Of a stretch of DNA of 64,000 bases, positions 1-64,000 are shown piece by piece. The stretch lies in NCBI RefSeq assembly GCF_000225705.1, contig NZ_JH126467.1:383435-447434 (forward strand), in the 5' to 3' direction. A program made the translations under genes and the position numbers. The DNA comes from Collinsella tanakaei YIT 12063 (GTDB taxonomy: Bacteria; Actinomycetota; Coriobacteriia; Coriobacteriales; Coriobacteriaceae). The notes beneath the pieces are model-generated. The model was not told where the DNA came from. It did not search any database and saw only the letters and a list, made by a program, of their open reading frames with translations. How positions within the stretch are numbered: the first letter of the stretch is position 1; each line of letters begins with the position of its first letter.

Positions 1-400
1 CGTCCTCCAGGGCGCGGGAGAGGTCGCGGGCGGCCTCGGTGCGCTCGTCGGGCACCCACACCTCGACGACGTTGCGGCAGGCGAGGAGCCTGGCGAGCCA
101 CTCGGCGTCGCGCCGGTCGTTCTTGCGCCCGCGGTCGGCGGCCGGCCGGTGCATCTTGGAGACGGCGCCTACGGCGCAGTCGACGCCGAGCGCCCTCAGG
201 GCGCGGCAGAGGTGGAAGCCGGTCGGGCCGCTCTCGTACACCGCCTTGGGCGACTCGAACCCCAGTGCCCACTCGGCGACCGACGCGGGGTCGTATCCGA
301 ACCTTGCGCGGGACACCTCGCCGGTCATGGGGTCGAAGGCGCATGCGGAGATGCTCCTCGCGTGGACGTCGAGACCGATGGCTGTGACATAATTGGACAT
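1..400 (-). CDS. IS110-family transposase, N-terminal part (cut by window edge)
   Basis: Reading leftward from the ATG at 398-400, the frame stays open to the window edge (133 codons). The product starts MSNYVTAIGLDVHARSI and continues with a YESGPTGFHLCRAL segment and KNDRRDAEWLARLL. These are hallmarks of the DEDD (RuvC-like) domain of IS110 transposases. The first catalytic aspartate would be in IGLDVH, and the lysine/aspartate pair near residue 100 is also typical. The C-terminal domain with the catalytic serine lies outside the window. The element abuts the 3' end of the glycan gene ending at 527. IS110 elements insert by site-specific recombination without long terminal inverted repeats, and none is visible here. 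Confidence 0.9.
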   Translation of the reverse strand, partial: MSNYVTAIGLDVHARSISACAFDPMTGEVSRARFGYDPASVAEWALGFESPKAVYESGPTGFHLCRALRALGVDCAVGAVSKMHRPAADRGRKNDRRDAEWLARLLACRNVVEVWVPDERTEAARDLSRALED

Positions 401-526
401 GGCGGGCCCCTCTCCGTCGCATGTGGCGCGCGGCCACGGTTGGCGCTACGACCATTGTCGCCCGACCCACGATAGAGCTGCAAGGGGAGGGGCTCCCAAT
501 GTTCAACTCATATCGTCTCGTAGACG
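401..526. other. Non-coding left end of the IS110 element
   Basis: These 126 bases separate the transposase start from the stop codon of the leftward glycan gene. No reading frame here looks coding. In the IS110 group the non-coding region upstream of the transposase is the usual place for the bridge RNA that pairs with donor and target DNA. The segment is short for that, and I did not resolve loops by eye. Assignment is by position only. The element boundary should lie between about 480 and 527. Confidence 0.35.
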
Positions 527-2861
527 CTACTTCTGGATAAGCGCTTTAAGCTTGCCGGGAAGGTACGTGAGCTTGGAGCCGATTTTGAAAGACGTGGAGT
601 TCCTCAACTCGTCCACTTCAGCGCGAAGCGCATCTGCCTCGCTTGATTTTTTCTCCAGATATCGATTCTTCTCCTCAAGCTGCAACGTAGTTTCCTGAAG
701 CTCGGTTTCGAGAACCCATGCGCGCCAACGCAGGTAATCGATTTGCTCGCTGTTTCCAGTGATATTACGCTGATACAGCTCGGATCCATGCGAAAGCAGT
801 CGAGCAGCCGAGGTGCCGGCCTCCAAGCACGCGACGACCTCATCCTCAGACTCGTTCGCAAGATCGCTAAGCGCGCCCACGCCCTTCTCGATGCGCGAGA
901 GAAGGAACTCTCTCCTCTCGAACAGATCGACGAGATGCCTGAAGATCTCATCGGAATCAGCATCCATTCGAAGGATGTGATTGCCAAGGCCGCACTCGCG
1001 GTACAGCGACACAACCTTGGGTAGGTAGCCCAAGCCAACGCAGGGGACGCCGCTTCGAGCCAAGATTAACGAGCAGTGATAGCGCATCGACAACCCGCCG
1101 TAGCAACGAACGAGCATTCCCGCGATGGCATCGATGTCGTCGCCGGGATTAAAGATGAGGGCGCGATCGGAAAGCTCCATAGCATCGATAACCGCTTGGG
1201 ACGGAACGATATCGTCCTGGTCGAGAATGCAGAACAAGAAACGAGCATCTTGATATCGCTTGCCAAGGGAATCGAGAGCGCGAGCCACGGTTTTATCGAA
1301 TCCGGGAACCACGTTCTCGTAATCGCGAAGCGACACCACGATCAACTTCTCCATTCGATAATCGACACCGTGGTCTATGAGCCACTGATCAGCATACGCA
1401 CTGGGTTCAGAGGTCGCGGTAAACGCAACGTCAGCGCGCCTGGCTACCTGATCTGGAGACACGCCTGCCGCGAGAACCGCCTTCGCGGTCATCTCGTCAC
1501 GGGCAAGGAACCTCGCGCCAAGCGAGCCCATATAGCGAACCAGGAGCTTTCCATCCCTTAGATCGAGAGGCCCCGCACCGATTCCGTAGAAGAAGACCGG
1601 CGTGTCATTGAGCAGCGCGACCTGACAGAAAGAGGCGATACCCGGCAAGTCAGAATGCATCTGCGTGGAAACCAGCTCGCCCTTGCCCATGGTCCAGCGA
1701 ACGCCTTGATCAAATAGCAACCCAGCCATCACAAGAGCAATCGAGCTGGCCTCGAGAGCCCGATCGAGCGCAAACGAATCTTCAAGTCCAATGGAGTAGA
1801 TGCCGCGATGCACCAGCGTATGCCAGGGATCCTCACCCACGGCGAGCAAAATCGTTCCAGGGCACCTTAGGTTCAAGCGCTTGGCGATGGTGGTCAAGAT
1901 GTACTCATCGCCAAAATTGCCCTTGCCAACATAACCAAACAGGGTCGCGATGCGGCAGTGGTTAAAAGAAGCCTCCCCATCGAACAGGCTGTCGAACGCT
2001 GAAGCCACAAACTGCTCGAACGCGGCATCCTCGACCTCGCATTTATACCGCTCCAGAAAAGCGCCGTAGGAGATGGGGCCGCCGCATTCAACGCGATAGC
2101 CCATATCGTCTCTCGAAAGGACCAGAATGGAGGCATCGCCTATGATGGACCCGCACATCATCAAATAACGCTGAAGTGGCGCGGGCTCGCCATCGCCCTC
2201 ATCAAAGTAAATGAGGAGATTGGAGAAGCCCATCGCATAAGCAAGGGAAGAATAATCCGAACGGATCTTGATCTCCTCGGGCCAAGAGTCGCCCAAGCAA
2301 CGCACAACGGTGTCGTTTCTGTCCGCCAGCCCCTGAAGGCACGCAAGGCGCTCGGGCGTGAAATCCTGCAAACAAAGATATCCCCTTGAAAGGGCAATGT
2401 CATTTGCAAGAACGGTGGAGCGAAGCTTCGCGTCCGGAGCTAACGGAAGCAACAAGTTGCTGGAAAACCGACCCTCGTGCTCCATATCAGAGGCACAGAT
2501 AACAAGATCCGCAGTCGTGTTCAGTGAATCGAGGGAGCAACGGCACTGCTGCTGATCGAGGGCGTAGACAACCACGCTAAGATTATCCAGGACATCCGAC
2601 TGCTCTGCATCGACCTGAACGCCATCTGCCAGAACAAGGGCCTTAACGCCCCAACGGTTGATGAGGTTTCTTAAAAAACGCAAGGCGCACCCATGCGCCT
2701 TGAAAGAGCAGCGGCCATGTATGTGCTGAGAAGTAGAACACTCCATATCCAAGAATCTCAAGTGTCTCCTTAAGCCTCCACGAAGGAGCCAGGACACCAA
2801 GATTGGGGTCACCGATAACGATCACATTGCGAGAGTCTTCAACTGTAGCAAGTTCAGACAT
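527..2861 (-). pseudogene. Polysaccharide pyruvyl transferase-like glycan enzyme, frameshifted
   Basis: The natural start is the ATG at 2859-2861, behind GAGAGG. The first ~60 codons (MSELATVEDSRNVIVIGDPN, then a Rossmann-like strand) are in one frame; the remaining ~700 codons to 527 are in another. The frames join sensibly if one base is removed from the A6 run at 2673-2678 (T6 in the coding strand), giving ..LAFLRNLINRWGVKALVLADG. The middle part has GYVGKGNFGDEYIL, an ARDEMTAKAV segment and RYHCSLILARSGVP, typical of the PS_pyruv_trans family (CsaB-like), which adds ketal pyruvate to cell-wall glycans. The last ~70 residues are a coiled coil. It could be a true pseudogene, a phase-variable gene or an assembly error. 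Divergent from the acyltransferase gene. Confidence 0.75.
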
Positions 2862-2896
2862 GATGTTCCTCTCATTACCGTAACGAACGTTAAATG

Positions 2897-2924
2897 ATTG
2901 TAGCGCGATGGGGCCAATCTCCAA
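2897..2924 (-). promoter_or_regulatory. Promoter for the leftward pyruvyl-transferase-like gene
   Basis: On the minus strand TTGGAG (2919-2924) and TACAAT (2897-2902) are separated by 16 bases, about 36 bases upstream of the ATG at 2861. Both boxes are close to the sigma-70 consensus. Nothing else in the intergenic region suits this gene better. Confidence 0.5.
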
Positions 2925-2994
2925 CACGCGGTCCCCCGATACACCGAGAACACCCGTTTCAGTCAAAAAGCGACCGTCGCGATGCAAACGGGAA

Positions 2995-3023
2995 ATGACA
3001 GAAGAGCCTTAGCTAAGTACAAT
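2995..3023 (+). promoter_or_regulatory. Promoter for the rightward acyltransferase operon
   Basis: ATGACA (2995-3000) and TACAAT (3018-3023) are 17 bases apart. Each matches five of six consensus positions. They lie about 32 bases upstream of the ATG at 3055. Together with the minus-strand promoter this makes a compact divergent promoter region. Confidence 0.55.
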
Positions 3024-3054
3024 TAACCGTAAACGCAATTGCTAAGGACTAGAT

Positions 3055-4092
3055 ATGAGCAAATCGACAACGAGCCCTGTAATAACGCCGGCCAGCGTGC
3101 CTCCGCATCCTTCACAAAGGCTCGAATGGATAGACATCGCCAAGGGCTTCGCGTGCCTTCTTGTAATAGTCGGCCACACGATATCACCGGAGTCGGCGCT
3201 CTATCGACACATATTCTCGTTTCATATGCCCCTATTTTTCATTTTGGCTAGGTACACGTTTAAACCAAAACCCCTGATGCCGCTTGTGGCGTCGTCGGCA
3301 AAAAGGCTACTGCTTCCCTACACTATAGTCTTTCTGCTTTGGCACGGAATGCTCGCGCTCAAATCTGGCCCCATAACGGACCAAAGCATCTTGTCCCTTG
3401 CACTCACCTACACCTTCGCCTCCGGCATCGACCTGGAAACGCCCAAGGTCGTCGCCGTTGGAATGGCATGGTTCCTCGTGGTCCTCTTTGTCGCCAGAAT
3501 CCTCTTCAACATCGCGGCGGCCGCGGCGCAACGCTCCAAGAAGCCGCTGGCCACCTTGGGCATCCTCAGCTTGACCAGCCTTGCACTTGGCTATTCGCTG
3601 GGCGCTCGACTTGGCATCTACCTGCCCTTTAGCTTCGACATCGCACTTGTGGCGATCTTCTTCATGTACGTAGGATATGCGGCGAAGCAGCTTGACCTAT
3701 TTAGCAAGATCAAGAGCAAATGGCTCGCTCTGCCGATATCCGTTGTCCTTTGGCTCGCTACCTCAAGCAACAGCTCGCTCGAGCTCGCAACGCGCGCCTA
3801 TCACAACGTAGCGCTTGCGCTTATCGCCGCCATCGCGGGAACGCTGTCGGTCTGCCTGGCTGCCGCCGTCCTCTCAAAAGCTTCCCATCCGGCTATTAAC
3901 TATTCCATAAAGAAGCCCCTGCTTTTTTATGGACGAGAAGGAATGGCCATATACTGCATGCATGCGCTCGATTGGTGGATAGCATGGAGCTCGCTTCCGT
4001 TCTTGATCGGAATGCCATTTAGCAACGGAATCGCATCCATTGTGAGAATCATGTATTGCACGGGCTTTGTCCTACTTTTGAGAACGGCGTAA
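3055..4092 (+). CDS. Acyltransferase family 3 membrane protein
   Basis: A 345-residue integral membrane protein. It opens with RLEWIDIAKGFACLLVIVGH (residues ~22-41) and has FSFHMPLFFILA near residue 58. These are the two signature segments of the acyltransferase-3 (OafA/WecH) family, with the conserved histidines in IVGH and FHMP. About ten hydrophobic helices follow, the usual size for the family. Such enzymes O-acetylate sugars or secondary polymers at the membrane, so it probably decorates the glycan made by this locus. The start is supported by AAGGA nine bases upstream. The next gene begins 12 bases downstream, so the two are probably cotranscribed. Confidence 0.9.
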   Translation: MSKSTTSPVITPASVPPHPSQRLEWIDIAKGFACLLVIVGHTISPESALYRHIFSFHMPLFFILARYTFKPKPLMPLVASSAKRLLLPYTIVFLLWHGMLALKSGPITDQSILSLALTYTFASGIDLETPKVVAVGMAWFLVVLFVARILFNIAAAAAQRSKKPLATLGILSLTSLALGYSLGARLGIYLPFSFDIALVAIFFMYVGYAAKQLDLFSKIKSKWLALPISVVLWLATSSNSSLELATRAYHNVALALIAAIAGTLSVCLAAAVLSKASHPAINYSIKKPLLFYGREGMAIYCMHALDWWIAWSSLPFLIGMPFSNGIASIVRIMYCTGFVLLLRTA

Positions 4093-4104
4093 AGGAATCA
4101 TCGT

Positions 4105-5902
4105 ATGAACAAACCAGGCAATCACTTCGCTAAGAAATCGATGCCGGCGATAAAGACCAAATGCGAGTCTTCTCCATCAAGGCTTGCCATGAAGGTGCTC
4201 GTGGCACTCGTAGCGATATTCGCAATCGAAGCCATCGTATTCCATTGGCGCTATTGGCTTACGCTGGCAGGTATCATTTCTGGCAATCCCGGGCCGTTTC
4301 TCATCTCTAAGGCCCGCCTTGCGGTGATGGCGATTATCTACGTGCTGTTCGAGATATTCAAACCCTCCTCGGCCATCTGGAATATCAAGTTTTTTGACAT
4401 GGGAGCTAGGGCAAAAGTATCCCTTGGCATCGCGTTCGCGATAAGCTGTATGGGTATGGGTGCGTTCTCCCAGCTTTCGGGTCAAGCGGCATGGCTGGAA
4501 CAGGGCCCGGTCTACAATGAGGGAATCGAAGCCGTCCAGGACGGCAACCAATATAACCACCTTGCCGACGCGCTGCTCCGCGGAAGCCTCAGCCTTGATC
4601 TTCCCTCCTCACCCATCTTGGATAGCATGGAAAACCCCTACGACCCGGCTCTTAGAGCGCAGCTCAATAAGGAAGCTCGCGAACCCATCTATTGGGACTA
4701 CGCATATTACGACGGAAGCTATTACTGCTATTTCGGCGTAGTACCGTGTCTGCTGACGTTTCTGCCCTTCAAGGCGCTTACAGGCATGCACTTACGCACA
4801 GATATCGTTGTCGTTGCGTTCGCGTGCCTCACGCTTGCCGCTTCGGCACTGCTTCTTGTCGAACTCGCTAAAAAGTATGCTAAAGATATATCTCTTGGAC
4901 AGTATCTTATTGGCTTTATATTGCTTGGACTGAGCTGCGGTGTATTGGAGCAGGCCTTTCTACCTAGAATTTACCCCATCCCAATACTCTCCGCGCTGTT
5001 CTTTACATACATGGGCCTCTACTTCTGGATCAAGGCGGAGCGCCAATTTGCCCAATCGCGAACATGGAACAAAGCCTATCTCGTTGCAGGCTCCTTCTCT
5101 ATAGCGCTCACGCTGGGCTGCAGGCCGCAATTTGTACTTGCATGCTTGTTGGCGTTCCCCATCTTCTTTGACGAGATTAAGCAACGTGAGTTCTTCTCCG
5201 TCCGCGGCATCTGGAACACACTGGCTGTCATCGTGCCGTTCCTCATCATTTTGGCCCCCATCGCATGGTACAACCAGGCACGCTTTGGCTCTTGGACCAA
5301 CTTTGGAGCCTCATATAACATCACGGGCGGAGACATGACCTCGTACACGTTTAGCGCGGCGAAAATCATGATCCAATTCCTTGAATACCTCTTTTTACCC
5401 TTCCAGCTTATTAGCTCCTTCCCTTACATCTCTACCATCAATACGTCCCCCTTACTGCAAAAGCTTCCCAATGCTATTCACCAACGAGCCCTTTTACGCT
5501 GGATTCATGTTCCTCACGCCCGTTACGCTCTGTCTCTTTGGACTGCTGTTAAAAAAGCCGCGCCACGCCCTTAAGGAGCGTGGAGGTCTCAAGTTGTCTG
5601 TAGCCTGCCTTGCCATCGCCTCTTTCGACATCGTTGTTGCCAGCTATGTGTCCGGCACCAATATGAGATATTTTGCAGACTTCGCATGGCTGCTACTCAT
5701 CCCAACCGTCTTGCTTCTTTGGAGCCTGCCATCAAACGATGGCCCAAAGGGGAAGCTCAACCCGGCGATAGCGCTCCTTTCGATAGTTGGTATAGGCCTG
5801 TACTGCTGGACGTTTTTGGGGACAGACCGATTTGGAGCCCTCTATATCGAATGTCCCACGCTCTTCAACGTCGTCAAAAACGCCGTTGAAACGCTGATAT
5901 AG
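4105..5902 (+). pseudogene. Multi-pass membrane protein, possible GT39/GT-C-like glycosyltransferase, frameshifted
   Basis: Codons from 4105 encode many hydrophobic helices and a long loop with NPYDPALRAQLNKEARE and DYAYYDGSYYCYFGVVPCL, a pattern shared by uncharacterised GT-C-like membrane proteins of glycan loci. The frame breaks near 5447-5475. After INTSPLLQK the natural continuation (MLFTNEPFYAGFMFLTPV.., four more helices, ending at 5902) lies in the next frame. Removing one base, for example from C5 at 5447-5451, A4 at 5459-5462 or CCC at 5467-5469, restores a protein of about 598 residues. Without that the protein ends at 5574 with an unrelated tail. It may be a pseudogene or a homopolymer error. 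It likely transfers a sugar from a lipid-linked donor, but the family assignment is uncertain. Confidence 0.65.
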
Positions 5903-6037
5903 CGTATGTTGCTGAATGCCGACTGCCAGTTATCGATTTTTAGCGGACCGCCGGCATCTCCGCATCTAGAATTACCGTACGCCATGCCAACCCAAGCAGA
6001 TTCATCGCTGCCAGACGCTGTTCCAAGGAGATAGTTC

Positions 6038-7294
6038 ATGTCGGATCCGCGCGTAAGCGTTATCGTCCCAATCTACAATGCAGACCCGTATCTCGATGAA
6101 TGCCTTGATAGCATCGAGAATCAAACCGAGCAATCTCTTGAGATCATATGCGTCAACGACAAGTCGACCGACCGCACGGCGGAAATCCTTGAGATACGCT
6201 CGCAATCAGACACTAGGTACCAGGTTTTTCAAGGGGAGGGTCTTGGTGCGGGAGCCGCCAGAAACCTTGGTATAGGCGCTTCAAGGGGAACTTATCTCAT
6301 CTGCCTGGATGCAGACGATTTTTTCGATGAGACGTTTATCAAGGATGCGGCGGATAAGCTCGACACCACCGGCGCCGATCTCCTTATTACGCAGTCCTAT
6401 ACCTATGAAAACGACACCCATGAGGAATATCTTACCGACTGGACTTTTGTGACGGGTAATCTCCCGGATAAAGACGTGTTCAACTATAGGGACATGCAAG
6501 ACTCCATCTTCAACACATTCTCCAACGTACCGTGGAACAAGATGTACAAAAGGAGCTTTATCGTTGAAAACCAGCTGTGGTATCAGCAGGTAAAAAGAAC
6601 GGACGACCTTCTCTTTACCTGCTTGGCGCTGGTGAAGGCGCGTTCGATTACAACGATCAAACGCCCCTATCCGCACTACCGAATTAGCTTGACCACCAAT
6701 AGCACCTCGACCAACGAAGTCGATCCGCTTGCGTTCTTTGAAGCTTTTCGATCGCTTAAAGAAGAGCTGGAAAAGCTCGGCCTCTTTGAAAACGTTAAGA
6801 CAAGCTATGTAAACCATGCCATCGATGGGTACTACGCCAACCTCACATCGCAAAAAACACTCGCAACCTTTGTTAAGGTATTCGAATCTGCAGAACGCTA
6901 TTTCACCGAGCTGGAACTAGGAAGCCTTAAGACGGCGGAATACCTTAACGCGAGCCAACTGGCATACATTAATAACGCCATAGCCATGAGCTTTGATGAA
7001 TTCATCTTTACCCAGCTGCAAGAGGTAACCGCACAGCGAGACCTATCATGGAAAACCAACCGTACCAATGAACGAGAAAGGTGGAAGTATTACGACGCCT
7101 ATACGCTGCTAGCTCCGCAGATACCCATTCTTGAGGAAAAGCTTCACAATGAAACCGAAGCGCGTAAAGACGTGGAGGGAAAGCTGCAGCGCGCTGAGGA
7201 GGAAATAGAAACGATACTTAACTCGAAGGCGTATCGATTTGGAACATCGATTGCGACGCCGTATCGAAAAGTGGTCGACGCGCTTCGTCACTAG
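6038..7294 (+). CDS. GT2-family glycosyltransferase with C-terminal coiled coil
   Basis: A 418-residue protein. The N-terminal GT-A fold starts VSVIVPIYNADPYLDECLDS. It has EIICVNDKSTDRT (nucleotide-sugar binding), an AGAARNLGI segment and the metal-binding CLDADDF at about residue 90. The last ~70 residues are a charged coiled coil ending in SKAYRFGTSIATPYRK, a tail common on glycan glycosyltransferases. AAGGAG lies nine bases upstream of the ATG. It is the last gene of the rightward group and stops just before a bidirectional terminator. Its sugar and acceptor cannot be read from the sequence. Confidence 0.9.
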   Translation: MSDPRVSVIVPIYNADPYLDECLDSIENQTEQSLEIICVNDKSTDRTAEILEIRSQSDTRYQVFQGEGLGAGAARNLGIGASRGTYLICLDADDFFDETFIKDAADKLDTTGADLLITQSYTYENDTHEEYLTDWTFVTGNLPDKDVFNYRDMQDSIFNTFSNVPWNKMYKRSFIVENQLWYQQVKRTDDLLFTCLALVKARSITTIKRPYPHYRISLTTNSTSTNEVDPLAFFEAFRSLKEELEKLGLFENVKTSYVNHAIDGYYANLTSQKTLATFVKVFESAERYFTELELGSLKTAEYLNASQLAYINNAIAMSFDEFIFTQLQEVTAQRDLSWKTNRTNERERWKYYDAYTLLAPQIPILEEKLHNETEARKDVEGKLQRAEEEIETILNSKAYRFGTSIATPYRKVVDALRH

Positions 7295-7333
7295 TTTATC
7301 GATGCTTCCGTAAATCCGCTGCGATCAAAAGAA

Positions 7334-7369
7334 ATCGGACTTTCACCCAAAGGTTGGTGAAAGTCCGAT
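7334..7369. terminator. Bidirectional terminator between convergent glycan genes
   Basis: A perfect 14-base stem (ATCGGACTTTCACC with its complement) closes an 8-base loop. It sits between the stop at 7294 and the convergent stop at 7375. T-rich sequence follows on the minus-strand side (TTTCTTTT), and ATAGTTGTT follows on the plus side. Confidence 0.85.
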
Positions 7370-7374
7370 AGTTG

Positions 7375-8595
7375 TTAAGACCGATAATTCGCCTGAGATG
7401 ATTCCAACTGAATCATCTTGAGAGCCTGTGAGCACATCGAAGCATCTTGTTGTTCGAATACAACAGACTCCAAAAGTCCCGCAGCAGCGCGCCTGGATAG
7501 CGGCAACCTGGAAGAGACGGAGCGCCCGACACGACCGATGATTCCGGTAGTCTTAACGCGCTGCCATACCCTGGAGAAAAAATCTCGAGGATCGCTGTGC
7601 AGACTGTATGCATAGAACATCATCTTGTGAGAGACGCCATATGCACGCTTGCGATTTACCAGAACGGCATCGACCAGGGAACCGTATTGGGGATCCGAAA
7701 GCAGGCCGTCGATTTGCTCGCGAGAGAAATACACGGTCCAAATGGCAGCAAGGAAATTGAGCAGGTCCACGCGAATAGTCTTGGGAGCACTCAGCAAGTC
7801 GACGATAAGGAATTCGCACCCAAGATGCAGCAGCTCGGATCCATACGACTCGACAAAACCAGCATCCGACCAGTCTTTTACAATGGCGTGGAAAATCCTC
7901 AGGTGATCATAGAGCCTGAGATGACGGTCTTCCGCGCGCGAGCTCATAAGAGATCCCTCGCGGTCAAGCCGGTAGAGATACAGCTTGTTGGAAACGAAGA
8001 CGGTCTTTGAGGAGCGCGGATAGATGGAGTACAGGAATAGCTTGTCCTCGCCAAATCGAAGCTCTTCGTCAAACGCAACCCCATGGGCAAGCAGGAAATC
8101 CCTACGGCAGGCGGTTCGCCAGGCAAAGGGATCGCATGGCTCCTTTTCAAAGATATCGGGAGTGAACGTATCGTAAACGACATCGCGAGGGCTCAGGACT
8201 CGGTCAAGCCAAGGATATGACTTAAACGAAGGATACGCAGAGCCTCCAAAGGTTACAACGTCGGCGGAAGTGGATTCAAAGATGGAAGCTATAACCGCGG
8301 CAGCATCACGGGTAATCATATCATCAGAATCGACAAAACACACCACGTCACCAGTAGCGGCGGCGATGCCGGCATTGCGGGCAGATGAAAGACCGCCGTT
8401 TTCTTTATCAACAACCTTAATACGGGCGTCGACCGACTGATACATAGCAAGGATGTCGCGAGAGCGATCACGGGACCCATCGTTGACGCAAACGATTTCA
8501 ATATTCGAATACGACTGGTTGCGAATGGAATCGAGGCAGGGAGCGAGATATCGCTCAACGTTGTAAACGGGAACTATAATACTTACTTTAATCAT
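7375..8595 (-). CDS. GT2-family glycosyltransferase
   Basis: Starts MIKVSIIVPVYNVERYLAPC. It carries the standard GT-A signatures IVCVNDGSRDRSRDIL, GGLSSARNAGI and FVDSDDMI (the D-x-D metal site near residue 95), over about 406 residues. The ATG at 8593-8595 is preferred to an in-frame TTG three bases upstream. The ribosome site is weak, and the gene lies only 13 bases after the stop of the preceding gene, so translation is probably coupled. It is the last gene of the leftward operon and ends at the 7334-7369 terminator. The N-terminal half resembles its neighbour at 8609-9679, so the pair may have arisen by duplication. Confidence 0.9.
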   Translation of the reverse strand: MIKVSIIVPVYNVERYLAPCLDSIRNQSYSNIEIVCVNDGSRDRSRDILAMYQSVDARIKVVDKENGGLSSARNAGIAAATGDVVCFVDSDDMITRDAAAVIASIFESTSADVVTFGGSAYPSFKSYPWLDRVLSPRDVVYDTFTPDIFEKEPCDPFAWRTACRRDFLLAHGVAFDEELRFGEDKLFLYSIYPRSSKTVFVSNKLYLYRLDREGSLMSSRAEDRHLRLYDHLRIFHAIVKDWSDAGFVESYGSELLHLGCEFLIVDLLSAPKTIRVDLLNFLAAIWTVYFSREQIDGLLSDPQYGSLVDAVLVNRKRAYGVSHKMMFYAYSLHSDPRDFFSRVWQRVKTTGIIGRVGRSVSSRLPLSRRAAAGLLESVVFEQQDASMCSQALKMIQLESSQANYRS

Positions 8596-8608
8596 CAATA
8601 ACCAATCG

Positions 8609-9679
8609 TTAATGAGTCAGGCGGAAGAGCGCAATCTTAAACGCAGCAAGAACACCGCCGTGCTTTACCAAGCTTTTGAAGCGGTCAGAGCGAGACTGGA
8701 CTCCATCGGACGCGCGTTTGATGGCGTACAGTTTGGGATCATGAAGCAACAGGGCGCGATTGATCCTCTTACCAGGATCGAAGATAGAAAGATCGACGCG
8801 TCCAAGCTCCTCATCATGCTTCAAATCCTCAACCATGCGAGGAACAAATTCTTCACGCAGCTCGGGAACAAGACGGTCAAAGTTCCACTCGTACGTGTCG
8901 AACTTCATCCTGGAAAGGATGGCACGAAGATACGGCCTGTCGAGATGGTGGGTATCGAGATACTTATTCATCTCCTGATACTCGTCGCAAACGCAAAAGA
9001 CCTTGCCCGGAGAGTTGACGGAAGACTTCTCATTATCCTGACGATAATGAAGGATGGGTTTGTCGATAAGCACGGCATTAGTGCAGGAAGACCACACCTT
9101 GAAATTGAAGCCCGCATCCTGATACGAGGCACCGGGAGAGGGAAGGAAGGTCACATCGTTCTCGATGAGGAACTCACGCTTATAGATAGCCGACCAGATC
9201 GAAGGCTTGCGATAAAAGACCTCGCGCTCAACCTGGGGGTTGATGTGGCCGGCGATGCGCGAGTCGACCCACATGAAGCGGTCGTTTCTTACGTCCGGCG
9301 TAGACCAGAACAGGAAGAAGTCCGCCTTAACCACCTGGGCGTCAACCGACTTAGCAGCCTTATACATAAGCTCGAGGGCATCGGGTTCAAAGAAGTCATC
9401 GGACTCGAGGATTCCCACGTACTCGCCCTTGGCGATGGAGAGGCCCTTGTTCATGGAGTCGCCGTAACCGGAATTGGGCTTATCGATAACGACGAACCTG
9501 TCATCACGGGATGCGTATTCATTGATGATTTCCAACGAGGAGTCGGTGGAGCCATCGTTGATGCAGATGATCTCGATATCGGTCAGCGTCTGCCCCTGAG
9601 CGCTGTCCAGGCATTCGCGCAGGTAACGCTCGACGTTACAGATTGGTACAAGAAGTGAAATCGACGGGGTATCGGTCAT
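8609..9679 (-). CDS. GT2-family glycosyltransferase
   Basis: The start MTDTPSISLLVPICNVERYL at 9679 is chosen because AGGAAGG lies upstream and earlier codons do not resemble the family. Signatures: EIICINDGSTDSSLEI, GYGDSMNKGL and GILESDDFF (metal site near residue 92). The middle region (WSAIYKREFLIENDVTFLP) is typical of bacterial GT2 enzymes that act on cell-wall glycans, as is the SYQDAGFNFKVW acceptor-region motif. About 356 residues. It follows the large hydrolase gene by about 165 bases and is translated just before the GT2 gene at 7375-8595. Confidence 0.9.
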   Translation of the reverse strand: MTDTPSISLLVPICNVERYLRECLDSAQGQTLTDIEIICINDGSTDSSLEIINEYASRDDRFVVIDKPNSGYGDSMNKGLSIAKGEYVGILESDDFFEPDALELMYKAAKSVDAQVVKADFFLFWSTPDVRNDRFMWVDSRIAGHINPQVEREVFYRKPSIWSAIYKREFLIENDVTFLPSPGASYQDAGFNFKVWSSCTNAVLIDKPILHYRQDNEKSSVNSPGKVFCVCDEYQEMNKYLDTHHLDRPYLRAILSRMKFDTYEWNFDRLVPELREEFVPRMVEDLKHDEELGRVDLSIFDPGKRINRALLLHDPKLYAIKRASDGVQSRSDRFKSLVKHGGVLAAFKIALFRLTH

Positions 9680-9844
9680 CGGGATGGTGATCCTTCCTAA
9701 CGTTGCATACAACCGCAGCGTGTGCGACGGGCAGATGTTGAACAGAGTTAATTCTATACAATGAGCCATGCAAGGGGCCTAATAGCACAGTAACTACAAG
9801 TGCGCCCGACTGTGGAAGCAGCCGGGCGCTAGGGTAATCAGTCC

Positions 9845-12800
9845 CTATACAAAGGGGCGGGCCACCGCAGTGGGCGCTCCAAGCCAAAAGACGCTCGCAG
9901 TCCTTACGCGCGGAGGGGTCGCCTCGATAATCTGGTCGTTACCAAGATAGATCGCAACGTGACCGGGGTAGAAGACCAGGTCTCCGCGCTTGCGGTCGGC
10001 AAGCTTGACATGCATGAAGCGCGGGTCGACGCTCATGTTGTTTGCATCGTGGCTGTGCCAGGGATCATACCAATGGGCGTAAGGGTTGTACTCGCCCAAA
10101 TCCATACCGCACGCGTACGCCGCCTGCATGACAAGGCCAGCGCAATCCACGCCCTTTTGGGGGGAAAGCGAGTAGTTCCACACATAGGGGGCATTGATAT
10201 ACTCGAATGCACGGGCAATAAACGCCTCAACGCACTCCTCCCTCGTGGCATCGACATCGATCCTCGAAGGTGTCACGTAGCAATACGGCGTGGAGTACGC
10301 TGCGTCCACCAACCGAACATTCTTGCTGCTTACCTGGAAGAACTGAGACGGATTTTGATAGCCGATTTTGCCGGGAGCCTCAATAGACGTAAGGTGCCAC
10401 TGCTGGGAGCGACTGTGGTTCGACGTATAAGTCTGAACATTTGACCCGTTGTACGCCTCGCCGCCCTTTACATCCAGGACGGTACCCAGCATGGAGACGA
10501 TCTCCACGCCATTCTCCCCCATCCTGAACGTCCATTTTTGAGCGGCGGTACCGTTTTGGTCATATTGGTCCACGTTGGTTTCGGGGGAAGCAGATCCACC
10601 GGCAACATCGAGCGCCTTGGCAGAACAGGCAGCGATGATGCTATACCACCCGTTGCCGGCGCTCTTGACCATCCATTTCTGCGAGGATGTGCTGTTGTTC
10701 GTATAGATCTGGACATTGGCGCCATTAGCGCTTGATCCCTGGGGGACGTCCAAGACAAACGAGGAGTTAATCGAGGAAGCTATCTGATAGAAGCCTTCGC
10801 TCACAAGCTCTTTCGCCTGCAGCATCCACGCCTGGGCCTTGGAGCCGTTGGACGAGTAGACCTGGACGTTCGCACCAGCCTTGCTGCTGCCACCGGAAAC
10901 GTCGAGCACCCTACCCGTCGCCACGTTCTTAAGGACGACGCCGAACAGGGAAGCCTCGGTGGTCCAATCGCAACGTGAGGTCAACGAAGACTGAACGACG
11001 TTATCAGAGCTGTCAGCAGAAAGATATTTCCCGGAGAGCACATTTTGGAAGCGATACACGCCATCGGATACCTTACGAACGTACCAACGCTGGGCAAGGG
11101 AGCCGTTGTTGGTCCACATGCGAACGTTGGCGCCGCCCTGAATGCTGCCGCTGGCAACGTCAAGCACGTTATCGCCCACGCCGGACTTAAAGATGTAAGC
11201 GCCGGCCTCGATAACGGGAACGTACTTATTCAGCGACCAGCGCTGGCTCGAAGAGGAGCTGACAGGATTGCACACCAGCGAGCTCCCGGACAGATCCCAC
11301 GCAAGGCCGGTGGAAGCAGACACCACCGAATAAGTGCCGTCGCTGTTCTTGGAGACAACCCACTTCTGGTTCTTATTGGCAGAGGAATAATCCCACTGCT
11401 GGATCTTGGCGCCCGCAAGGAAATCGCCGTCTTTTAGATCAAGGCCCTTTTGGGAGGAGACGGAGCGAATCCTGTAATACCCGTCATCGCCGTACGTGAG
11501 CATGAACTGCTGGGAGGTGGAGCTGCCGTTCGCGTCCGCGATGCCCAGCAGCGTTCCATTGGCATCAAGCGGCTCGCCAAGGGCTACGGCACTGTTTGAA
11601 TTGGACGAGGATACAATGGTGTAAACGCCGTCATCGACAACGCGGCCCTGGCTGGGCACGTTGGGATTAAGGTTGTAAGCCGTAAACGACTGTGCGATGG
11701 TCCCGTTAGAAGTGTACACGTCGATGTTCGCGCCGTTGTAGGCGCCAGCGACCGAGACATCCAGGACCAGCGCGTTCGCGACGGCGGAATAGAACACATA
11801 TGAGCCGTCGGCCTGCTTAACGGGGAGCCACAGCTGAGCCCTACTGCCGTTCCAGCTATATTGCTGCACGTTCGCGCCGGGAGTATTGGAACCGGATTGG
11901 ATATCCAGCACTTTGCCCGAGCCCACGTTGACGATACGAACGTAACCGTTGGATTTATCGACGCGCTCAACCGACCATTTCTGGGCAGCGGACCTGTTGG
12001 ACGAATAGATCTGTATGTTCGCGCAGCTACCCGTCGAACCGCCGCTTACATCAAAGACAAGCCTGGACGACGTACCGGAGCCAAACGCATACGTGCCTTC
12101 TGGCAGCTCGTCGATGTGCTCTTTGGCAAGGGCGTCGATATCGTCGTGCGAGATAGGAAGAATGGAGCGCTTATACGTAAACGCAAGGGCTCCGCTATCG
12201 GTTTTGGGAAGCGTGACCACCTGCGCACCAGCAGCGCGAGAGGACGCGGCCAACGCATAGCCGTTCGCGGCATTGATGATCGAGACGGTGCCGTCGCTAT
12301 TCTTCTCGATGACCCAGTAGCGCTGCTTAGCCCCTGCCGTGTCGCCCCATTGGGCAACGCTGGCCCCGGGATAGCATGCTCCGTTATCGGCATCCAGAAG
12401 CTTCTGCGAATGGGCCGGCCTGATGGTGTAGTAGCCCTTACCGCCGGAAATCTCGTGGAAGCTTACAGAGAACAGCTGGGCCGCCGTCCCGTTGGACGTG
12501 TACAGCTGCAGGGCAGCGCCGTTAGCCGTGCTGGCGCCGGCGATGTCGAGCGAAAGTCCGTTCAAGGTAAAGGAATACGTTCCATCCGGCAGGGTTCTGC
12601 TTTGAGAGGAGACGCCATCGGCGCTATAGAGGACGAAGGTTTGAGAAGAGGACGAGGCGTCTTCGCCAACCACAGCGTTCGCCCCGTTATGGGCGCCCTG
12701 GGGAATATCAAGAACAAGGTGCTTACCCAATGCAGAGCGAAGGACGATGCCATCGCCCTGCTTGGTAGCAACCCACTTTTGAGAACGGGTATCGCTCCAA

Positions 12801-14044
12801 TCCTCTTGCTGAACGTTGGCTCCCACCTGCGAAGAGGACGGGGTGACGGACAGCGCCTTTCCGCTGGCGAGGTTGGAGATCTTGAGGTATCCGCCGTCGA
12901 CGGTTTGCACAACCCACGTTTGAGCCACGGACGCGTTGGCATCATACGATTGAACGTTAGCGCCCGCATAGAGCGAGCCGCCGGAAACATCGAGAACCTG
13001 GCGATTGCCCGCAGCCAAGGCAACTACATAAGAGCCATCCTGGAAAAGGCCCTTATTTGCTGCAGCAAGCTTGTCCATGTACTGCGGCGTACCCTCGGGA
13101 TCGTAAAGGTAGTTCACGTCCACGCGGCCGGAAATACCGTCCACGGAGCCGGAAGAGCTATACTGCCACAGCGTGTAGTCGCCTTCGTAATCACAGGTAG
13201 AGTTGTATTGAGCAACCCAGCGGTCCCAATTGTCGAAGACGCTATCGGTAAGGTAGTTGTTCCACCAGCGAAGATTGGCGTAGACGCCCGGGGTGTAGCC
13301 GGCAGCAGCGATCTTAGAGCAAAATGCCTTGCCCATAGCGGCAAACGTTGCGGAGCCGCCCTCGATCTCATGGTATTGGTTCTTGTCATCAACGCCCGCG
13401 GGACGGCCCGTGGCGGGATTCTGGTTCTCAAGGTCATAATAAACAGGCAGACCAAGATCACTTGGCGAAACGCCGGCATTGCGCAGAACGGTCAAAGTCC
13501 ACTCGGCCTCAGAGGTCGCGGTGGAAGCATTCCAGGCATAGCTGTAGAGGTAGACGCCAAACTTGATGCCGTTAGCCTTGCAACCCTGGACGTTTGCAAC
13601 AAAACGCCTATCAGAACCGCCAGCGCCGTATCCAAGCCTCAGGATGGCGAAATCAACGCCGTCGGCCTTCGCCTTGGCCCAGTCGATATCGCCCTGAGCA
13701 AAGCTTACGTCAACGCCCCATTCGGCCGCGCCCTCGGGAAGCGTTGGACGAGAAAGAAGCATGACATCGGAATCGCCGGCCTGGATCTCGAGCTCACCGG
13801 CTTCATAGCGCCAGGAGTAAGCAACGTCCTCGCTGGACGAGACGGCATTCGACGCTTCCGCCGAATCTTCGGTAGCCTCAGCCGAGCCCTCCCCTTCTAC
13901 AGCAAGAGCAGAAGGCTCGTCAGTCGATGCGATGACCGCACCGTCAACGACATCTTCTCCAGCGGCGATAAATACGGGCCCGCACACCAACGCAATAAGC
14001 ACTGCGAAGGTCGATAGCAGCAGGCCCCGAGCACGTCTACTCAT
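9845..14044 (-). CDS. Secreted GH25 lysozyme / ricin-repeat / NlpC-P60 cell-wall hydrolase
   Basis: About 1399 residues. A signal peptide (SRRARGLLLSTFAVLIALVC) is followed by a GH25 lysozyme domain: WGVDVSFAQGDIDWAKAKAD, FAILRLGYG, LPVYYDLEN and TLWQYSSSGSVDGISGRVD. Next come about 18 ricin-type sub-repeats of the form VLDVSGGSxxxGANVQxYxxNxSxAQxW, enough for roughly six beta-trefoils. A C-terminal NlpC/P60 domain follows, with Cys in GVDCAGLV, His in YPGHVAIYLG and a third polar residue in IIEATPP. One enzyme would thus cut both glycan strands and stem peptides while the trefoils bind wall carbohydrate. The second ATG (14044) is preferred; AGGGGG lies seven bases upstream. It sits inside the glycan operon, which suggests that the polymer made here is its ligand or that it helps insert the polymer. 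A few repeats are degenerate. Confidence 0.95.
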   Translation of the reverse strand: MSRRARGLLLSTFAVLIALVCGPVFIAAGEDVVDGAVIASTDEPSALAVEGEGSAEATEDSAEASNAVSSSEDVAYSWRYEAGELEIQAGDSDVMLLSRPTLPEGAAEWGVDVSFAQGDIDWAKAKADGVDFAILRLGYGAGGSDRRFVANVQGCKANGIKFGVYLYSYAWNASTATSEAEWTLTVLRNAGVSPSDLGLPVYYDLENQNPATGRPAGVDDKNQYHEIEGGSATFAAMGKAFCSKIAAAGYTPGVYANLRWWNNYLTDSVFDNWDRWVAQYNSTCDYEGDYTLWQYSSSGSVDGISGRVDVNYLYDPEGTPQYMDKLAAANKGLFQDGSYVVALAAGNRQVLDVSGGSLYAGANVQSYDANASVAQTWVVQTVDGGYLKISNLASGKALSVTPSSSQVGANVQQEDWSDTRSQKWVATKQGDGIVLRSALGKHLVLDIPQGAHNGANAVVGEDASSSSQTFVLYSADGVSSQSRTLPDGTYSFTLNGLSLDIAGASTANGAALQLYTSNGTAAQLFSVSFHEISGGKGYYTIRPAHSQKLLDADNGACYPGASVAQWGDTAGAKQRYWVIEKNSDGTVSIINAANGYALAASSRAAGAQVVTLPKTDSGALAFTYKRSILPISHDDIDALAKEHIDELPEGTYAFGSGTSSRLVFDVSGGSTGSCANIQIYSSNRSAAQKWSVERVDKSNGYVRIVNVGSGKVLDIQSGSNTPGANVQQYSWNGSRAQLWLPVKQADGSYVFYSAVANALVLDVSVAGAYNGANIDVYTSNGTIAQSFTAYNLNPNVPSQGRVVDDGVYTIVSSSNSNSAVALGEPLDANGTLLGIADANGSSTSQQFMLTYGDDGYYRIRSVSSQKGLDLKDGDFLAGAKIQQWDYSSANKNQKWVVSKNSDGTYSVVSASTGLAWDLSGSSLVCNPVSSSSSQRWSLNKYVPVIEAGAYIFKSGVGDNVLDVASGSIQGGANVRMWTNNGSLAQRWYVRKVSDGVYRFQNVLSGKYLSADSSDNVVQSSLTSRCDWTTEASLFGVVLKNVATGRVLDVSGGSSKAGANVQVYSSNGSKAQAWMLQAKELVSEGFYQIASSINSSFVLDVPQGSSANGANVQIYTNNSTSSQKWMVKSAGNGWYSIIAACSAKALDVAGGSASPETNVDQYDQNGTAAQKWTFRMGENGVEIVSMLGTVLDVKGGEAYNGSNVQTYTSNHSRSQQWHLTSIEAPGKIGYQNPSQFFQVSSKNVRLVDAAYSTPYCYVTPSRIDVDATREECVEAFIARAFEYINAPYVWNYSLSPQKGVDCAGLVMQAAYACGMDLGEYNPYAHWYDPWHSHDANNMSVDPRFMHVKLADRKRGDLVFYPGHVAIYLGNDQIIEATPPRVRTASVFWLGAPTAVARPFV

Positions 14045-14156
14045 GGGCATCCCCCTGTCGATAGCAGAAAACCAATTCGAACACTTAGAAACATTTTACT
14101 ATCTCTTTGGTCAGATATGCCCAAATCGGTCGATGGTCTGCCGATTTGGAATGCCC

Positions 14157-15380
14157 TTATCTCATCAGCTGTTCGATAAGCTCGACAATCTTCAAATAGG
14201 AACGCCTGCGATTGAATTGCTCTTGGGCCACGGCGCGAGCCCTCTGGCCCATCGACTCCATAACGGACCTGTCGTCGATCAAGTCGACGAGCGCGCCCGT
14301 GAGTGCATCCACGTCCTCAGGCTGAACGTTTACGCCAAAACCGTCTGCAGCCACTTTGGACGAGAACTCCGGACTCAAAGACGTATTGACCATGGGCTTA
14401 CCGGCGGCAAGATAGTCGCCGATCTTGGTGGGGATGCTTTGCGGAGCGTTTCCGACCAAGGAATTGATGAGAATGTCGGACTTAGAAAGATAGGCCGCCA
14501 TCACATCGTGGGGGCGATACCCCAAGAACTCGACATCGCAAGAAACCTCGCGGGCAACGACCTCAAGATCTTCGCGAACCACGCCATCGCCCAGCAACTT
14601 GAGCTTAACCCAAGGCCTATCGCGCTGAATCCGCGCCACGGCGCGAATAAGCGTCCCAAGGTCATAGCATGCACTCAAGGTGCCGGCGTATGCCACCCAC
14701 ACCTCATCGTCCGCTTTATTGACCTCGTCCGCATTGGCGGCGACGCCAGCGTCGAAATCGTCCACGTCGTTACCTACGTACACAACAACCTTGGGGATAT
14801 CCTGAGCACGGTCCTTAAATCCGCGCGAGGCGTATTCATCAGAGGTACCAACGATCGCGTCGGCGAGGTTATATGCCGCCTTTGCCTGGCGGTAGAAGGG
14901 GAAAAACGCGATGTCGGAGAGGACGGGGACGTCCAGAGCGATGCGAAACGCCTCGGGCCACAAATCGTTCACGTCGATGACAAAGGGAATGTTGTATTTC
15001 TTAGCAACCCGGCCGATGGCCAACGTGATGTCGTTAGGCGGAATCTGCGAATAGATGAGATCGTAGGCGTGGTCGCTCTCGAAATACTCGGCGACGCGGC
15101 CCGCCATGACATGATGAGCCCAGATACGCTGAGGGCACATGTTCTTGGGATAGAAGGGTTCCTCGATGAACTTGATGTTGAAGGAGTGCGCGGAGTAATC
15201 GAACGCGTCGAGATCGCGCTGGCGCTTCTCCCAATGCTGGAAGCGAGACGTGATGAAATCAACCTCATAGCCCGACTGCTGCAGAAGCTCGGCAAGGTAG
15301 ACATAACGAGTAGCGCCCTTGACCTCGCGGCCAAGCTTGGCGTCGATGCTGAAGATCGCTATGCGTCCCTTTGAAGCCAT
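14157..15380 (-). CDS. GT4-family glycosyltransferase
   Basis: A 407-residue GT-B enzyme. The N-terminal domain has KGATRYVYLAELLQQSGYEV (acceptor side, glycine-rich loop). The C-terminal domain has VAYAGTLSACYDLGTLIRA and KSDILINSLVGN, followed by SIPTKIGDYLAAGKPMVNT, the donor-sugar-binding region of GT4 (WbuB/WcaI-like). Length is normal for the family. AAGGGA lies seven bases upstream of the ATG. It is flanked by a GT2 gene upstream and the large hydrolase downstream in the same operon. It probably adds one hexose or hexosamine to the lipid-linked glycan; the donor is unknown. Confidence 0.9.
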   Translation of the reverse strand: MASKGRIAIFSIDAKLGREVKGATRYVYLAELLQQSGYEVDFITSRFQHWEKRQRDLDAFDYSAHSFNIKFIEEPFYPKNMCPQRIWAHHVMAGRVAEYFESDHAYDLIYSQIPPNDITLAIGRVAKKYNIPFVIDVNDLWPEAFRIALDVPVLSDIAFFPFYRQAKAAYNLADAIVGTSDEYASRGFKDRAQDIPKVVVYVGNDVDDFDAGVAANADEVNKADDEVWVAYAGTLSACYDLGTLIRAVARIQRDRPWVKLKLLGDGVVREDLEVVAREVSCDVEFLGYRPHDVMAAYLSKSDILINSLVGNAPQSIPTKIGDYLAAGKPMVNTSLSPEFSSKVAADGFGVNVQPEDVDALTGALVDLIDDRSVMESMGQRARAVAQEQFNRRRSYLKIVELIEQLMR

Positions 15381-15408
15381 GATGGTCCCTTCGATGTCAC
15401 CTGCGCGC

Positions 15409-16470
15409 CTAGCGCCCGAGAATGTTACTCATGCGAGTATACGAGATACCCAATCGATTGAAGAGCAATGCAACCCTATACCGTTTCTCCCCCAACTTCC
15501 ACTGCGCCGGATTGCGATTTTTGAGGTCTTGCCTAAACGCCGCGGCGCGAGCACGGCCCCGAGCCCTGTCCTCGTCAAACAAAAGCGCGATGTTGTAGTG
15601 CGTATCTATGATGAGATGCGCCTTGTGGCGTACGTAATCGAGTGACTGCGTCCCCAACGGGCCATCCGTACCGGATGCAAGGACCTCTCCATTCTCGCAA
15701 CGCTCGAGGTAGGCCAGCACCTCATCCACCACGCGCGTATGGTCGCCCCAGCGCTTGACGTAGTTTTCAAAACTAACGCTTTGGTGGGCGTTGCCCACCA
15801 GGTATTGGTAGACCTCGATATCGTAAAAGACGATATCGCGCGCGGGAGCGCTCGCCTTGAGAATGTACTCGTAGTCCTCGTAAAACGTGTGCTCCAACAG
15901 TTGAAGGCCGGTAGAGCGCAGATAGGAGGTCTTGGCGGTGAGCGTATGGATCATGATCTGCGACGCGGCCTGATGGGCCCCGCACACCGAGGAAAAGGAA
16001 AGGACGTCCCCGGGCGTGATGCCATCGGGAAGCTCGAACAGCGTGCTCTCCCCCGTCACCATGTGGACCTCGCGCTTCTTGTCGATCACCAGATCGCAGT
16101 CAAGGCTGCTAAGACGTTCAACCAGATCGATAAGTCCCTGGGTGCACACCCAGTCATCGCCATCGACCACACGGAAGTACTTGCCGCGAGCCTGCTGCAA
16201 CGCCGCGTTGATGGTGGATCCGTGGCCGCCGTTCTCCTTAGAGATGACCGTGAAGATCGACGGAGAGCGCTTGACAAAGGACTCGGCGATGAGGGCGGTG
16301 GCGTCGGTGGAACCGTCGTCGACGACGATAACCTCCAACCCGCTTTCCAGCTTGGGCGAGCAGTAGCTTGCAAGGCCGTGCTCAAGGTAGCGCTCGACGT
16401 TATAGGAAGGGATGGCGATGGTAAGGACCTTGGAGTAACCTTTGGATCCATCCGTTTGCGTACAAGACAT
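15409..16470 (-). CDS. GT2-family glycosyltransferase
   Basis: Begins MSCTQTDGSKGYSKVLTIAI (second ATG of a pair; AGAGG lies eight bases upstream), then PSYNVERYLEHGL, EVIVVDDGSTDATALIAES, GGHGSTINAALQQARG and FRVVDGDDWV (metal site). About 353 residues. It resembles EpsH/CpsJ-type enzymes that build repeating units. The AGAGG overlaps the last codons of the upstream gene (ending ATG CAG AGG TGA), so the two GT2 genes are translationally linked. Acceptor and sugar are not evident. Confidence 0.9.
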   Translation of the reverse strand: MSCTQTDGSKGYSKVLTIAIPSYNVERYLEHGLASYCSPKLESGLEVIVVDDGSTDATALIAESFVKRSPSIFTVISKENGGHGSTINAALQQARGKYFRVVDGDDWVCTQGLIDLVERLSSLDCDLVIDKKREVHMVTGESTLFELPDGITPGDVLSFSSVCGAHQAASQIMIHTLTAKTSYLRSTGLQLLEHTFYEDYEYILKASAPARDIVFYDIEVYQYLVGNAHQSVSFENYVKRWGDHTRVVDEVLAYLERCENGEVLASGTDGPLGTQSLDYVRHKAHLIIDTHYNIALLFDEDRARGRARAAAFRQDLKNRNPAQWKLGEKRYRVALLFNRLGISYTRMSNILGR

Positions 16471-16475
16471 CGTCA

Positions 16476-17609
16476 TCACCTCTGCATCTTCAATTGCGCG
16501 TACATACGGGAGCCAGAACCGCGAACCAGATGGATAAGCCTGCCGAGCGCGCAGCAAGCAAGGACAGAGCGCGTTTTCAATACGGCAAGCCCCAAGCTAA
16601 GAACTTTTCCACCCCGTGAGGTGGCGCCGGGAATAAGGGTCAAAAACAGCGGGTCCGCAAAAAGAGAGCGGCACCAGGCGATGCGGCCCGCACGGTCAAG
16701 ATGCGCGCGCGAATCGCAATTTCTCTCCAGGGCGCTCATGATAAAGCGACCGTAGAGCGACCCCAGGCGGCTGCGCACCTCTTGGTTATCGAGCCCCCAC
16801 GCGCGCTGTTGGTTAAAAAGGGCCTCGATGCGGCGCCTGTGAACCTGGTAGTACTCAGGCACAAACTTATTGGTGAGGTTGGCGTTAAGCCGTTTGGCGT
16901 AGCGATAGGGGGCATCGTCCAAAAACACGCAAACGCTGGCGTTTTGGAAGAACGCGATGTTGAACAGGATATCCTCGATAAGCGGGACGGTTTCAAACGC
17001 AAGGTCTGAGAGCTCAGAGCGCCTGTAGACCTTGTTCCAGGCGTAGCCGTAAAGCGTCGCCTCTTCAAGGTCGAGAACGCTGCGATGCAACGCATCGCCG
17101 GACGCGACGCCGGAAACCGGAGGCACGATGCTTCGCGACCCGGTGAGGTTGCCCTTGGCGTCGAAGTACTCCTCTGTGCAGCCAAAGACAACCGCATCTG
17201 CGGCAGTGTCGGTGAGGACAGCGTGAACGCGCGCGAGCAGCGTGCGGTCATACCTGTCATCGGGATCGGGAATCCACACATAGGCACCGCGGGCATGCGA
17301 AAGCCCGGTGTTGCGTGCAGCGGATAACCCGCGGTTAGCATCGTGCCGGACCAAGCGAATGCGGCAATCAGCGGCCATGCGCTCGCGGACTAGCTGGGCG
17401 GCGTTGTCCGGCGAGCCATCGTCCACCACGATCAGCTCCCAATCGCCGAACGTTTGCGCCTGGACATCGTCCAAAGCCGCCTCGATATAGCGCTCCACCC
17501 CATAGCTTGGCATGATGATGGAGAAAAAAGGCGCGACGGACGTCGTAGCGGCGGCATTGGGATCATTGCGGCACACGCGCGGCGCGCCCGCCCTTATTAG
17601 GGTATCCAT
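16476..17609 (-). CDS. GT2-family glycosyltransferase
   Basis: A 377-residue protein with an N-terminal GT-A domain: FFSIIMPSYGVERYIEAAL, WELIVVDDGSPDNAAQL, RGLSAARNTGLSHARGAYVW and IPDPDDRY (metal site DPDD). The C-terminal half (VEEATLYGYAWNKVYRRSE-like, then a helical tail) is typical of capsular or teichoic-acid enzymes. The start codon at 17609 has no strong ribosome site, and the gene begins 12 bases after the ABC ATPase stop, so coupling is likely. The first 25 residues before FFSIIMP are atypical; the true start could be internal. Confidence 0.85.
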   Translation of the reverse strand: MDTLIRAGAPRVCRNDPNAAATTSVAPFFSIIMPSYGVERYIEAALDDVQAQTFGDWELIVVDDGSPDNAAQLVRERMAADCRIRLVRHDANRGLSAARNTGLSHARGAYVWIPDPDDRYDRTLLARVHAVLTDTAADAVVFGCTEEYFDAKGNLTGSRSIVPPVSGVASGDALHRSVLDLEEATLYGYAWNKVYRRSELSDLAFETVPLIEDILFNIAFFQNASVCVFLDDAPYRYAKRLNANLTNKFVPEYYQVHRRRIEALFNQQRAWGLDNQEVRSRLGSLYGRFIMSALERNCDSRAHLDRAGRIAWCRSLFADPLFLTLIPGATSRGGKVLSLGLAVLKTRSVLACCALGRLIHLVRGSGSRMYAQLKMQR

Positions 17610-17621
17610 TGCAATGCCGTG

Positions 17622-18380
17622 CTAGTTGAACTGGTTGCGGTAAGCCTTGCAGACTTCCTCCACCGGACCGACCATGCGCTGCCTGCCCTTCTCAATCCAC
17701 ACGCAGCTCTTGCAGAGGCGCTCGACCTGGTCGATGCTGTGGCTGACGAACAAGACGGTGACGTTGCCGGAATCGATGAAGCTCTGAATGCGTCGCTCGC
17801 ACTTCTCCTGGAAGAAGACGTCGCCAACGGACAGAGTCTCATCAACAATGAGAACGTCCGGTTCCGTGACGGTAGCGATAGCGAAAGCGATGCGCGCAAC
17901 CATGCCGCTCGAATAATTCTTCAAGGGCATGTCCATAAAATCGCGAAGCTCGGCAAATTCAATGATATCGTCCAGATGCTGGTCGATAAACTCATGGGTA
18001 TAGCCCAGAAGCGAACCGTTGAGGTAGATGTTCTCACGTGCGGTCAACTCGAGATCGAAACCTGCACCAAGTTCAATGAGAGGGGCGATGTTTCCGCGAA
18101 CAACAACCTCGCCCTCAGTGGGCTCCAGAACGCCAGCGATGATTTTAAGCATGGTGGATTTACCGGAGCCGTTGGTGCCCATAAGGCCCACGACCTCGCC
18201 CTTGGGCACATTAAAGGAAATATGGTCAAGAGCACGGAACTCTTTGAAGAATAGTTCGCGCTTGGCGATCTTGATGAAATATTCCTTGAGGCTATTAAGC
18301 TGCTCGCTGGCCATATTGAAGACCATAGAGACATCCTTCACCTCGATAGCGTAGTCATTGTCTTGAATTGAAGTTGTCAT
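17622..18380 (-). CDS. Polysaccharide/teichoic-acid ABC exporter, ATP-binding subunit (Wzt/TagH-like)
   Basis: A 252-residue ABC ATPase. Walker A GTNGSGKST spans residues 68-76. The signature YSSGMVARIAFA is followed by Walker B VLIVDETLSVGD and the H-loop LFVSHSIDQV. The N-terminal extension (residues 1-50) and FKEFRALDHISFNVPKGE before Walker A match the TagH/Wzt branch, which exports complete polymers rather than small solutes. It lacks the C-terminal carbohydrate-binding domain of the O-antigen Wzt type, so it is closer to TagH or KpsT. It lies 15 bases downstream of the permease gene. Confidence 0.92.
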   Translation of the reverse strand: MTTSIQDNDYAIEVKDVSMVFNMASEQLNSLKEYFIKIAKRELFFKEFRALDHISFNVPKGEVVGLMGTNGSGKSTMLKIIAGVLEPTEGEVVVRGNIAPLIELGAGFDLELTARENIYLNGSLLGYTHEFIDQHLDDIIEFAELRDFMDMPLKNYSSGMVARIAFAIATVTEPDVLIVDETLSVGDVFFQEKCERRIQSFIDSGNVTVLFVSHSIDQVERLCKSCVWIEKGRQRMVGPVEEVCKAYRNQFN

Positions 18381-18395
18381 GAGCGCAAACCTCGC

Positions 18396-19211
18396 CTAAA
18401 CGTAAAGAATGAATTTGTGCTCGGTCTTACGGAAGATGAGCAAACCAATAACCAGGGCGAGAACGGCCCAAAAACAACAAAGACCAAAAACGGTAGCTGA
18501 GGGAACCTGCTGCCAAAGGAAGATATCGCGCATGAACGTGATGTAGTTGTACATGGGATTCACCTTAACAAGCGTGATGATCCAAACGGGCGCGGCTTTA
18601 TCGATCAAAAGCTGAAGATCCCAGAAGATAGGGGTCAGATACGTCCAAGCCAAAATGATGACTCCCCAAAGGTGAATAATGTCCCTGAAGAAAACCGCAA
18701 GGGAACCGATGGCGAGACCGATACCGATGCAGAAGAGCATGAGGAGGACGAGAACCACGGGAAGCATGACGAGATGCCAGGTGGGAACAACCCTGAACCA
18801 CAGCATAACGAACGCAACCGCAATCAACGAGAACGCAAAGTTGACCAGCGCAAAGAGAACCTTCTGCACCGGAAAAACAAAGCGATCGACCTTAACCTTC
18901 TTAAGAAGCGGAGCCGCATCGATAATCGACCAAAGAGCGGCGTTGGTTGAGTCGCTCATAAGGGAAAACGTAACGTTACCGACAATGAGGTACAGGGGGA
19001 AATTCTCTACAGACCCACCAAACATGTACGAGAAAACAATACTCATGACAACCATCATGAGCAACGGGTTAAGAACGCTCCAGACAACGCCCAAGACGCT
19101 GCGTCGATATTTAAGCTTAAAATCCTTGCTTACAAGCTGCTTGAGAATAAAGATGTCTTTGGCAAGCGCGCTCGATGCGTGGCTCTTTCCGAGCTTGGCC
19201 TTTGTTGACAC
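18396..19211 (-). CDS. Polysaccharide/teichoic-acid ABC exporter, permease subunit (Wzm/TagG-like)
   Basis: About 271 residues with an ABC-2 type fold: an amphipathic N-terminus (QLVSKDFKLKYRRSVLGVVW), then six membrane helices. The motif RRSVLGVVWSVLNPLLMMVV is diagnostic for the Wzm/TagG family. The start is taken as the GTG at 19211 because AAGGGG lies seven bases upstream; an in-frame TTG at 19235 would read through that site. With the ATPase it forms the exporter that moves the lipid-linked polymer out of the cytoplasm. First gene of the leftward operon. Confidence 0.92.
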   Translation of the reverse strand: MSTKAKLGKSHASSALAKDIFILKQLVSKDFKLKYRRSVLGVVWSVLNPLLMMVVMSIVFSYMFGGSVENFPLYLIVGNVTFSLMSDSTNAALWSIIDAAPLLKKVKVDRFVFPVQKVLFALVNFAFSLIAVAFVMLWFRVVPTWHLVMLPVVLVLLMLFCIGIGLAIGSLAVFFRDIIHLWGVIILAWTYLTPIFWDLQLLIDKAAPVWIITLVKVNPMYNYITFMRDIFLWQQVPSATVFGLCCFWAVLALVIGLLIFRKTEHKFILYV

Positions 19212-19429
19212 GATTGAACCCCTTACAAAGAGCAAATGCAGTCAAATACGCAAAACATGGTAGCACAGCGATATTTTGCAGAAAGCGGTTCAATAAATCT
19301 ACGGCTGTTGAACATGCGGCATGCTGTTTTTATATAAATCGAGCTTTTGCCAGGCATCGCCCGCTTAGTAAAAGCATGAGTTCACCTAACATCACTGAAC
19401 CATTCTTGTTACAAAGCTTGGAGCAACTC

Positions 19430-19843
19430 ATGAGGAATTTGATCACGCAAATCATGAAATTCGGAGTCGTCGGCGTTATCGCTTTCGTCATCGATTATGG
19501 GGTCATGGTGCTGCTTACTGAGGTATTCAGCATACCCCCCGTCGCCTCTGCCACGGTCTCGTTTATCGTTTCCGTTGTTTTCAACTACCTCGCGAGCATG
19601 AAGTATGTCTTCAGTCACAAGAGCGATATGAGTCGAAAGCGCGAGTTTGCAATCTTCATCGCCCTCTCAGTCGCAGGCTTGCTTATAAATGATGCAATCA
19701 TGTGGGCGGGCACCGAGATCGCATCCATCGATTACCGAATTGTCAAGATCGCGGCAACGGCAATCGTGATGGTATGGAACTTCATTACCAGGAAGATCTT
19801 CCTCGACGGCGGAGATGCCGGAGGAGATGCAGAAAAACAGTAA
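19430..19843 (+). CDS. GtrA-like membrane protein
   Basis: A 137-residue protein with four hydrophobic helices. It has FGVVGVIAFVIDYGVMVLL, SFIVSVVFNYLASMKYVFSH, RKREFAIFIALS and a C-terminal VWNFITRKIFL, the pattern of the GtrA family (small flippase-like proteins in polysaccharide modification). The ATG at 19430 is chosen for the GGAG seven bases upstream; an in-frame ATG at 19376 lacks a good site. It is divergent from the exporter operon and followed by a paralogue. GtrA proteins are thought to move undecaprenyl-linked sugars across the membrane. Confidence 0.88.
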   Translation: MRNLITQIMKFGVVGVIAFVIDYGVMVLLTEVFSIPPVASATVSFIVSVVFNYLASMKYVFSHKSDMSRKREFAIFIALSVAGLLINDAIMWAGTEIASIDYRIVKIAATAIVMVWNFITRKIFLDGGDAGGDAEKQ

Positions 19844-19995
19844 GCCTCTTAATCCCGCAACAACAGATTCACCCTAAACCCTACAAGCGCACCGCGGCGA
19901 TATGTGGTGCGCCTGTAGTTTCACCGAGAGCAGCCTACCTTTTGCTGACAATATATTTATAGTTCTTGACATACACTCTGTTGTAAGGGGTTTTG

Positions 19996-20397
19996 GTGCG
20001 AGCTGCATTGACTCAAGAAAATACAAAGCAATTCGGCAAATTCGCCATTGTTGGACTAACGTCACTGGCTGTCGACTACGCGCTCCTCATGTTTTTAGTA
20101 GAAGCGTGCGAGGCAGACCTGTTCTTCAGCACCACGGTATCGTTTATCGTTTCCGTGATAATCAGCTATGTCCTGAGTATGAGATACGTTTTCGACCATC
20201 GCGAGGGCATGAGCCGCAAGCGCGAGTTCACTATCTTCGCCATCCTTTCAGCCGTGGGGCTTGGCCTGAACGATCTGTATATGTTTGTCGGGGTTACCAT
20301 GCTCAATATTGGTTACCAGGCAATGAAACTCATCTCGACGTTTTTGGTGACGTGGTACAACTTCTTCTCACGCAAGAAGTTTCTCAGCAACAACTAA
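19996..20397 (+). CDS. GtrA-like membrane protein (paralogue)
   Basis: A 133-residue four-helix protein: QFGKFAIVGLTSLAVDYALL, SFIVSVIISYVLSMRYVFDH, MSRKREFTIFAILSAVGLGL and a final WYNFFSRKKFL. It shares SFIVSVxxxYxxSMxYVF and SRKREF with the preceding gene, so the two are tandem paralogues that may pair as a heterodimer. AAGGGG lies five bases upstream of the GTG at 19996; an in-frame TTG directly before it is less well placed. A strong terminator follows at 20479-20516. Confidence 0.88.
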   Translation: MRAALTQENTKQFGKFAIVGLTSLAVDYALLMFLVEACEADLFFSTTVSFIVSVIISYVLSMRYVFDHREGMSRKREFTIFAILSAVGLGLNDLYMFVGVTMLNIGYQAMKLISTFLVTWYNFFSRKKFLSNN

Positions 20398-20478
20398 TAA
20401 CAATCCCCGGCATCGTGGCCATCACCAAGCCACACCTCATTTGGCTTCGAATAAGCCGGGCATCCTCAAGGACGCATT

Positions 20479-20516
20479 CAAGCGCGTGGATATCTCAAAA
20501 GGTATCCACGCGCTTG
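20479..20516 (+). terminator. Terminator after the GtrA genes
   Basis: A perfect 14-base stem (CAAGCGCGTGGATA and its complement) encloses a 10-base loop, followed by TCTTTC on the plus strand. Confidence 0.8.
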
Positions 20517-20786
20517 TCTTTCAACTAAGCCTCGCCCGCGAAGGCAGCGCAATCCTCACGCGCTTGCATCCAAGCTGCACGCACTTAAACAATGGTATCA
20601 GCGCGTATCGATTTAGGATGAAGCCAAGGCGCGACATATGTACGATATCCGCTGGTTGTCGCATGGTTTTGTAGCGCTCTCAAGGGTAGAATCTACCCAA
20701 GAGCCTAACCTTAAACGTGAACTTGAAACTCTATAGTTGCTTCACAATTCATCAAACTTGCAGGTAGCTGACTATCCTAAACCTTC

Positions 20787-20843
20787 AACTTGACCCTTAA
20801 AGAAGTCTAAGGTTCAAGTTCAACTCGAAGTCAGGTATATACT
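20787..20843 (+). promoter_or_regulatory. Operator-like dyad and promoter of the 20894 gene
   Basis: The arms AACTTGACCCTTA (20787-20799) and TAAGGTTCAAGTT (20808-20820) are complementary at 12 of 13 positions around an 8-base centre. A TATACT -10 box (20838-20843) lies 19 bases after TTCAAG in the right arm. A partial copy (AACCTTAAACGTGAACTTGAA) lies near 20707. The arrangement suggests a dimeric regulator covering the -35 region. The sequence is reminiscent of MerR-type operators, but the spacing is not the classical one. Confidence 0.5.
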
Positions 20844-20893
20844 ATGGCCTGCAAAAAGATTTCGCACGTTGTCTGCTATCGAAGGATACGTAC

Positions 20894-21940
20894 ATGCGCA
20901 ATTATGGACATACTCACAAGGTTCTCGTTATCGGCGCTGCGTTGGCGTTCGCGCTTTCGGGTACCGCGCTGTGCCCTACAACCGCTCTGGCCGTTACCCA
21001 GGAGACTGAGGCACAGCTGACCGAGACCCAGAAAAAGCTTGAGGATTCCGCCGCCGCCTATGACAAGGCAACAGAGAATGTCGCGAAGCTCCAGGCCCAG
21101 ATTGATGAGAACAATGCGCTTATCGCCGAGCTCGAGGCCAAGCTCCCCGAGCAGCAGCGCAAGGCCAGCCAGGTCATGCGCGATATGTACAAGTATGAAA
21201 AGGCATCCAATCCGTTCATGAGTTTCATCCTGAACTCCCAGTCCTTCGACGAGTTCTTCACCCAGATGGCTTACATGAACCAGATCAAAGATTCCAACAC
21301 CAGCGCGCTCGAAGAGCTCAATGAAACCCAAAAGCAGCTTGAACAGACGAAGGTAGAGCTCGAGCAGGCAAAGGCCCAGGCAGACACAGAGGCCAAGGCG
21401 GCCTCCAACGCTCTTGCCGAGGCTCAGAAACTCCGCGAGGCCGCTCAAAAGAAAGCAGACGAGGAGGCCGCTTCCGAGCTTGCAGCGCTTCAGCAGGCAT
21501 CCAGTGAGCTTGCTGGCGGCACCGAAGAGAGCTCATCAGTGGTCCTGCCCGACACGTCCGGCGTCAACTGGAACACCGACGAGGCCAGCTTTGTTGCCAA
21601 GTGGTCTGCACGCATCGATGCCTACCTTGCAGGCTCCCCTCTCGAAGGCTACGGCGCGACCTTTGCAGCCGCTGCCTGGAAATACGGTGTCGACCCCCGC
21701 TGGTCCCCCGCAATCTCCAACACCGAAAGCTCAAAGGGAGCCTATTGCTTCCGCGAGCATAACGCCTGGGGCTGGGGTGCAATCGACTTCTCAAGCTGGG
21801 AAGAAGCCATCGATACCCATGTGCGCGGACTTGCCCGCGGCTATGGCTACACGATTAGCGTTCAAGCGGCTAAGAAGTACTGCCCGCCCAATTGGTACCA
21901 TTGGTACAACAACACGCTTTCCGAGATGCAGAAGATTTAA
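20894..21940 (+). CDS. Secreted coiled-coil protein with C-terminal lysozyme-like domain
   Basis: A 348-residue protein. The signal peptide VLVIGAALAFALSGTALC is followed by a coiled coil at residues ~35-125 (LTETQKKLEDSAAAYDKATE.., MRDMYKYEKASNPF) that resembles the N-terminal region of CwlO/PcsB-type hydrolases, then a second coiled coil rich in AEAQKLREAAQKKADEEAA. The C-terminal ~115 residues (YGATFAAAAWKYGVDPRWSP, NTESSKGAY, AWGWGAIDFSSW) match the lysozyme-like glucosaminidase fold, with Glu in the TESS segment as the candidate acid. GAAGGA lies eight bases upstream of the ATG. Probable role: regulated cell-wall cleavage. It is the last host gene before the prophage. Confidence 0.85.
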   Translation: MRNYGHTHKVLVIGAALAFALSGTALCPTTALAVTQETEAQLTETQKKLEDSAAAYDKATENVAKLQAQIDENNALIAELEAKLPEQQRKASQVMRDMYKYEKASNPFMSFILNSQSFDEFFTQMAYMNQIKDSNTSALEELNETQKQLEQTKVELEQAKAQADTEAKAASNALAEAQKLREAAQKKADEEAASELAALQQASSELAGGTEESSSVVLPDTSGVNWNTDEASFVAKWSARIDAYLAGSPLEGYGATFAAAAWKYGVDPRWSPAISNTESSKGAYCFREHNAWGWGAIDFSSWEEAIDTHVRGLARGYGYTISVQAAKKYCPPNWYHWYNNTLSEMQKI

Positions 21941-21964
21941 TGAATAAGTTCGCGCAACAACAAC

Positions 21965-22015
21965 AAGCGCGTTTAACTCTAGTTATTCGTTTTTAAGAGC
22001 GTATAACTCTAGTTA
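21965..22015. repeat. Paired 21-base repeat containing TAACTCTAGTTA (left pair)
   Basis: Copies at 21965-21985 and 21995-22015 match each other at 19 of 21 positions, 30 bases start to start, sharing the core TAACTCTAGTTA preceded by GCGT. The same unit recurs at 48592-48612. The core is a near palindrome (TAACT..AGTTA), as expected for a protein-binding site. Confidence 0.8.
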
Positions 22016-22058
22016 AAACAGCAGCTAGGGATACGCTTGGGATATTTTTCAGGTTTAG

Positions 22059-22104
22059 AACCGCCGCTGATTGGTATCACATCTAATACCAGTTAGCGGC
22101 GGTT
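22059..22104. repeat. Large interrupted dyad downstream of the last host gene
   Basis: The outer arms AACCGCCGCT/AGCGGCGGTT pair perfectly (10 bases). The inner arms TGGTAT/ATACCA pair as well. No T-run follows directly. It may be a rho-independent-like terminator for the 20894 gene or part of the left attachment region. Confidence 0.55.
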
Positions 22105-22140
22105 GATTTGGATATATTCTATTCTGTTATGTATAAAAAC

Positions 22141-22169
22141 AGCCCCTCCACCATACCGGCGAAGGGGCT
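22141..22169. terminator. Bidirectional terminator at the left prophage end
   Basis: The stem AGCCCCT/AGGGGCT spans a 15-base loop. An A-rich run (ATAAAAAC) precedes it, giving U-rich RNA on the minus strand, and TTAATTT follows on the plus strand. Confidence 0.7.
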
Positions 22170-22207
22170 TAATTTATGCGACCGCCACTTATCGAGCGAG
22201 AAAGAAA

Positions 22208-22232
22208 AGCCCCAGCGACCATCGCAGGGGCT
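22208..22232 (-). terminator. Leftward terminator
   Basis: The stem AGCCCC/GGGGCT is extended by pairing of AGCG/CGC across a short loop. On the minus strand it is followed by TTTTCTTTCTC. It is one of four stacked leftward terminators after the late operon. Confidence 0.65.
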
Positions 22233-22289
22233 GGTGATACGCCGACGGATTCGGCGGTTAGATGATAACACGGCACCGAATCGCGGCAT

Positions 22290-22324
22290 AAAAAAACGGC
22301 CGATGGCACGTCTGCCACCGACCG
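22290..22324 (-). terminator. Leftward terminator
   Basis: CGGCCGATGGCA pairs with TGCCACCGACCG (two mismatches) around CGTC. A run of seven T follows on the minus strand. The flanking AATCGCGGCATAAAAAAACG recurs almost unchanged at the next terminator (22465-22502), so the two are diverged duplicates. Confidence 0.75.
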
Positions 22325-22464
22325 ATGCAGGTCTGGGTCCCTGCTACCCTCGCGCTCTACCGCCCCCACCGCAGCGCGTCATCGGCGGTGGCGGTGCGGC
22401 CCATGTAGTTGAGCCGCGTGCCTAGGGAGATTATACGCGATGCCGCTCACCCAATCGCGGCACA

Positions 22465-22502
22465 AAAAAACGCCCCTCCCCACCGCGATGGTGGAGAGGG
22501 GT
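22465..22502 (-). terminator. Terminator of the phage lysis operon
   Basis: CCCCTCCCCACC pairs with GGTGGAGAGGGG (one mismatch), followed on the minus strand by T-rich sequence (seven T). It lies directly after the endolysin stop codon. Confidence 0.85.
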
Positions 22503-22511
22503 GAATCGTGT

Positions 22512-23192
22512 CTACAGTTTCAGCGCGTTCGCGAGCATCGCCGCCACCTCTGCGCGGGTCGCGGTGTCGTTCGGTCGCAGCTTGTCGGCGTTTCCGCTCA
22601 GGATGCCAGCGCGGACGGCCTTGTCGAGCGGGTCGATGTACCATGCCTCAGCGTCTAGGTCGGTGTACTTCTTCAGCGCGTCGGGCAGTGGCTTGTCCCC
22701 CGTGTAAACGGGGCGCATGACGTCCTGTACCACAGACCAATCGCGGGTGCGGCGAGCGACCACGCCGCCGTTGCCCTGCGAGCCGGATGCGCCGCTGGAC
22801 GTGTTGCCCTCGATGGTCTGGATGTAGTTCCCCTTGTTCAACTCCACGAAGCCCACGTGGTCGTTCGCGCCGTCGCGCGAGCCGGGCCAGTCGAAGATGA
22901 CGATATCGCCGGGCTGCGCGCTCATCTTGGACACGATCATCCCAGCGTTTGCGCACGCGTTTCGGAGCGTTGTGCATGACGCCGTGGGCATGCCGGGGAC
23001 GGTCATCCCCGCTTTGTCGAGCACCCACCACACGAACATGCAACAGTAGGGCACGCCTGAGTTGCCGTAGTACGAGTTGCCCACCTTCTCGGCGAAGGCG
23101 CGCCCGTACTTGGTGCCAGCCTGCGGGTCATCCCAGCGGGAGTAGCCGACCTCGCCCGCTGCGATGGACAGCACCTTGTTAGCGCTCGCCAT
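22512..23192 (-). CDS. Phage endolysin: CHAP amidase/endopeptidase with SLH repeat
   Basis: A 226-residue protein without signal peptide. The CHAP domain occupies residues ~1-165: Cys in GVPYCCMFVWWVLD, His in GANDHVGFVELNKG, and IEGNTSSG carrying the third catalytic polar residue. A single S-layer-homology-type repeat follows (residues ~180-226: YTDLDAEAWYIDPLDKAVR.., LRPNDTATRAEVAAMLANAL) and would bind pyruvylated wall polymer. Its role is to degrade host peptidoglycan after holin opens the membrane. The start has GGAGGTGG upstream inside the preceding small frame. A wall-anchoring SLH repeat on an endolysin is notable because the host locus here encodes a pyruvyl-transferase-like enzyme. 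Confidence 0.93.
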   Translation of the reverse strand: MASANKVLSIAAGEVGYSRWDDPQAGTKYGRAFAEKVGNSYYGNSGVPYCCMFVWWVLDKAGMTVPGMPTASCTTLRNACANAGMIVSKMSAQPGDIVIFDWPGSRDGANDHVGFVELNKGNYIQTIEGNTSSGASGSQGNGGVVARRTRDWSVVQDVMRPVYTGDKPLPDALKKYTDLDAEAWYIDPLDKAVRAGILSGNADKLRPNDTATRAEVAAMLANALKL

Positions 23193-23283
23193 AATCGACC
23201 ACCTCCACCTCTGCCACGTCTCCTACGTCCGTTGAGTCCTGCGCTTCGATTTGATTCTTCTCTTCGCTGGTAAGCTCTGCCAT
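23179..23283 (-). CDS. Small acidic phage protein between holin and endolysin
   Basis: A 34-codon frame starting MAELTSEEKNQIEAQDSTDV, strongly acidic and without a membrane segment. GCGGAAAAG lies just upstream of the ATG. It overlaps the endolysin start by 14 bases and begins 9 bases after the holin stop, which suits a genuine small gene in a packed operon. No function can be assigned. Confidence 0.5.
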   Translation of the reverse strand: MAELTSEEKNQIEAQDSTDVGDVAEVEVVDYGER

Positions 23284-23292
23284 CTTTTCCGC

Positions 23293-23571
23293 CTACTTCC
23301 GCGCCGTGACGGCGCTGAGTCCGAGAATTGAGCCGAACAGCGTGGTAAGCGCCAGGCACACCTTCGTCACCTCGTCCGCGCACGGAAGCTCCAACATCGC
23401 GTAGAACGTGCCGACGGCTGGGATGCCCAGCACGCCCAGCCACTTCAGCACGTCGTAGAGCCACGCGGGGAGCCAATACCTCATGTAGTCCTTGACCTCC
23501 ACCTCGTCCGGGATGTCCGGCAGCTCCAGCTTGGTGGTGGTGGAGGGGTCTTGCTTCTTAGTCGTAGTCAT
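23293..23571 (-). CDS. Phage holin
   Basis: A 92-residue protein. The hydrophilic N-terminus is followed by a first hydrophobic segment (WLYDVLKWLGVLGIPAVGTF) and a second (VCLALTTLFGSILGLSAVTA), ending in a basic tail. Two membrane segments, small size and position directly before the endolysin match two-helix holins of Gram-positive phages. It forms the membrane lesion that times lysis. AGGAGG lies five bases upstream of the ATG. Confidence 0.8.
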   Translation of the reverse strand: MTTTKKQDPSTTTKLELPDIPDEVEVKDYMRYWLPAWLYDVLKWLGVLGIPAVGTFYAMLELPCADEVTKVCLALTTLFGSILGLSAVTARK

Positions 23572-23579
23572 ATGTCCTC

Positions 23580-23924
23580 CTAGTCTTCAATCGGCAGCTC
23601 GCACAGGCGCTTGTACATCGCCGTGCCGCCGCCGTTGCCGCCGTATTCATCGTGGTAGAGGTGGTACATGCGGTCGAGGTCGCGCCGCTCGGCTGGGCGC
23701 ATAGGCTCGCCCTTGCCGATGTGGACGTGAAACTCGTCTTTAATTCGGTAGTAGAGCAGCAGCTGCAGGACGGAGTGCTCGGCGTCGATGGCTTCTTGCA
23801 GCTCGCGCTTGTTCTCCTCACGGTCGCGCTTGGCGTTGCGGATGCCCTGCGCGGCGGCACCGAGCGCGAGCGACACCACCATCAGCAGGACTTGGTATGC
23901 CAGGTCTCCCATGTCCACTGGCAT
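23580..23924 (-). CDS. Membrane-anchored coiled-coil protein in the lysis region
   Basis: Start MPVDMGDLAYQVLLMVVSLA; the leading hydrophobic segment (YQVLLMVVSLALGAAAQGI) is a single membrane anchor. A charged helix follows (NAKRDREENKRELQEAIDAE) and a C-terminal region of about 55 residues (YYRIKDEFHVHIGKGEPMRP..). GGGGAG lies just upstream; a GTG at 23918 or ATG at 23912 are alternative starts. It lies between the XkdX-like gene and the holin, so it may be a holin partner or lysis regulator. I do not recognise the family. Confidence 0.75.
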   Translation of the reverse strand: MPVDMGDLAYQVLLMVVSLALGAAAQGIRNAKRDREENKRELQEAIDAEHSVLQLLLYYRIKDEFHVHIGKGEPMRPAERRDLDRMYHLYHDEYGGNGGGTAMYKRLCELPIED

Positions 23925-23949
23925 CCCTCCCCTCGGGGTCGTTGGTGAT

Positions 23950-23982
23950 AAAAAAAGCCCCCGCCAAGCTGATGACGGGGGC
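23950..23982 (-). terminator. Terminator between tail and lysis genes
   Basis: GCCCCCG pairs with CGGGGGC around a 12-base loop, followed by a run of T on the minus strand. It lies after the XkdX-like gene, so the lysis genes need readthrough (antitermination) or their own promoter. Confidence 0.8.
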
Positions 23983-24006
23983 ATGCGTTCGTCGCTGGTT
24001 GATGCG

Positions 24007-24117
24007 CTAGGCGTTGTCAGCCGCCAGCATCTCCTCGACCTTCTTCTTCCACAGGCTGGGCACCTTCTCAATCGTCCAAGTGCCTGCGTGGATCATGTTG
24101 TAGTAGAGCTTTGCCAT
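24007..24117 (-). CDS. XkdX-like small phage protein
   Basis: 36 residues: MAKLYYNMIHAGTWTIEKVP, then SLWKKKVEEML. The pattern (aromatic N-terminus, H/K-G-x-W-T, then a short basic helix) matches the XkdX family found at the end of phage tail operons. TAAGGAG lies six bases upstream of the ATG. The function of XkdX is not known. Confidence 0.8.
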   Translation of the reverse strand: MAKLYYNMIHAGTWTIEKVPSLWKKKVEEMLAADNA

Positions 24118-24153
24118 TTCTAACTCCTTAAAATCGCTTGCCAGACCCTATGC

Positions 24154-24372
24154 CTAGCAATTTGTCAAATCGGATACCGCCACGCCCAGCTCGGCTGCGG
24201 CGGTCTGGGTATCGGACGCCAGAGCGCCGAGTTCGGCGATTGCGTCGGTGTTGGTGGAGACGGCTGCTCCGAGTTCGGCCACCGCGCCCTCCACGTCCGC
24301 GCCGCACCGCTCGGTGGAGTCAACGTAGACCTCCACGCTGGCATCATCGCTTGCGTTGATGACGATGTTCAT
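24154..24372 (-). CDS. Small tail-operon protein with AELG repeats
   Basis: A 72-residue protein: an N-terminal beta-rich part (MNIVINASDDASVEVYVDST) followed by three AELGxxxS units (VAELGAAVS, IAELGALAS, AAELGVAVS) that form a short helical or coiled-coil repeat. AAAGGA lies upstream. The AELG repeat recurs in the next gene upstream (24386-24868), so the two products probably share an origin or interact. Role unknown, probably a fibre accessory. Confidence 0.7.
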   Translation of the reverse strand: MNIVINASDDASVEVYVDSTERCGADVEGAVAELGAAVSTNTDAIAELGALASDTQTAAAELGVAVSDLTNC

Positions 24373-24385
24373 GGGTCAATCCTTT

Positions 24386-24868
24386 CTATCCCTTGGCGCT
24401 TTCCAGCGCCTCTACACGGACGGTCAAATCAGCCACCATGCCGCCAAGCTCGGCAACAGCCGCCTGCGTGTCGGTGCCGTCGCTGATTGCCTGCGACGCG
24501 ATGACGCCCAGCTCGGCGGCAGCGCCCTCGGTGTCGGTGGCCCTCTGCTGCGCTGCGTCGGCGGTGTCCTGCGCCGCGTCAGCCGCCTTCTTTGCAACGG
24601 CGAGGTTGGTCTCCAGCGCCTTGATGCTCTCGGCGGTCTGGGGGTCGAGGGCACGCGCGGTGTGGAGCGCGATGTAGCCGTCCTCCTGCTTCACGGCGGC
24701 AACGACCTTATGGCCGTCCATCGCGGCCACGTCATCGCCCGCGTCGGTGGTGACCTTGAGCGCCTGTCCGTCCAAAGCGACCGCCGTGGCGAGGTCGGTG
24801 TCGAGGATGAAGCACGCGGAATCGCCGTCGATCGCGTAGCTGATGAGCGTGAGTTGGTTTAGTTTCAT
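24386..24868 (-). CDS. Tail-operon protein with helical AELG repeat region
   Basis: A 160-residue protein. The N-terminal half is beta-rich (MKLNQLTLISYAIDGDSACF..). From residue ~85 a long alanine-rich helix (NLAVAKKAADAAQDTADAAQ) carries AAELGVIAS and VAELGGMVADL and ends in VRVEALESAKG, a likely trimeric coiled coil. GAAAGGAG is placed well for the ATG. Position and shape suggest a fibre-associated or chaperone protein; the family is not recognised. Confidence 0.7.
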   Translation of the reverse strand: MKLNQLTLISYAIDGDSACFILDTDLATAVALDGQALKVTTDAGDDVAAMDGHKVVAAVKQEDGYIALHTARALDPQTAESIKALETNLAVAKKAADAAQDTADAAQQRATDTEGAAAELGVIASQAISDGTDTQAAVAELGGMVADLTVRVEALESAKG

Positions 24869-24918
24869 GGTTGCTCCTTTCGGATGGTGGAGGTATTCGG
24901 TTGGTGGAGGTGGAGGTG

Positions 24919-25283
24919 CTAGCGGTAGCCGACAACGTGGATAATGTCAGCATATTGCCCATCGAGCACGATTGAGAATCCATTGATAACGTCGTTCTTG
25001 ATGGTTACGGTGACGTTGCCGTAGTCTTCTTGAATGGTCGCGGTCGCTCCGACTTTCGCTTGCAGCGTCATTCTGCTGATTTTATAATTGCCCATTCCAA
25101 TCATGCAACGGACGTCCACATCGAACCGCTGAAAGTCGCTCAAGTTGCCGTAGCGCGAGACATTGCTAGACGCGTTGCTGCCGTCCGCTAGCAACGTCTC
25201 AGGGAGATACCCCCCCCCATCAGCTTCTCGACCACCGCTTTTAGGTTCGCCGCGCTGATAGGTTGCTCAGATGAGATTGCCAT
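24919..25283 (-). CDS. Fibre-tip cassette F, poly-G interrupted (OFF as sequenced)
   Basis: The start at 25283 (CGGAGG upstream) gives MAISSEQPISAANLKAVVEK, the segment shared by all six cassettes, then LM and the G9 tract (25210-25218). In the present frame the protein ends GGGISLRRC at 25188. With one more G (G10) or two fewer (G7) it would run on through YLPETLLADGSNASS.. to ..IIHVVGYR at 24919, about 121 residues. The intact downstream frame and its beta-rich, natural composition show that it is selected as protein. Last cassette of the array. Confidence 0.75.
25210..25218. repeat. Poly-G tract of cassette F (G9, coding strand)
   Basis: Nine C on the plus strand. It lies at the join between the shared N-terminal segment and the variable domain. 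ON length would be 7 or 10. Confidence 0.8.
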
Positions 25284-25319
25284 TTGGCACCTCCGGTTTA
25301 TTTGGTTTGGTTTGGTTGG

Positions 25320-25691
25320 TTAGAGTTTGAAGCCAATGGCGGCAACGAAGTAGTAATCGCTGCTAGACCCGCTGCCCTTGAACGTGAGCTGCGTGCCGTT
25401 GGTAACGGTGACTTCCACGCCAGTGTTTGTGTATTTGATATCTTTCTTGCCGCGATGAAATGCGAAGAACGTGTTGTCGTGGCCGCCCTTGCTCGTTCTT
25501 TGACAAATGTTGAAGAATGCGATGAAATCGTAGTTCTCGATGCTGTCGGAGAGCGTCCCGCTGAAATTGCGGCCGGCGTTGCTCGGGGCTTCGATTAGTA
25601 GCTTAGCTTTCAGGAGCGACCCCCCCGTCAGCCCATCGAGCGCCGCCTTGAGGTTGCCAGCGCTGATTGGCTGGTCGGAATTGATAGACAT
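25320..25691 (-). CDS. Fibre-tip cassette E (ON: the only in-frame poly-G cassette)
   Basis: 123 residues from the ATG at 25691, behind a strong GGAGG. The shared segment MSINSDQPISAGNLKAALDG is followed by LTGG, encoded by a G7 tract (25620-25626), and then the variable domain (SLLKAKLLIEAPSNAGRNFS.., ending DYYFVAAIGFKL). The frame is open throughout. The variable domain is beta-rich with alternating hydrophobic residues and ends, like the others, in a short hydrophobic strand with IG. Likely role: receptor-contacting tip of the tail fibre. Confidence 0.8.
   Translation of the reverse strand: MSINSDQPISAGNLKAALDGLTGGSLLKAKLLIEAPSNAGRNFSGTLSDSIENYDFIAFFNICQRTSKGGHDNTFFAFHRGKKDIKYTNTGVEVTVTNGTQLTFKGSGSSSDYYFVAAIGFKL
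25620..25626. repeat. Poly-G tract of cassette E (G7, coding strand)
   Basis: Seven C on the plus strand; reads ACG GGG GGG TCG in frame. Confidence 0.8.
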
Positions 25692-26116
25692 GGTGGATAC
25701 CTCCGTTATCTTGGTGGATGACTTAATTCCTATAATCGCGGCGATTTTGGAGCCAGCGCCGCCGTAACGGTTGTTACTGAATATCTTCCATCTACCGTCT
25801 GGCAACAGCGTGAACTTGTATCCGCCGTCATTGATGTTGTACCTCCATTGGTAGTAGCCGTCCTTCATATCTGATTTGAGGACAAGCTCGCTTCCGATGG
25901 TTGCGTCTGCAGGCACGATGACGATGGCTCTGTACCCCTCCATATCAATCGTCACGGTACTGCTTGTGCCGCTCGTAATTGTGCCGGAGGTGTTGTTCTT
26001 CACACCGTAGTAGAGCACTCTAGCTTCTGGGATACCCCCCCCCACTTATTTTCAGCCGCTTGCATGGCTGCCTTGAGGTTGGAGGTGGAGATTGGTTGGT
26101 CTGGTGCGATTGGCAT
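25692..26116 (-). CDS. Fibre-tip cassette D, poly-G interrupted (OFF); would fuse to E when ON
   Basis: Start ATG at 26116 with AGGAGCG upstream: MPIAPDQPISTSNLKAAMQA, AENK, then W and the G9 tract (26035-26043). As sequenced it stops at 26000. With G10 or G7 it reads IPEARVLYYGVKNNTSGTIT.. through KIAAIIGIK. Unlike the other cassettes there is then no stop codon: the frame continues through the Shine-Dalgarno region of cassette E into its ATG. D in the ON state would therefore be a D-E double-domain protein of about 265 residues. The missing stop may be a mutation or deliberate. Confidence 0.7.
26035..26043. repeat. Poly-G tract of cassette D (G9, coding strand)
   Basis: Nine C on the plus strand. 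ON length would be 7 or 10. Confidence 0.8.
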
Positions 26117-26126
26117 GTGCTCGCTC

Positions 26127-26523
26127 CTATCTGTAACCTATGACCCTGTGTATATGCAGCTGGTCGTACTCTTTCGAGCTGCTCGAATAGGTCGAGTGGT
26201 AGACCCGCTTACCATCGATACTCGCGACCCAACCATCCGCAGGGTTGTAACCGTTGATGAATATCGCGCAGCCGTCCCCCTCAGGCATGCTCACGTCCTG
26301 CGAGAGGAAGTAGAACGGGTCTGGGTCTTTGCCCGTCCGCTTCGTGGAGATCGAGAAGAACACGCGGATGAACTTGAAGTTTTTAACGTCCTCGCTCAGC
26401 GTGACGTCTGGGGAGCCTGTCTCATCGTGGTAAAGCTCCTTTGCTATGAGCACCCCCCCCGCCACGATTAAAGACTGCTTTAAGATTAGCCGCGCTAATC
26501 GGCTGCGCGTCTGACACTGCCAT
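26127..26523 (-). CDS. Fibre-tip cassette C, poly-G interrupted (OFF)
   Basis: Start ATG at 26523 (AAAGGAG upstream): MAVSDAQPISAANLKAVFNR, then the G8 tract (26453-26460). The current frame ends after GALPR at 26422. G7 or G10 would open GGVLIAKELYHDETGSPDVT.. to ..LHIHRVIGYR at 26127, about 131 residues. The variable domain contains FIRVFFSISTKR and a GDGCAIFINGYN loop, unlike the domains of the other cassettes. Same architecture and position in the array. Confidence 0.75.
26453..26460. repeat. Poly-G tract of cassette C (G8, coding strand)
   Basis: Eight C on the plus strand, preceded in coding sense by GGC. ON length would be 7 or 10. Confidence 0.8.
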
Positions 26524-26535
26524 TTGATATCTCCT

Positions 26536-26971
26536 TTACGCTGTTCGCTTCCAGATGTACACGGATAGATAAGGCGGCATGTTGTTGTGGGGTTGGTCTC
26601 CACCAACGCTATCCGTACTCTGATATTCCGAACTGTTAAGCTTGCCGAATGAGATTGTGCTCGAATCAGAATCTTGAAACGAATAGCCTCTAATCGTATG
26701 GCTGTGGCTCGGCATCTCATCCACCGTCAGCTTATGCGTCTCCTCGCCGCCAGTGCTGCCAGCTGCATGCTTGGAATCAGCCGCGAAAAGGAACCTGCCC
26801 TGAATCTGCTGCCACGTGCCGCCGAACAAGGTGGAGGGGTTGGTGGAGTTCACGCTCATGTAGATGCTGCCCACGGGGTACATGCTATTTATGAGACCCC
26901 CCCCCGCTATCTTTTGCAAAAATAGCCTTCAAGTTCCCGATCGATACGGGCTGGTCATCACTGATTGGCAT
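26536..26971 (-). CDS. Fibre-tip cassette B with tail-collar domain, poly-G interrupted (OFF)
   Basis: Start ATG at 26971 (AGGAGG upstream): MPISDDQPVSIGNLKAIFAK, DS, then the G9 tract (26897-26905). The current frame stops at 26885 after GGGSHK. G8 or G11 would open LINSMYPVGSIYMSVNSTNP, STLFGGTWQQIQGRFLFAAD, EMPSHSHTIRG and HNNMPPYLSVYIWKRTA, ending at 26536 (about 145 residues). This is a recognisable phage tail-collar/short-fibre domain with the HxH metal motif (SHSH) of gp12-type tips. Its ON length differs from that of the other four cassettes. Confidence 0.8.
26897..26905. repeat. Poly-G tract of cassette B (G9, coding strand)
   Basis: Nine C on the plus strand. ON length would be 8 or 11. 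Confidence 0.8.
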
Positions 26972-26981
26972 ATGCGTCCTC

Positions 26982-27395
26982 CTAGATGATTCCTACAACT
27001 CTGATAACATTCACGCCGCTTGACTTGAATCCAGCACGATTGAATGTGATATGCGTGGTAGTGATGCCGGTCGCGTCTATCTTCACATCTCCGCTGGTAA
27101 ACGGCACCTCGACAACGTAGTAGTGGTAAGTTTTGCTCGATATTTTATTTGCGTAGCTGATGCGGGCTATCCTGCATCCGCTCGCGTTGTACGTGCCCTC
27201 GCTCGCTCCATCCGCGTTGTAGAAAAGCTGCTTTTCCTGCGGGGTCGTTTTCTTGAGGTTGTTAATCGCGGTCGTAATCTGCGAACTCGTCCACGTCTTC
27301 GCCGAGTCGATTTGGCTTGTCACCCATGTTTTGAGGTTGTCTGTCAGCGCCTTGACGTTGGCAGAGCTGGTCGGCTCGTCACCCTGAATCGCCAT
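26982..27395 (-). CDS. Fibre-tip cassette A (no poly-G tract, constitutively in frame)
   Basis: 137 residues from the ATG at 27395: MAIQGDEPTSSANVKALTDN, a coiled segment (SAKTWTSSQITTAINNLKKT), then a beta-rich domain ending GVNVIRVVGII. It has the same N-terminal segment as the other cassettes but joins its variable domain by helical sequence instead of glycines, so it cannot be switched by slippage. It is the first gene after the main fibre and may be the default tip or the adaptor to which the others attach. Confidence 0.75.
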   Translation of the reverse strand: MAIQGDEPTSSANVKALTDNLKTWVTSQIDSAKTWTSSQITTAINNLKKTTPQEKQLFYNADGASEGTYNASGCRIARISYANKISSKTYHYYVVEVPFTSGDVKIDATGITTTHITFNRAGFKSSGVNVIRVVGII

Positions 27396-27408
27396 AACCT
27401 CCACCTCC

Positions 27409-28452
27409 TTATTTGAGACCTAGGTAGGTCAGAAGCTCGTCATTGCTTGGGAAATTGAACACGGCCTTGCGCACACCGTCTATCGTGGTCTGCCCCGTGC
27501 CGCCGTGCGCCACGTCAAGCGCCGCTAGCGTGTTGCCCAAGCCCATCGCGTTGCGGTGAGCGGCGGGGTCGCTGATATGCTGTGGCTGGACGGATTTCTG
27601 CATCAGCTTGGCGGGGCCGACCGATGAATTGGCCAGCTTATCCGTTGTGACCGCGCCGCTCTCAAGCTTGGCGGTGGAGACGGCGCCAGCCACCAGCTCG
27701 GCGGTGCCCACGCTGCCGTCTGCCATCTTGTCAGCCGTGACGCTATTCGCCGCGAGTTTCGCGCTGGTGATACCGCCGTCCTTGACCTGCAATTGCTGGC
27801 TCGCATTTCGCGAGATCGTGGTGCCGTCAACCTTGACCTCGGCTTGCGCGATCAACTCGTTGACCTTTTCATCCGTGCCGTCATACGATACGAAGCCGCC
27901 AGTTGCGTCAACGATCGCGGCGTGCTTGAGCTGCAGACCGCCGTCCTTGACGCTGAGACGGTTGTCTTTGTTGGTAATCGTGATTTCGTCAGCAGATGGA
28001 ACCACGTACGGCGCGAACTCCGCCGTGACATTCACATCGTTGCCAACGTACGTCACCACATCGATGAGCTTTTCGATAGCCGTGGCTCCACCGCCAGCGG
28101 GGATGGTCTCGGCGCTCTCCCCGGTGTTTCCGTAGCTATACAGGATTTCGCCGAGGTCGGGGTCTTTGGCATATAGACCCAGCTCGCGCCATTCGAAGTC
28201 CTGCGATTGTTCGCTGTTGTCGTACCTGCCGCCTACCACCGCCGCGCCGTTGCCCGTCACCTCGCACTTGGTGATTTCCATGGTCGCTTTAGGAGACACA
28301 ACGGCGGTCATGTGCTCGGGCACTTGGCTGGATGGCATGTAGCCGTCACCCATGACGATGCGCGTGAACGTGATGCTGCCCTTGCTCGCCATGACCTTGG
28401 CGATTAGCAGGCTGCCAGCGTCCGTGATTGCGTTGACGTCAAATCCGCTCAA
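27409..28452 (-). CDS. Tail fibre protein
   Basis: 347 residues from a TTG start (AGGAGG upstream). The N-terminal ~150 residues (GFDVNAITDAGSLLIAKVMA, FTRIVMGDGYMP, FEWRELGLYAKDPDLGEILY) match the baseplate-attaching domain of P2 gpH-like fibres. The shaft carries repeats SAKLAANSVTADKMADGSVG, TAELVAGAVSTAKLESGAVT and TDKLANSSVGPAKL, typical of trimeric fibre shafts. The C-terminus has AHGGTGQTTIDGVRKAVFNF, a common fibre end. It follows gpI and precedes the cassette array, so it probably carries the cassette products at its tip. Confidence 0.88.
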   Translation of the reverse strand: MSGFDVNAITDAGSLLIAKVMASKGSITFTRIVMGDGYMPSSQVPEHMTAVVSPKATMEITKCEVTGNGAAVVGGRYDNSEQSQDFEWRELGLYAKDPDLGEILYSYGNTGESAETIPAGGGATAIEKLIDVVTYVGNDVNVTAEFAPYVVPSADEITITNKDNRLSVKDGGLQLKHAAIVDATGGFVSYDGTDEKVNELIAQAEVKVDGTTISRNASQQLQVKDGGITSAKLAANSVTADKMADGSVGTAELVAGAVSTAKLESGAVTTDKLANSSVGPAKLMQKSVQPQHISDPAAHRNAMGLGNTLAALDVAHGGTGQTTIDGVRKAVFNFPSNDELLTYLGLK

Positions 28453-28466
28453 ATCTCCACCTCCTT

Positions 28467-29039
28467 TTACTTGTGGTTGCTATAACCGAGGTCGATGGTG
28501 TCCGCGCTCGTGATGCGCGTGGAGATTCCCACGTGCGCGACCTGCGACCCCATCAGTCCAATTTCGATGCCGTCCAGCACGCTCGACTTGCGCTTGACCT
28601 TCTCGAGCATGGTTAGGAACAGGTCGAGGTTCTCCGCGACCGCGCTCGGGTCTGTTGTATAGACCTTGAAGTGGTGCGGCAGACCGCCGTACTCCGTCCA
28701 TTCGCGCACCTTGCCCGTGCCGAAGTAGGACGCGACCACGCTCTCGACCGCCGCGACCGTGCCGAGCCGCATGTGTACCAGGTCGCTGTTGCGGATGAGG
28801 TCGCGCTTGGTTGCGATGCTCGCGCCGTCCTCCCACCACTGGATGTCGAGCGCCCACGCAAGCTCATCGAGCGCGGACTCCGGCAGCACGTCCAGCGCGT
28901 CCCAGATGGTCAGGCTCGCCAGCTGCGGGGCGGCGCGGGTTATGGAATCGTCCACACCCTGCGCCAGCGCTATGTCCGCTTCGTCCGCCTGCATCCATGA
29001 CGGCAGCAGCCGCCGCATCTCTAGATCGCTGAGCCGCAT
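28467..29039 (-). CDS. Baseplate protein gpI (P2-like tail protein I)
   Basis: About 190 residues from the ATG overlapping the stop of the gpJ gene (TGATG). Segments LASLTIWDALDVLPESALDE, LAWALDIQWWE, TKRDLIRNSDLVHMRLGTVA and a VREWTEYGGLPHHFKVYTT strand are characteristic of the P2 gpI family. It connects the J wedge to the fibre at the baseplate rim. Family length is normal (~180-200). Confidence 0.88.
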   Translation of the reverse strand: MRLSDLEMRRLLPSWMQADEADIALAQGVDDSITRAAPQLASLTIWDALDVLPESALDELAWALDIQWWEDGASIATKRDLIRNSDLVHMRLGTVAAVESVVASYFGTGKVREWTEYGGLPHHFKVYTTDPSAVAENLDLFLTMLEKVKRKSSVLDGIEIGLMGSQVAHVGISTRITSADTIDLGYSNHK

Positions 29040-30373
29040 CACGACCACCCCGCCGTGCGCTCGACCGTGTGCGTGGCTTTAGTTGTGCCGTTCCAATGCG
29101 CTACCTGCGTGGTGCCGACCGCCGTGTGGACGGGCTGCTTAACGTCGCAGCGCAACGCTCCCGCCTGCATGACGTACGTCTTGAGCACATCGGGATTGAT
29201 GGCGCGACCAAGCACCTCGCACTGCTCGGACTTGTAGCGCTCGATGGCGCCGCCAGCCCCCTCCACCGCTTGTACCACGGTGGCTTCGTCCTCCACGGTG
29301 GTGGTATAGGAGAGCTGGATTCCGTAGTCCACGTAGGTCGGCTTCTCCACCGTCACCACATCGGTCATGGGGCGCACCGTGCGGTCGTTGACAGCGTTTG
29401 CTACCTGCTCCACCACGTCATCATCGGGCTGCCTGCCGCCCTCCATGAGCGGGACTACCTTGACTCGCCCGTCCATACGGCGCTGCACCGCGACCTCCAC
29501 TGTGCTTTGAGACGCGAGGGAACCCGTAAGCGTGATGTCTAGCAGTGAATCTGCGTAGACGTACGTGAAGTCCGTGGCCCTGCCGTTGACGGTCAAAAGC
29601 TCGTCAGGCTCCAGCAGGTCTCCACCTATGTACACGTGGTTGTTCACCGGCTTGCACGTCTTTGTGTCGGTGTAGGTCTCTGAGAAAACAGCCACGTCCA
29701 CGATGTCGGCGTTGGCGCTCATCGCGTGGTAGCGGTACGCCTGCTCGGGGCCAGCGGTGGAGAGCCTGTTCGGTGCCAGCTTGATGCGCTCGCGGTAGCG
29801 GTCATCGCCGTCCGTTGTGTAAGGCTCGCCGTCATCGCCGCCGCTCGTCACGGTCATGTTCTGCACGGCCTTGACGTAGGGCTGGAGGTCTACCAGCGTA
29901 GCCACATCTCCAACGAGGATGCCGTTGCCGACCTCGCCCGCCGTCTCGCATTCGGCGGGAGCGGTTCCCGTGAGCTGCCCCGCGTTTATGACGCATGCCG
30001 CCGTGGTTCTGAAATAGATCGTGCCGTCCGTGGTGACGCGCGTCATCGCGGGGATGGTGATAGCTCCAGTTTGCGCGGCACTCAGCGTGAACTTGAGCGT
30101 TGTGGTCGCTGGCGTAGCCGCGATGCGCTCCACGCCAAGGCGCTCGCCAAGCGCGTCAAGCACCTTGCCGCGAGCGTAGCGCAGGAATGTCTGGCGCGAT
30201 GCGTCATTGGCCTTCGCTAGGTACGTTGCCAGAACCGCCACCAGCGCTTCGCCGAAGATTCGGCGTTCGTCACCGGGGTAGAGCGCTTCGCTAACGCCTT
30301 GCTCCAGATTGACCAGCACATCGCTGTAGATGGTGGAGGTATCCACGTCCACGAGATTGATTTCGTCTGCCAT
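29039..30373 (-). CDS. Baseplate wedge protein gpJ
   Basis: A 444-residue member of the Baseplate_J family. The N-terminus (YSDVLVNLEQGVSEALYPGD, FGEALVAVLATYLAKANDAS) is followed by RGKVLDALGERLGVERIAAT, DDRYRERIKLAPNRLSTAGP and EQAYRYHAMSANADIVDV, all typical J segments. C-terminal beta domain. It forms the baseplate wedge with gpW and gpI. AAGGAGG supports the start. It lies in the P2 order W-J-I-fibre. Confidence 0.93.
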   Translation of the reverse strand: MADEINLVDVDTSTIYSDVLVNLEQGVSEALYPGDERRIFGEALVAVLATYLAKANDASRQTFLRYARGKVLDALGERLGVERIAATPATTTLKFTLSAAQTGAITIPAMTRVTTDGTIYFRTTAACVINAGQLTGTAPAECETAGEVGNGILVGDVATLVDLQPYVKAVQNMTVTSGGDDGEPYTTDGDDRYRERIKLAPNRLSTAGPEQAYRYHAMSANADIVDVAVFSETYTDTKTCKPVNNHVYIGGDLLEPDELLTVNGRATDFTYVYADSLLDITLTGSLASQSTVEVAVQRRMDGRVKVVPLMEGGRQPDDDVVEQVANAVNDRTVRPMTDVVTVEKPTYVDYGIQLSYTTTVEDEATVVQAVEGAGGAIERYKSEQCEVLGRAINPDVLKTYVMQAGALRCDVKQPVHTAVGTTQVAHWNGTTKATHTVERTAGWS

Positions 30374-30384
30374 GCGAAACCTCC

Positions 30385-30657
30385 TTAGTCTGAGATTGAA
30401 AGCGTGACGGCGTTGTCCCCGTCCATTCCATCGGTCAGCACATCGAGCGTCACGTCATCGACTACAACGCGCGGCTCGTAAGATTCGACCACCCACTGCG
30501 CGTCAGGCCGCACCCTCCACCTCTCCGTGGATGGCAGGTCTATGAGCGCACGGTCGATGCCCTTGGCACGCGCGTACGGCACCTCGCCGCGCACGATGCG
30601 GACTAGGTTCAACGCGCACACCTGCGGCCTTCCGTTACCGGTTGAAAGCATGCTCAT
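30385..30657 (-). CDS. Baseplate protein gpW/gp25-like
   Basis: About 90 residues from the ATG at 30657, which overlaps the upstream stop (TGATG). NGRPQVCALNLVRIVRGEVP, YARAKGIDRALIDLP and the C-terminal beta-strands match the gp25-like lysozyme-fold baseplate proteins (P2 gpW). It nucleates sheath assembly on the baseplate. Order and size fit the P2 module. Confidence 0.78.
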   Translation of the reverse strand: MSMLSTGNGRPQVCALNLVRIVRGEVPYARAKGIDRALIDLPSTERWRVRPDAQWVVESYEPRVVVDDVTLDVLTDGMDGDNAVTLSISD

Positions 30658-31193
30658 CACATCCCCGCGTTGGTCGGAATCTTGCCAGCCGCCTGAGAGG
30701 TGGAGGGGCCTACGCTCACGGCGCTGGTCGCGGTCTGCTCGAAGATGCCGGGCTTGAGTTCGGTTGCCGCGCCCTTCTGGGCTTTAAGTCCAGATGCTTC
30801 TTGGGCGTATTCCTCAAACTTGAGCGAAATCTTGCACTCTTGGAAATTGCCCGAGCCGTCCATGATGATGTCGCTGCAATCGGCGCTGGTCAGCAGGAAC
30901 AAATCGCCTAGGAACTTGCGACCGCCCAGATAGAACGGCGCGTACGTGCCGACCAACCTCCGCCATGCACCATACACGGAGCGCGGGTCTTCTCCCGTGG
31001 CACCGCGATTGACGGTGTAGTCCACATCGATGGTCATGAGGTCGAAGGCCACCGTCTGCGTTGCCGGCTCGCCCTCTTTCTCCTCGTTGCGCTCGACCGA
31101 CACGGAGCGCTTGGCGGCTATTGATTCGAGCGGTTTTATCTGGTCGGGCGAAATCTCCCACCGTATGCCCGACCATTCGGCTTGCACGCCCAT
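30657..31193 (-). CDS. Tail protein gpU-like
   Basis: 178 residues. WSGIRWEISPDQIKPLESIA, SVERNEEKEGEPATQTVAFD, GEDPRSVYGAWRRLVGTYAP and FLGDLFLLTSADCSD resemble the P2 GpU family, which is associated with the tail tube end or baseplate. The C-terminal ~50 residues are low-complexity. It lies between the V-like and W-like genes instead of next to the tape measure. GGGAGG precedes the ATG. Confidence 0.7.
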   Translation of the reverse strand: MGVQAEWSGIRWEISPDQIKPLESIAAKRSVSVERNEEKEGEPATQTVAFDLMTIDVDYTVNRGATGEDPRSVYGAWRRLVGTYAPFYLGGRKFLGDLFLLTSADCSDIIMDGSGNFQECKISLKFEEYAQEASGLKAQKGAATELKPGIFEQTATSAVSVGPSTSQAAGKIPTNAGM

Positions 31194-31317
31194 GGCGGCA
31201 CCTCCCGATTTCTAAAACGAAGCGATATAGGCGTTTCAGAACGTTTTAATTGCGTTTTTCGCAGTTTTTTGCCCTGAAACGCGATTAAACCGCTGATTTC
31301 GGTTGTTTTGGTTGCGT
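31194..31317. other. Intergenic spacer with dyad in the baseplate operon
   Basis: About 124 AT-richer bases. GCGTTTCAG (31231-31239) and CTGAAACGC (31274-31282) form perfect 9-base arms, and several AACGCxATTAAA elements lie around them. No gene is seen. It may be an mRNA stability or attenuation element. Confidence 0.5.
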
Positions 31318-31635
31318 TTAATGCGGCGTGCCGGTCTCGCCGTGGACGCCCGAGTGCGTGTGTCCCTTGAAGCTCACTCCGCCGATCGTCACGTCCGTGG
31401 GGACGCTCGCCGACCACTCGCCGTCCGCTCGGCACAGGACGATTCCCGTGCCGTCCGCGAACTTGGCGCACACCACCTCATCGCCGACGTTGAGCGGGCA
31501 CATGCCGCCGCGCATCGAGAAGTGGAGGGGGAACGGTCGCGTGACCACGCCATCGGCCACCAGCGGCAGGACGCTCGCGGTCGAGCCGTCCAGCGTGGAT
31601 ACGCGAGCCTTGAAGATGGGCGGGATTTCTGCCAT
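31318..31635 (-). CDS. Baseplate spike protein gpV-like
   Basis: 105 residues. An OB-fold-like domain (FKARVSTLDGSTASVLPLVA, LNVGDEVVCAKFADGTGIVL) is followed by the spike tip VSFKGHTHSGVHGETGTPH, a histidine-rich end that binds metal at the membrane-piercing tip. It is shorter than P2 gpV (~211 aa), as in the compact Gram-positive myophage version. It pairs with the D-like hub encoded directly upstream. Confidence 0.82.
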   Translation of the reverse strand: MAEIPPIFKARVSTLDGSTASVLPLVADGVVTRPFPLHFSMRGGMCPLNVGDEVVCAKFADGTGIVLCRADGEWSASVPTDVTIGGVSFKGHTHSGVHGETGTPH

Positions 31636-31636
31636 A

Positions 31637-32551
31637 TCAGTACCCTTCCAATGGTTTAGTGAGCCAAATCTTGCAGCGGCTGTCGTAGTAGTCGTGCCGC
31701 ATCGCTTTGACGAATGCCTTGCCGTCCCAGCTCGCCGCCTTGTCGGCGTGGAGGGTCAGCACGGAGCCAGCCGCATATTGCCTGAGCATGCTATCCGTGC
31801 GTATGGTCATCTCCACCGCATCGCGGTTGGCTTCGCGGAGCAGACCCTTGGCGAATCTGGACGCTTCCGCAACGTTGCTAATCCGTCCCTGGATGACACG
31901 GTTAAGGCTCTTACCTTGTCCAACCGTGAAGGTGGAGGTGGTGGAGCCGTCCGTGACGGTGCATGAACCGTAAGCGAGGTTGCTGTCATCGCGGAACGTG
32001 TAATCAAGTCCCGCGCGTATCTCCACCTCGCCGTTCGATTCCTGCGATTCCATCCACGGTGCGCTGTAAGCGATGAGCTTGCCGTCGAAGATGATGAGCG
32101 CGGCGCTCTCAAGCGTTAAGCGCCTGTTCAAAAACGCCAAATCGCTCTCGTTGTCCTGTTCAACGTAGGCGTACTCTGGATTGTCCAGTCCGTAGCTCTC
32201 CCACTCCATGCCGTTAGTCCGCGCTATCTCGCTGACCAGTTGCAGCAGACGGACGCGCTGCCACGATCTGTTGCGGCGCTCGCGCATCGACTGCGGCGCG
32301 GGGTACGCCGTGACCTGCATCTGGCTTGACTTAGGCGTGACGTGCGCGATGTACATCTTGCCAGTGCGGGCGGCACCGTCCTTAATCTCGATGGTGTCAC
32401 CCGCCTTGGGGTTCCACTTGTCCCATGTGCCGTTAATGTCTCCGAAGTCCACTTGCAGGCTGTCCATCGCGCCATATGCTCGCATGTCGTGCCAGCAGCG
32501 GCCTACGCTAATCTCCGGATAGATGTCCACGCCCTCGTATATGACCTGCAT
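31637..32551 (-). CDS. Baseplate hub, late control protein D-like
   Basis: 304 residues with the gp27/gpD hub fold: INGTWDKWNPKAGDTIEIKD, a YAYVEQDNESDLAFLNRRLT segment, LTLESAALIIFDGKLIAY and FAKGLLREANRDAVEMTIRT are typical. It closes the end of the tail tube and holds the spike (V). The start lies a few bases after the gpX stop, as in P2 (X-D order). Confidence 0.88.
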   Translation of the reverse strand: MQVIYEGVDIYPEISVGRCWHDMRAYGAMDSLQVDFGDINGTWDKWNPKAGDTIEIKDGAARTGKMYIAHVTPKSSQMQVTAYPAPQSMRERRNRSWQRVRLLQLVSEIARTNGMEWESYGLDNPEYAYVEQDNESDLAFLNRRLTLESAALIIFDGKLIAYSAPWMESQESNGEVEIRAGLDYTFRDDSNLAYGSCTVTDGSTTSTFTVGQGKSLNRVIQGRISNVAEASRFAKGLLREANRDAVEMTIRTDSMLRQYAAGSVLTLHADKAASWDGKAFVKAMRHDYYDSRCKIWLTKPLEGY

Positions 32552-32554
32552 AGG

Positions 32555-32788
32555 CTATCGCCGCCAAGGTGGCAGCGTGTCGGGAGTCTCCACCGTCTCC
32601 ACCAGCGGCAGGCGGATGGTCTCGCCGCCATCGAAGAGCAGCACGTCTATGTAGTCGGGGTTCTCCTGCGCGATGACGTGAGCCATCGTCTCGGTGCCGT
32701 AGGCTTGCGCCGCCAAGAGGTCGAATGAATCCCCTTGCCTGCACACGTAGGCCTTGTAGCCCTTGACCTCCACCTTGCGATTAGACAT
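32555..32788 (-). CDS. Tail protein X-like (LysM-like)
   Basis: About 77 residues starting MSNRKVEVKGYKAYVCRQGD. The segment YVCRQGDSFDLLAAQAYGTE, then HVIAQENPDYIDVLLFDGGE, is the Phage_tail_X LysM-like domain. It links hub and tail tube. It overlaps the end of the tape measure gene by eight bases. Confidence 0.85.
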   Translation of the reverse strand: MSNRKVEVKGYKAYVCRQGDSFDLLAAQAYGTETMAHVIAQENPDYIDVLLFDGGETIRLPLVETVETPDTLPPWRR

Positions 32789-34730
32789 AGGCAGCCTCCT
32801 CGCGCCGCGCGAGCGCATCCATAACAAAGTCCATGAAATCGCCCTCGCACTGCATGATCGCGGCCACGATGTCATCCTTGCTCGCGTTGCCGCGAACTAT
32901 CACGTTCGGCGAGAACGTCATACCGCTGAGGTCGTAGCTGACGGAACCTCCACCGCCACCAGAGGAGGTGGAGGAAGAGCCACCGGAGCGAGCGCCGAGC
33001 ATATGTCCCGCCATCGCCCAGTACCTGAGGTTTTGCGCACGGTAGGCGGGGTTAAACGAAATGACCGCTTCGGTTGGGTAGCGCGGGTCTTCGCCGGCGA
33101 TGGACGGGCCAGCCGTGAATCCGCCGGTTGCGAAGCCAAGCAGGCCGCCGATGCCTCCGATGATGCTTCCGCCGATTTCCGCGAGCTTCGCGGCAGCTCG
33201 TCCAGCAAGGCTGATGATGGAGCCGAGAGCGCCCAACACCGGCTGTATCGCGTTGAACAGGCCGATGAAGAAGCTGGCAGCGGACTGGATGGGGCCGTAC
33301 ATGGACGCTATAGCGCTGTTGACGGCTGGCATGACCTGGCTTGCAACCGTTGTGAAGATGCCTCGCACGCTGTTCACTACGCCGAGCACGCCGTTGAAAG
33401 CTCCTATCAGCCCCATGACGATAGGCAGCACCGCCTGGATCACGGGCGTGAGGAACTGAACAGCGCTCGTGAGCATGGGGAGCACGGCAGATGCGATGTT
33501 CGCGATGACGGAGGCTATAGGCGTGATGTAGTTGATGAGCGGAGGAAGTATCGCGGTGGCTATCGCCGAAATCAACGGGATGATGTTCGATATGGCCGAG
33601 AATAGCGGGGGCAGAACCGCATTAGCCAGATTCGTAAGAGGAGGTCCCACGGCTTCTATGACCGGCTTAATGGATTCCATCGCGCTGGACAAGGCCGACA
33701 TGACGCCGCCGGCGTCGATGTTCGGGAGCTGTATTCCGAGAGACCCGAGCGCCGACACGGCCATGTTCCAAGCCCCCGCGAGCGCTTCGGATAGCACGGG
33801 CGCTATCTTGGAAGCAGCCCCGGCGAGCATATCCGGAAGCGATTCCATCATCTGCCCCGCGATCTGGTTGATGCGCGGCAGAACGTTCTTCGCCACGTTG
33901 TCTATGGACTTCACGAGGTTGTCGGTCAGCTGGGACATGTCGGCGTCCTCGTTGCCAAGACCAGTGAGCCAGTTGCTCCACGCCGCCTTCATCGAGTTCA
34001 CGGAACCCTCGATGGTCGTAGCCGCCTCGTCTGCGGTGGCACCCGTGATTCCAAGGTTCTCCTGAACCGCGTGGATAGCCTTGATGACGTCACCGAAATT
34101 CTCGGGGTCGAGCGCTTCGCCCGTAAGCTTCGAAGCGTCAGCGACAAGCTTCTCCATCTCCTCCTTCGTGCCGCCGTAGCCGAGGCGCAAGTTGTCCAGC
34201 ATCGCGTACGAGCCGCGCATGAGCGATTGGTACGTCGCCTGCACGGTCTCGATGTCGGTGCCCATGCGGTTGGCGTTGTCGGACATGTCCTTGATTGCCA
34301 TATCTGCACGGTCAACCGCCGCATGCGTATCACCGCCGAGCGACTTCATGAGCGACGCGGAGAAGGACGTCACCTGGTCGAGGTATGCGTTTGACGAGAT
34401 GCCTGCGGTTGCGTACGCATCGTCCGCGAGCCCTTGGATATACGGGTAGATCTCGTCACCCATGATGGCCTTGACGCCGCCCGACAACTGCTCGAAGCTC
34501 GCGTAGCTCTTTAAAGAAGCGGTGCCTATCGCGGCGGCGGCGGATGCTGCCGCTCCGGCTACGGCGGTTGCCGCCTGTGCCGTGACCTTCAGCGCCGCCC
34601 CACCCATGTTCATCAGCCGCTTGTTTGCCGAGCTGGTCATCTTCTCGGCTTTGTTGAGAGCAGCGCTAACGGACGGATCCATCTTTCCGAGCAGCTTGAT
34701 GGTGGCTTGCAGCTCCCTGCCCTTGCCCAT
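32781..34730 (-). CDS. Tail tape measure protein
   Basis: About 649 residues from the ATG at 34730 (GGGG eight bases upstream; a GTG three codons earlier is possible). The N-terminal region (GKMDPSVSAALNKAEKMTSS) is coiled. The middle has KSYASFEQLSGGVKAIMGDE and SNAYLDQVTSFSASLMKSLG, the TP901/TMP core. Long hydrophobic helices (VLPMLTSAVQFLTPVIQAVL) follow, and then a glycine-rich end (FATGGFTAGPSIAGEDPRYP). Its length sets the tail at roughly 100 nm if the usual ~1.5 Angstrom per residue holds. Confidence 0.92.
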   Translation of the reverse strand: MGKGRELQATIKLLGKMDPSVSAALNKAEKMTSSANKRLMNMGGAALKVTAQAATAVAGAAASAAAAIGTASLKSYASFEQLSGGVKAIMGDEIYPYIQGLADDAYATAGISSNAYLDQVTSFSASLMKSLGGDTHAAVDRADMAIKDMSDNANRMGTDIETVQATYQSLMRGSYAMLDNLRLGYGGTKEEMEKLVADASKLTGEALDPENFGDVIKAIHAVQENLGITGATADEAATTIEGSVNSMKAAWSNWLTGLGNEDADMSQLTDNLVKSIDNVAKNVLPRINQIAGQMMESLPDMLAGAASKIAPVLSEALAGAWNMAVSALGSLGIQLPNIDAGGVMSALSSAMESIKPVIEAVGPPLTNLANAVLPPLFSAISNIIPLISAIATAILPPLINYITPIASVIANIASAVLPMLTSAVQFLTPVIQAVLPIVMGLIGAFNGVLGVVNSVRGIFTTVASQVMPAVNSAIASMYGPIQSAASFFIGLFNAIQPVLGALGSIISLAGRAAAKLAEIGGSIIGGIGGLLGFATGGFTAGPSIAGEDPRYPTEAVISFNPAYRAQNLRYWAMAGHMLGARSGGSSSTSSGGGGGSVSYDLSGMTFSPNVIVRGNASKDDIVAAIMQCEGDFMDFVMDALARREEAAYV

Positions 34731-34753
34731 CTCGTCCACCCCCTATGCTGTTA

Positions 34754-34888
34754 TCAATGTCGGCGGCGCGGAGACCTGAACTTTTGCCGCGATTGCTCCG
34801 CCTTAATCTTCTTTTCGATTTGCTTCTGCTCCTCCTCGGCGTCCTCCACCGCTTCTGATAGCTCGCGGAAGAAGTCGAGCATTCCCAT
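34754..34888 (-). CDS. Tail assembly chaperone, frameshift-extension part (gpE'-like)
   Basis: A 44-codon frame MGMLDFFRELSEAVEDAEEE.. rich in charged helix. The same frame is open and natural further upstream (CFNESPREIRQ) where it overlaps the chaperone gene. It lies one base back (-1) relative to that gene, which fits the E/E' or G/GT arrangement, where ribosomes slip to make a C-terminally extended chaperone. The overlap contains AAAGCCCCCG, but no perfect slippery heptamer. It lies directly before the tape measure, as expected. Confidence 0.65.
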   Translation of the reverse strand: MGMLDFFRELSEAVEDAEEEQKQIEKKIKAEQSRQKFRSPRRRH

Positions 34889-34893
34889 CTGCC

Positions 34894-35277
34894 TTATTTC
34901 GCGGGGGCTTTCGTTGAAGCATTTTGCGTAGGCTCGGACTCCTCGCCTGACTGATCTAGCGTCAGGCCCTCCAAGGCGCCCAAGGTAAAAAAACGTCCAG
35001 CCGCCGACATGGCCATCGCATCTTTAAGGCACAGACGGTCGAGGTCGGTGGAGTCGAGCGATTGGTCGGCTGCCATGGCCGCTTGGTAAGCGACCTGCAG
35101 ATGCAGCGCCGAATCGTTCTCTGACATGATGATGCCGATGTTGCCCTTGTGGCACTTGGCCGCCGCATCGGTGGCAGCCAAGAAGCCCTCCACCGTCACC
35201 GAATCAAAGTCGAGGTCGATGTGGTCGCGCTCGGCGCCGTTGACGGCCAGGGGCTTGGACAATTTGACTGTTTGCAC
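34894..35277 (-). CDS. Tail assembly chaperone (gpE-like)
   Basis: 127 residues from a GTG start (AGGAGCTAATC upstream). MQTVKLSKPLAVNGAERDHI, LDFDSVTVEGFLAATDAAAK and LQVAYQAAMAADQS are typical of the small helical chaperones between tail tube and tape measure. It prevents tape-measure aggregation during tail assembly. The C-terminus (ASTKAPAK) overlaps the -1 frame of the extension part. Confidence 0.8.
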   Translation of the reverse strand: MQTVKLSKPLAVNGAERDHIDLDFDSVTVEGFLAATDAAAKCHKGNIGIIMSENDSALHLQVAYQAAMAADQSLDSTDLDRLCLKDAMAMSAAGRFFTLGALEGLTLDQSGEESEPTQNASTKAPAK

Positions 35278-35288
35278 GATTAGCTCCT

Positions 35289-35326
35289 TAAAAAAGGAGG
35301 GGCGTCCCGAACAAGTGAGACGCCCC
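35289..35326 (-). terminator. Attenuator between tube and chaperone genes
   Basis: GGGGCGTC pairs with GACGCCCC around a 12-base loop, followed on the minus strand by TCCTTTTTTAAGG. It lies inside the tail operon and would lower expression of chaperone and tape measure relative to the abundant tube and sheath. Confidence 0.75.
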
Positions 35327-35352
35327 AGATGGTCTATGAGGTGGTGGAGGGA

Positions 35353-35859
35353 TTAGAGCAGCTCCACCACTGCGCTGCCGTAGTCCGTGCCGTTCGCGCG
35401 GAAGATGTCGTTGAGCTGGTCGATGAGGAACATCTCCTCGCCGTCCACGAACAGCTGGTAGCGGGTGACGCCAAGCGTCAGCTCGTTTTCCTGTGCGCTG
35501 CCGACCTCCACGGATAGACCTGGGATGGTCTTGGGAGTGGCGCGCATGAACGCCTTGCAGCCGACCGTGCGCGAGGTGCCATCGTTGGATAGCACGTCCT
35601 GCGCCCAGCGCACCTCCACGTTGTGCGTTCCGAAGGCCACGGCCTTCTTCATACCTGCGTCGGGGCCAGCGAGGGTCACGGTAGCCTCCATCGCCTCCAC
35701 CTGCGCGGGGATGGGGATCTCCACCGTGCCGCCAGCCTTGAGCTCGGAGGTAACGGGGGTGACCTCGGGCAGGGTCACGGTGGCGTTCTTCGCGACCAGA
35801 GCACCGTCCACGTAGACGGTGTTGGCAGCGACAGCGCCTACGATGTCGAGCCATGCCAT
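35353..35859 (-). CDS. Major tail tube protein (P2 FII-like)
   Basis: 168 residues. VEIPIPAQVEAMEATVTLAG, FGTHNVEVRWAQDVLSNDGT, FMRATPKTIPGLSVEVGSA and LTLGVTRYQLFVDGEEMFLI match the FII tube family. It forms the inner tube contacted by the sheath. It follows the sheath gene with overlapping start and stop, as in P2 (FI-FII). Confidence 0.9.
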   Translation of the reverse strand: MAWLDIVGAVAANTVYVDGALVAKNATVTLPEVTPVTSELKAGGTVEIPIPAQVEAMEATVTLAGPDAGMKKAVAFGTHNVEVRWAQDVLSNDGTSRTVGCKAFMRATPKTIPGLSVEVGSAQENELTLGVTRYQLFVDGEEMFLIDQLNDIFRANGTDYGSAVVELL

Positions 35860-37370
35860 TATGCTTCACCTCCGAAATAAGCGGAAAAGCCTTCGTCCGT
35901 GTAGGAGACGTAGGCCGTGGCGGACTTGAGCGGCGGGGTCGGCGTGACCTGCATGTCCCAACGGAAATCGCCGTTCATGAGGTTGCTCACGGGGTTCTCG
36001 GCTTCCTCGAAGTAGATTTTCGGCTTGCCGATGAGTGCGCCGACCGTCACGTAGGCGTCCAGCTTCTCCTGCTCGCGGTTCACGATGCGGTCTTTGAGTG
36101 CGCGGGTCATGGGGCCATCGATCTCGGGAGACCATTCCGCCTGGAATCCGTTGGTGATGTGCATGAGCATGCGCATCGAGGTCGCGAAGATGGCGCGGGC
36201 GTCCATGGTGGGGTCATCGAAAGCGTAGGCTGCGGTGTGGCTGCCCCACAAGACCCACTCCCCCGCCCAGCCGACCACGGTGGTGATGCCGTGCTCGTTC
36301 AGGCTATTCGCCGTCTGCTGGTCAAATCCGCGGTTCTTGGAGTTGTCCCCAAAGAACTGTTTGACCACGGGAACGGCCTTGTTGGAGCAGGATTCGAACG
36401 GCACGCCCTTGTGCTCTTGGTCGATTTGCTGGGATGCGGCAACGACCAGAGAAGACAGATGGAAGCGGCGGTCGGACTTGTCCACGGCCATGGGCCAGCA
36501 GACGATGGAGCGCTCGGAATCGAATCCGTTCTTGGCCTTCCAGTCCTGCGCCTTCGCGATGGTGTCCACTGCCTGCTTGGACGAATCGACCACGGGAAGG
36601 TCAGCCACTACCATGGCGTCCCAGTGGCCGTTGATTTTCTGCGCGGCGGACACGAGCGCTGCGTACACGTCCTTGTCCTGAGACCAGCCGGGCGCGGCGA
36701 TGAGGTTGGGCACCACGAACAGGTTCTGGTAGACCAGACGCAGAGCCGCGATGCCGCTGTACTCGCCGGTCTCGGACGCCATGCCGATGACATCGGCGGA
36801 ATCAACGGTGGAGCCGTCCATCTCGGTGTAAGTCACCTTGATGTTGCCGTCAGCGATGGTATCGCCGACCTTGCTGATGACGACCGTCTGCGCCGTGGCG
36901 TTGTAGAGGTAGTCCACGGTGTAGTCCGTGCCCTCGTTGTACGTGGTTGAGCCAGCCTCGTTCTTAACCTTGAGCGTGTCGAGCACGATGGTGTCGCTCG
37001 TGAAGCTCGCGCGACCCTTGGCCATGGCGATGGTCTTCTCGGTCTCGGGAGACTTCTTGTGCTGCGCGGGGTCGAGCACGTTGATGACGTAGATCGGGCC
37101 TACGCCGTCTCCACCGTTGTCAAAATGCGCGGCGATGGCTTCGCATAGCGTGTAGCTCGCGAAATCTTGGCTGTAGCCGACCTTGGCCTTGGCGTCGGCC
37201 AGCGAGGTAATCTTGACGGGGTTGTTCACCACGTCCTTACCAGCGTAGCCGCGCACCAGACCCACGGGCGCAGTGCCGATGTAGACCGGCACCGTCTCGG
37301 ACGTGACGGTCTTCTTGACGATGCTCGCATCGATGTGGCCGTAGGCTCCGTGCAGATAGGTATCTGCCAT
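35859..37370 (-). CDS. Contractile tail sheath protein (P2 FI-like)
   Basis: 503 residues. The N-terminus has TVPVYIGTAPVGLVRGYAGK and VKITSLADAKAKVGYSQDF. The C-terminal sheath domain has ATSMRMLMHITNGFQAEWSP, EIDGPMTRALKDRIVNREQE and SPEIDGPMT..DAYVTVGALIGKPK, followed by a VTPTPPLKSATAYVSYTDEG strand. This is the diagnostic protein of a myovirus tail. AAGGAGG lies upstream of the ATG. Confidence 0.95.
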   Translation of the reverse strand: MADTYLHGAYGHIDASIVKKTVTSETVPVYIGTAPVGLVRGYAGKDVVNNPVKITSLADAKAKVGYSQDFASYTLCEAIAAHFDNGGDGVGPIYVINVLDPAQHKKSPETEKTIAMAKGRASFTSDTIVLDTLKVKNEAGSTTYNEGTDYTVDYLYNATAQTVVISKVGDTIADGNIKVTYTEMDGSTVDSADVIGMASETGEYSGIAALRLVYQNLFVVPNLIAAPGWSQDKDVYAALVSAAQKINGHWDAMVVADLPVVDSSKQAVDTIAKAQDWKAKNGFDSERSIVCWPMAVDKSDRRFHLSSLVVAASQQIDQEHKGVPFESCSNKAVPVVKQFFGDNSKNRGFDQQTANSLNEHGITTVVGWAGEWVLWGSHTAAYAFDDPTMDARAIFATSMRMLMHITNGFQAEWSPEIDGPMTRALKDRIVNREQEKLDAYVTVGALIGKPKIYFEEAENPVSNLMNGDFRWDMQVTPTPPLKSATAYVSYTDEGFSAYFGGEA

Positions 37371-37400
37371 TTGCGCACCTCCTTGTGCGTGTATATATGT

Positions 37401-38024
37401 TTACAAATAGTCTTGATAATCGATATTCTCGGCGGTCGCTTGCTGCACTGCCACGTCCACCCAACTAAACCAGTAGGGATATAGGTCGAGGATTGCGCCC
37501 TGCTCGGAGTATGGCCCGAAGTTGATAGGCTCGCCGCGCACGGGGGTCACGCCCTCGCCGTAGGCGGCATGCGTCCGTAGCTCTCGGAGCAGCGTGTCCA
37601 TGAAGTTCCACGCGTCCTGCCAGCACTCGTCATAGCGCGGCGCGAAGTCCCTGTCCTCTCCGCGGACGTATCCGACCTCGGACGGATGCCACACGTCGCG
37701 CCCGTGGATGCCGGGGTTCCACACGCCCAAGTGCAGGCGGATGTGGAGGGTCTGCCGCATGTTCGCGGCGTCTTCTTCCCCGTCCAGCACTTGTACCATG
37801 ATGCCCGGATGCGTTGTCTCCACCTGGGGTGGCAGCTGGGCGCGGTCGGCGGGCCAGTACATCCCTAGGACAGCTGGATGCACGAGCCTGTAGTCGTAGC
37901 CGTCCGCGCTCTGCTGCATGGCGGGATTGGTGGAGTTGTCGGGCGGGGCCTTGAGGGTGACCTTGGGACACACCTCGGTCTTGAGCCAGTCCATCAACGT
38001 GTTGACCGTCTGCACCACGCTCAT
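37401..38024 (-). CDS. Tail completion / neck protein
   Basis: 207 residues. Position between head-tail joining genes and the sheath, and segments such as LMDWLKTEVCPKVTLKAPPD, HPAVLGMYWPADRAQLPP and VRGEDRDFAPRYDECWQDAW, indicate a neck or tail-terminator protein of Gram-positive myophages. The C-terminus YPYWFSWVDVAVQQATAE is a typical terminator strand pair. I do not recognise a named family with certainty. Confidence 0.65.
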   Translation of the reverse strand: MSVVQTVNTLMDWLKTEVCPKVTLKAPPDNSTNPAMQQSADGYDYRLVHPAVLGMYWPADRAQLPPQVETTHPGIMVQVLDGEEDAANMRQTLHIRLHLGVWNPGIHGRDVWHPSEVGYVRGEDRDFAPRYDECWQDAWNFMDTLLRELRTHAAYGEGVTPVRGEPINFGPYSEQGAILDLYPYWFSWVDVAVQQATAENIDYQDYL

Positions 38025-38039
38025 GTCTCCACCACTCCT

Positions 38040-38345
38040 TTACTCGTAACGGATGAGGCCGATTGCGGTCAGCCCCATGTCCTCGCGGTAGCTGGATACG
38101 CCGTACGCGATGCCGTCCACCACCATGTTGCCGCCCACGGGAGTGCGCCGTTGGAGCTGGTCGCTCTTGACGTACAGCACATGCGTGGCGGCGGGGATGC
38201 CCATATCGCGGTCTCCGTCATCGCGCTCGGATTCGTCCAGCACACCGACCATCTCGATGCCGTCAACGGTCAGGACGTCCGCGAACTCATCCATGTCTAA
38301 AAAGACCTCGGCAAGGTCGCGGTACACGTCCAGCTTGAACGACAT
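38040..38345 (-). CDS. Head-tail joining protein
   Basis: 101 residues, small beta protein: YRDLAEVFLDMDEFADVLTV, ATHVLYVKSDQLQRRTPVGG and VDGIAYGVSSYREDMGLTAI. Size and pattern resemble the lambda FII/attachment fold (Phage_attach) that forms the neck ring. It lies between the capsid and tail genes. Confidence 0.65.
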   Translation of the reverse strand: MSFKLDVYRDLAEVFLDMDEFADVLTVDGIEMVGVLDESERDDGDRDMGIPAATHVLYVKSDQLQRRTPVGGNMVVDGIAYGVSSYREDMGLTAIGLIRYE

Positions 38346-38349
38346 CGCG

Positions 38350-38676
38350 CTACACCGCCTTGATGGCGGCGATGATCTCGGCCTTGCGGGATTTCGCTTC
38401 TACCTCGATGCCGTTGGCTTCGGCGTAAGCGATTAGCTCGGCCTTTGTCATGTCTTCGAGGTCGATGGCTTCCTCCACCTGCTCGGGCGCTTCCTCCACC
38501 TCATCTGTGGTGGTGGAGGGGGTGGAGGGTTCCGCGCTCACGAATTCCGCGATGCGGTCTACCTCCACCAGCCTGCGCTCTAGGTCGGGGTCGCATTCGA
38601 GCGTCTCGCCGGCCTTATAGGGCACGCGGAATCGACCATCGTAGTAGATGAACGTGCCCTTGATGATGCGCACCAT
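38350..38676 (-). CDS. Small head-region protein with C-terminal SAP/HeH-like motif
   Basis: About 108 residues from the ATG at 38676 (AGGAGG nine bases upstream). The N-terminus VRIIKGTFIYYDGRFRVPYK is a beta hairpin. A threonine/glutamate-rich linker follows. The end MTKAELIAYAEANGIEVEAK is a helix-extended-helix (SAP/Rho-N-like) DNA-binding motif. Proteins of this layout occur after capsid genes in many phages; role unknown. Confidence 0.7.
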   Translation of the reverse strand: MVRIIKGTFIYYDGRFRVPYKAGETLECDPDLERRLVEVDRIAEFVSAEPSTPSTTTDEVEEAPEQVEEAIDLEDMTKAELIAYAEANGIEVEAKSRKAEIIAAIKAV

Positions 38677-38694
38677 ATGCACGCACCTCCTTTA

Positions 38695-39762
38695 CTAGGC
38701 CAGCAGGCTCGTGGCGCTGATGAAGGGGTTCTTGTTGACGGGCACCAGCAGCGGGCGCGCGGTAAGGGTCAGCGTGCGGACGCCGCCCTCGGCGCTGGAG
38801 ATGTACTGCGGGACGCGGGAGCCGGTGTAGGTGTGGAACTCGCCGTCTGCCTGCTCGACCTGGGAAACAGCGCCGTAGAGCGTGGTGCCAGCGCCGGGGG
38901 CGGTCATGACACCGGTGCCCTTGGCGATGTACTGGGCGACCTTGCCCTTATCGTTGGTGTAGGTCTTGTTGTAGCTGATGATGTTGATCATCTGGCCGTA
39001 GATGTTGAGGACGGCCACGGTCGCGGCGCTCGGGTCATCAAAGCTGGGAGCGACGTTGCCCATCTCGAAGCGGCGGATGTCGAGCAGCTTCTGCACCTGC
39101 GCGTTGTTGATGATGGCGGCGGCCACATCGGGGCTGCACACGAAGTCAGTGGCGGGCAGGCCCTTGGAGGTCAGCGCGTCCGCCATGGATGCGAGGTCAT
39201 CGATGATGGTGGCGTCGGAAGCGCCCCACTTCTTGGTGAAGGTCATGGTCGCGGGGTTGGTGGATTCGTCATAGAAATGGATCTCGGAATCGATGGTGTT
39301 GGTCGCGTCATCGCCGATGGCCTTCATGACGCAGCCGTTGGTGGTCATGACCTCGGCGGCCATGGCTTCCTCGCGGCGCGTGATGGCGTGGTCGAGCTCG
39401 GTGAGGTCGCGGACGGCCAGCACCTGGGCGCGCTGCTCGGGGGTGAGGTCGCCGTAGATGGACTCGCCGAAGCCGCGCTTGGTGATGTCATCGATGGAGA
39501 CGGGGCGCTTCGGCGCGACCTTGGCGGGCATGAAGGACTTCATCTGCTCGCCCTCGCGGGTCAAAGTGACGCCGCCCTTGCGGGGAGCGACGAAGGGGGC
39601 CAGTCGCATATCGCCGTCTCGGTACTCGACCAAGACGGACTCGGATGCGAAGTTGGAGCCTGCGGTCGCGGGGAAGTAGCGGTCGCGCAGGAAGGAATGG
39701 GCGGGGTCGATGCCCTGCACCGCCATGAGCAGGCGTGTGGTGCTGTAAACGTCAAGTGCCAT
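38695..39762 (-). CDS. Major capsid protein (lambda gpE-type)
   Basis: 355 residues. YSTTRLLMAVQGIDPAHSFL, RDRYFPATAGSNFASESVLV, GDMRLAPFVAPRKGGVTLTR and KSFMPAKVAPKRPVSIDDIT are the N-terminal signatures of Phage_cap_E, and the C-terminal domain (KWGASDATIIDDLASMADAL, then YGQMINIISYNKTYTND) completes the HK97 fold. AAGGAG precedes the ATG. The decoration protein gene lies directly upstream. Confidence 0.93.
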   Translation of the reverse strand: MALDVYSTTRLLMAVQGIDPAHSFLRDRYFPATAGSNFASESVLVEYRDGDMRLAPFVAPRKGGVTLTREGEQMKSFMPAKVAPKRPVSIDDITKRGFGESIYGDLTPEQRAQVLAVRDLTELDHAITRREEAMAAEVMTTNGCVMKAIGDDATNTIDSEIHFYDESTNPATMTFTKKWGASDATIIDDLASMADALTSKGLPATDFVCSPDVAAAIINNAQVQKLLDIRRFEMGNVAPSFDDPSAATVAVLNIYGQMINIISYNKTYTNDKGKVAQYIAKGTGVMTAPGAGTTLYGAVSQVEQADGEFHTYTGSRVPQYISSAEGGVRTLTLTARPLLVPVNKNPFISATSLLA

Positions 39763-39787
39763 GTTGCACTCTCCTTTCGTTTATTGA

Positions 39788-40156
39788 TTAAAAAACGTCC
39801 TCGGTCTGGATGCCGGACTTGCGCAGGTACTCGATGTCGGCTGCGGCGAGCTGGTAAGTGCCGTCCGTGATGAGCTTGTTGCGCGCGAAGCAGCCGGTCT
39901 TGTAGGCTTCGGCGGTCTGGGCTGCGGCGCCGGTCTTGACGTCCTCGGCAAGGATGTACACGACCTCGTTGGTCAGCGCTGCGGCAACGGCGTCGCAGTC
40001 ACCGCCAGCGGCGGCGGCGCACACGACGGTGCCGCGCTTGAGGGTCTTGTTGGCCGCGACCTTGATGGTGGAGGTCAGCGGCGCGGGCTCGGTGCCAACG
40101 ACAAGGCCGTCGTAATTGTGGGTGCCGACAACGGAATCAATTCGTGTAGCTGCCAT
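39788..40156 (-). CDS. Head decoration protein (lambda gpD-like)
   Basis: 122 residues: VVGTHNYDGLVVGTEPAPLT, IKVAANKTLKRGTVVCAAAA, LTNEVVYILAEDVKTGAAAQ and AEAYKTGCFARNKLI fit the HDPD/gpD family that trimerises on the capsid surface. It lies between protease-scaffold and major capsid genes, as in lambda. Confidence 0.85.
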   Translation of the reverse strand: MAATRIDSVVGTHNYDGLVVGTEPAPLTSTIKVAANKTLKRGTVVCAAAAGGDCDAVAAALTNEVVYILAEDVKTGAAAQTAEAYKTGCFARNKLITDGTYQLAAADIEYLRKSGIQTEDVF

Positions 40157-40158
40157 GG

Positions 40159-41385
40159 TTAAGCTCCAATCTTCTTGACGTATGCGATGGCATCGGCGAC
40201 CTCAGCCTTCGCCTTGGCTTCCTCGTCCTCTTCCTCGGACGGCTCGGGTGCGGCGGGAACGTCCTCCGCGCCGCTATCGTCCTCGTCCTCCTTGGCGTCA
40301 GCCACGTAGGCCGCGCGCGCCTGGGCGTCGCGCTGCATGGCGGCGAGGGCGAGCTGTGCTGCGTCCATGGGGTTGGCGTACTTGGCGTCCTCCACCATGT
40401 CGGCGGGGACGGACGCGGCGATGCCGTCGATGGCGGCGATGCGCTCGCGCTCTGCGGTGGCCGCTGCGTTCTCGACCTCGCGGATGAGGTCGGGACGCTC
40501 GGCGCGCAGGTTGTCGAGGGTCAGGGATTCATAATCCATGTCCTCTCCTTCCTTTTCTGCCGCCTGTGGCGGCGCTGCTGAAATATGTGCATCGGCGGCG
40601 GCGGGATTGTCCCCCTCCACCTCCGTTGTCACCTTGTCTGTGTCGGGCCTGCCTGCCTTCATGGCCGCTGCGATTCGAGCGGTCGGCAGGTTGTGGAATG
40701 CGCTCACGTCATGGTGCAGGCCGTTGGTCACGATGCCCTCGCCGTCCTCGTCCACCTCGGTGGTGGAGGTAGAGGACTCGTCCAGCGTATCGGCGAATCC
40801 AGCATCCACGATCTCGTCTCCGATGAGCCACGTCTCGGCTTCGACAAGCTCGGAAAGCTCGGCGATGTCGCGGCCCGTCTTGGCGGCGTACACGTTGACG
40901 ATGGACTTGTTGCATGCGTCAATCTGGCTGCACATGGTGGTGAGGTCGGCGCTGTTGTAGTAGCCGAACAGGAACGCGGCGGCGCTGTGAACCATGAAGA
41001 TGGATCCGGGCATGACCACGACCTCGTCACCCGCGCACGCGATGACGGATGCGGCGGATGCGGCGATTCCCTCCACCTTCACGGTGATGGTGGCGGGAAG
41101 CGCTTTCAGGACGTTGTGGATTGCCAGACCAGCGAAGAGGTCTCCACCGCAGCTGTTGAGGTGGACGGTGATGTGGCTCGCGTCCTTGATGGAGTCCAGC
41201 TTCTCGTTGAATTCTTGGACGCTGATATAGACACCATCGAGTGATTCGCCAGACCAGTAGTCCTTAGGCGATTCCTCCATCACCTCGCCGTAGAGGGTTA
41301 TCTCGGCTTCGCCGTTGCCCAAGTCCGCCACGTTGAACACGGGCGTGATGGGCTTGGCTTTATTCGGTTGGAACAGTCTGGGCAT
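40159..41385 (-). CDS. Head maturation protease (ClpP/S49-type) with scaffold domain
   Basis: 408 residues. The ClpP-like domain has VHLNSCGGDLFAGLAIHNVL (oxyanion glycines), the serine in GIAASAASVIACAG and the histidine in MVHSAAAFLFG. From residue ~250 an acidic, helical segment (AAEKEGEDMDYESLTLDNL.., AQLALAAMQRDAQAR) probably acts as scaffold, as in lambda C/Nu3. It overlaps the portal gene by 26 bases. Confidence 0.9.
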   Translation of the reverse strand: MPRLFQPNKAKPITPVFNVADLGNGEAEITLYGEVMEESPKDYWSGESLDGVYISVQEFNEKLDSIKDASHITVHLNSCGGDLFAGLAIHNVLKALPATITVKVEGIAASAASVIACAGDEVVVMPGSIFMVHSAAAFLFGYYNSADLTTMCSQIDACNKSIVNVYAAKTGRDIAELSELVEAETWLIGDEIVDAGFADTLDESSTSTTEVDEDGEGIVTNGLHHDVSAFHNLPTARIAAAMKAGRPDTDKVTTEVEGDNPAAADAHISAAPPQAAEKEGEDMDYESLTLDNLRAERPDLIREVENAAATAERERIAAIDGIAASVPADMVEDAKYANPMDAAQLALAAMQRDAQARAAYVADAKEDEDDSGAEDVPAAPEPSEEEDEEAKAKAEVADAIAYVKKIGA

Positions 41386-42940
41386 GCTCGCCCTCCTTTG
41401 TTAAATCAGTGGTTGGGACGGAGTCCGCGAGCGCTTGGTTCTCTCGCGCCAGACGCCGCACGTTTGAATCCCAATCGCTTCCGTTGATGCGCACCGCCGC
41501 CGCTTCGCGCGTGGTAATGCCCGCTTCGATGGCGGACAGCTCGGCGTTTATCTCCTTGGTCGGGTCGAGTTGTCCTGCGGACGGGCCAATCCATTCGCAT
41601 GCGGTGTACGCGCGGCGGATGAGTGGGTCTGCGAAAAAGCCCGGCGCGGAGATTCGACCAGATGCCACGGCTTCGGTCAGGAACAGCTCCCACACGGGCT
41701 GGCAGAAGTCGGAGACAAGCCAGCTGCGCCGCATCTTGAAGCCCTTCCACGCTTCCATGAGCGCGGCACGGCTCGCCGAGTAGGACGAATTGAAGCTCTT
41801 TAGCAGCAGGTCAGCGGGAATCTCCACCGCCGCGCCTATCTGCTCGGCCATGGCTCGCATGAACACATCGAAGCCAGCGTTCGGATGAGCGGGGTTGGCG
41901 AACGTAACATCCTCGCCCGGCTCCATGTAGTTGATGGTGCCTGGTGCCAGCTCGTACTCGTTAGGCTCGGCGCTGGCGTAATCGCCGTCCGTGCCCTCGC
42001 CGCCGCCGACCTCGTTCCACGGGTTATCGATGGGGTTCTCCACTTTCACGAAGGCGGAGAAGGACGCCTGCACGATCGCCGCGTCAAGCTCCGCCTGCGT
42101 GTATCGGCGGGTCTGCAGCAAAGGCTCGATTGCCTGAGCCAGCATGGACACTCCGCGGTACTGGTCGGGGCGCTCCGCCTCCATGATGTGGAGGATGTTG
42201 GGCTGCCCTGTCTTCTTTCCGAAGGCCTGCACGCGCGTCCATTGGAGCGGTTCGCGATAGAACTCCTGCGGATAGCCGTTGCAGATGTGGTAAGCCACGG
42301 CGCGGCCTGTCGAATCGACCTCCACACCGTCATAGATCGCGTTGCCGTTGTCTGGGTTGCGCCCCTCGGTGGAGGATGCCACGGGCACCCCCATCATCGC
42401 GGGGGTGGAGACGCGGTCGGCTTCGATTATATGGAGCCTGAGCGTGTAGGGACGCATCGGCGATGCTTTCCGGTGCTTGATGAGCGCGAACACGTCTCCG
42501 CTCATGAGCTGGGATTGCATGATGAGCTGTTGGAGTTCATAAAAATCGTTAAGCCCCAAAGCGTCGCAGGCGATTCTATCCTCAGCCCACAGCGCGAACT
42601 CGCGCCTCGCCGCATCCTGCCATGCATCGGCGGTCGCGTCATCCATCCGCAGGTACTCGCGGTCGATGCGGGGGCGCGGGACAACGCCGGTGCCGACCAC
42701 GTTGGTGCGGGCTGTGCGGACGGCGCTGGTGGCTATCGGTGCTCCCATGTAGAGCGCACGAGCGCGGTTGCGAAGCGTGTAGTTGTTGTCATCGATGTCG
42801 CGCTGGGCGCTGCCGCTCGACACGCGGAAGCCCTTGAGCGCTCGGCGCGTGCCGCTGGCTCCGCTGTCTCCGTAGCCCGATGCGCGGACGGGCGCGGCGG
42901 TGGAGCCATGCACGTTCGGTTTACGTTTTTGCTTGCTCAA
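41360..42940 (-). CDS. Portal protein (lambda gpB-type)
   Basis: About 526 residues. The start is taken as the TTG at 42940 with GGTGGTGGAG upstream (TTG AGC AAG CAA); an earlier in-frame TTG at 42958 overlaps the preceding gene. ARALYMGAPIATSAVRTART, NVVGTGVVPRPRID, LHIIEADRVSTPAMMGV and VQAFGKKTGQPNILHIMEAE are typical of the lambda portal family. It forms the dodecameric DNA gate in the procapsid. Confidence 0.93.
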   Translation of the reverse strand: MSKQKRKPNVHGSTAAPVRASGYGDSGASGTRRALKGFRVSSGSAQRDIDDNNYTLRNRARALYMGAPIATSAVRTARTNVVGTGVVPRPRIDREYLRMDDATADAWQDAARREFALWAEDRIACDALGLNDFYELQQLIMQSQLMSGDVFALIKHRKASPMRPYTLRLHIIEADRVSTPAMMGVPVASSTEGRNPDNGNAIYDGVEVDSTGRAVAYHICNGYPQEFYREPLQWTRVQAFGKKTGQPNILHIMEAERPDQYRGVSMLAQAIEPLLQTRRYTQAELDAAIVQASFSAFVKVENPIDNPWNEVGGGEGTDGDYASAEPNEYELAPGTINYMEPGEDVTFANPAHPNAGFDVFMRAMAEQIGAAVEIPADLLLKSFNSSYSASRAALMEAWKGFKMRRSWLVSDFCQPVWELFLTEAVASGRISAPGFFADPLIRRAYTACEWIGPSAGQLDPTKEINAELSAIEAGITTREAAAVRINGSDWDSNVRRLARENQALADSVPTTDLTKEGEHAQTVPTE

Positions 42941-42951
42941 ATCTCCACCAC

Positions 42952-43221
42952 CTACCAATCCCTATACACAACGCCGACTGACTTACGGCGCGAACCGCCA
43001 GCCAGCTGGGCGTCCATCTCTTCCAATGCCTGCTCCAACGCGGCGATCGCTTTGCGCACCTCGGCGAGGTCTGCGTTGTACCGCGCGAGATTTCGGCTAC
43101 CGATTCCGTAGCTCTGCACGCCGCCAGCGAGGATGTCCGCTTCCTTTTGCAGGTACGCTTCGTAGCGCTTCTCATAGACCTCGCGGCGCTTCTCCAGCCT
43201 TTCGCGTTGCACCTCCACCAC
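42952..43221 (-). CDS. Small coiled-coil head protein (DUF6148/gpW-like position)
   Basis: 89 residues, GTG start. RLEKRREVYEKRYEAYLQKE and RYNADLAEVRKAIAALEQAL form long charged helices. The loop ILAGGVQSYGIGSRNLA is conserved in head-tail connector proteins located between terminase and portal (the position of lambda gpW). It starts directly at the terminase stop. The same 18-base stretch (TCCACCACCTACCAATCC on the plus strand) occurs at both ends of this gene. Confidence 0.72.
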   Translation of the reverse strand: MVEVQRERLEKRREVYEKRYEAYLQKEADILAGGVQSYGIGSRNLARYNADLAEVRKAIAALEQALEEMDAQLAGGSRRKSVGVVYRDW

Positions 43222-45132
43222 CTACCAATCCACGGAGCGGGTTTTTCTGCCGTTCCGTCTCCGTCTGGGCGCGGGGTGCGCCGTATTGTCTGTTTTCGTT
43301 TCCGTACGGGCGCGGAAGAGCGCGTCCATGTCGGGATTGAGAATCTTTAGCGCCGCCATCGCGTAGTTGCGGCAGTCCAACGGCTCGTTGCGCTCGTGCC
43401 CCGGTATCTTCTCCCAGCGCCAGCGGTTGCCCGTGGAGCCAGTGGTCAAGACCATGCGTTCGCTGAGCAGGCCGTTGAAATAGTTCTCGTCATAGCCTTT
43501 TCCGCGCGGAAAGTGGGCGAAGTTGGGGCCGTGCTCCTGCACCTTCAGGCTCGACATGATGGACGATTTGCCAGCGTCCACGCCGATGGTGTACAGCCAG
43601 CACGTGGCGCGCTTGTCGCGTATCGCAACCTTGGTGGGGATGGAGGTGTATGGGATTCCCTCGCCGCCCTTGCCCTTGATGGCGAAGATGCGCGAGCCTT
43701 GCCTTGCACGGCACCGCTCGTAGACCTCCTGCGTGTAGTGTCCGCCTGAGTCCACGCAGGTCATCGAGATGCGGATACCTCCACCGTCCCTGTACCTGTA
43801 GACATGCTCCACCACGCCATCGAGACGCTGCCAGACCTCATCCGTGTCTGGCCTGCCCATGATGACGCCCTTTTCGATGCCCCACGTTTCGCCCCACTGG
43901 CCGTGGCCGACCACCTCGTATTCGAGTCGGTTGTCTTGGGTATCGACGCCGCACGTAAGGCACAGCACGCCATCTGGCAGCTCCACCTCCGTGCCGTCCG
44001 GGCGCGTGCCGTAGTCCTCACGGCGTGCCAACAGCTCGTCATCGGACGCGAGGTCTCCACGGTCTTCCCAGAGCTTGCCGAGAAGGGTGTTGTAAACGAC
44101 TTGGAGCTTCTGCGGGTCATCCTTGGCTTCGAGGAAACGTATAACGATCCGTTCCCACGGCACCCACGGGGACGCGAAGGCGTTGAGCCAGAAGCTGCGA
44201 ATGCCCTTCTCCTCGTAGGCGCTCGGGTTGTCAGCCCTCCACTTGTGCGGCGCGTCCCGCACCTCCTGCTCGGATGACAGGCATCCGCATGACGGGCAGC
44301 ACCAGTCAACGCCGCCCTTGATATGCCAGACCTTCTTGCCGTTGACCGTCTCGCTCCACGGCTCGAAGCGGATGTAATCGAAATCTATGTCGTGCCATTC
44401 GCCGCAGTGAGGGCACTCCACCACCCAACGCTCCTGCGTGCCGCCAGCGTAGGCGGTCTCGATATTGCTCGCGCCTTTAATCGTGGGGGTGGAGACCTCC
44501 ACGCTCTTGGCGTTGTAAAACGTGGTCTGTCGTGCTTCGGCGAGCGCCCACGGGTCTCCTTCCTTGCCCGCACTCTTCGCCCATCTATCGCGTTCGTCAC
44601 CGAAGATGTAGCGTGCGGGGGTGGAGGCTAGGGCGGACGGGGCGTTGGAGCCTGTCAGCATGAGCATGCCGCCAGGAAAGGACTTCTGGAGTACCGTCTT
44701 GGATGCCTTGCTGTCGCGCACGTCATGCACCTTGCGTTTCAGGCGCGGGCAGTCGCGCAGCATCGGCGCGATGCGTAGGCGGCTGAACTTCTTGGCGTCA
44801 TCCAGCGTTGGATGGACGAAGATGACCGTGCCGGGGTCTTGATCCATGACGTAGCCGAGCGCATTAAGCTCCACCTCGGTCTTGCCGACCTGCGATGCAG
44901 CGACAATCACTACCTTGCGCACCTTGGGGTCGGAAAACGCACGCATCGGCTCGCGCATGTACGGGGTTCGGCTCGTCCTCCACGGGCCGGCTTCGGCTGA
45001 GCTTTCGGCGGACAACCTACGGTGTCTGTCAGCCCACTCGTCCACGCTGATGTTCTCGGGAGGTTCGAAGTGGCGCACCGCGCGGGAGATCGTGCGGTTT
45101 AAATCACGTATCGCTTGATTCCTCGTCTTCAT
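43222..45132 (-). CDS. Terminase large subunit (lambda GpA-type)
   Basis: About 636 residues starting MKTRNQAIRDLNRTISRAVR at 45132. ISVDEWADRHRRLSAESSAE and WRTSRTPYMREPMRAFSDPK are the GpA N-terminal signatures. The ATPase has the deviant Walker A VAASQVGKT and a DERDRW acid motif. The nuclease region has LTCGVDTQDNRLEYEVVGHG and VDSGGHYTQEVYERC. GpA-type terminases cut at cos sites, so packaging is probably cohesive-end. It overlaps the small subunit gene by 29 bases. Confidence 0.95.
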   Translation of the reverse strand: MKTRNQAIRDLNRTISRAVRHFEPPENISVDEWADRHRRLSAESSAEAGPWRTSRTPYMREPMRAFSDPKVRKVVIVAASQVGKTEVELNALGYVMDQDPGTVIFVHPTLDDAKKFSRLRIAPMLRDCPRLKRKVHDVRDSKASKTVLQKSFPGGMLMLTGSNAPSALASTPARYIFGDERDRWAKSAGKEGDPWALAEARQTTFYNAKSVEVSTPTIKGASNIETAYAGGTQERWVVECPHCGEWHDIDFDYIRFEPWSETVNGKKVWHIKGGVDWCCPSCGCLSSEQEVRDAPHKWRADNPSAYEEKGIRSFWLNAFASPWVPWERIVIRFLEAKDDPQKLQVVYNTLLGKLWEDRGDLASDDELLARREDYGTRPDGTEVELPDGVLCLTCGVDTQDNRLEYEVVGHGQWGETWGIEKGVIMGRPDTDEVWQRLDGVVEHVYRYRDGGGIRISMTCVDSGGHYTQEVYERCRARQGSRIFAIKGKGGEGIPYTSIPTKVAIRDKRATCWLYTIGVDAGKSSIMSSLKVQEHGPNFAHFPRGKGYDENYFNGLLSERMVLTTGSTGNRWRWEKIPGHERNEPLDCRNYAMAALKILNPDMDALFRARTETKTDNTAHPAPRRRRNGRKTRSVDW

Positions 45133-45661
45133 CGTTCGCCGCGATCCATCCCTTCCGCTCGCGCACCATCTGCGCGTACACCTCGGGGTCGTATTCGTAT
45201 TCACTCAAGCTGTCGAGCACTTGGCTCATCTCCGCCTGTAGCAGCGCGCTAATCTCCTGCGCCGTCTTGCACCGCGCGGCGTCCACCGCCACGCGCCCGG
45301 GCACGGCCAACAGCATCGAGCGCACGGAGTACACCAGCGCCGTGACCGCGCTCTCCACGTCCTCGGCGCTGTGCATGCGACCTTCCAGCTCGGCGAGCTT
45401 CAATGCTTCTTGGTCTGCCTTGGCGCGTTTGTAGTCAGCATCTGCTTGGAGCTTCTTCTTCTCGGCTTCGGCGTCTCCCGCTCCCCTGCCCTTGGCGTTC
45501 TCCACCGCGAATGCGATGTACGCTTGTATCGTCTCATCGAAATCGTACTTGGCGGGCTTGCCCTCGGCGGTCAGCACGCCCTCGGTCACGAGCTGGTTCA
45601 CCCGCCGCTCGGTCAGGCCGAGCGCGTGGGCGATCCTACGCACGCCGACTTTCTCGGACAT
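45104..45661 (-). CDS. Terminase small subunit (Nu1-like)
   Basis: 185 residues. The N-terminal winged-helix GVRRIAHALGLTERRVNQLV, TEGVLTAEGKPAKYDFDETI is the Nu1 DNA-binding domain. A helical dimerisation region follows (AEKKKLQADADYKRAKADQE). It recognises the cos region for packaging. Order nu1-A-W-B is as in lambda. Confidence 0.9.
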   Translation of the reverse strand: MSEKVGVRRIAHALGLTERRVNQLVTEGVLTAEGKPAKYDFDETIQAYIAFAVENAKGRGAGDAEAEKKKLQADADYKRAKADQEALKLAELEGRMHSAEDVESAVTALVYSVRSMLLAVPGRVAVDAARCKTAQEISALLQAEMSQVLDSLSEYEYDPEVYAQMVRERKGWIAANDEDEESSDT

Positions 45662-45786
45662 AAAGCCCCCTTTGCAGGTAGGAGTCAGGGTATTTCAAAT
45701 TTTTGAAAGTTCGATTTATTTTGCGCTCGAAAGCGCCGCACGGGCCGACCACGCTGACAGAACCTATCGACCTGCGAGAACGACGG
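45662..45786. other. Gap upstream of the terminase genes, candidate cos region
   Basis: 125 bases without a gene, directly upstream of the small terminase gene, the position of cos in lambda. It contains TTTCAAATTTTTGAAAG and the short dyad GCGCTCGAAAGCGC. The nicking site cannot be determined by eye. Confidence 0.35.
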
Positions 45787-46458
45787 TCAGCATTGCGACA
45801 AGCGGTAGTTCAGCTTCTCCTGCATGAGCTTCGCCAGCGCCTTCTGGGTCGTTCCGTATATGTTCTCGTTGGTGACCATCTGCGGGATGGACAGCGTGGT
45901 AGCGGCCTTGTGCTCGGCACCGGGATGGACGTATGACTTGCGCCCGCCCTTGGGGCCGTTGGATTTCCCGCCCTTCGCCCTCATAGTCGTTCCACCGATT
46001 CGCTGCATAGGTGGCTTGATGCCGCCCATGTACATGTAGGGCGACTTGGCGGAGTACGCGCCGCCCATGCTTCCCGGCTTGCCCACTGGCGCCATCGCCT
46101 TCTTGTGCCCTTTCAGGATCTCCACCTTGATGGTGTATCGGCGCCCGCCCGCTGGTGCCGCAGCGGGCGCGGGCTTGAAGTGGAGCACTGTGAGCATGCG
46201 GCTGCGATACGTCATCTGAAAGTCGCGCACGCCCCCGGTGATGGAGCACCTGCCCTGGAACCTCTTGGAGTTGGGGTTGATCTCGCCCTTGGCTATCTTG
46301 TAGCGCCCCGTGGTGATGTCGGCCACGGTCTTCGGCGCTGAGCGCTTCATGTCGGTGATGGTGCGGTTCATCGCCTGCGCGTACTTGTCGCCCTTCTTGG
46401 TGAGCTGCTTGCTCAGCGACTTGACGTCTATCGTCGCGCTCAACTTGATACCGGGCAC
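45787..46458 (-). CDS. Minor tail protein Z-like (GPZ family)
   Basis: About 223 residues. The GTG at 46458 is preferred (AGGAGG eight bases upstream). SATIDVKSLSKQLTKKGDKY, AQAMNRTITDMKRSAPKTVA and a basic, glycine-rich middle (RIGGTTMRAKGGKSNGPKGG) resemble prophage minor tail protein Z. It is unusual that it lies upstream of the terminase instead of among the neck genes. It is the first gene of the head operon. Confidence 0.65.
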   Translation of the reverse strand: MPGIKLSATIDVKSLSKQLTKKGDKYAQAMNRTITDMKRSAPKTVADITTGRYKIAKGEINPNSKRFQGRCSITGGVRDFQMTYRSRMLTVLHFKPAPAAAPAGGRRYTIKVEILKGHKKAMAPVGKPGSMGGAYSAKSPYMYMGGIKPPMQRIGGTTMRAKGGKSNGPKGGRKSYVHPGAEHKAATTLSIPQMVTNENIYGTTQKALAKLMQEKLNYRLSQC

Positions 46459-46751
46459 GAGCTCCACCTCCTATGTATATGGAAAAGGACGGGCTCGGAT
46501 GTGCGTCCGTTCGTCCCGTCCTTTGACCATCGCGCTTACTCGCGCACCTTAGTTATATCAGCGATTCGCGTTTAATGCCGTCCAACATCTGCCAGATTAT
46601 CTAGATTCGTCCAGCGCGTTCAGAATCGTCCAGAATATTTATTTTTCGCGCAGCGCCCCGCCCGTCTCCACGGGGGGGGAGGGGAATAGCCGCGCAGCGC
46701 CACGGTGTCGGCGCATGAAAAAAGCCCCCGCGTCTCCACGGGGGCGGTCGG
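46459..46751. other. Non-coding region upstream of the head operon
   Basis: About 290 bases. A dyad AAAGGACGGG/CCCGTCCTTT (46484-46524) lies just before the first head gene and is followed by TTTT on the minus strand. Direct repeats AGATTCGTCCAG (46603-46614) and AGAATCGTCCAG (46622-46633) have a third partial copy at 46578-46586. A G8 run lies at 46672-46679 and a terminator at 46718-46745. No gene is seen. Late promoter, antitermination or packaging signals are likely here. Confidence 0.6.
46718..46745 (-). terminator. Terminator of the small three-gene operon
   Basis: GCCCCCG pairs with CGGGGGC around an 8-base loop, with a run of six T on the minus strand. Directly after the gene ending at 46752. 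Confidence 0.88.
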
Positions 46752-46940
46752 CTAGGCCTTCTTGTTCTCGCGCTCCATATCCTCGCGGATGAGGCGCTTG
46801 ACGTATGTGGCGAACGCGCCGCGCGTGTCGGCGAACGCCAACAGGTCGGCTTCGGACGGGTAGAACGCCACCATCTTGCGCGTCACGTGCTCGCGAACGT
46901 ACTTGGCCGACGCCCTGCGCTGGGCTTCCGATTGAGCCAT
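46752..46940 (-). CDS. Ribbon-helix-helix-like small protein
   Basis: 62 residues: MAQSEAQRRASAKYVREHVT, RKMVAFYPSEADLLAFADTR, then two helices (FATYVKRLIREDMERENKKA). The beta strand with alternating residues (TRKMVAFY) followed by two helices fits an Arc/MetJ-like DNA-binding fold common in Gram-positive phages. GGAGG precedes the ATG. Last gene of a small operon whose promoter holds a palindrome; it may be the autorepressor. Confidence 0.78.
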   Translation of the reverse strand: MAQSEAQRRASAKYVREHVTRKMVAFYPSEADLLAFADTRGAFATYVKRLIREDMERENKKA

Positions 46941-46942
46941 GG

Positions 46943-47035
46943 CTACCTCCGCTTCCTGAACAACACGGTGTCCGCCAGCTTGTAGCCGATGGCGCCGAAT
47001 ATGCCCGCGACCACGGCGAATGCGAACATGCTCAT
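46943..47035 (-). CDS. Small single-helix membrane protein
   Basis: 30 residues: MSMFAFAVVAGIFGAIGYKL, then ADTVLFRKRR. One membrane helix with a basic C-terminus, with GGGGAGG seven bases upstream of the ATG. Two bases separate it from the next start. Small proteins of this kind are often toxins, lysis modulators or exclusion factors, but nothing decides between them. Confidence 0.7.
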   Translation of the reverse strand: MSMFAFAVVAGIFGAIGYKLADTVLFRKRR

Positions 47036-47104
47036 GATTCCTCCCCATACATGCTTTAGAATGGTTGTGCAGGGGCACCGCGCCAACGGCACCCCCATCG
47101 ACTG

Positions 47105-47254
47105 CTAGGGTTCCCTGAAATGCTTGCCGGCTGTTCTCGGAACCCTGCTTCTTCGGACGCGCTCGATTAGGGATTCGAGCAGATGCTCACCGACCTTGCC
47201 GAAGATTCCGCCGATGAGACCGCCTATCGCGGTGCTTACAAGAAACTCAATCAC
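47105..47254 (-). CDS. Small amphipathic/membrane-like protein
   Basis: 49 residues from a GTG start (AGGTAG upstream): VIEFLVSTAIGGLIGGIFGK, VGEHLLESLIERVRRS and a basic tail. Glycine-rich hydrophobic N-terminus followed by an amphipathic basic helix. First gene after the promoter at 47307-47335. No family recognised. Confidence 0.55.
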   Translation of the reverse strand: MIEFLVSTAIGGLIGGIFGKVGEHLLESLIERVRRSRVPRTAGKHFREP

Positions 47255-47306
47255 ATATCTACCTGCTTTCTAACATGGGTCGCGCCTTCCGCTCCCCGTT
47301 GGCACT

Positions 47307-47335
47307 ATTATATAACGGCGACGTTATATGTGCAA
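47307..47335 (-). promoter_or_regulatory. Strong promoter with embedded palindrome
   Basis: On the minus strand TTGCAC (47330-47335) and TATAAT (47307-47312) are 17 bases apart. The spacer is filled by a palindrome with perfect 8-base arms ATATAACG/CGTTATAT and a 4-base centre (47310-47329). RNA polymerase and a dimeric repressor would compete here. It drives the three small genes ending at 46752. Confidence 0.8.
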
Positions 47336-47378
47336 GCTATAATTGCAACATTTCCGCAGCTAGATAGCAAAAAAGCCC

Positions 47379-47400
47379 CGCAGGCAGATGCCCACGGGGC
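47379..47400 (-). terminator. Terminator after the antirepressor gene
   Basis: GCCCCG pairs with CGGGGC around a short loop, followed by six T on the minus strand. Together with the terminator at 46718-46745 it isolates the small operon. Confidence 0.85.
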
Positions 47401-47407
47401 GCGAGGT

Positions 47408-48202
47408 CTAGCCGACCACTTCGAGTTGCAGCGGCGGTTGGTACGCCGGGGCGCAGTATCGACGCGCCATCCACTCCAGTCCCTTCGGCGTCACGAGCGC
47501 GTAGGGGTCGCGCACGCGGCGCTCGCCGTCCGGCGCGGTGAAGGACGTGGCTATGTTGGTCAGGTAGCCGCGCTCCACCGCCCTTGCCGTGGCGCGGTTG
47601 GTGCGCTGCTCCATCATGTGGTCTACGCGCAGGAGCTGGAACAGGCGGCGGCGCGACATGGAGCCGTCCAGTTGGCGCAGTAGACCGGATGCCTGCGTGA
47701 TCGTGTACGCTCCGTCCGCATCGAGGAACGCGTCGGCCATCGCGGCCTTCGGGGCGAGGACGGCGTTCTCCCCAGCCAGCATGTCGATGTCAGCGCGCTA
47801 GCGCTCGATGGTGTCCCGCGCGATGAGGATGGCGCGCGCCATGGTCTGCTCAGGCGTCTCGTCGGGAACCTCCACCATGTAACCGCCGCGCTTGCGGATG
47901 GACGGGAGGACTTCGTGCGTGACCCAGCGCTGGAACGCCTTGGCTTCCGGCTTGCGCGAACGCATGACCAGTTTGTAGAAGCCGGGTTCTGAGATTATGT
48001 TCGCTTCACCTTGACGCCCTAAGTTGAACTTAGCTCGTTCGTCATCATCAAGCGAATTGACCGCAACGGTTGGGTTGGTAAGCTCAAGCGCATCGCAAAC
48101 GTCTTTCGCCACGAACCAAGGCTCGCCCGTCTCATCGCGCAGAGCCCTGATGACCCCGAACTCTTCATTTTCGAATGGTATGATTGATGACGCTGCATTC
48201 AT
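47408..48202 (-). pseudogene. Phage antirepressor (BRO-N + KilAC) split by an in-frame amber codon
   Basis: The start is the ATG at 48202 (AAAGGAG upstream): MNAASSIIPFENEEFGVIRA, then the BRO-N core WFVAKDVCDALELTNPTVAV and FQRWVTHEVLPSIRKRGGYM. The frame meets TAG at 47798-47800 (ATC GAG CGC TAG CGC GCT GAC) and continues in the same frame as ADIDMLAGENAVLAPKAAMA, then ITQASGLLRQLDGSMSRRRL and LVTPKGLEWMARRYC, the KilAC (ANT) domain, to 47408. A CAG-to-TAG change explains it. Other phage genes here use TAG as stop, so general recoding is unlikely. An internal ATG at 47782 could express KilAC alone. Confidence 0.85.
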
Positions 48203-48275
48203 ATGCAGCTCCTTTCTGGGTCTTCGAGACCCTGCCACGGGGGCATCCGATTATCTTGGTGGATTGGCGGATGCC

Positions 48276-48470
48276 CTATTTTTCTGCCTTCGCGCGGTCT
48301 TCGCGCTCGACCTTTTCTATGATCGCTTGGCGTATGAACTCGCCACGGCTGCCGCCTTCGCGCGCTATCTCGTCCAGTCGCTCTATCGCTCTGGCGTTCT
48401 TCTTTCGATGAAGCACGGTGCTCATCCGGTAGAGCGTCTTCCTGTCGTAGCGCTGCTTCGGAGTCTCCAT
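48276..48470 (-). CDS. Ribbon-helix-helix-like small protein
   Basis: 64 residues: METPKQRYDRKTLYRMSTVL, HRKKNARAIERLDEIAREGG, SRGEFIRQAIIEKVEREDRA. A beta strand followed by two helices, Arc/CopG-like. AAGGAGG lies seven bases upstream of the ATG at 48470. It precedes the antirepressor, and the long regulatory region 48480-48742 is directly upstream. Confidence 0.75.
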   Translation of the reverse strand: METPKQRYDRKTLYRMSTVLHRKKNARAIERLDEIAREGGSRGEFIRQAIIEKVEREDRAKAEK

Positions 48471-48591
48471 TCCGTTCACCTCCTTCTCTTGTTGGTCTTA
48501 ACCATAATCGAACGAAAGCCCATGTAGAATGATGTATTTCGGCGCTCCACAAATGCGGGAAGCGTCCAAATGTTTAGGCTCATGTTTGATT

Positions 48592-48641
48592 AAGCGCGTG
48601 TAACTCTAGTTAGTTCGAATAAGAGTCTGTAAGAGCAATTA
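48592..48641. repeat. Paired 21-base repeat containing TAACTCTAGTTA (right pair)
   Basis: Copy three (48592-48612) matches the left pair at 21965-22015 at all but one or two positions. A degenerate fourth copy (48621-48641; AAGAG..TGTAA..AATTA) lies 29 bases further, the same spacing as in the left pair. It lies in the non-coding region upstream of the RHH/antirepressor genes. Confidence 0.7.
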
Positions 48642-48650
48642 GAAAATCCC

Positions 48651-48672
48651 ATTTGCATAGGTTTATGCAAAT
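48651..48672. promoter_or_regulatory. Perfect palindrome, probable operator
   Basis: ATTTGCATA and TATGCAAAT are perfect 9-base arms around GGTT. No T-run follows, so an operator is more likely than a terminator. It lies between the late-regulator gene and the leftward RHH/antirepressor genes. Confidence 0.7.
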
Positions 48673-48691
48673 AACGAATAAAAAGAAATAT

Positions 48692-48734
48692 CGGCGGCGG
48701 TGGTAATCTCCATAATTCGGAGCCATCGCCGCCG
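48692..48734 (-). terminator. Terminator of the late-regulator gene
   Basis: CGGCGGCGGTGG pairs with CCATCGCCGCCG (one mismatch), followed on the minus strand by ATATTTCTTTTTATT. It ends the early transcript after the gene at 48743. Confidence 0.82.
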
Positions 48735-48742
48735 TCATAGAT

Positions 48743-49201
48743 CTAGAACAGCGCCGCCTGCCCCATGCCGTCCTTGGCCCGCGCGATGCCCACGGAGTCC
48801 ACCCATTCGAGGGCGCGTTGAAGCTCGATGTAGGCTTGGCTGCGCGAGATGTACAGCGCGCAGGCCAGCGTGTCGATGGTCATGTCCTCGATGTAGTAGA
48901 GCTCGAGCGCATCGCCCCAGAGCGAGTGGTGCGGGTTGGCGGCGCGCACCCCGCGGCACACGGCGCGGGCGTCCTCCACCACGGAGAGCATGTCGGCGCG
49001 CTCGCGGCGGAAGCGCTCTTCCATGTCCATGCGCGAGTCGGTGAGCGTGCGTGCGTCCGTGCTGCCCGAGCCATGCCCGATTGAGTCGTAGGACTGCGCC
49101 TTGCACGTCTCGCGCGAGAGCATCGCCTGCACCATGTAGGGGTGGCGCTCGATGCGGCGCACGGTGTCCCGCGCGATCTCGAAGTATTCCTCTGCTGTCA
49201 A
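48743..49201 (-). CDS. Sigma-region-4-like phage transcription regulator (RinA/ArpU-like)
   Basis: 152 residues, TTG start with GGAGG upstream. The C-terminal helices ALELYYIEDMTIDTLACALY, ISRSQAYIELQRALEWV form a sigma-70 region-4-type helix-turn-helix. The N-terminal part (MTAEEYFEIARDTVRRIERH..) is helical. Proteins of this type at the end of the early operon activate late promoters in Gram-positive phages (RinA, ArpU). Its targets are probably in 46459-46751 or 48480-48742. Confidence 0.82.
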   Translation of the reverse strand: MTAEEYFEIARDTVRRIERHPYMVQAMLSRETCKAQSYDSIGHGSGSTDARTLTDSRMDMEERFRRERADMLSVVEDARAVCRGVRAANPHHSLWGDALELYYIEDMTIDTLACALYISRSQAYIELQRALEWVDSVGIARAKDGMGQAALF

Positions 49202-49268
49202 ATGGACGCACCTCCGTTAGTCGGCATATTATCCCACGTTCTAAGGGGGTAATGCAAAGGACGCCCAG

Positions 49269-49373
49269 CTAGACAACCAAAAGACCAGCGGTGCAGCGCG
49301 CGAGGTAGAGCAGCGCGTTGAGCGCGATGAGAAGCGCGATGAGCTTGCCGACCAGCCGCATGAATTCGTCCAT
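49269..49373 (-). CDS. Small membrane protein
   Basis: 34 residues: MDEFMRLVGKLIALLIALNA, LLYLARCTAGLLVV. Almost entirely one hydrophobic helix with a charged N-terminus. The ATG follows the stop of the preceding small gene by a few bases, with GGTGAG upstream. Function unknown. Confidence 0.6.
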   Translation of the reverse strand: MDEFMRLVGKLIALLIALNALLYLARCTAGLLVV

Positions 49374-49376
49374 GTC

Positions 49377-49544
49377 TCACCATCCCATCCCCGCGACCAT
49401 GCGCCCCATCGCGATGTCGGCGATGACGAGCGCGAGCGCGGACGCGATGAGGAGCAGCGCGGCGGTGATGCCGATTATGAAGGCGCGGAAGATGCGGAAG
49501 GCGGTCGGGGTGGGCTTCATATGCAATGGCTCGTGTCGCTTCAT
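49377..49544 (-). CDS. Small membrane protein
   Basis: 55 residues: MKRHEPLHMKPTPTAFRIFR, AFIIGITAALLLIASALALV, then IADIAMGRMVAGMGW. One strong membrane helix. It overlaps the dUTPase stop by four bases, with GGGAG upstream; an internal ATG at 49520 is an alternative. Function unknown. Confidence 0.65.
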   Translation of the reverse strand: MKRHEPLHMKPTPTAFRIFRAFIIGITAALLLIASALALVIADIAMGRMVAGMGW

Positions 49545-49966
49545 CGTCCGCTGCTCCCGAATCCATCGGCGCCGCGCTCCGTGGCGTCCAGCTCCGCGAC
49601 CTCCACCGTGTCCACGCGCGGGGACGGCACAATTAGCAGCTGCGCGATGCGGTCGCCGCGCTCGATGTCGTAGGCAGCGTCGCCGTGGTTGATCAATCCG
49701 ACCTTGATGGTGCCGCGGTAGTTCGGGTCGATGAGTCCGGGTGCGTTCACGACCGTCACCATGTCGCGGCACGCCATGCCCGAGCGCGGCAGGACGAGCG
49801 CGGCGTACCCTTGCGGCACGGCGATATGTACGCCAGTCTCCACCATGCGGACGCGCCCCGCGTGGATGCGGCACGGCTCGGACGCGTAAAGGTCGAGCGC
49901 CGCGTCATCATCGCGGGAGTACGCGGGGAGAGCCGCGCCATCGTCTATGTTAACGTGTAGTTCCAT
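49541..49966 (-). CDS. dut: dUTPase
   Basis: 141 residues with all five trimeric dUTPase motifs: AALDLYASEP (1), ALVLPRSGMA (2), VNAPGLIDPNYRGTIKVGLI (3, with the catalytic aspartate), GDRIAQLLIVP (4) and RGADGFGSSGR (5, P-loop-like). It converts dUTP to dUMP and keeps uracil out of phage DNA. Length is normal. It overlaps the HNH gene start region by 17 bases. Confidence 0.96.
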   Translation of the reverse strand: MELHVNIDDGAALPAYSRDDDAALDLYASEPCRIHAGRVRMVETGVHIAVPQGYAALVLPRSGMACRDMVTVVNAPGLIDPNYRGTIKVGLINHGDAAYDIERGDRIAQLLIVPSPRVDTVEVAELDATERGADGFGSSGR

Positions 49967-50894
49967 TCGGTTCCTTTCTGCTTCTAGGCTTTCCGCGCTT
50001 GAACTCGCCGGCGCACTTTGGCGAGCAGCATCGCGATGGGTTGTTTGGGTTGGTCGGCTTGAAGGTCTTGCCGCACACGGGGCAGACGCGCTCGCGCCCG
50101 GTGATGGAGCGCACGCGGTCGTTCAGGCGCATGATCTTGAGCGCCGTCTCGAACGTCTCGCGGTCGGAGTAGGTCAGCTTGTAGGTCGTCATCTTCGCGT
50201 GCTCTGCGTGGCTGAGCCGCGCGAGGTTGGACGGGTCGCAGTTGAGCTTGTCCCCGTCCAGGAACACGATGATGTCATCCGAGGTCAGCTTGACGTTATG
50301 CGCCCGCTCGTAGACCAGACGCTGCTTGAGGTCGAAGCACGACCTGTGCTCCGCATCCGGTCGCTCGCGCACCTTGACCTCGATGTAGCCGTCCACGTTG
50401 ACGCGCTCGTAGCCCATTGGTCTGGTGTTGTGCGGGATGCCGTGCTTTTTGAATCGCGTGGCCTTGGTGCGCTCGATCGCTTCGGGCGTCATCCATTCCG
50501 ACTGCGGCCTGCCCTTGTTGTATGATTCCTGACCCTTGAAGAATCGACCGCCGACCGTGCCGGACTTTATGCCGAAGCGCGTCTTGAAGTTGGCAACCTG
50601 CGGGACGCGAAGCTCGACGTCCCAGCGCTCCTTGAATGCTGCGATTATCTCCTGTTCGGAATGGCCGGGGATGTACGCCGCCAGCCACTCGCACCACTCG
50701 GGATGCGCCGCCCAGCTCACGGCGCCGGTATCGCGGTGCACGCCGAGATCGCTGGCGCGAGCGGTGAGCGTGGTCGGCTTGATGGGGCGTCCGAACACAC
50801 CCTCGAAGAGCCGCGCGGTCTCCTTGGCCTCGTGGTAGGGGTAGACCGCGCGAATCCACTCATCCTCAGCGGGGTCGTTGCGCCTGCGACCCAT
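49950..50894 (-). CDS. HNH endonuclease-like protein with zinc finger
   Basis: 314 residues. The C-terminal third has MGYERVNVDGYIEVKVRERP, a histidine-containing core (FDLKQRLVYERAHNVKL.., FLDGDKLNCDPSNLARLSHA), and CPVCGKTFKPTNPNN with CCSPKC, a zinc-binding treble clef. The N-terminal ~150 residues have helix-turn-helix features (HSEQEIIAAFKERWDVELRV). This combination occurs in phage HNH proteins near replication genes. Role unclear: homing or packaging-associated cleavage. Confidence 0.8.
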   Translation of the reverse strand: MGRRRNDPAEDEWIRAVYPYHEAKETARLFEGVFGRPIKPTTLTARASDLGVHRDTGAVSWAAHPEWCEWLAAYIPGHSEQEIIAAFKERWDVELRVPQVANFKTRFGIKSGTVGGRFFKGQESYNKGRPQSEWMTPEAIERTKATRFKKHGIPHNTRPMGYERVNVDGYIEVKVRERPDAEHRSCFDLKQRLVYERAHNVKLTSDDIIVFLDGDKLNCDPSNLARLSHAEHAKMTTYKLTYSDRETFETALKIMRLNDRVRSITGRERVCPVCGKTFKPTNPNNPSRCCSPKCAGEFKRGKPRSRKEPNGTTR

Positions 50895-51124
50895 CAGAAG
50901 CCCTCGGGGAGCTTGGGATGGTTGACGGTCGCCCTGTCGAGGTATTCGGTAGCCTTGAGCGAGTTGGCGCGCGATGTGTTTATCTGCTTCGCCACCGCCG
51001 ACACCGCCTTTGCGCGCTCTATCTCCTTTTCCAGCTGCTCGTCCGTGAGCGATTCGTCACCGAGCCGTTCAAGCTCGGCGAACAGGTGGTTGTCGAGGTC
51101 TATCTGGCGGTTCTTTACTGCCAT
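50894..51124 (-). CDS. Small helical phage protein
   Basis: 76 residues: IDLDNHLFAELERLGDESLT, DEQLEKEIERAKAVSAVAKQ, INTSRANSLKATEYLDR. Helical and charged; AAAGGAG precedes the ATG. It overlaps the HNH gene by one base. Resembles small proteins found beside phage HNH genes; function unknown. Confidence 0.75.
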   Translation of the reverse strand: MAVKNRQIDLDNHLFAELERLGDESLTDEQLEKEIERAKAVSAVAKQINTSRANSLKATEYLDRATVNHPKLPEGF

Positions 51125-51128
51125 TGGT

Positions 51129-51419
51129 CTATCTCCTTTGCTTATCGGTCATCGGGATATGTTCAAGGTCGGTCGCCGGCATCCACATGGCTCGCTTCAG
51201 CGTGTCGGCCACCTGCACCTCGCCGTTTATATCGTCCAGCGCCACGACCTTGTAGATCGTGCAGCCGCCATCACCGGCTATATGCACCGTGTCCCCGCGA
51301 TGGATTGCCGAGCCGTCCGCGTAGCGCGGCATGCGGGAAGCGTAGTACTCCACCATCTCGTAGCCGTACTGCTTGCCGGAGGTCGCACCAGTCCCGCCCT
51401 CGCGCATCCTATCTGCCAT
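51129..51419 (-). CDS. Hypothetical phage protein
   Basis: About 96 residues starting MADRMREGGTGATSGKQYGY. The middle (AIHRGDTVHIAGDGGCTIYK, VVALDDINGEVQVADT) is beta-rich, like a small SH3-type barrel. It overlaps the preceding gene by 11 bases. No family recognised. Confidence 0.65.
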   Translation of the reverse strand: MADRMREGGTGATSGKQYGYEMVEYYASRMPRYADGSAIHRGDTVHIAGDGGCTIYKVVALDDINGEVQVADTLKRAMWMPATDLEHIPMTDKQRR

Positions 51420-51588
51420 CGGTATCAGCCTTCTTAGAGAGGTCGAGGAGCATGTCACGCGCCGCCGCGATGTGGTGCAGCACTCTCTCCCGCTCGTAGC
51501 TGTAAGGCAGGCGCTCCGCTTTGTCGATGGCGCGGTTCAAGTCGAGCGCGATGATCTTGGCGGCGAGCCACGTCTCAATCGTCCGCAT
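51409..51588 (-). CDS. Small helical phage protein
   Basis: 59 residues: MRTIETWLAAKIIALDLNRA, IDKAERLPYSYERERVLHHI, then AAARDMLLDLSKKAD. All-helical. It overlaps genes on both sides by a few bases, consistent with a packed early operon. Function unknown. Confidence 0.65.
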   Translation of the reverse strand: MRTIETWLAAKIIALDLNRAIDKAERLPYSYERERVLHHIAAARDMLLDLSKKADTDGR

Positions 51589-51766
51589 CGTCCGTGCCCT
51601 CCACCTCGTATTCGCCGATGAGCAATTTGTTGCAGATTCGGCGTATCTGCTGGAGCCTCGGCTTGTAATCGTCTGGCATGCGACCGAGCCTGTAGACGTC
51701 CATCTCCATGCCGCATGCCAACTCGGACAGACGGTAGACCGATTCATCGAGCGTCATATCCTCCAC
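51575..51766 (-). CDS. Small helical phage protein
   Basis: 63 residues: MEDMTLDESVYRLSELACGM, EMDVYRLGRMPDDYKPRLQQ, IRRICNKLLIGEYEVEG. Acidic and helical; GGAGG lies upstream. Function unknown. Confidence 0.65.
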   Translation of the reverse strand: MEDMTLDESVYRLSELACGMEMDVYRLGRMPDDYKPRLQQIRRICNKLLIGEYEVEGTDDADD

Positions 51767-51799
51767 CTCCGTTGTTCAGCGATTCCGTTCCATTCCATC

Positions 51800-51913
51800 T
51801 CACAGCCCCTCCCTAAAGATGATCCATGCGACCACCGCCAAGAGCGCGAACGGCGAGAGGATGATGACTAGCAGACCCACGGCTAGAGACGCCATCACCG
51901 CTTCCATGCTCAT
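51800..51913 (-). CDS. Small membrane protein
   Basis: 37 residues: MSMEAVMASLAVGLLVIILS, PFALLAVVAWIIFREGL. Two short or one long hydrophobic segment. GGAGGTGGAGAT precedes the ATG. Function unknown. Confidence 0.6.
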   Translation of the reverse strand: MSMEAVMASLAVGLLVIILSPFALLAVVAWIIFREGL

Positions 51914-51969
51914 ATCTCCACCTCCAAATAAGACGGGAGCGCCGTTTTAGACGCCCCCGCGATACGTTG

Positions 51970-52284
51970 CTATTTCTTCTGCCGTCCGTCCCACCATTCG
52001 AGCAGCCCCGCGAGCTGGTTGGCTCCCAGCCCCTGCACGCGGCGGTTCTCGGCGATTGAGAGACGCGTCATCACCTCGTCCGTTGCCACCTCGCCAACTC
52101 CGGGGAGGGCGCGGATAAGGTCGCGGACGCGCACGCGCCGCATGACGGGCAGCGCGATGGCGTGCTCCAGATCTATGCGGCCTTCCTTCAGGTCGCGCTT
52201 GATGTTCTTTCGGGCTTGGCGTACCGCAGCCGCAGCCGCAAGGTCAAGCTGGCGTTGCTCGGATGTACGTTTAGGTAGTGGCAT
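51970..52284 (-). CDS. Phage-encoded mIHF-like DNA-bending protein
   Basis: 104 residues. The C-terminal half VRDLIRALPGVGEVATDEVM, TRLSIAENRRVQGLGANQLA matches actinobacterial integration host factor (mIHF) with its helix-two-turn-helix: LPGVGxVxxxxxMxRLxIAExRRVxGLGxNQ. The N-terminal half is a basic helix (AVRQARKNIKRDLKEGRIDL). mIHF bends DNA and supports phage integration and nucleoid structure. A phage-borne copy is unusual and ties the phage to an actinobacterial host. It overlaps the upstream stop (TGATG). Confidence 0.88.
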   Translation of the reverse strand: MPLPKRTSEQRQLDLAAAAAVRQARKNIKRDLKEGRIDLEHAIALPVMRRVRVRDLIRALPGVGEVATDEVMTRLSIAENRRVQGLGANQLAGLLEWWDGRQKK

Positions 52285-52532
52285 CAGTGCTCATCCTCCA
52301 TGTAATCGATGATGTAGTCCAGGTACTCGCGTGCTTTGCGGTAATCCTGCAAGCCGTTCTTGAGTGGTGCGCGCCACAAGTATTTGACCGCGGTCAGCGC
52401 CCAGTGCGCCACGCAGCTCGGGCATGCCGCTCGGTCGTATCCCGCGCTCATGGAGAGCTGGGCGCGGCGGCACTCCACGGTGCCGTCTCCGGCGTAGTGC
52501 GGGGGCGCGGTCACGTTGGAATCGTCTACCAT
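52284..52532 (-). CDS. DUF3310-family phage protein
   Basis: 82 residues starting MVDDSNVTAPPHYAGDGTVE. The signature PPHYAGDGTVECRRAQLS.. plus ALTAVKYLWRAPLKNGLQDY, RKAREYLDYIIDYMEDE is DUF3310, often annotated as a nucleotide-kinase-like protein in phages. The ATG overlaps the stop of the upstream frame (ATGGTAG), with GAGG upstream. Confidence 0.85.
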   Translation of the reverse strand: MVDDSNVTAPPHYAGDGTVECRRAQLSMSAGYDRAACPSCVAHWALTAVKYLWRAPLKNGLQDYRKAREYLDYIIDYMEDEH

Positions 52533-52767
52533 CCGTGTTCCTCGCATTCCTTTTGCGTCTCTAGAATCGAATCGATGTAGGCCTGGATGTCATCGCAGCC
52601 CTCGGCATGCGCGAACTCACGAAGCGCCATCTCGCACTCCGCTATCGCGATTAGCAATGAGAGCACCCCCCCCCGATGGCTGAGTCGGATTTGAAATAGT
52701 ACCCGCGCACCTCGTCCAATCTGTCCGATGCGGCGAGCACGCGTGCGGCGGTGCTAACGACTTCCAC
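52526..52767 (-). CDS. Small early protein interrupted by a G9 tract (OFF as sequenced)
   Basis: From a GTG at 52767 the frame reads VEVVSTAARVLAASDRLDEV, RGYYFKSDSAI, then three glycines from the G9 tract, and stops at 52651 (CSHC). With G10 or G7 it continues VLSLLIAIAECEMALREFAH, AEGCDDIQAYIDSILETQKE, CEEHGW and ends at 52526, overlapping the DUF3310 start in the usual way. That coupling argues that the longer frame is real. Alternatively the distal part (from the ATG at 52630, with GGAG) is a separate 34-residue gene. Confidence 0.55.
52666..52674. repeat. Poly-G tract in an early gene (G9, coding strand)
   Basis: Nine C on the plus strand, the same kind of tract, encoding GlyGlyGly, as in the fibre-tip cassettes but about 26 kb away. 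Confidence 0.8.
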
Positions 52768-52777
52768 CGCTAGGTCT

Positions 52778-53077
52778 CTAGGCTTCTTTATATGAATCGA
52801 CCTCCAATGCGGCGAGCTTGCCGCTGTCTCTAAGTTGAAAGCATCCAAGCGCCAGCATAATCTGCGCTTTCTGGTACGCTGGCCAGTCAACGCCGCCAGC
52901 CGCCCTCGCGCGAGACGTCGGCCCGAACGGCTGCACCAGCGCCGTCTCGATCGTGCGGAGCGCGTCCGTGATGGCTGTGCGGTCGCTCTCGGTGAACGTG
53001 GCGCCGTGCATCTTGCGCAGGGTCAGCATCGGGCCGAGCGTGCAGTTCGCCGCCCATTCCTCGAAATGGTCGCTCAT
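52778..53077 (-). CDS. Hypothetical early protein
   Basis: About 99 residues starting MSDHFEEWAANCTLGPMLTL. Helical (ESDRTAITDALRTIETALVQ, WPAYQKAQIMLALGCFQLRD). GAGGTGGAGGA precedes the ATG. It overlaps the next gene upstream by four bases. No family recognised. Confidence 0.65.
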   Translation of the reverse strand: MSDHFEEWAANCTLGPMLTLRKMHGATFTESDRTAITDALRTIETALVQPFGPTSRARAAGGVDWPAYQKAQIMLALGCFQLRDSGKLAALEVDSYKEA

Positions 53078-53451
53078 TCCTCCACCTCTCGATTTGTGTT
53101 GAGCCTGCCACAATAAGGGCAGTAAACGTAGTCCTCCGCATACACCGAGTCGCACGACCTCCCGCAATGGTCGCACTCGTACACTCGCACCGGCGCGTTC
53201 GTCCGCTCGGATGCGGTCGGCTCAAGCTCGCACGTGAGGTCAGGGTCTGGGTCGATGAGGTCGGCGAGACGGGCGCAAAGCGGTTTGGCGTCGAAGTAGT
53301 ACGGCGCGTGGCCGACTCCCGCCGCCTCGGCGATGTACGCGCACAGAAGCGACCTGCCGTCCCCATCGTCCATGGAATGCGCGGTGAAGCCAGAGCAGTC
53401 GATTTGCCGGATGTAGCCAGCCACCTCGCGGCGCTCGTAATCAGTCACCAT
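53074..53451 (-). CDS. Zinc-ribbon early protein
   Basis: 125 residues. The C-terminal CDHCGRSCDS and YVYCPYCGRLN form a four-cysteine zinc ribbon. The N-terminal ~85 residues (YERREVAGYIRQIDCSGFTA, YIAEAAGVGHAPYYFDAKPL) are not recognised. Function unknown, possibly nucleic-acid binding. Confidence 0.72.
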   Translation of the reverse strand: MVTDYERREVAGYIRQIDCSGFTAHSMDDGDGRSLLCAYIAEAAGVGHAPYYFDAKPLCARLADLIDPDPDLTCELEPTASERTNAPVRVYECDHCGRSCDSVYAEDYVYCPYCGRLNTNREVEE

Positions 53452-53800
53452 AGCGACCGCGCTCCCTGTTCCTCTGTTCGCAGCGCTCCATGTACGGCGT
53501 CATGTCGCTCACGCCCACCATCGCGGCGAGGTTCGCGCACGCTTGGATGCAGTCGGCGATCTCGTCCATGAGCGATTCTCGAGACGGGCACGGCGCGGGG
53601 TACCTGTTCGCAGGGCCGTTGTATGCCGCCCGGCTCTCGTCCGTATGCTCGCATACCCGGCACATGTCGGTGCATGAGTTGTATTTCTGCCATTCGGCAA
53701 AGGTTTCCGCCGCCTCTTCCAGCGGTTTGAGCGCCTGCGCTTTCGGCTCAAGGTTGCAAAACGCCTTGATGGTCGGAATCGTCACGTTTGTAACGGTCAT
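53441..53800 (-). CDS. MazG-like nucleotide pyrophosphohydrolase
   Basis: 119 residues. KPLEEAAETFAEWQKYNSCT and the later MDEIADCIQACANLAAMVGV supply the ExxE..ExxD pattern (EEAAE, DEIAD) of all-alpha NTP pyrophosphohydrolases. A cysteine-rich loop (DMCRVCEHTDE, PCPS) is inserted between them, unlike standard MazG. It probably hydrolyses non-canonical or alarmone nucleotides. Confidence 0.72.
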   Translation of the reverse strand: MTVTNVTIPTIKAFCNLEPKAQALKPLEEAAETFAEWQKYNSCTDMCRVCEHTDESRAAYNGPANRYPAPCPSRESLMDEIADCIQACANLAAMVGVSDMTPYMERCEQRNRERGRYGD

Positions 53801-54012
53801 TCGCCCTCCACCCTCTTAAGCTCGTCATCGAAGTAGTCTTGTGCTTCACCCAGCAGGTCTGTCGCGTCTATGTCTGCAAACCGCCCGCACCCATGGCACT
53901 TGAAGATGACGCTCATCACCTTCGGCTTGCCCCATATGTCGAGTTCCGCGCCCACGTCCCCGCCGCATACAGGGCATTTGAAGGCTGAAACGTCCAGGTA
54001 TATGCCGCCCAT
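53797..54012 (-). CDS. Zinc-ribbon small protein
   Basis: About 71 residues: MGGIYLDVSAFKCPVCGGDV, then VIFKCHGCGRFADIDATDLL. Two CxxC pairs make a zinc ribbon. It overlaps the MazG-like gene by four bases. Function unknown. Confidence 0.7.
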   Translation of the reverse strand: MGGIYLDVSAFKCPVCGGDVGAELDIWGKPKVMSVIFKCHGCGRFADIDATDLLGEAQDYFDDELKRVEGE

Positions 54013-54013
54013 G

Positions 54014-54370
54014 TCAGTCACCGTCCCATACGCCGTCGGGCCGCAGCTTCGCCAGCGCGATGAGCTTGTACAGCGCCCGCTTGGCGTTGCCCTCGGTGTC
54101 ATCCCAGTAGTTGCCTGTCGCATCGTCCCCGAGCTGGTCGGCGGCGCGTTGCAGCACGGGGATTGACTCCGCGCCCGTCATGCCGTAGATCGTTCGGATG
54201 CCCTTGTCTCCCAGCACGCGGCGGAAGATGTCGCCGTAGTTGTAGGTCACGTTGAGCCAGCAGAGCGTGGTGCCGCCCACGGCGTACGTGCCGCCGCGCA
54301 TGTCGTGCGGCTCGTCCAGCTCGAGCACGTCGCGCGTCACGGGGTCGCACAGGTTGATGTCGTAGCTCAT
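54014..54370 (-). CDS. Hypothetical early protein
   Basis: 118 residues: MSYDINLCDPVTRDVLELDE, MRGGTYAVGGTTLCWLNVTY, NYGDIFRRVLGDKGIRTIYG. The pattern (xYDINLxDP..., GGTYA..., LNVTYNY...) recurs in uncharacterised proteins of phages and mobile elements. It overlaps the upstream zinc-ribbon gene by four bases. Confidence 0.72.
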   Translation of the reverse strand: MSYDINLCDPVTRDVLELDEPHDMRGGTYAVGGTTLCWLNVTYNYGDIFRRVLGDKGIRTIYGMTGAESIPVLQRAADQLGDDATGNYWDDTEGNAKRALYKLIALAKLRPDGVWDGD

Positions 54371-54651
54371 TCCTCCACCACCTCTATCCTCGCCAGCACG
54401 TCCACGCTTATCCTGCCGCCCTTGTAAGGGAAGAAGCCGCCCTCGTGCTCCATGCGGTCGCGAAAGAACTCTTCGAACGTGTATCCGTATTCGTTCGAGA
54501 ACCGCGTGTATAGAACCTCTCCGCTCTTTGTCACGTACCTGACCTTCACGGTGTTCTCCAGCGCCGTCGTGCACACGTATCCGCAGTTCTTGCAGCTCGT
54601 CTCGTCCCAGCTCTCGTTTCCGCAGATGGGGCATGCCGTCAGTTCGCTCAT
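54367..54651 (-). CDS. Zinc-ribbon protein
   Basis: 94 residues. MSELTACPICGNESWDETSC, then KNCGYVCTT, forms a CPICG..CKNCG ribbon. The rest (VRYVTKSGEVLYTRFSNEYG..) is alpha/beta. Function unknown. Confidence 0.72.
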   Translation of the reverse strand: MSELTACPICGNESWDETSCKNCGYVCTTALENTVKVRYVTKSGEVLYTRFSNEYGYTFEEFFRDRMEHEGGFFPYKGGRISVDVLARIEVVEE

Positions 54652-55247
54652 CGCCCCGCCTCCCTATCCGCGAGCGCCTTGGCGCGGCTCACCAGGCACA
54701 GAATCCTGTCCTGCACCCCGTCCCCGCGCTCTTCGAAGTCGCTCGGCGAGTAGTCCCCGAGGTGGAGGGCGATTTTCGCGACGATGTCGGCTGCGTCAGC
54801 CTTCAAGCGCTCCCATGAATCGGGGCGGGTGTGGGTGAGGCTAAGGCTGCGCACTTCTCTCCACGGCGTCGCGCCACGGATGACGTGGACGTTCACGATC
54901 GTCTCGCCGTCCTCGATGCCGCCGAACCCATCGACCCTCAGCATCGCTCCGTCCTCGTGCCACACCGCGTCCCCGACCTTGATGGGCGCGCCGTCCGCGT
55001 CCAGCACCTTGGGCGCGGGGCGCTTGACGTACGGGTCTGCCGCTTTCCAGTTCCAATAGCAGCCGTCAAGCGCGGAGCTTCTCAGCTTGCCGTGTGCTCC
55101 CTCGAAGTAGATGTTGCGGACGATGAACTCCTTGCCGGCGTTCTCGCCGCTGTTCGCCACGGCCTTATCGCCGAGCTGCACGTAGTTGCCGTCCTCGAAC
55201 TTAGGCCACATGTCGAGGATGCGCCGCTCCGTCTCCGTGTATGCCAT
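54648..55247 (-). CDS. Hypothetical early protein
   Basis: 199 residues. A beta-rich region around VLDADGAPIKVGDAVWHEDG, AMLRVDGFGGIEDGETIVNV resembles the DNA-modification-associated or SH3-like domain seen in phage early proteins. The C-terminal helix (DSWERLKADAADIVAKIALH) is typical of the same group. Start MAYTETERRILDMWPKFEDG. Role unknown. Confidence 0.68.
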   Translation of the reverse strand: MAYTETERRILDMWPKFEDGNYVQLGDKAVANSGENAGKEFIVRNIYFEGAHGKLRSSALDGCYWNWKAADPYVKRPAPKVLDADGAPIKVGDAVWHEDGAMLRVDGFGGIEDGETIVNVHVIRGATPWREVRSLSLTHTRPDSWERLKADAADIVAKIALHLGDYSPSDFEERGDGVQDRILCLVSRAKALADREAGR

Positions 55248-55535
55248 CTACTCCACCTCTTTCGTAAGCTCCATAACCTGCTCGTGCATCGCGATGATCG
55301 CGTCCAGCAGCTCCGATTCGTCCGCGCCGATTGCCACCTGGTCGCTCTCGTTGAACTCGATTGCGCGGCGGATGGCGGCGGCAAGGTCGTTGGGGTAGCA
55401 GTCGATGGTCAGCAGGCGCCTGCCGTCCGATGCGGTCTTGGTCTTCTTCTTGCCGTCCCACCCCTCCGGCATCACCTTGTACATCTGGTAGCACCATTGG
55501 TTCGCGGGGTGGAACTCGTAGTTACCGATTCTCAC
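55248..55535 (-). CDS. Hypothetical early protein
   Basis: About 95 residues from a GTG at 55535 with AGGAGG seven bases upstream: VRIGNYEFHPANQWCYQMYK, MPEGWDGKKKTKTASDGRRL, then helices (LAAAIRRAIEFNESDQVAIG). The end overlaps the next start. No family recognised. Confidence 0.65.
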   Translation of the reverse strand: MRIGNYEFHPANQWCYQMYKVMPEGWDGKKKTKTASDGRRLLTIDCYPNDLAAAIRRAIEFNESDQVAIGADESELLDAIIAMHEQVMELTKEVE

Positions 55536-55656
55536 GGGAACCCTCCTATTCGATTTTGCTGTTTTAAGGGAGAGCAACGGCGGCACGGGCGTTTTGAGCG
55601 TTGACCCCTAGCCAGTGCCCACGTTGCATGTTTTGAGCCGTCTACGGGCTTGCCGA

Positions 55657-55917
55657 TTAATCAAGCGCCAACCGCGTGCCGTCTGGACGCTGGGCGCGTT
55701 CGCCGCCGTTCAGCTTGACGTAATGGAACATCTGCGAGTCGTAGAGCAGTACGCAGCCATAACGGAAGACGATTGACGCCACGTGCACATCGCACATCAC
55801 GCCCTTGACACAATCGCCGATGACCACGGGCGCGCCGTCCGCGAATCGCGGCCACGCCGCGCCGTACGCGCTCCCCTCCACCGCATCGAGGGAGCAGAGG
55901 TTCTTCATGACGGCCAT
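55657..55917 (-). CDS. Hypothetical early protein
   Basis: 86 residues: MAVMKNLCSLDAVEGSAYGA, AWPRFADGAPVVIGDCVKGV, beta-rich, similar in layout (xWPRFxDGxPVxxGD) to the 54648-55247 product. GGGAGGTGGAG precedes the ATG. Function unknown. Confidence 0.65.
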   Translation of the reverse strand: MAVMKNLCSLDAVEGSAYGAAWPRFADGAPVVIGDCVKGVMCDVHVASIVFRYGCVLLYDSQMFHYVKLNGGERAQRPDGTRLALD

Positions 55918-56126
55918 CACTCCACCTCCCTGTAGTCCGCGCAGTCCTCGCCGTCCTCGTACATCGTCATGCAGTCGGCGAGCTTGATGCCGGTTATGCC
56001 GCCGTCCAGTCGGCTGACCTCCACCGCGCAGATGCCGCATCCGCCGCACCCCTCAGACCAGTGCTCGCACCAGCCGCAGCAGCGCGAGTCGGCGGCGGTA
56101 GGCACGCCGTTTGATTCGAGATCCAT
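55917..56126 (-). CDS. Cysteine-rich small protein
   Basis: 69 residues with CCGWCEHWSEGCGGCGICAV and DCMTMYEDGEDCADY. Ten cysteines suggest metal binding. It overlaps the next gene's ATG. Function unknown. Confidence 0.65.
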   Translation of the reverse strand: MDLESNGVPTAADSRCCGWCEHWSEGCGGCGICAVEVSRLDGGITGIKLADCMTMYEDGEDCADYREVE

Positions 56127-56152
56127 AACGAACCCCCTTATTCGGTTGTCGA

Positions 56153-57130
56153 TTAGTTGGTAACTTCATCCCATGTAACGAAATCGCCGTGCGCGCCGTC
56201 GTAAGCCAGCTCAATCGGCTCGCCGAATGTCCCGCGCCTGTTCTTGACCAGGCATAGCTCGACCTCGACGTAGTTCCTCGTCTTTCGCGCGTTCTTATGG
56301 CGTACCAGCGCCATCGCCGTGAGACCCGTGTACTCTATCCATGACGAGCCGCGGAATATGTCCGCTCCGGGGTTCTCGCCCTTCTTGCTGTTGCGCATCT
56401 CGCTGCCCTTGGCGCGGTTGACAGCCGCGATGACGATGACCGCCACGCCGTAGCGGATGCCCGCGAGGTTTATCTTGCGCACGGCCTCCTTCATGGCCTC
56501 CGTCTCGTCCAGACCGAAGCCGGCATCGATGCACTGCAGGTAATCCACGAAGCAGACCCTGCCGCCAGCCGCACCCGTCATCTGTATCTCGTTGAGGATG
56601 CAGGCGAGGTCGTTGGCCTTCGAATTGGCGATGTTGTCCACGATGCGCATGTTCGGGCACCGCGAGACGAGTTCAAGATCTGCACAGTACACGGGGTCAT
56701 CGTCGGGGTTGTACGTTCCGCTCGCTATCTTCGCCTTGCACTCCGCGCCGTGCTCCTCGAAGTCCGCCCATGCGAACGGCTGCAACCCCTCAAGGTGCTT
56801 CGACAAGCGCGAGCCCATGCGTGCGCGGACTTCCGCCGCTGACAGCTCCAGCGAGATGATTGTCACTCCCGTAGGCTGGCCCGTCTCCTCGTCCGTCATA
56901 GACGCCATGCGGTGCGCCATCCACAGGCACAGGGCGGTCTTGCCCGCGCCCGTGTTCCCGCCGATGAAATGTATGCCGGGGCGGAACCCGCCTTTAATCA
57001 GGTCGTCAAGCTCCGGGATGGTGCTCGGCACGGGCTTGACGGCGTTCTCGTACGAATCGAGGTAATCGGGCATCGTGTCCGCGATGTTCCAGTAGGAGGT
57101 TCGCGGACGCCCTGGCGCTCCCAATTCCAT
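56153..57130 (-). CDS. DnaB-like replicative helicase
   Basis: 325 residues, the RecA-like C-terminal domain of DnaB: STIPELDDLIKGGFRPGIHF, Walker A GGNTGAGKTALCLWMAHRMA, ELSAAEVRARMGSRLSKHLE, Walker B CFVDYLQCID and VIVIAAVNRAKG (sensor, arginine finger region). No N-terminal DnaB domain is present, as in many phage helicases of this size. It works with the initiator encoded directly upstream. Confidence 0.9.
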   Translation of the reverse strand: MELGAPGRPRTSYWNIADTMPDYLDSYENAVKPVPSTIPELDDLIKGGFRPGIHFIGGNTGAGKTALCLWMAHRMASMTDEETGQPTGVTIISLELSAAEVRARMGSRLSKHLEGLQPFAWADFEEHGAECKAKIASGTYNPDDDPVYCADLELVSRCPNMRIVDNIANSKANDLACILNEIQMTGAAGGRVCFVDYLQCIDAGFGLDETEAMKEAVRKINLAGIRYGVAVIVIAAVNRAKGSEMRNSKKGENPGADIFRGSSWIEYTGLTAMALVRHKNARKTRNYVEVELCLVKNRRGTFGEPIELAYDGAHGDFVTWDEVTN

Positions 57131-57143
57131 AAACCACCTTCAA

Positions 57144-57641
57144 TCACAGGACGGCGTTGTCCGTTCCATCCGCCTGCTTGTATCTATTTCTGGCGCTCGG
57201 CTGACTTAAGGAAGCCGAAGCGCATTCTTTCCTTCTTAGGGGGGTCCCTGTAGATACCCCCCATTTCGGCACGTCTGGGGACCCCTTTTCGGCATCCGTA
57301 GGGACCCCTTTTTTCGTAATGGTGGGTACGCTCAGGCACCCCTTTACATTCGGCATGAGTTGATACCGCTGGCACTTGCCGCTATACGACTTTCCGCACG
57401 TCTGCAATGCGCCCTTTTCCCGCAGCGAGATAATTGCTTTGCGCACTGTGTCTTCTTTCAGGCCCAGCGCATCAGCCATCTCAACTCGCGGATACCACGA
57501 GTACCACCGCCCCTTCCCATCGGACTCCATACGGGAAACGAACAGAAGCAGAATGCGTTCCTGCGTTCCCGAAAGCCCCATGCGCGACCATTCCGCTATC
57601 CACGGGACGAAGGCCCGCGCGAACGGAGTCTGTCTGCTCAT
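57144..57641 (-). CDS. Phage replication initiator (winged helix) containing iteron-like repeats
   Basis: 165 residues. The N-terminal winged helix FARAFVPWIAEWSRMGLSGT, RILLLFVSRMESDGK, YPRVEMADALGLKEDTVRKA, ISLREKGALQ is like replisome organisers. The C-terminal tail (VKGCLSVPTITKKGVPTDAE, KGSPDVPKWGVSTGTP) is repetitive because the DNA holds iteron-like units. It overlaps the ERCC4 gene by four bases and precedes the helicase, the usual initiator-helicase pair. It would bind the repeats within its own gene and load the helicase. Confidence 0.8.
   Translation of the reverse strand: MSRQTPFARAFVPWIAEWSRMGLSGTQERILLLFVSRMESDGKGRWYSWYPRVEMADALGLKEDTVRKAIISLREKGALQTCGKSYSGKCQRYQLMPNVKGCLSVPTITKKGVPTDAEKGSPDVPKWGVSTGTPLRRKECASASLSQPSARNRYKQADGTDNAVL
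57228..57345. repeat. Iteron-like repeats, putative replication origin
   Basis: On the minus strand four units occur in tandem: GTAAAGGGGTGCCTGAGCG, CGAAAAAAGGGGTCCCTACG, CGAAAAGGGGTCCCCAGACG and CGAAATGGGGGGTATCTACA, at intervals of about 23-33 bases. All share AAA(A)GGGGT. Repeats inside the initiator gene are a known origin layout (lambda O, many Gram-positive phages). Confidence 0.65.
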
Positions 57642-58153
57642 TCCTCGTACTTCACCCCCAGAAGGTTGCAGATGACGCGCGCCGTGTCCCGCTTGTCGCA
57701 GAACAGGAAGCGCGCGCCGTGGTCGTATTCGATTCGGTCGATGATCTTGCGCAGCGTCGGGCCGTTCAGCGGTTTGAACCGCCGCGCCACGCACTTGCTT
57801 TCGAGCGGGTCGCACTTGCGGCACCTTCGGCACACGCCGCTCACCCATGTGGCGAGGAGGTCGCGGTCGGCGTATTCGGGATGCTCCTCAACGAGGATGT
57901 AGAGCCGGTACCCCGCCTCCGCCGCCCTGTCGCACTCGCGGACGAACCGCGCGTGGTCGTGGCCGACGTTGCCCGCCACCTCCTGCATGTCCTGCTTTGA
58001 ATCAACAACGATGTTCCCACCGTTATCGACCTCTGCGTAATCGCCGAAGTCAAGTTTTTGGTAGAAATACTCGATACCATGACTGTCGAACCAGCTGTCA
58101 ATGTTGGCGTGCTTGCCAACTTGCTGTCTGGTGTCAATTTGAATTCGCGTCAT
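57638..58153 (-). CDS. ERCC4-like nuclease
   Basis: About 171 residues starting MTRIQIDTRQQVGKHANIDS. YFYQKLDFGDYAEVDNGGNI, VVDSKQDMQEVAGNVG (the D..K/V-D-S-K core of the ERCC4 fold) and FVRECDRAAEAGYRLYILVE match phage ERCC4-type nucleases. A cysteine cluster (CRRCRKCDPLESKC) adds a zinc site. Likely role: recombination or resolution of branched DNA during replication. Confidence 0.82.
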   Translation of the reverse strand: MTRIQIDTRQQVGKHANIDSWFDSHGIEYFYQKLDFGDYAEVDNGGNIVVDSKQDMQEVAGNVGHDHARFVRECDRAAEAGYRLYILVEEHPEYADRDLLATWVSGVCRRCRKCDPLESKCVARRFKPLNGPTLRKIIDRIEYDHGARFLFCDKRDTARVICNLLGVKYEE

Positions 58154-58703
58154 ATTGCCACCTATATCCGCCAGCAGTCTTTGATCTGCCATGGATGCAG
58201 CTTGATATATCGCTTCTTAGAATATTGGTCATTCGCTCTGCGTCAGCGCCACTTCTAAACCGCGCTATTACGGTACCGGTATCGTTAATTGCAACAATAG
58301 GTATCGCACGCTTATCTGCTCGCCGTTTCATACCAGTGCCATAAGTAGAATTGTATGAAGGCGTGCACCATTCAAGATTATCGACACAGTTATTAGTCTT
58401 GTCCTCATCGATATGGTTGACCATCGGCAATTTTTCAGGATTTGGAATAAACGCATCAGCTACAAGCCTGTGGGTGCTCATCATGTGCTTTTTTCCATCT
58501 TTGCAAAGCGCGACAAAGAGGTAACCATTGCCGCGCTTCTGCTGTGGTCTCAAGCGCTGAGGGATTCTTCTAGGTACTTTTCGCCCTTTTATGGTCGCAG
58601 TAATCGTTCTTTCAACGCCGCGAACGCGGCCAAGGTTGCTGACCTCGTAATATCCTTCGAAGCCAGCAACCTCTTTCCATATCTCTTTAGACATGTCAGC
58701 CAT
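58134..58703 (-). CDS. HNH homing endonuclease (NUMOD4-HNH)
   Basis: About 189 residues: EIWKEVAGFEGYYEVSNLGR, VRGVERTI (NUMOD4), THRLVADAFIPNPEKLPMVN, HIDEDKTNNCVDNLEWCT (HNH core), then a NUMOD1-like end (AIPIVAINDTGTVIARFRSG). The ATG at 58703 has AGAGGTGGGCC upstream. The gene is clearly more AT-rich than its neighbours and sits between two replication genes, so it is probably a recently arrived free-standing homing gene. Confidence 0.92.
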   Translation of the reverse strand: MADMSKEIWKEVAGFEGYYEVSNLGRVRGVERTITATIKGRKVPRRIPQRLRPQQKRGNGYLFVALCKDGKKHMMSTHRLVADAFIPNPEKLPMVNHIDEDKTNNCVDNLEWCTPSYNSTYGTGMKRRADKRAIPIVAINDTGTVIARFRSGADAERMTNILRSDISSCIHGRSKTAGGYRWQYDANSN

Positions 58704-58713
58704 GGCCCACCTC

Positions 58714-59313
58714 TTAGAAGGGCACGTCCTCGGCGTACAAATCGACCTGCGGAGCCGCGCCGCCGGACTTGTCGAGCACGGGGCTGAAACCGGCATCCTT
58801 GAGCATCTGGCGCTTAACATCGTCCTTGAGCGTCTTGGGCAGCGGGTCGGCGTTCTTAGGATCCATGAGGTCGGTCAGCAGGCACATGCGGTCGGGGCGC
58901 GGGGAGCCGAGCTTGAACTCGCCCGTCTTCTTGTCGAGGTATTCCTCGGCGCGGAAGACCACGCCGACCGCCTTGCCGACGAACATGTTGAGGTTGCCGG
59001 CGTTCCATGCCGCCTCGGGGTCGAAACCGGGGTTGCATCCCGCGATGGTCTGCAAGCGACCCTTGAGCATGCCCAGCGCCTTGTCCTTGTAGCTCAGGAC
59101 GATAGAGTGCGACCAGGGCTTGTCCGCGTAGAACTTGTCGGAAAAATAATTGGCGTGCTCGCCCTGGATGATGTCTACCATCATGCGGACGTACTCCTTT
59201 TCTGCGAAGTCCTCCATGGCCATGATGGAGCAGACGTACGCGCCCGCGGGGAGCTGCTGGTAGGTGCTGCCCTCGGCAGTGGCCTCTACCTCGTTGAAAT
59301 TGACGCTACGCAT
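58714..59313 (-). CDS. DUF669-like ssDNA-associated protein
   Basis: About 199 residues starting MRSVNFNEVEATAEGSTYQQ (second ATG, AGGAAG six bases upstream). LPAGAYVCSIMAMEDFAEKE, MMVDIIQGEHANYFSDKFYA, SIVLSYKDKALGMLKGRLQT and YLDKKTGEFKLGSPRPDRMC match DUF669, a family next to Sak4/RecA-like genes in phages. It probably binds single-stranded DNA in recombination. The end (APQVDLYAEDVPF) is acidic and hydrophobic, like an SSB tail. Confidence 0.82.
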   Translation of the reverse strand: MRSVNFNEVEATAEGSTYQQLPAGAYVCSIMAMEDFAEKEYVRMMVDIIQGEHANYFSDKFYADKPWSHSIVLSYKDKALGMLKGRLQTIAGCNPGFDPEAAWNAGNLNMFVGKAVGVVFRAEEYLDKKTGEFKLGSPRPDRMCLLTDLMDPKNADPLPKTLKDDVKRQMLKDAGFSPVLDKSGGAAPQVDLYAEDVPF

Positions 59314-59986
59314 TTGCATCTTCCTTTCCGGCCTTCTCGGCCTTGTTCTTCTTGTTATCGGTGAGGGGTGCGAAGCCCCAGTAATCCCTAATCGCGTCAT
59401 CCACGATCTGCAGGTCGTTGTCGATTCGCTGGGTCGCGAACATGCCGTCAGGTGACTTGGTGATGCCGTCCCCGTTGGTGACGAAGCGGTAGTGGCCGTC
59501 CTCGCATACAGAGCGCAGGACGATGGACACCATGCCTTCGAGCGTTACCTTCTCATCGAGCAGCTTGCCGATTGTCTTGAGCTTCGGCCTGCCCAGCTCG
59601 TCCGTGTCCTCGTGCATCATCAGGTAGACCACGCGCTCGGGCGGCAGCTCCTGCGCGATGAAGCGGATGAGCGAGTAGAACGAATCGCCGATGTCGTTGT
59701 AGAGCGCGAACACGCCGTTGCCCTTGCCTGCGTCTGCGTGGCGCGTCATGAACATGTCGGTGATGAGGTATCCCGCGTCATCGACAACGAGGGCGTTCGC
59801 CTTGGCGCTCTTGAGCGTGGCGCGTACCTTGTCGTAATCGGTCGTTGCCACGTAGCGCACCTTGCCGCGGAACGGCAGTGGCTTGCCCAGCACGTTGATA
59901 AGGCCGAACGACGATGGATCCATGTTGCGCATGGACGTGGACTTGCCCGTGCCCGAGCGCCCGATTATCAGAACCGCTACTCCCAT
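59306..59986 (-). CDS. Sak4-like recombination ATPase
   Basis: 226 residues. Walker A LIIGRSGTGKSTSMRNM, Walker B ANALVVDDAGYLITD, FYSLIRFIAQELPPERVVYL and MMHEDTDELGRPKLKTIGKL are typical of the small RecA-like Sak4 single-strand-annealing ATPases. It works with an SSB-type partner, here the DUF669-like protein whose start overlaps this gene's end. Confidence 0.85.
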   Translation of the reverse strand: MGVAVLIIGRSGTGKSTSMRNMDPSSFGLINVLGKPLPFRGKVRYVATTDYDKVRATLKSAKANALVVDDAGYLITDMFMTRHADAGKGNGVFALYNDIGDSFYSLIRFIAQELPPERVVYLMMHEDTDELGRPKLKTIGKLLDEKVTLEGMVSIVLRSVCEDGHYRFVTNGDGITKSPDGMFATQRIDNDLQIVDDAIRDYWGFAPLTDNKKNKAEKAGKEDANA

Positions 59987-60217
59987 CTACTCCACCACCA
60001 ATCCATCGAACGCGCGTTTGGCGCTGTCGGTGATTCCGAGCGATTCGTCATCGATGCCCATCAGCCTGCGGTTGTCCTGCGTGAGCGCTTCGACGCGGGC
60101 TTCAAGCTCGGAGATGCGGTTGCGCCGCCATTCAGCGTCTTGGATAAGCCCGCGGTACTCTGCGAGCGTGATGCAGATGGTGAGGTCGCAGCCGTTGGCT
60201 TGGTTGTAGTCGGCCAT
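59987..60217 (-). CDS. Small coiled-coil phage protein
   Basis: 76 residues: MADYNQANGCDLTICITLAE, YRGLIQDAEWRRNRISELEA, RVEALTQDNRRLMG. Coiled coil in the middle. It is directly followed by the ATPase start. Function unknown. Confidence 0.68.
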   Translation of the reverse strand: MADYNQANGCDLTICITLAEYRGLIQDAEWRRNRISELEARVEALTQDNRRLMGIDDESLGITDSAKRAFDGLVVE

Positions 60218-60733
60218 CTACTCCACTTCCCCTGCATCGAGCATCCCGGCGACCGCGCTAGGCAGCTGCTTGCCCATGGCCTGCGCTACTTTCAGCTTGT
60301 CAACCTTGAGCACCGAGCCCTTGACGCGCTTAGGCTCGCATACCTGCTCCATCGCGCAGCCATCGGGAAAAAAGCCGTAGCCCTTCGCCGCTTTCAGCAC
60401 ATCGCCCATCGCCTTGCCGATGACCGCGTCCAGCGTGTCCTTGCCCTCGTCGGTGGTTCGCAGCCAGTTGACCAGCTTGCGCGGGTCGCGGCATACGATG
60501 ACCGTCTCATCGACGGGCTTGGTGAATGTCAGCGAGAACGTTCCAACCTCCTCGCCGTTAACCTCCACCTGCATCTTGGTGGCGCCTGTGTTTTCATACA
60601 GATCCAGCAGCGCCGAATCCACATGCGCTCGCAGGTTGTCATTTGGCTTGGTGGAGGTCATCTCTCCCACCGCCTTGCTTACCGCGTCGGCGAGTGCCAG
60701 CTGCGCGAGCATGTCCTTGATGTTGTTCTCCAT
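60218..60733 (-). CDS. Hypothetical recombination-region protein
   Basis: 171 residues: MENNIKDMLAQLALADAVSK, LRAHVDSALLDLYENTGATK, MQVEVNGEEVGTFSLTFTKP. Mixed alpha/beta with a conserved-looking EVNGEEVGTFSL.. strand pair; similar proteins occur upstream of phage recombination ATPases. Function unknown. Confidence 0.68.
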   Translation of the reverse strand: MENNIKDMLAQLALADAVSKAVGEMTSTKPNDNLRAHVDSALLDLYENTGATKMQVEVNGEEVGTFSLTFTKPVDETVIVCRDPRKLVNWLRTTDEGKDTLDAVIGKAMGDVLKAAKGYGFFPDGCAMEQVCEPKRVKGSVLKVDKLKVAQAMGKQLPSAVAGMLDAGEVE

Positions 60734-60735
60734 AC

Positions 60736-60933
60736 CTAGTCCTTCAATCTTCCGACCATGTACAGTCTGCGTATCTCCCGCTCGGCTGCGTCTCTCGGCG
60801 CGTCCCTGTCGATGTCGAGCGGATGCTTGCGCCAGACCAAGTTGGTCGTGTTGTAATCGTCCTTGGCCACGCATTTCACCGCGTACCAGCCGTCCTGCTT
60901 CCTGTACGCCTGCCAACCGAAAAATCCGCTCAC
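60736..60933 (-). CDS. Small phage protein
   Basis: 65 residues from a GTG that overlaps the upstream stop (GTGA): VSGFFGWQAYRKQDGWYAVK, CVAKDDYNTTNLVWRKHPLD, RDAAEREIRRLYMVG. Function unknown. Confidence 0.6.
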   Translation of the reverse strand: MSGFFGWQAYRKQDGWYAVKCVAKDDYNTTNLVWRKHPLDIDRDAPRDAAEREIRRLYMVGRLKD

Positions 60934-61145
60934 AGCTTCGCCGCCGCGACAATGAGCGCAACGGGGATGAGCGCGACAAGCGCCAGCACCGCCGCATCTG
61001 GTATACGCACCATGTTCAGCGCCGCATCGATGATGGACGGCACGAACGCGAGCGCCGCGAACCCAGCGCATCCCGCGATGGCCTGCATGCGCGTTGGACG
61101 CTTGTAGTCCGAGCAGTCGGTGGATGGTATGATTCTGTTCGTCAT
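60930..61145 (-). CDS. Small two-helix membrane protein
   Basis: 71 residues: MTNRIIPSTDCSDYKRPTRM, then AIAGCAGFAALAFVPSIIDA and AAVLALVALIPVALIVAAAK, two membrane helices. GGAGG lies upstream of the ATG at 61145. Function unknown. Confidence 0.68.
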   Translation of the reverse strand: MTNRIIPSTDCSDYKRPTRMQAIAGCAGFAALAFVPSIIDAALNMVRIPDAAVLALVALIPVALIVAAAKL

Positions 61146-61168
61146 AAGGTCCTCCAATCTATGACCGT

Positions 61169-61209
61169 GCCCTGCCGATGGTTCCAGCATCGACGGGGCT
61201 TTGTTTTTA
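61169..61209 (+). terminator. Rightward-oriented terminator in the early region
   Basis: GCCC..CGATG pairs with CATCG..GGGC, followed by TTTGTTTTT on the plus strand. No rightward gene lies just upstream, so it may block antisense transcription, for instance from the 61549 frame region. Confidence 0.6.
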
Positions 61210-61212
61210 TGT

Positions 61213-61431
61213 TCAGCTTTCGCGCCCTTTCTCCACCCATTCGTCCACCCACTCGGGGCGGATAAGCCTGCCGCGCTTTCGACCAGCTGGGAGCGTGCTT
61301 TTCAGCCGTCCAGCTTTCAGCTCCAGCAGCAAGGTGGAGTACGGGATTCCCATGATTCTGGCTACCTCGCCCACGGGATAGAGGGCTTTGGGCTTGATGC
61401 CAAGCTCCCTCGCGATCTCGTCGAAGGTCAT
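61213..61431 (-). CDS. Excisionase/MerR-like DNA-binding protein
   Basis: About 72 residues starting MTFDEIARELGIKPKALYPV. GEVARIMGIPYSTLLLELKA and RGRLIRPEWVDEWVEKG form a winged helix-turn-helix of the HTH_17/excisionase type. AAGGA lies upstream of the ATG at 61431; an in-frame GTG at 61476 would add 15 residues. It may act as Xis or an early regulator. Confidence 0.75.
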   Translation of the reverse strand: MTFDEIARELGIKPKALYPVGEVARIMGIPYSTLLLELKAGRLKSTLPAGRKRGRLIRPEWVDEWVEKGRES

Positions 61432-61476
61432 GTAACCGACATCCTTGTATTGCGTTTGTAATACACACGCCGTCAC

Positions 61477-61950
61477 CGGCTCGGGCTGCTCTCCTGAATG
61501 TCTTATCTCGTCGCACTAAAAGAAGGGAAGGCCATATGGAGGTATTGCATGTCAGGAATCAAAAGGTCGCGGATTTCCCGTCTCACGGGGCTTTACGCGA
61601 AATCGACCACCCGCCAGGGTGGCGGAGAGCAGTCCGCGCCGATGGCGGACTTTTATGAAGCACTGCACGTCGCCAGCGCGCGAAGGTCGCGTGTTGGGAT
61701 TAGAGCCGTCTGCGTTATGGAGGAGACACATAACCGTGGAGTTCGCCTAACCATCCACGGCCTACAGGGGTTCGGTGCGACCCCCGCGCGCTGCCGGCGC
61801 TCAATGCTTCGTTTTCAGCCGCTTTTGCTACGGGAGCGGCAAGCCCCACCCATCGGCGGCAACCCGCAGGCTCCCCCTGTTCGGTGCTCGATGGGCTGAT
61901 GCTGTTCTCAAGGTACTCTCGCGTCTCGGGGACGCATTCCTCGGCTTGCT
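61477..61950. other. Region between early operon and cro-like gene
   Basis: About 470 bases with no leftward gene. It is rich in short dyads: CCGCCA..TGGCGG, GTCCGC..GCGGAC followed by TTTT (61632-61654), and CCGTGGA..TCCACGG. A rightward frame with a good ribosome site (61549-61899) covers much of it. It could also be a structured leader or regulatory RNA. Confidence 0.5.
61549..61899 (+). CDS. Possible rightward Ash-like small phage protein
   Basis: A 116-codon frame on the strand opposite to its neighbours, with GGAGG six bases before the ATG: MSGIKRSRISRLTGLYAKST, MADFYEALHVASARRSRVGI, RGVRLTIHGLQGFGATPARC, RRSMLRFQPLLLRERQAPPI. The arginine/proline-rich composition and the VRLTxxG...SMLRF layout resemble Ash-type small proteins of phage regulatory regions, but the recognition is weak and no promoter is evident. 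A hairpin with TTTT lies inside. Confidence 0.4.
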   Translation: MSGIKRSRISRLTGLYAKSTTRQGGGEQSAPMADFYEALHVASARRSRVGIRAVCVMEETHNRGVRLTIHGLQGFGATPARCRRSMLRFQPLLLRERQAPPIGGNPQAPPVRCSMG

Positions 61951-62163
61951 TTACGACCAGCCGAGTAGGTCGTTAGGCGTGCAGCCGAGGGCTTCAGCCA
62001 TCGCGAAGAGCTTGTCCGTGCCGGGGACGGTCGTGCCGTCCTCGTACTTCACGATGGTCGTGATGTTGACCCCAACCAGCTCCGCGAGCCTGCCCTGCGT
62101 TATGTCTGCCTTGCCGCGCATCCCGCGGATGTTCGCCGCCAGCTCGCTGTTATCGAATTTCAC
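61951..62163 (-). CDS. Cro-like helix-turn-helix regulator
   Basis: 70 residues from a GTG at 62163 (AAGGAGG six bases upstream). NIRGMRGKADITQGRLAELV, GVNITTIVKYEDGTTVPGTD, LFAMAEALGCTPNDLLGW is a complete XRE-type helix-turn-helix without a C-terminal domain. Expressed leftward from the immunity promoter, so it fits a Cro or early regulator. It overlaps the previous gene by 14 bases. Confidence 0.85.
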   Translation of the reverse strand: MKFDNSELAANIRGMRGKADITQGRLAELVGVNITTIVKYEDGTTVPGTDKLFAMAEALGCTPNDLLGWS

Positions 62164-62329
62164 GTTCAGCCTCCTTTCTCGTTCGGTCGTACGCGATAGA
62201 TCCCAGATACGTGCCGAATAGAAACATCGAGAGAAGCAGAAGCGCCTCCCTCGCTTTCTGGTCTGTTTGCGCCAGCGCTAGGACTGTGCAAAAGACCTGA
62301 AAGAAGACCAGCACGAAGCGGACAATCAT
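62150..62329 (-). CDS. Small membrane protein of the early left operon
   Basis: 59 residues: MIVRFVLVFFQVFCTVLALA, then EALLLLSMFLFGTYLGSIAY and a basic C-terminus. Two membrane helices. GGGAGG precedes the ATG. Confidence 0.65.
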   Translation of the reverse strand: MIVRFVLVFFQVFCTVLALAQTDQKAREALLLLSMFLFGTYLGSIAYDRTRKEAEREIR

Positions 62330-62485
62330 CTAGCGCCTCCCGTACCTTCCATCGCACCGTCTCCTCGCGGCAGCGGTCCCCTGCTTGAACCCGATGAGCA
62401 GGATGCCCATAGAGAACATCGGGAACGACCAAGGCCCCGGCGACAGCGCCGCGATGACCATGAGCACCGTTGAGACGAAGTACAT
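62330..62485 (-). CDS. Small membrane protein, first gene of the early left operon
   Basis: 51 residues: MYFVSTVLMVIAALSPGPWS, FPMFSMGILLIGFKQGTAAA, then an arginine-rich tail. AAGGAGG lies seven bases upstream of the ATG. First gene behind the leftward immunity promoter. Function unknown. Confidence 0.65.
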   Translation of the reverse strand: MYFVSTVLMVIAALSPGPWSFPMFSMGILLIGFKQGTAAARRRCDGRYGRR

Positions 62486-62507
62486 CGGATACCACCTCCT
62501 TGGTGAT

Positions 62508-62588
62508 GGTGCAACTTCTTGCACCGCTCCATTTACTATAGTGATATTTTCTGCACCGTCAATAGTAAAGGCAATAATTTTTTGCACC
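62508..62588. promoter_or_regulatory. Immunity region operators
   Basis: A perfect 18-base dyad GGTGCAA-CTTC-TTGCACC (62508-62525), a related half-matching site GGCAATAA..TTGCACC (62570-62588) and a half-site CTGCACC (62551-62557) lie between divergent helix-turn-helix genes. The layout matches a lambdoid repressor/Cro switch. Confidence 0.8.
62535..62562 (-). promoter_or_regulatory. Leftward early promoter
   Basis: On the minus strand TTGACG (62557-62562) and TATAGT (62535-62540) are 16 bases apart. The dyad operator at 62508-62525 lies at its start region, so repressor binding would block it. Confidence 0.75.
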
Positions 62589-62610
62589 ATGGGTAATTTT
62601 TTTATATAAT
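62582..62610 (+). promoter_or_regulatory. Rightward repressor-gene promoter
   Basis: TTGCAC (62582-62587) and TATAAT (62605-62610) are 17 bases apart; the -35 box is part of the operator at 62570-62588. It lies 37 bases upstream of the repressor ATG. Confidence 0.8.
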
Positions 62611-62647
62611 TGCTATTGCATTGGGACATAGAGAAAGAGGCCTGATT

Positions 62648-63019
62648 ATGAAGTTGGCGCTCGCTGAATATCGCGATAAAGCAAGGTTAAGCCAGACGGC
62701 ACTTGCTAAAGCTATAGGCAAATCAGTCAGGACAATTAAGATGTGGGAAGCAGGGGAATCGTTTCCCAATGCAGAATCTCTATGGAACATATCAGTAGTT
62801 CTTGGAACTGACCCAAACACTTTAATGGGCTGGTACGACGCCCATCCCCGCCAGGACGCTCCGCCGTTCTCGCAAGACGAGCTGACCCTTGTAGACAACT
62901 ACCGAAACTGCACGCCACAGTGGAAGACCAACGTGTCCATGACCGCCCTTGCCGCCGCTGGCGAGTCTTTAAAGGTGTCCGAATCTGCTCCACTTGCCGC
63001 TGAGGGGGTGAGCGCGTGA
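62648..63019 (+). CDS. CI-like phage repressor
   Basis: 123 residues. The N-terminal XRE helix-turn-helix (YRDKARLSQTALAKAIGKSV, RTIKMWEAGESFPNAESLWN, VVLGTDPNTLMGW) is followed by a short C-terminal region (LVDNYRNCTPQWKTNVSMTA), not a peptidase domain, so it is not a LexA-type self-cleaving repressor. Inactivation probably depends on an antirepressor, which is disrupted here. GAGG precedes the ATG. Confidence 0.85.
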   Translation: MKLALAEYRDKARLSQTALAKAIGKSVRTIKMWEAGESFPNAESLWNISVVLGTDPNTLMGWYDAHPRQDAPPFSQDELTLVDNYRNCTPQWKTNVSMTALAAAGESLKVSESAPLAAEGVSA

Positions 63020-63525
63020 TCGATTGGGTCATGCAGAAGTTCGCCGACTGGCTCATGGCGGACGGCAACGTCATCGCGTTCGCCATCAGATACCCGCTGC
63101 AATCAGCCGCGGCATCGCTCGTCCTGCTCAGCATAGGATTCGCTTTCGGAAACATCTTCGGACAATCCAAAGCCGGGGTTCCGAAACAGAAGAGCATATG
63201 GAGGGCCAGGCGGGAGCAAAAGCTCAAAGAGAAGATGCTTTTCAAAAAGCGCATGGAAATGGTCGCCGCCATCGAGCACATGCCGCATCAGCGCCAAAGG
63301 ATAGTCCTGCATGCCATAGCAAACGGCGAATTCGTCTCATCCAAGAGCACTGACGCCCAGGCCATGACCCTGCTCAAGGAGGGGTATCTGAACGCCGCGG
63401 GGGGAAATGGAATCGGAGATATGGTCTTCACTCCTCCTACGTGGCTTGTAGAGCTGGTGAACACGAACGACAAGGCGCTTGCATCGGTCGAGAAGGCGGC
63501 AGCGATCTACAAATCGGAGGAATAG
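63016..63525 (+). CDS. SieB-like membrane protein, probable superinfection exclusion
   Basis: 169 residues. The membrane segment SAAASLVLLSIGFAFGNIFG is followed by a basic linker and a C-terminal domain (MPHQRQRIVLHAIANGEFVS, KSTDAQAMTLLKEGYLNAAG, VFTPPTWLVELV) resembling SieB. It is expressed with the repressor in the lysogen, overlapping its stop by four bases, which fits an exclusion gene. The match is by pattern only. Confidence 0.6.
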   Translation: MIDWVMQKFADWLMADGNVIAFAIRYPLQSAAASLVLLSIGFAFGNIFGQSKAGVPKQKSIWRARREQKLKEKMLFKKRMEMVAAIEHMPHQRQRIVLHAIANGEFVSSKSTDAQAMTLLKEGYLNAAGGNGIGDMVFTPPTWLVELVNTNDKALASVEKAAAIYKSEE

Positions 63526-63527
63526 GA

Positions 63528-63713
63528 ATGGGACTGCTAGACGTGTTCAAGAAGCCACCGACCAAGGTCACGGGCAACCCGTTCGGCACGAAGCGAGTCG
63601 AGACCACGTATACGAGGGTGGAGATGACGCCAGAAGCGATGGAGAAGGCTAGGCGCGACGTGGAGCGCAAGGCTCTTGAAATGCGCGTGAACGATCCTGA
63701 GGACAAGGGATGA
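63528..63713 (+). CDS. Small lysogeny-operon protein with MGLL..KVTG N-terminus
   Basis: 61 residues: MGLLDVFKKPPTKVTGNPFG, TKRVETTYTRVEMTPEAMEK, ARRDVERKALEMR. A short amphipathic N-terminus followed by a charged helix. GGAGG lies upstream. Its first ~18 residues closely match those of the next gene. Confidence 0.7.
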   Translation: MGLLDVFKKPPTKVTGNPFGTKRVETTYTRVEMTPEAMEKARRDVERKALEMRVNDPEDKG

Positions 63714-64000
63714 TGGCGATGGGATTGCTAGGCTTCATGAAGGCACCCGCCAAGGTCACGGGCACCCCGTTCCATGCGGCGGACGGATACGACACGGTGG
63801 AGTCAATCGAGCGCTTGGGCACCGAGCTTCTAGATCTGGCAGAGCGCGAGGGAGCCGATGTCACCGAAGCGCGCGCGGCGCTCAGCTCGTCAAAGGGCTG
63901 CACGCGCGATGTCTCATTTGACGGCGGCCAGTCTCATTACGCGAAGAGGAACAAAAAAGATGGGTGGAGCGTCCACATAGACGTGGACGATGACCGCAGG
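63713..64000 (+). CDS. Lysogeny-operon protein with MGLL..KVTG N-terminus (cut by window edge)
   Basis: At least 96 residues from the ATG at 63713 (an ATG at 63719 is possible): MAMGLLGFMKAPAKVTGTPF, HAADGYDTVESIERLGTELL, DLAEREGADVTEARAALSSS, continuing past the window. It shares the N-terminal motif with the preceding gene and overlaps its stop (TGATG). Function unknown. Confidence 0.65.
   Translation, partial: MAMGLLGFMKAPAKVTGTPFHAADGYDTVESIERLGTELLDLAEREGADVTEARAALSSSKGCTRDVSFDGGQSHYAKRNKKDGWSVHIDVDDDRR

Follow-up and report, generated by a model that had tools for sequence, protein, structure and literature searches.

The prophage in the analysed window, a stretch of 64,000 nucleotides, carries six leftward genes (c1 to c6) directly after its tail fibre gene. 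We consider it likely that they encode receptor-binding tips which are subject to combinatorial on/off phase variation by slippage of G runs, and this is the best-supported reading of the locus. All six genes have a related N-terminal anchor of ~20 residues in common. Alignment of the six N-termini gave the consensus M-A-x-S-x-D/E-Q-P-I-S-A-x-N-L-K-A; the residues M, P, S, N, K and A are invariant. In c2 to c6 uninterrupted runs of G9, G8, G9, G7 and G9, respectively, are located at the junction of anchor and domain, 63-73 nt past the ATG. Each cassette has its own start codon in a good ribosome-site context (the ATG of c1 is at 27395) and its own anchor. The six leftward genes with related N-termini and the five G runs of the original prediction were all recovered at the positions of Table 1, and the array was indeed found directly behind the fibre gene (28452-27409, then c1 to c6).

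As sequenced, the run-less c1 and c5 (G7) are in frame, while c2, c3, c4 and c6 are out of frame. There is one G too many in c2 and c3, which need G8 and G7, and one too few in c4 and c6, which both need G10. This confirmed for c2, c3, c4 and c6 that four of the five variable domains are out of frame and that a change of one G restores each of them. The out-of-frame cassettes yield peptides of 28-38 aa that include the anchor. The open frame of c4 has no stop of its own and runs on into c5, resulting in a frame of 241 codons.

Table 1. Features of the prophage and its tip array (window coordinates)
Feature	Position	Strand	Description
Prophage	22512..64000	.	continues to about 66.9 kb by IMG/VR, beyond the window end; PHROG matches, holin, alignment with UViG 2513237344
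Baseplate protein	28467..29048	-	Tail_P2_I (Pfam E 6.5e-20; PHROG 14404); contractile-tail context
Tail fibre gene	27409..28452	-	347 aa, precedes the array; PHROG 7037 tail fiber (E 4.5e-48), weak Phage_tail_fib
c1	26982..27395	-	anchor, helices and tip domain; no G run; in frame, 137 aa
c2	26536..26971	-	anchor (26971-26906) and Gp10_C tip; out of frame, 28 aa product; 144 codons open with 8 G
c2 G9 run	26897..26905	-	
c3	26127..26523	-	anchor and tip domain; out of frame, 33 aa product; 131 codons open with 7 G
c3 G8 run	26453..26460	-	
c4	25692..26116	-	anchor and tip domain; out of frame, 38 aa product; stop-less open frame into c5
c4 G9 run	26035..26043	-	
c5	25320..25691	-	anchor and tip domain; in frame as sequenced, 123 aa
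c5 G7 run	25620..25626	-	on state
c6	24919..25283	-	anchor and tip domain; out of frame, 31 aa product; 121 codons open with 10 G
c6 G9 run	25210..25218	-	

In the proposed mechanism a tip would combine the common anchor with a private binding domain of ~85-120 residues, would be fitted downstream of the tail fibre and, in five of the six cassettes, would have its linker glycines written as a single unbroken G run. Whenever DNA polymerase added or dropped a G, the private domain would move in or out of frame. Each tip would be switched independently, and a population could hold up to 2^5 on/off combinations plus the constitutive c1. Such varied combinations would let the phage population meet hosts with differing surfaces. 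The proposal that slippage picks which single tip is made had to be abandoned, because the five switches would act independently and c1 is always on. The anchor presumably attaches the tip to the fibre or the baseplate, because it is common to unrelated domains, is placed after the fibre gene and is accompanied by a conserved fibre C-terminus. The fibre ends with NDELLTYLGLK, and the motif N-D/E-E-L-L-x-Y-L-G-L is kept in the window and in the Olsenella phages described below; this end is a candidate for the docking of the tips. The tip domains probably bind host receptors. That slippage occurs at useful rates is a point which we infer.

Among the prophage genes an endolysin, a holin, baseplate, tape measure, sheath, head protease, portal and terminase were recognised, and the prophage, a temperate phage, is of the contractile-tail type (myophage). 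It resides in a host genome of 2.49 Mb, which its named relatives Olsenella and Slackia assign to the Coriobacteriales, and is present in IMG/VR as UViG 2513237344.

The five junction runs are not due to chance. Five runs of at least seven G were seen in the 2,486-nt array versus 0.18 expected from a first-order Markov model of flanking phage DNA; the 19.9 kb from which the model was derived contain no such run on either strand. Because GGG makes up only 8% of the glycine codons in the neighbouring tail genes, the runs are not merely a way to encode glycine. A run-less cassette of Olsenella sp. An293 (A_2) has glycines at the same place written with mixed codons.

The domains that are out of frame are real and conserved. 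The c2 domain, out of frame as sequenced, was identified as Pfam Gp10_C (E 2.8e-25), and among its INPHARED relatives are some that carry an antireceptor annotation in Lactobacillus delbrueckii phages. Comparison of two out-of-frame copies of Gp10_C, from the window and from An293, gave a dN/dS of 0.43, and comparison with an in-frame copy from an uncultured Olsenella gave 0.23 and 0.40. The corresponding value for the expressed tail fibre, window versus An293, was 0.46. Purifying selection on out-of-frame domains, which had been set beforehand as a test of the original prediction, was thus seen for Gp10_C, the sole family with comparable homologues. An out-of-frame cassette of Slackia faecicanis encodes LRR_5, a BspA-type leucine-rich domain (E 5.4e-19). 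Searches of Pfam and PHROG returned no family match for the domains of c1 and c3 to c6, which show just weak similarity to each other and to the cassettes of other phages. The C-terminal domains had been called unrelated; this is mostly so, with weak similarities of c3 to c5 and of c1 to c5. A structure model of c5 consisted of an N-terminal helix followed by beta-strands and was of moderate confidence with a mean pLDDT of 61.5. A fold search with this model found nothing below an E-value of 0.001; matches to a pyocin fibre tip and to antibody folds at E about 0.1 were not taken as evidence. The model of c1 was set aside because its quality was too poor for use.

The occurrence of the anchor was examined by a profile search of 398 genomes of the class and of all genomes in the families to which the two best relatives belong. 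The anchor was present in only four of the genomes searched, and all four have poly-G arrays. A look for the same N-terminus followed by poly-G in related prophages, named as a check of the original prediction, was thus positive; besides the window, the arrays are in prophages of S. faecicanis, an uncultured Olsenella and Olsenella sp. An293. An293 (NZ_NFIT01) has a tail module like that of the window. Its Gp10_C cassette has G9 and is off, as are further cassettes with G9 and G10, and the assembly breaks within a G8 run. Because Illumina reads stop at G runs (PMC9187656), this break was not taken to indicate heterogeneous lengths. The metagenome-assembled genome of the uncultured Olsenella (CASEGE010000189.1, L061) contains seven anchor genes, five of them with G runs. 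One of these five tips is on (G11, Gp10_C), while those with G10, G9, G9 and G10 are all off; one more G9 run is located at a cassette end. S. faecicanis DSM 17537 has two G9 cassettes, one on and one off, behind an upstream tail that is different from and non-homologous to that of the window. In two of the relatives, at L061 8813-8821 and L054 6043-6051, G9 runs were noted before an anchor-like helix instead of after it, i.e. in reversed order. Weak N-terminal matches within the genus were inspected and found to be unrelated. Neither the DNA of the window phage nor the anchor alone had a match in INPHARED.

Two very specific pattern scans were carried out over 2.9 million IMG/VR contigs. The anchor combined with C8 gave four matches, all of them the window phage. 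G8 combined with the start of Gp10_C gave the window phage, An293 and one new phage, L081 (IMGVR_UViG_2936222045, 759-2056; GC 49%), in which a Gp10_C tip is on at G8 and the neighbouring tip is off at G9. The poly-G tips of L081 stand under a different short N-terminus, M-x-T-I-I-x-x-G-G-G. This phage suggests that the poly-G device is wider than the Coriobacteriales. Tandem Gp10_C-type tips with G8-G9 runs were also found in Eggerthella phage LE2-3 (MW679026.1; L079 7677-11669), where the runs sit at other positions, within genes or at gene ends. As deposited, neither LE23_93 nor LE23_97 is in frame; for LE23_97 the Pfam match stops at the run. LE23_93 is annotated as a 306-aa protein, the last part of which is read in the wrong frame, and an unannotated Gp10_C-like gene follows behind it.

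Over 17 tracts of these arrays the shift needed to open the frame was -1 in seven, 0 in four and +1 in six. To judge from these counts, the even spread is as expected if the runs slip freely, and speaks against a fixed recoding signal. This is relevant to the strongest of the rival explanations, in which the tracts are fixed, RNA polymerase or the ribosome slips, and each tip is made at a partial rate from unchanged DNA. Homopolymers of at least eight nucleotides can indeed give transcriptional slippage (PMC3711429), and recoding would likewise explain why out-of-frame domains are conserved. Yet a recoding site holds one offset, whereas here the three offsets are nearly equal and the homologous Gp10_C cassettes of the window, An293 and L061 differ in run length with G9, G9 and G11. 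Moreover, the same design varies at the DNA level in Campylobacter phages. We therefore regard recoding as unlikely and slippage of DNA polymerase as the preferred reading.

A host background in favour of slippage at the DNA level was found as well. Neither MutS nor MutL was detected in the host genome, which is 99.9% complete; the same searches recovered them from 11 of 14 control genomes. Because the host is devoid of both, one-base loops in the G runs would presumably go unrepaired. The rate is another matter. In Bifidobacterium breve, where slippage of G tracts was measured, G11 was strongly mixed and G10 much less so (PMC9187656). The runs of the window are short with G7-G9, so switching may be slow, and with its G7 run c5 may be almost fixed in the on state. 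The pilus genes of B. breve resemble the array in that an actinobacterium has a G run within a gene for surface adhesion, at its start, and their length heterogeneity has been measured; unlike the array they concern host pili, with a single tract of G10-G11 per operon (PMC9187656). A second copy of the window phage for a comparison of tract lengths was present neither in 45 genomes of the genus nor in 67 of the family, nor in IMG/VR beyond one copy. Over 11.9 kb that copy shows no difference, not even in the tracts, and it probably represents the same assembly. The IMG/VR copy of the Slackia phage is identical too, with no tract polymorphism between the two. Taken together, the prediction of phase-variable tips switched by G runs stands as the best-supported reading in view of the recurrence of the arrays, the conserved domains and the lack of MutS and MutL, while variation of tract length within a population is the part of it that we infer.

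The length differences might instead be sequencing or assembly errors in homopolymers, with every cassette truly in frame. Database genomes can carry wrong G-run lengths (PMC9187656), and the An293 contig pair that ends within a G8 run may reflect sequencing drop-out. However, the four array phages, which come from separate sequencing projects, as well as LE2-3 and L081 all have long G runs with mixtures of on and off states, and an error would not put pure GGG codons at every junction against the codon bias; we judge a miscount to be very improbable. Least probable of all is a silent store from which out-of-frame tips are donated to an expressed gene by recombination via anchor and G run: anchors and junctions are repeated and one anchor carries many unrelated domains, but every cassette has its own start codon, ribosome-site context and anchor, no recombinase or reverse transcriptase was seen among the neighbouring genes tested, and a single-base change is enough to express each cassette. 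The repeats and the many domains per anchor nevertheless make it clear that the array arose through recombination during evolution.

Slippage-switched tips have a precedent, and the view that such an arrangement was unknown before did not hold. In Fletchervirus phages of Campylobacter rbp2 and rbp3 share the design of a common N-terminus, a poly-G glycine linker and a variable domain. According to a passage in PMC10877375, Fletchervirus phages were reported to change phenotype through poly-G tracts (Sorensen et al. 2021, Cell Rep 35:109214), and a statement in the review PMC11868660 credits the same work with the demonstration of phase variation in phages. The genes rbp1 to rbp4 are arranged in tandem with annotated poly-G tracts ~91 nt (about 30 codons) into rbp2 and rbp3. 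The motif Y-G-x-(S/T)-x-(I/F)-K-(D/E)-I-I-(D/N) is common to the N-termini of rbp2, rbp3 and rbp4 in NCTC12673 and F358. What comes next in rbp2 and rbp3 is a stretch of glycines encoded by poly-G; in rbp4 it is the non-repeat GNGGN. Among near-identical Fletchervirus phages the tracts comprise 8-15 G in rbp2 and 7-17 G in rbp3, and their lengths set whether the genes are split or whole. As in the window, a poly-G tract inside the gene and near its 5' end sets the frame of the distal domain in receptor-binding genes of the tail, the genes stand in tandem with a shared N-terminal segment and differing C-terminal domains, and one member is without a tract, rbp4 there and c1 here. In contrast, tract length varies among near-identical phages in Fletchervirus and among homologous cassettes of different phages here. 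The anchors are not homologous (hhalign probability 1.6%), and the Fletchervirus domains are pectin-lyase folds, whereas the window has Gp10_C and small domains with no pectin-lyase match. Fletchervirus has two switchable genes, and here there are five or more; the former are lytic phages of Campylobacter, the latter temperate phages of Coriobacteriales. Campylobacter, like the host here, is known to be without MutSL repair. The array thus resembles the Fletchervirus locus in its working but not by common descent, and looks like an independent, larger counterpart from another phylum.

Other phages vary their tails by different devices. Inversion of tail-fibre DNA, as by Gin of Mu, Cin of P1 and Rin of Bifidobacterium and Eggerthella lenta prophages, resembles the array in offering a choice among alternative receptor-binding ends. 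No invertase or recombinase was found among the neighbours tested, and the array contains only two weak inverted pairs, one of which is the ribosome-site sequence. Diversity-generating retroelements, as in the tail of Bordetella phage BPP-1, act on the same tail module and alter its host-binding end by point mutation, whereas the tips of the window would be turned on and off. There was no reverse transcriptase match among the neighbouring proteins tested and no pair of template and variable repeats in the array. Such retroelements do occur in phage tails of E. lenta prophages (PMC8778435). In a relative of the window phage (genome G098, L056 4096-7187) a reverse transcriptase (RVT_1, E 3.6e-12) and a DUF6273 gene occupy the equivalent tail position, and because of this we regard the tail slot as a place for variation devices in this phage group. 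The same phage has a G10 run (L056 506-515) before an apparent DNA methyltransferase domain, which is out of frame as sequenced.

We give almost an even chance, and so only tentatively propose, that Campylobacter and Coriobacteriales phages reached the same device independently and that loss of MutSL by the host may favour slippage-switched tip arrays in general. L081 and Eggerthella phage LE2-3 hint at a class that is wider still. If the switching proposed for the array is real, tips turned on and off by poly-G runs would be known not only from lytic Campylobacter phages but also from temperate ones of gut Actinobacteria, in arrays that are larger and openly combinatorial. It would also allow a test of the prediction that phages of hosts without MutSL rely on slippage where others employ retroelements or inversions. 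Gene callers give such tips as hypothetical proteins of 28-40 residues or as fused nonsense, e.g. in LE2-3, so that host-range genes are hidden.

G runs were also seen elsewhere in the prophage. A G8 run at 46672-46679 (+) of the window is apparently intergenic (CACGGGGGGGGAGGGG) and is located beside a second copy of the nearby CTCCACGGGGG. A G9 run at 52666-52674 (-) lies within a small early phage ORF, the frame of which shuts soon after the run. Addition of one G opens a frame of 61-121 aa ending in KECEEHGW, which makes this ORF a candidate for an extra phase-variable gene.
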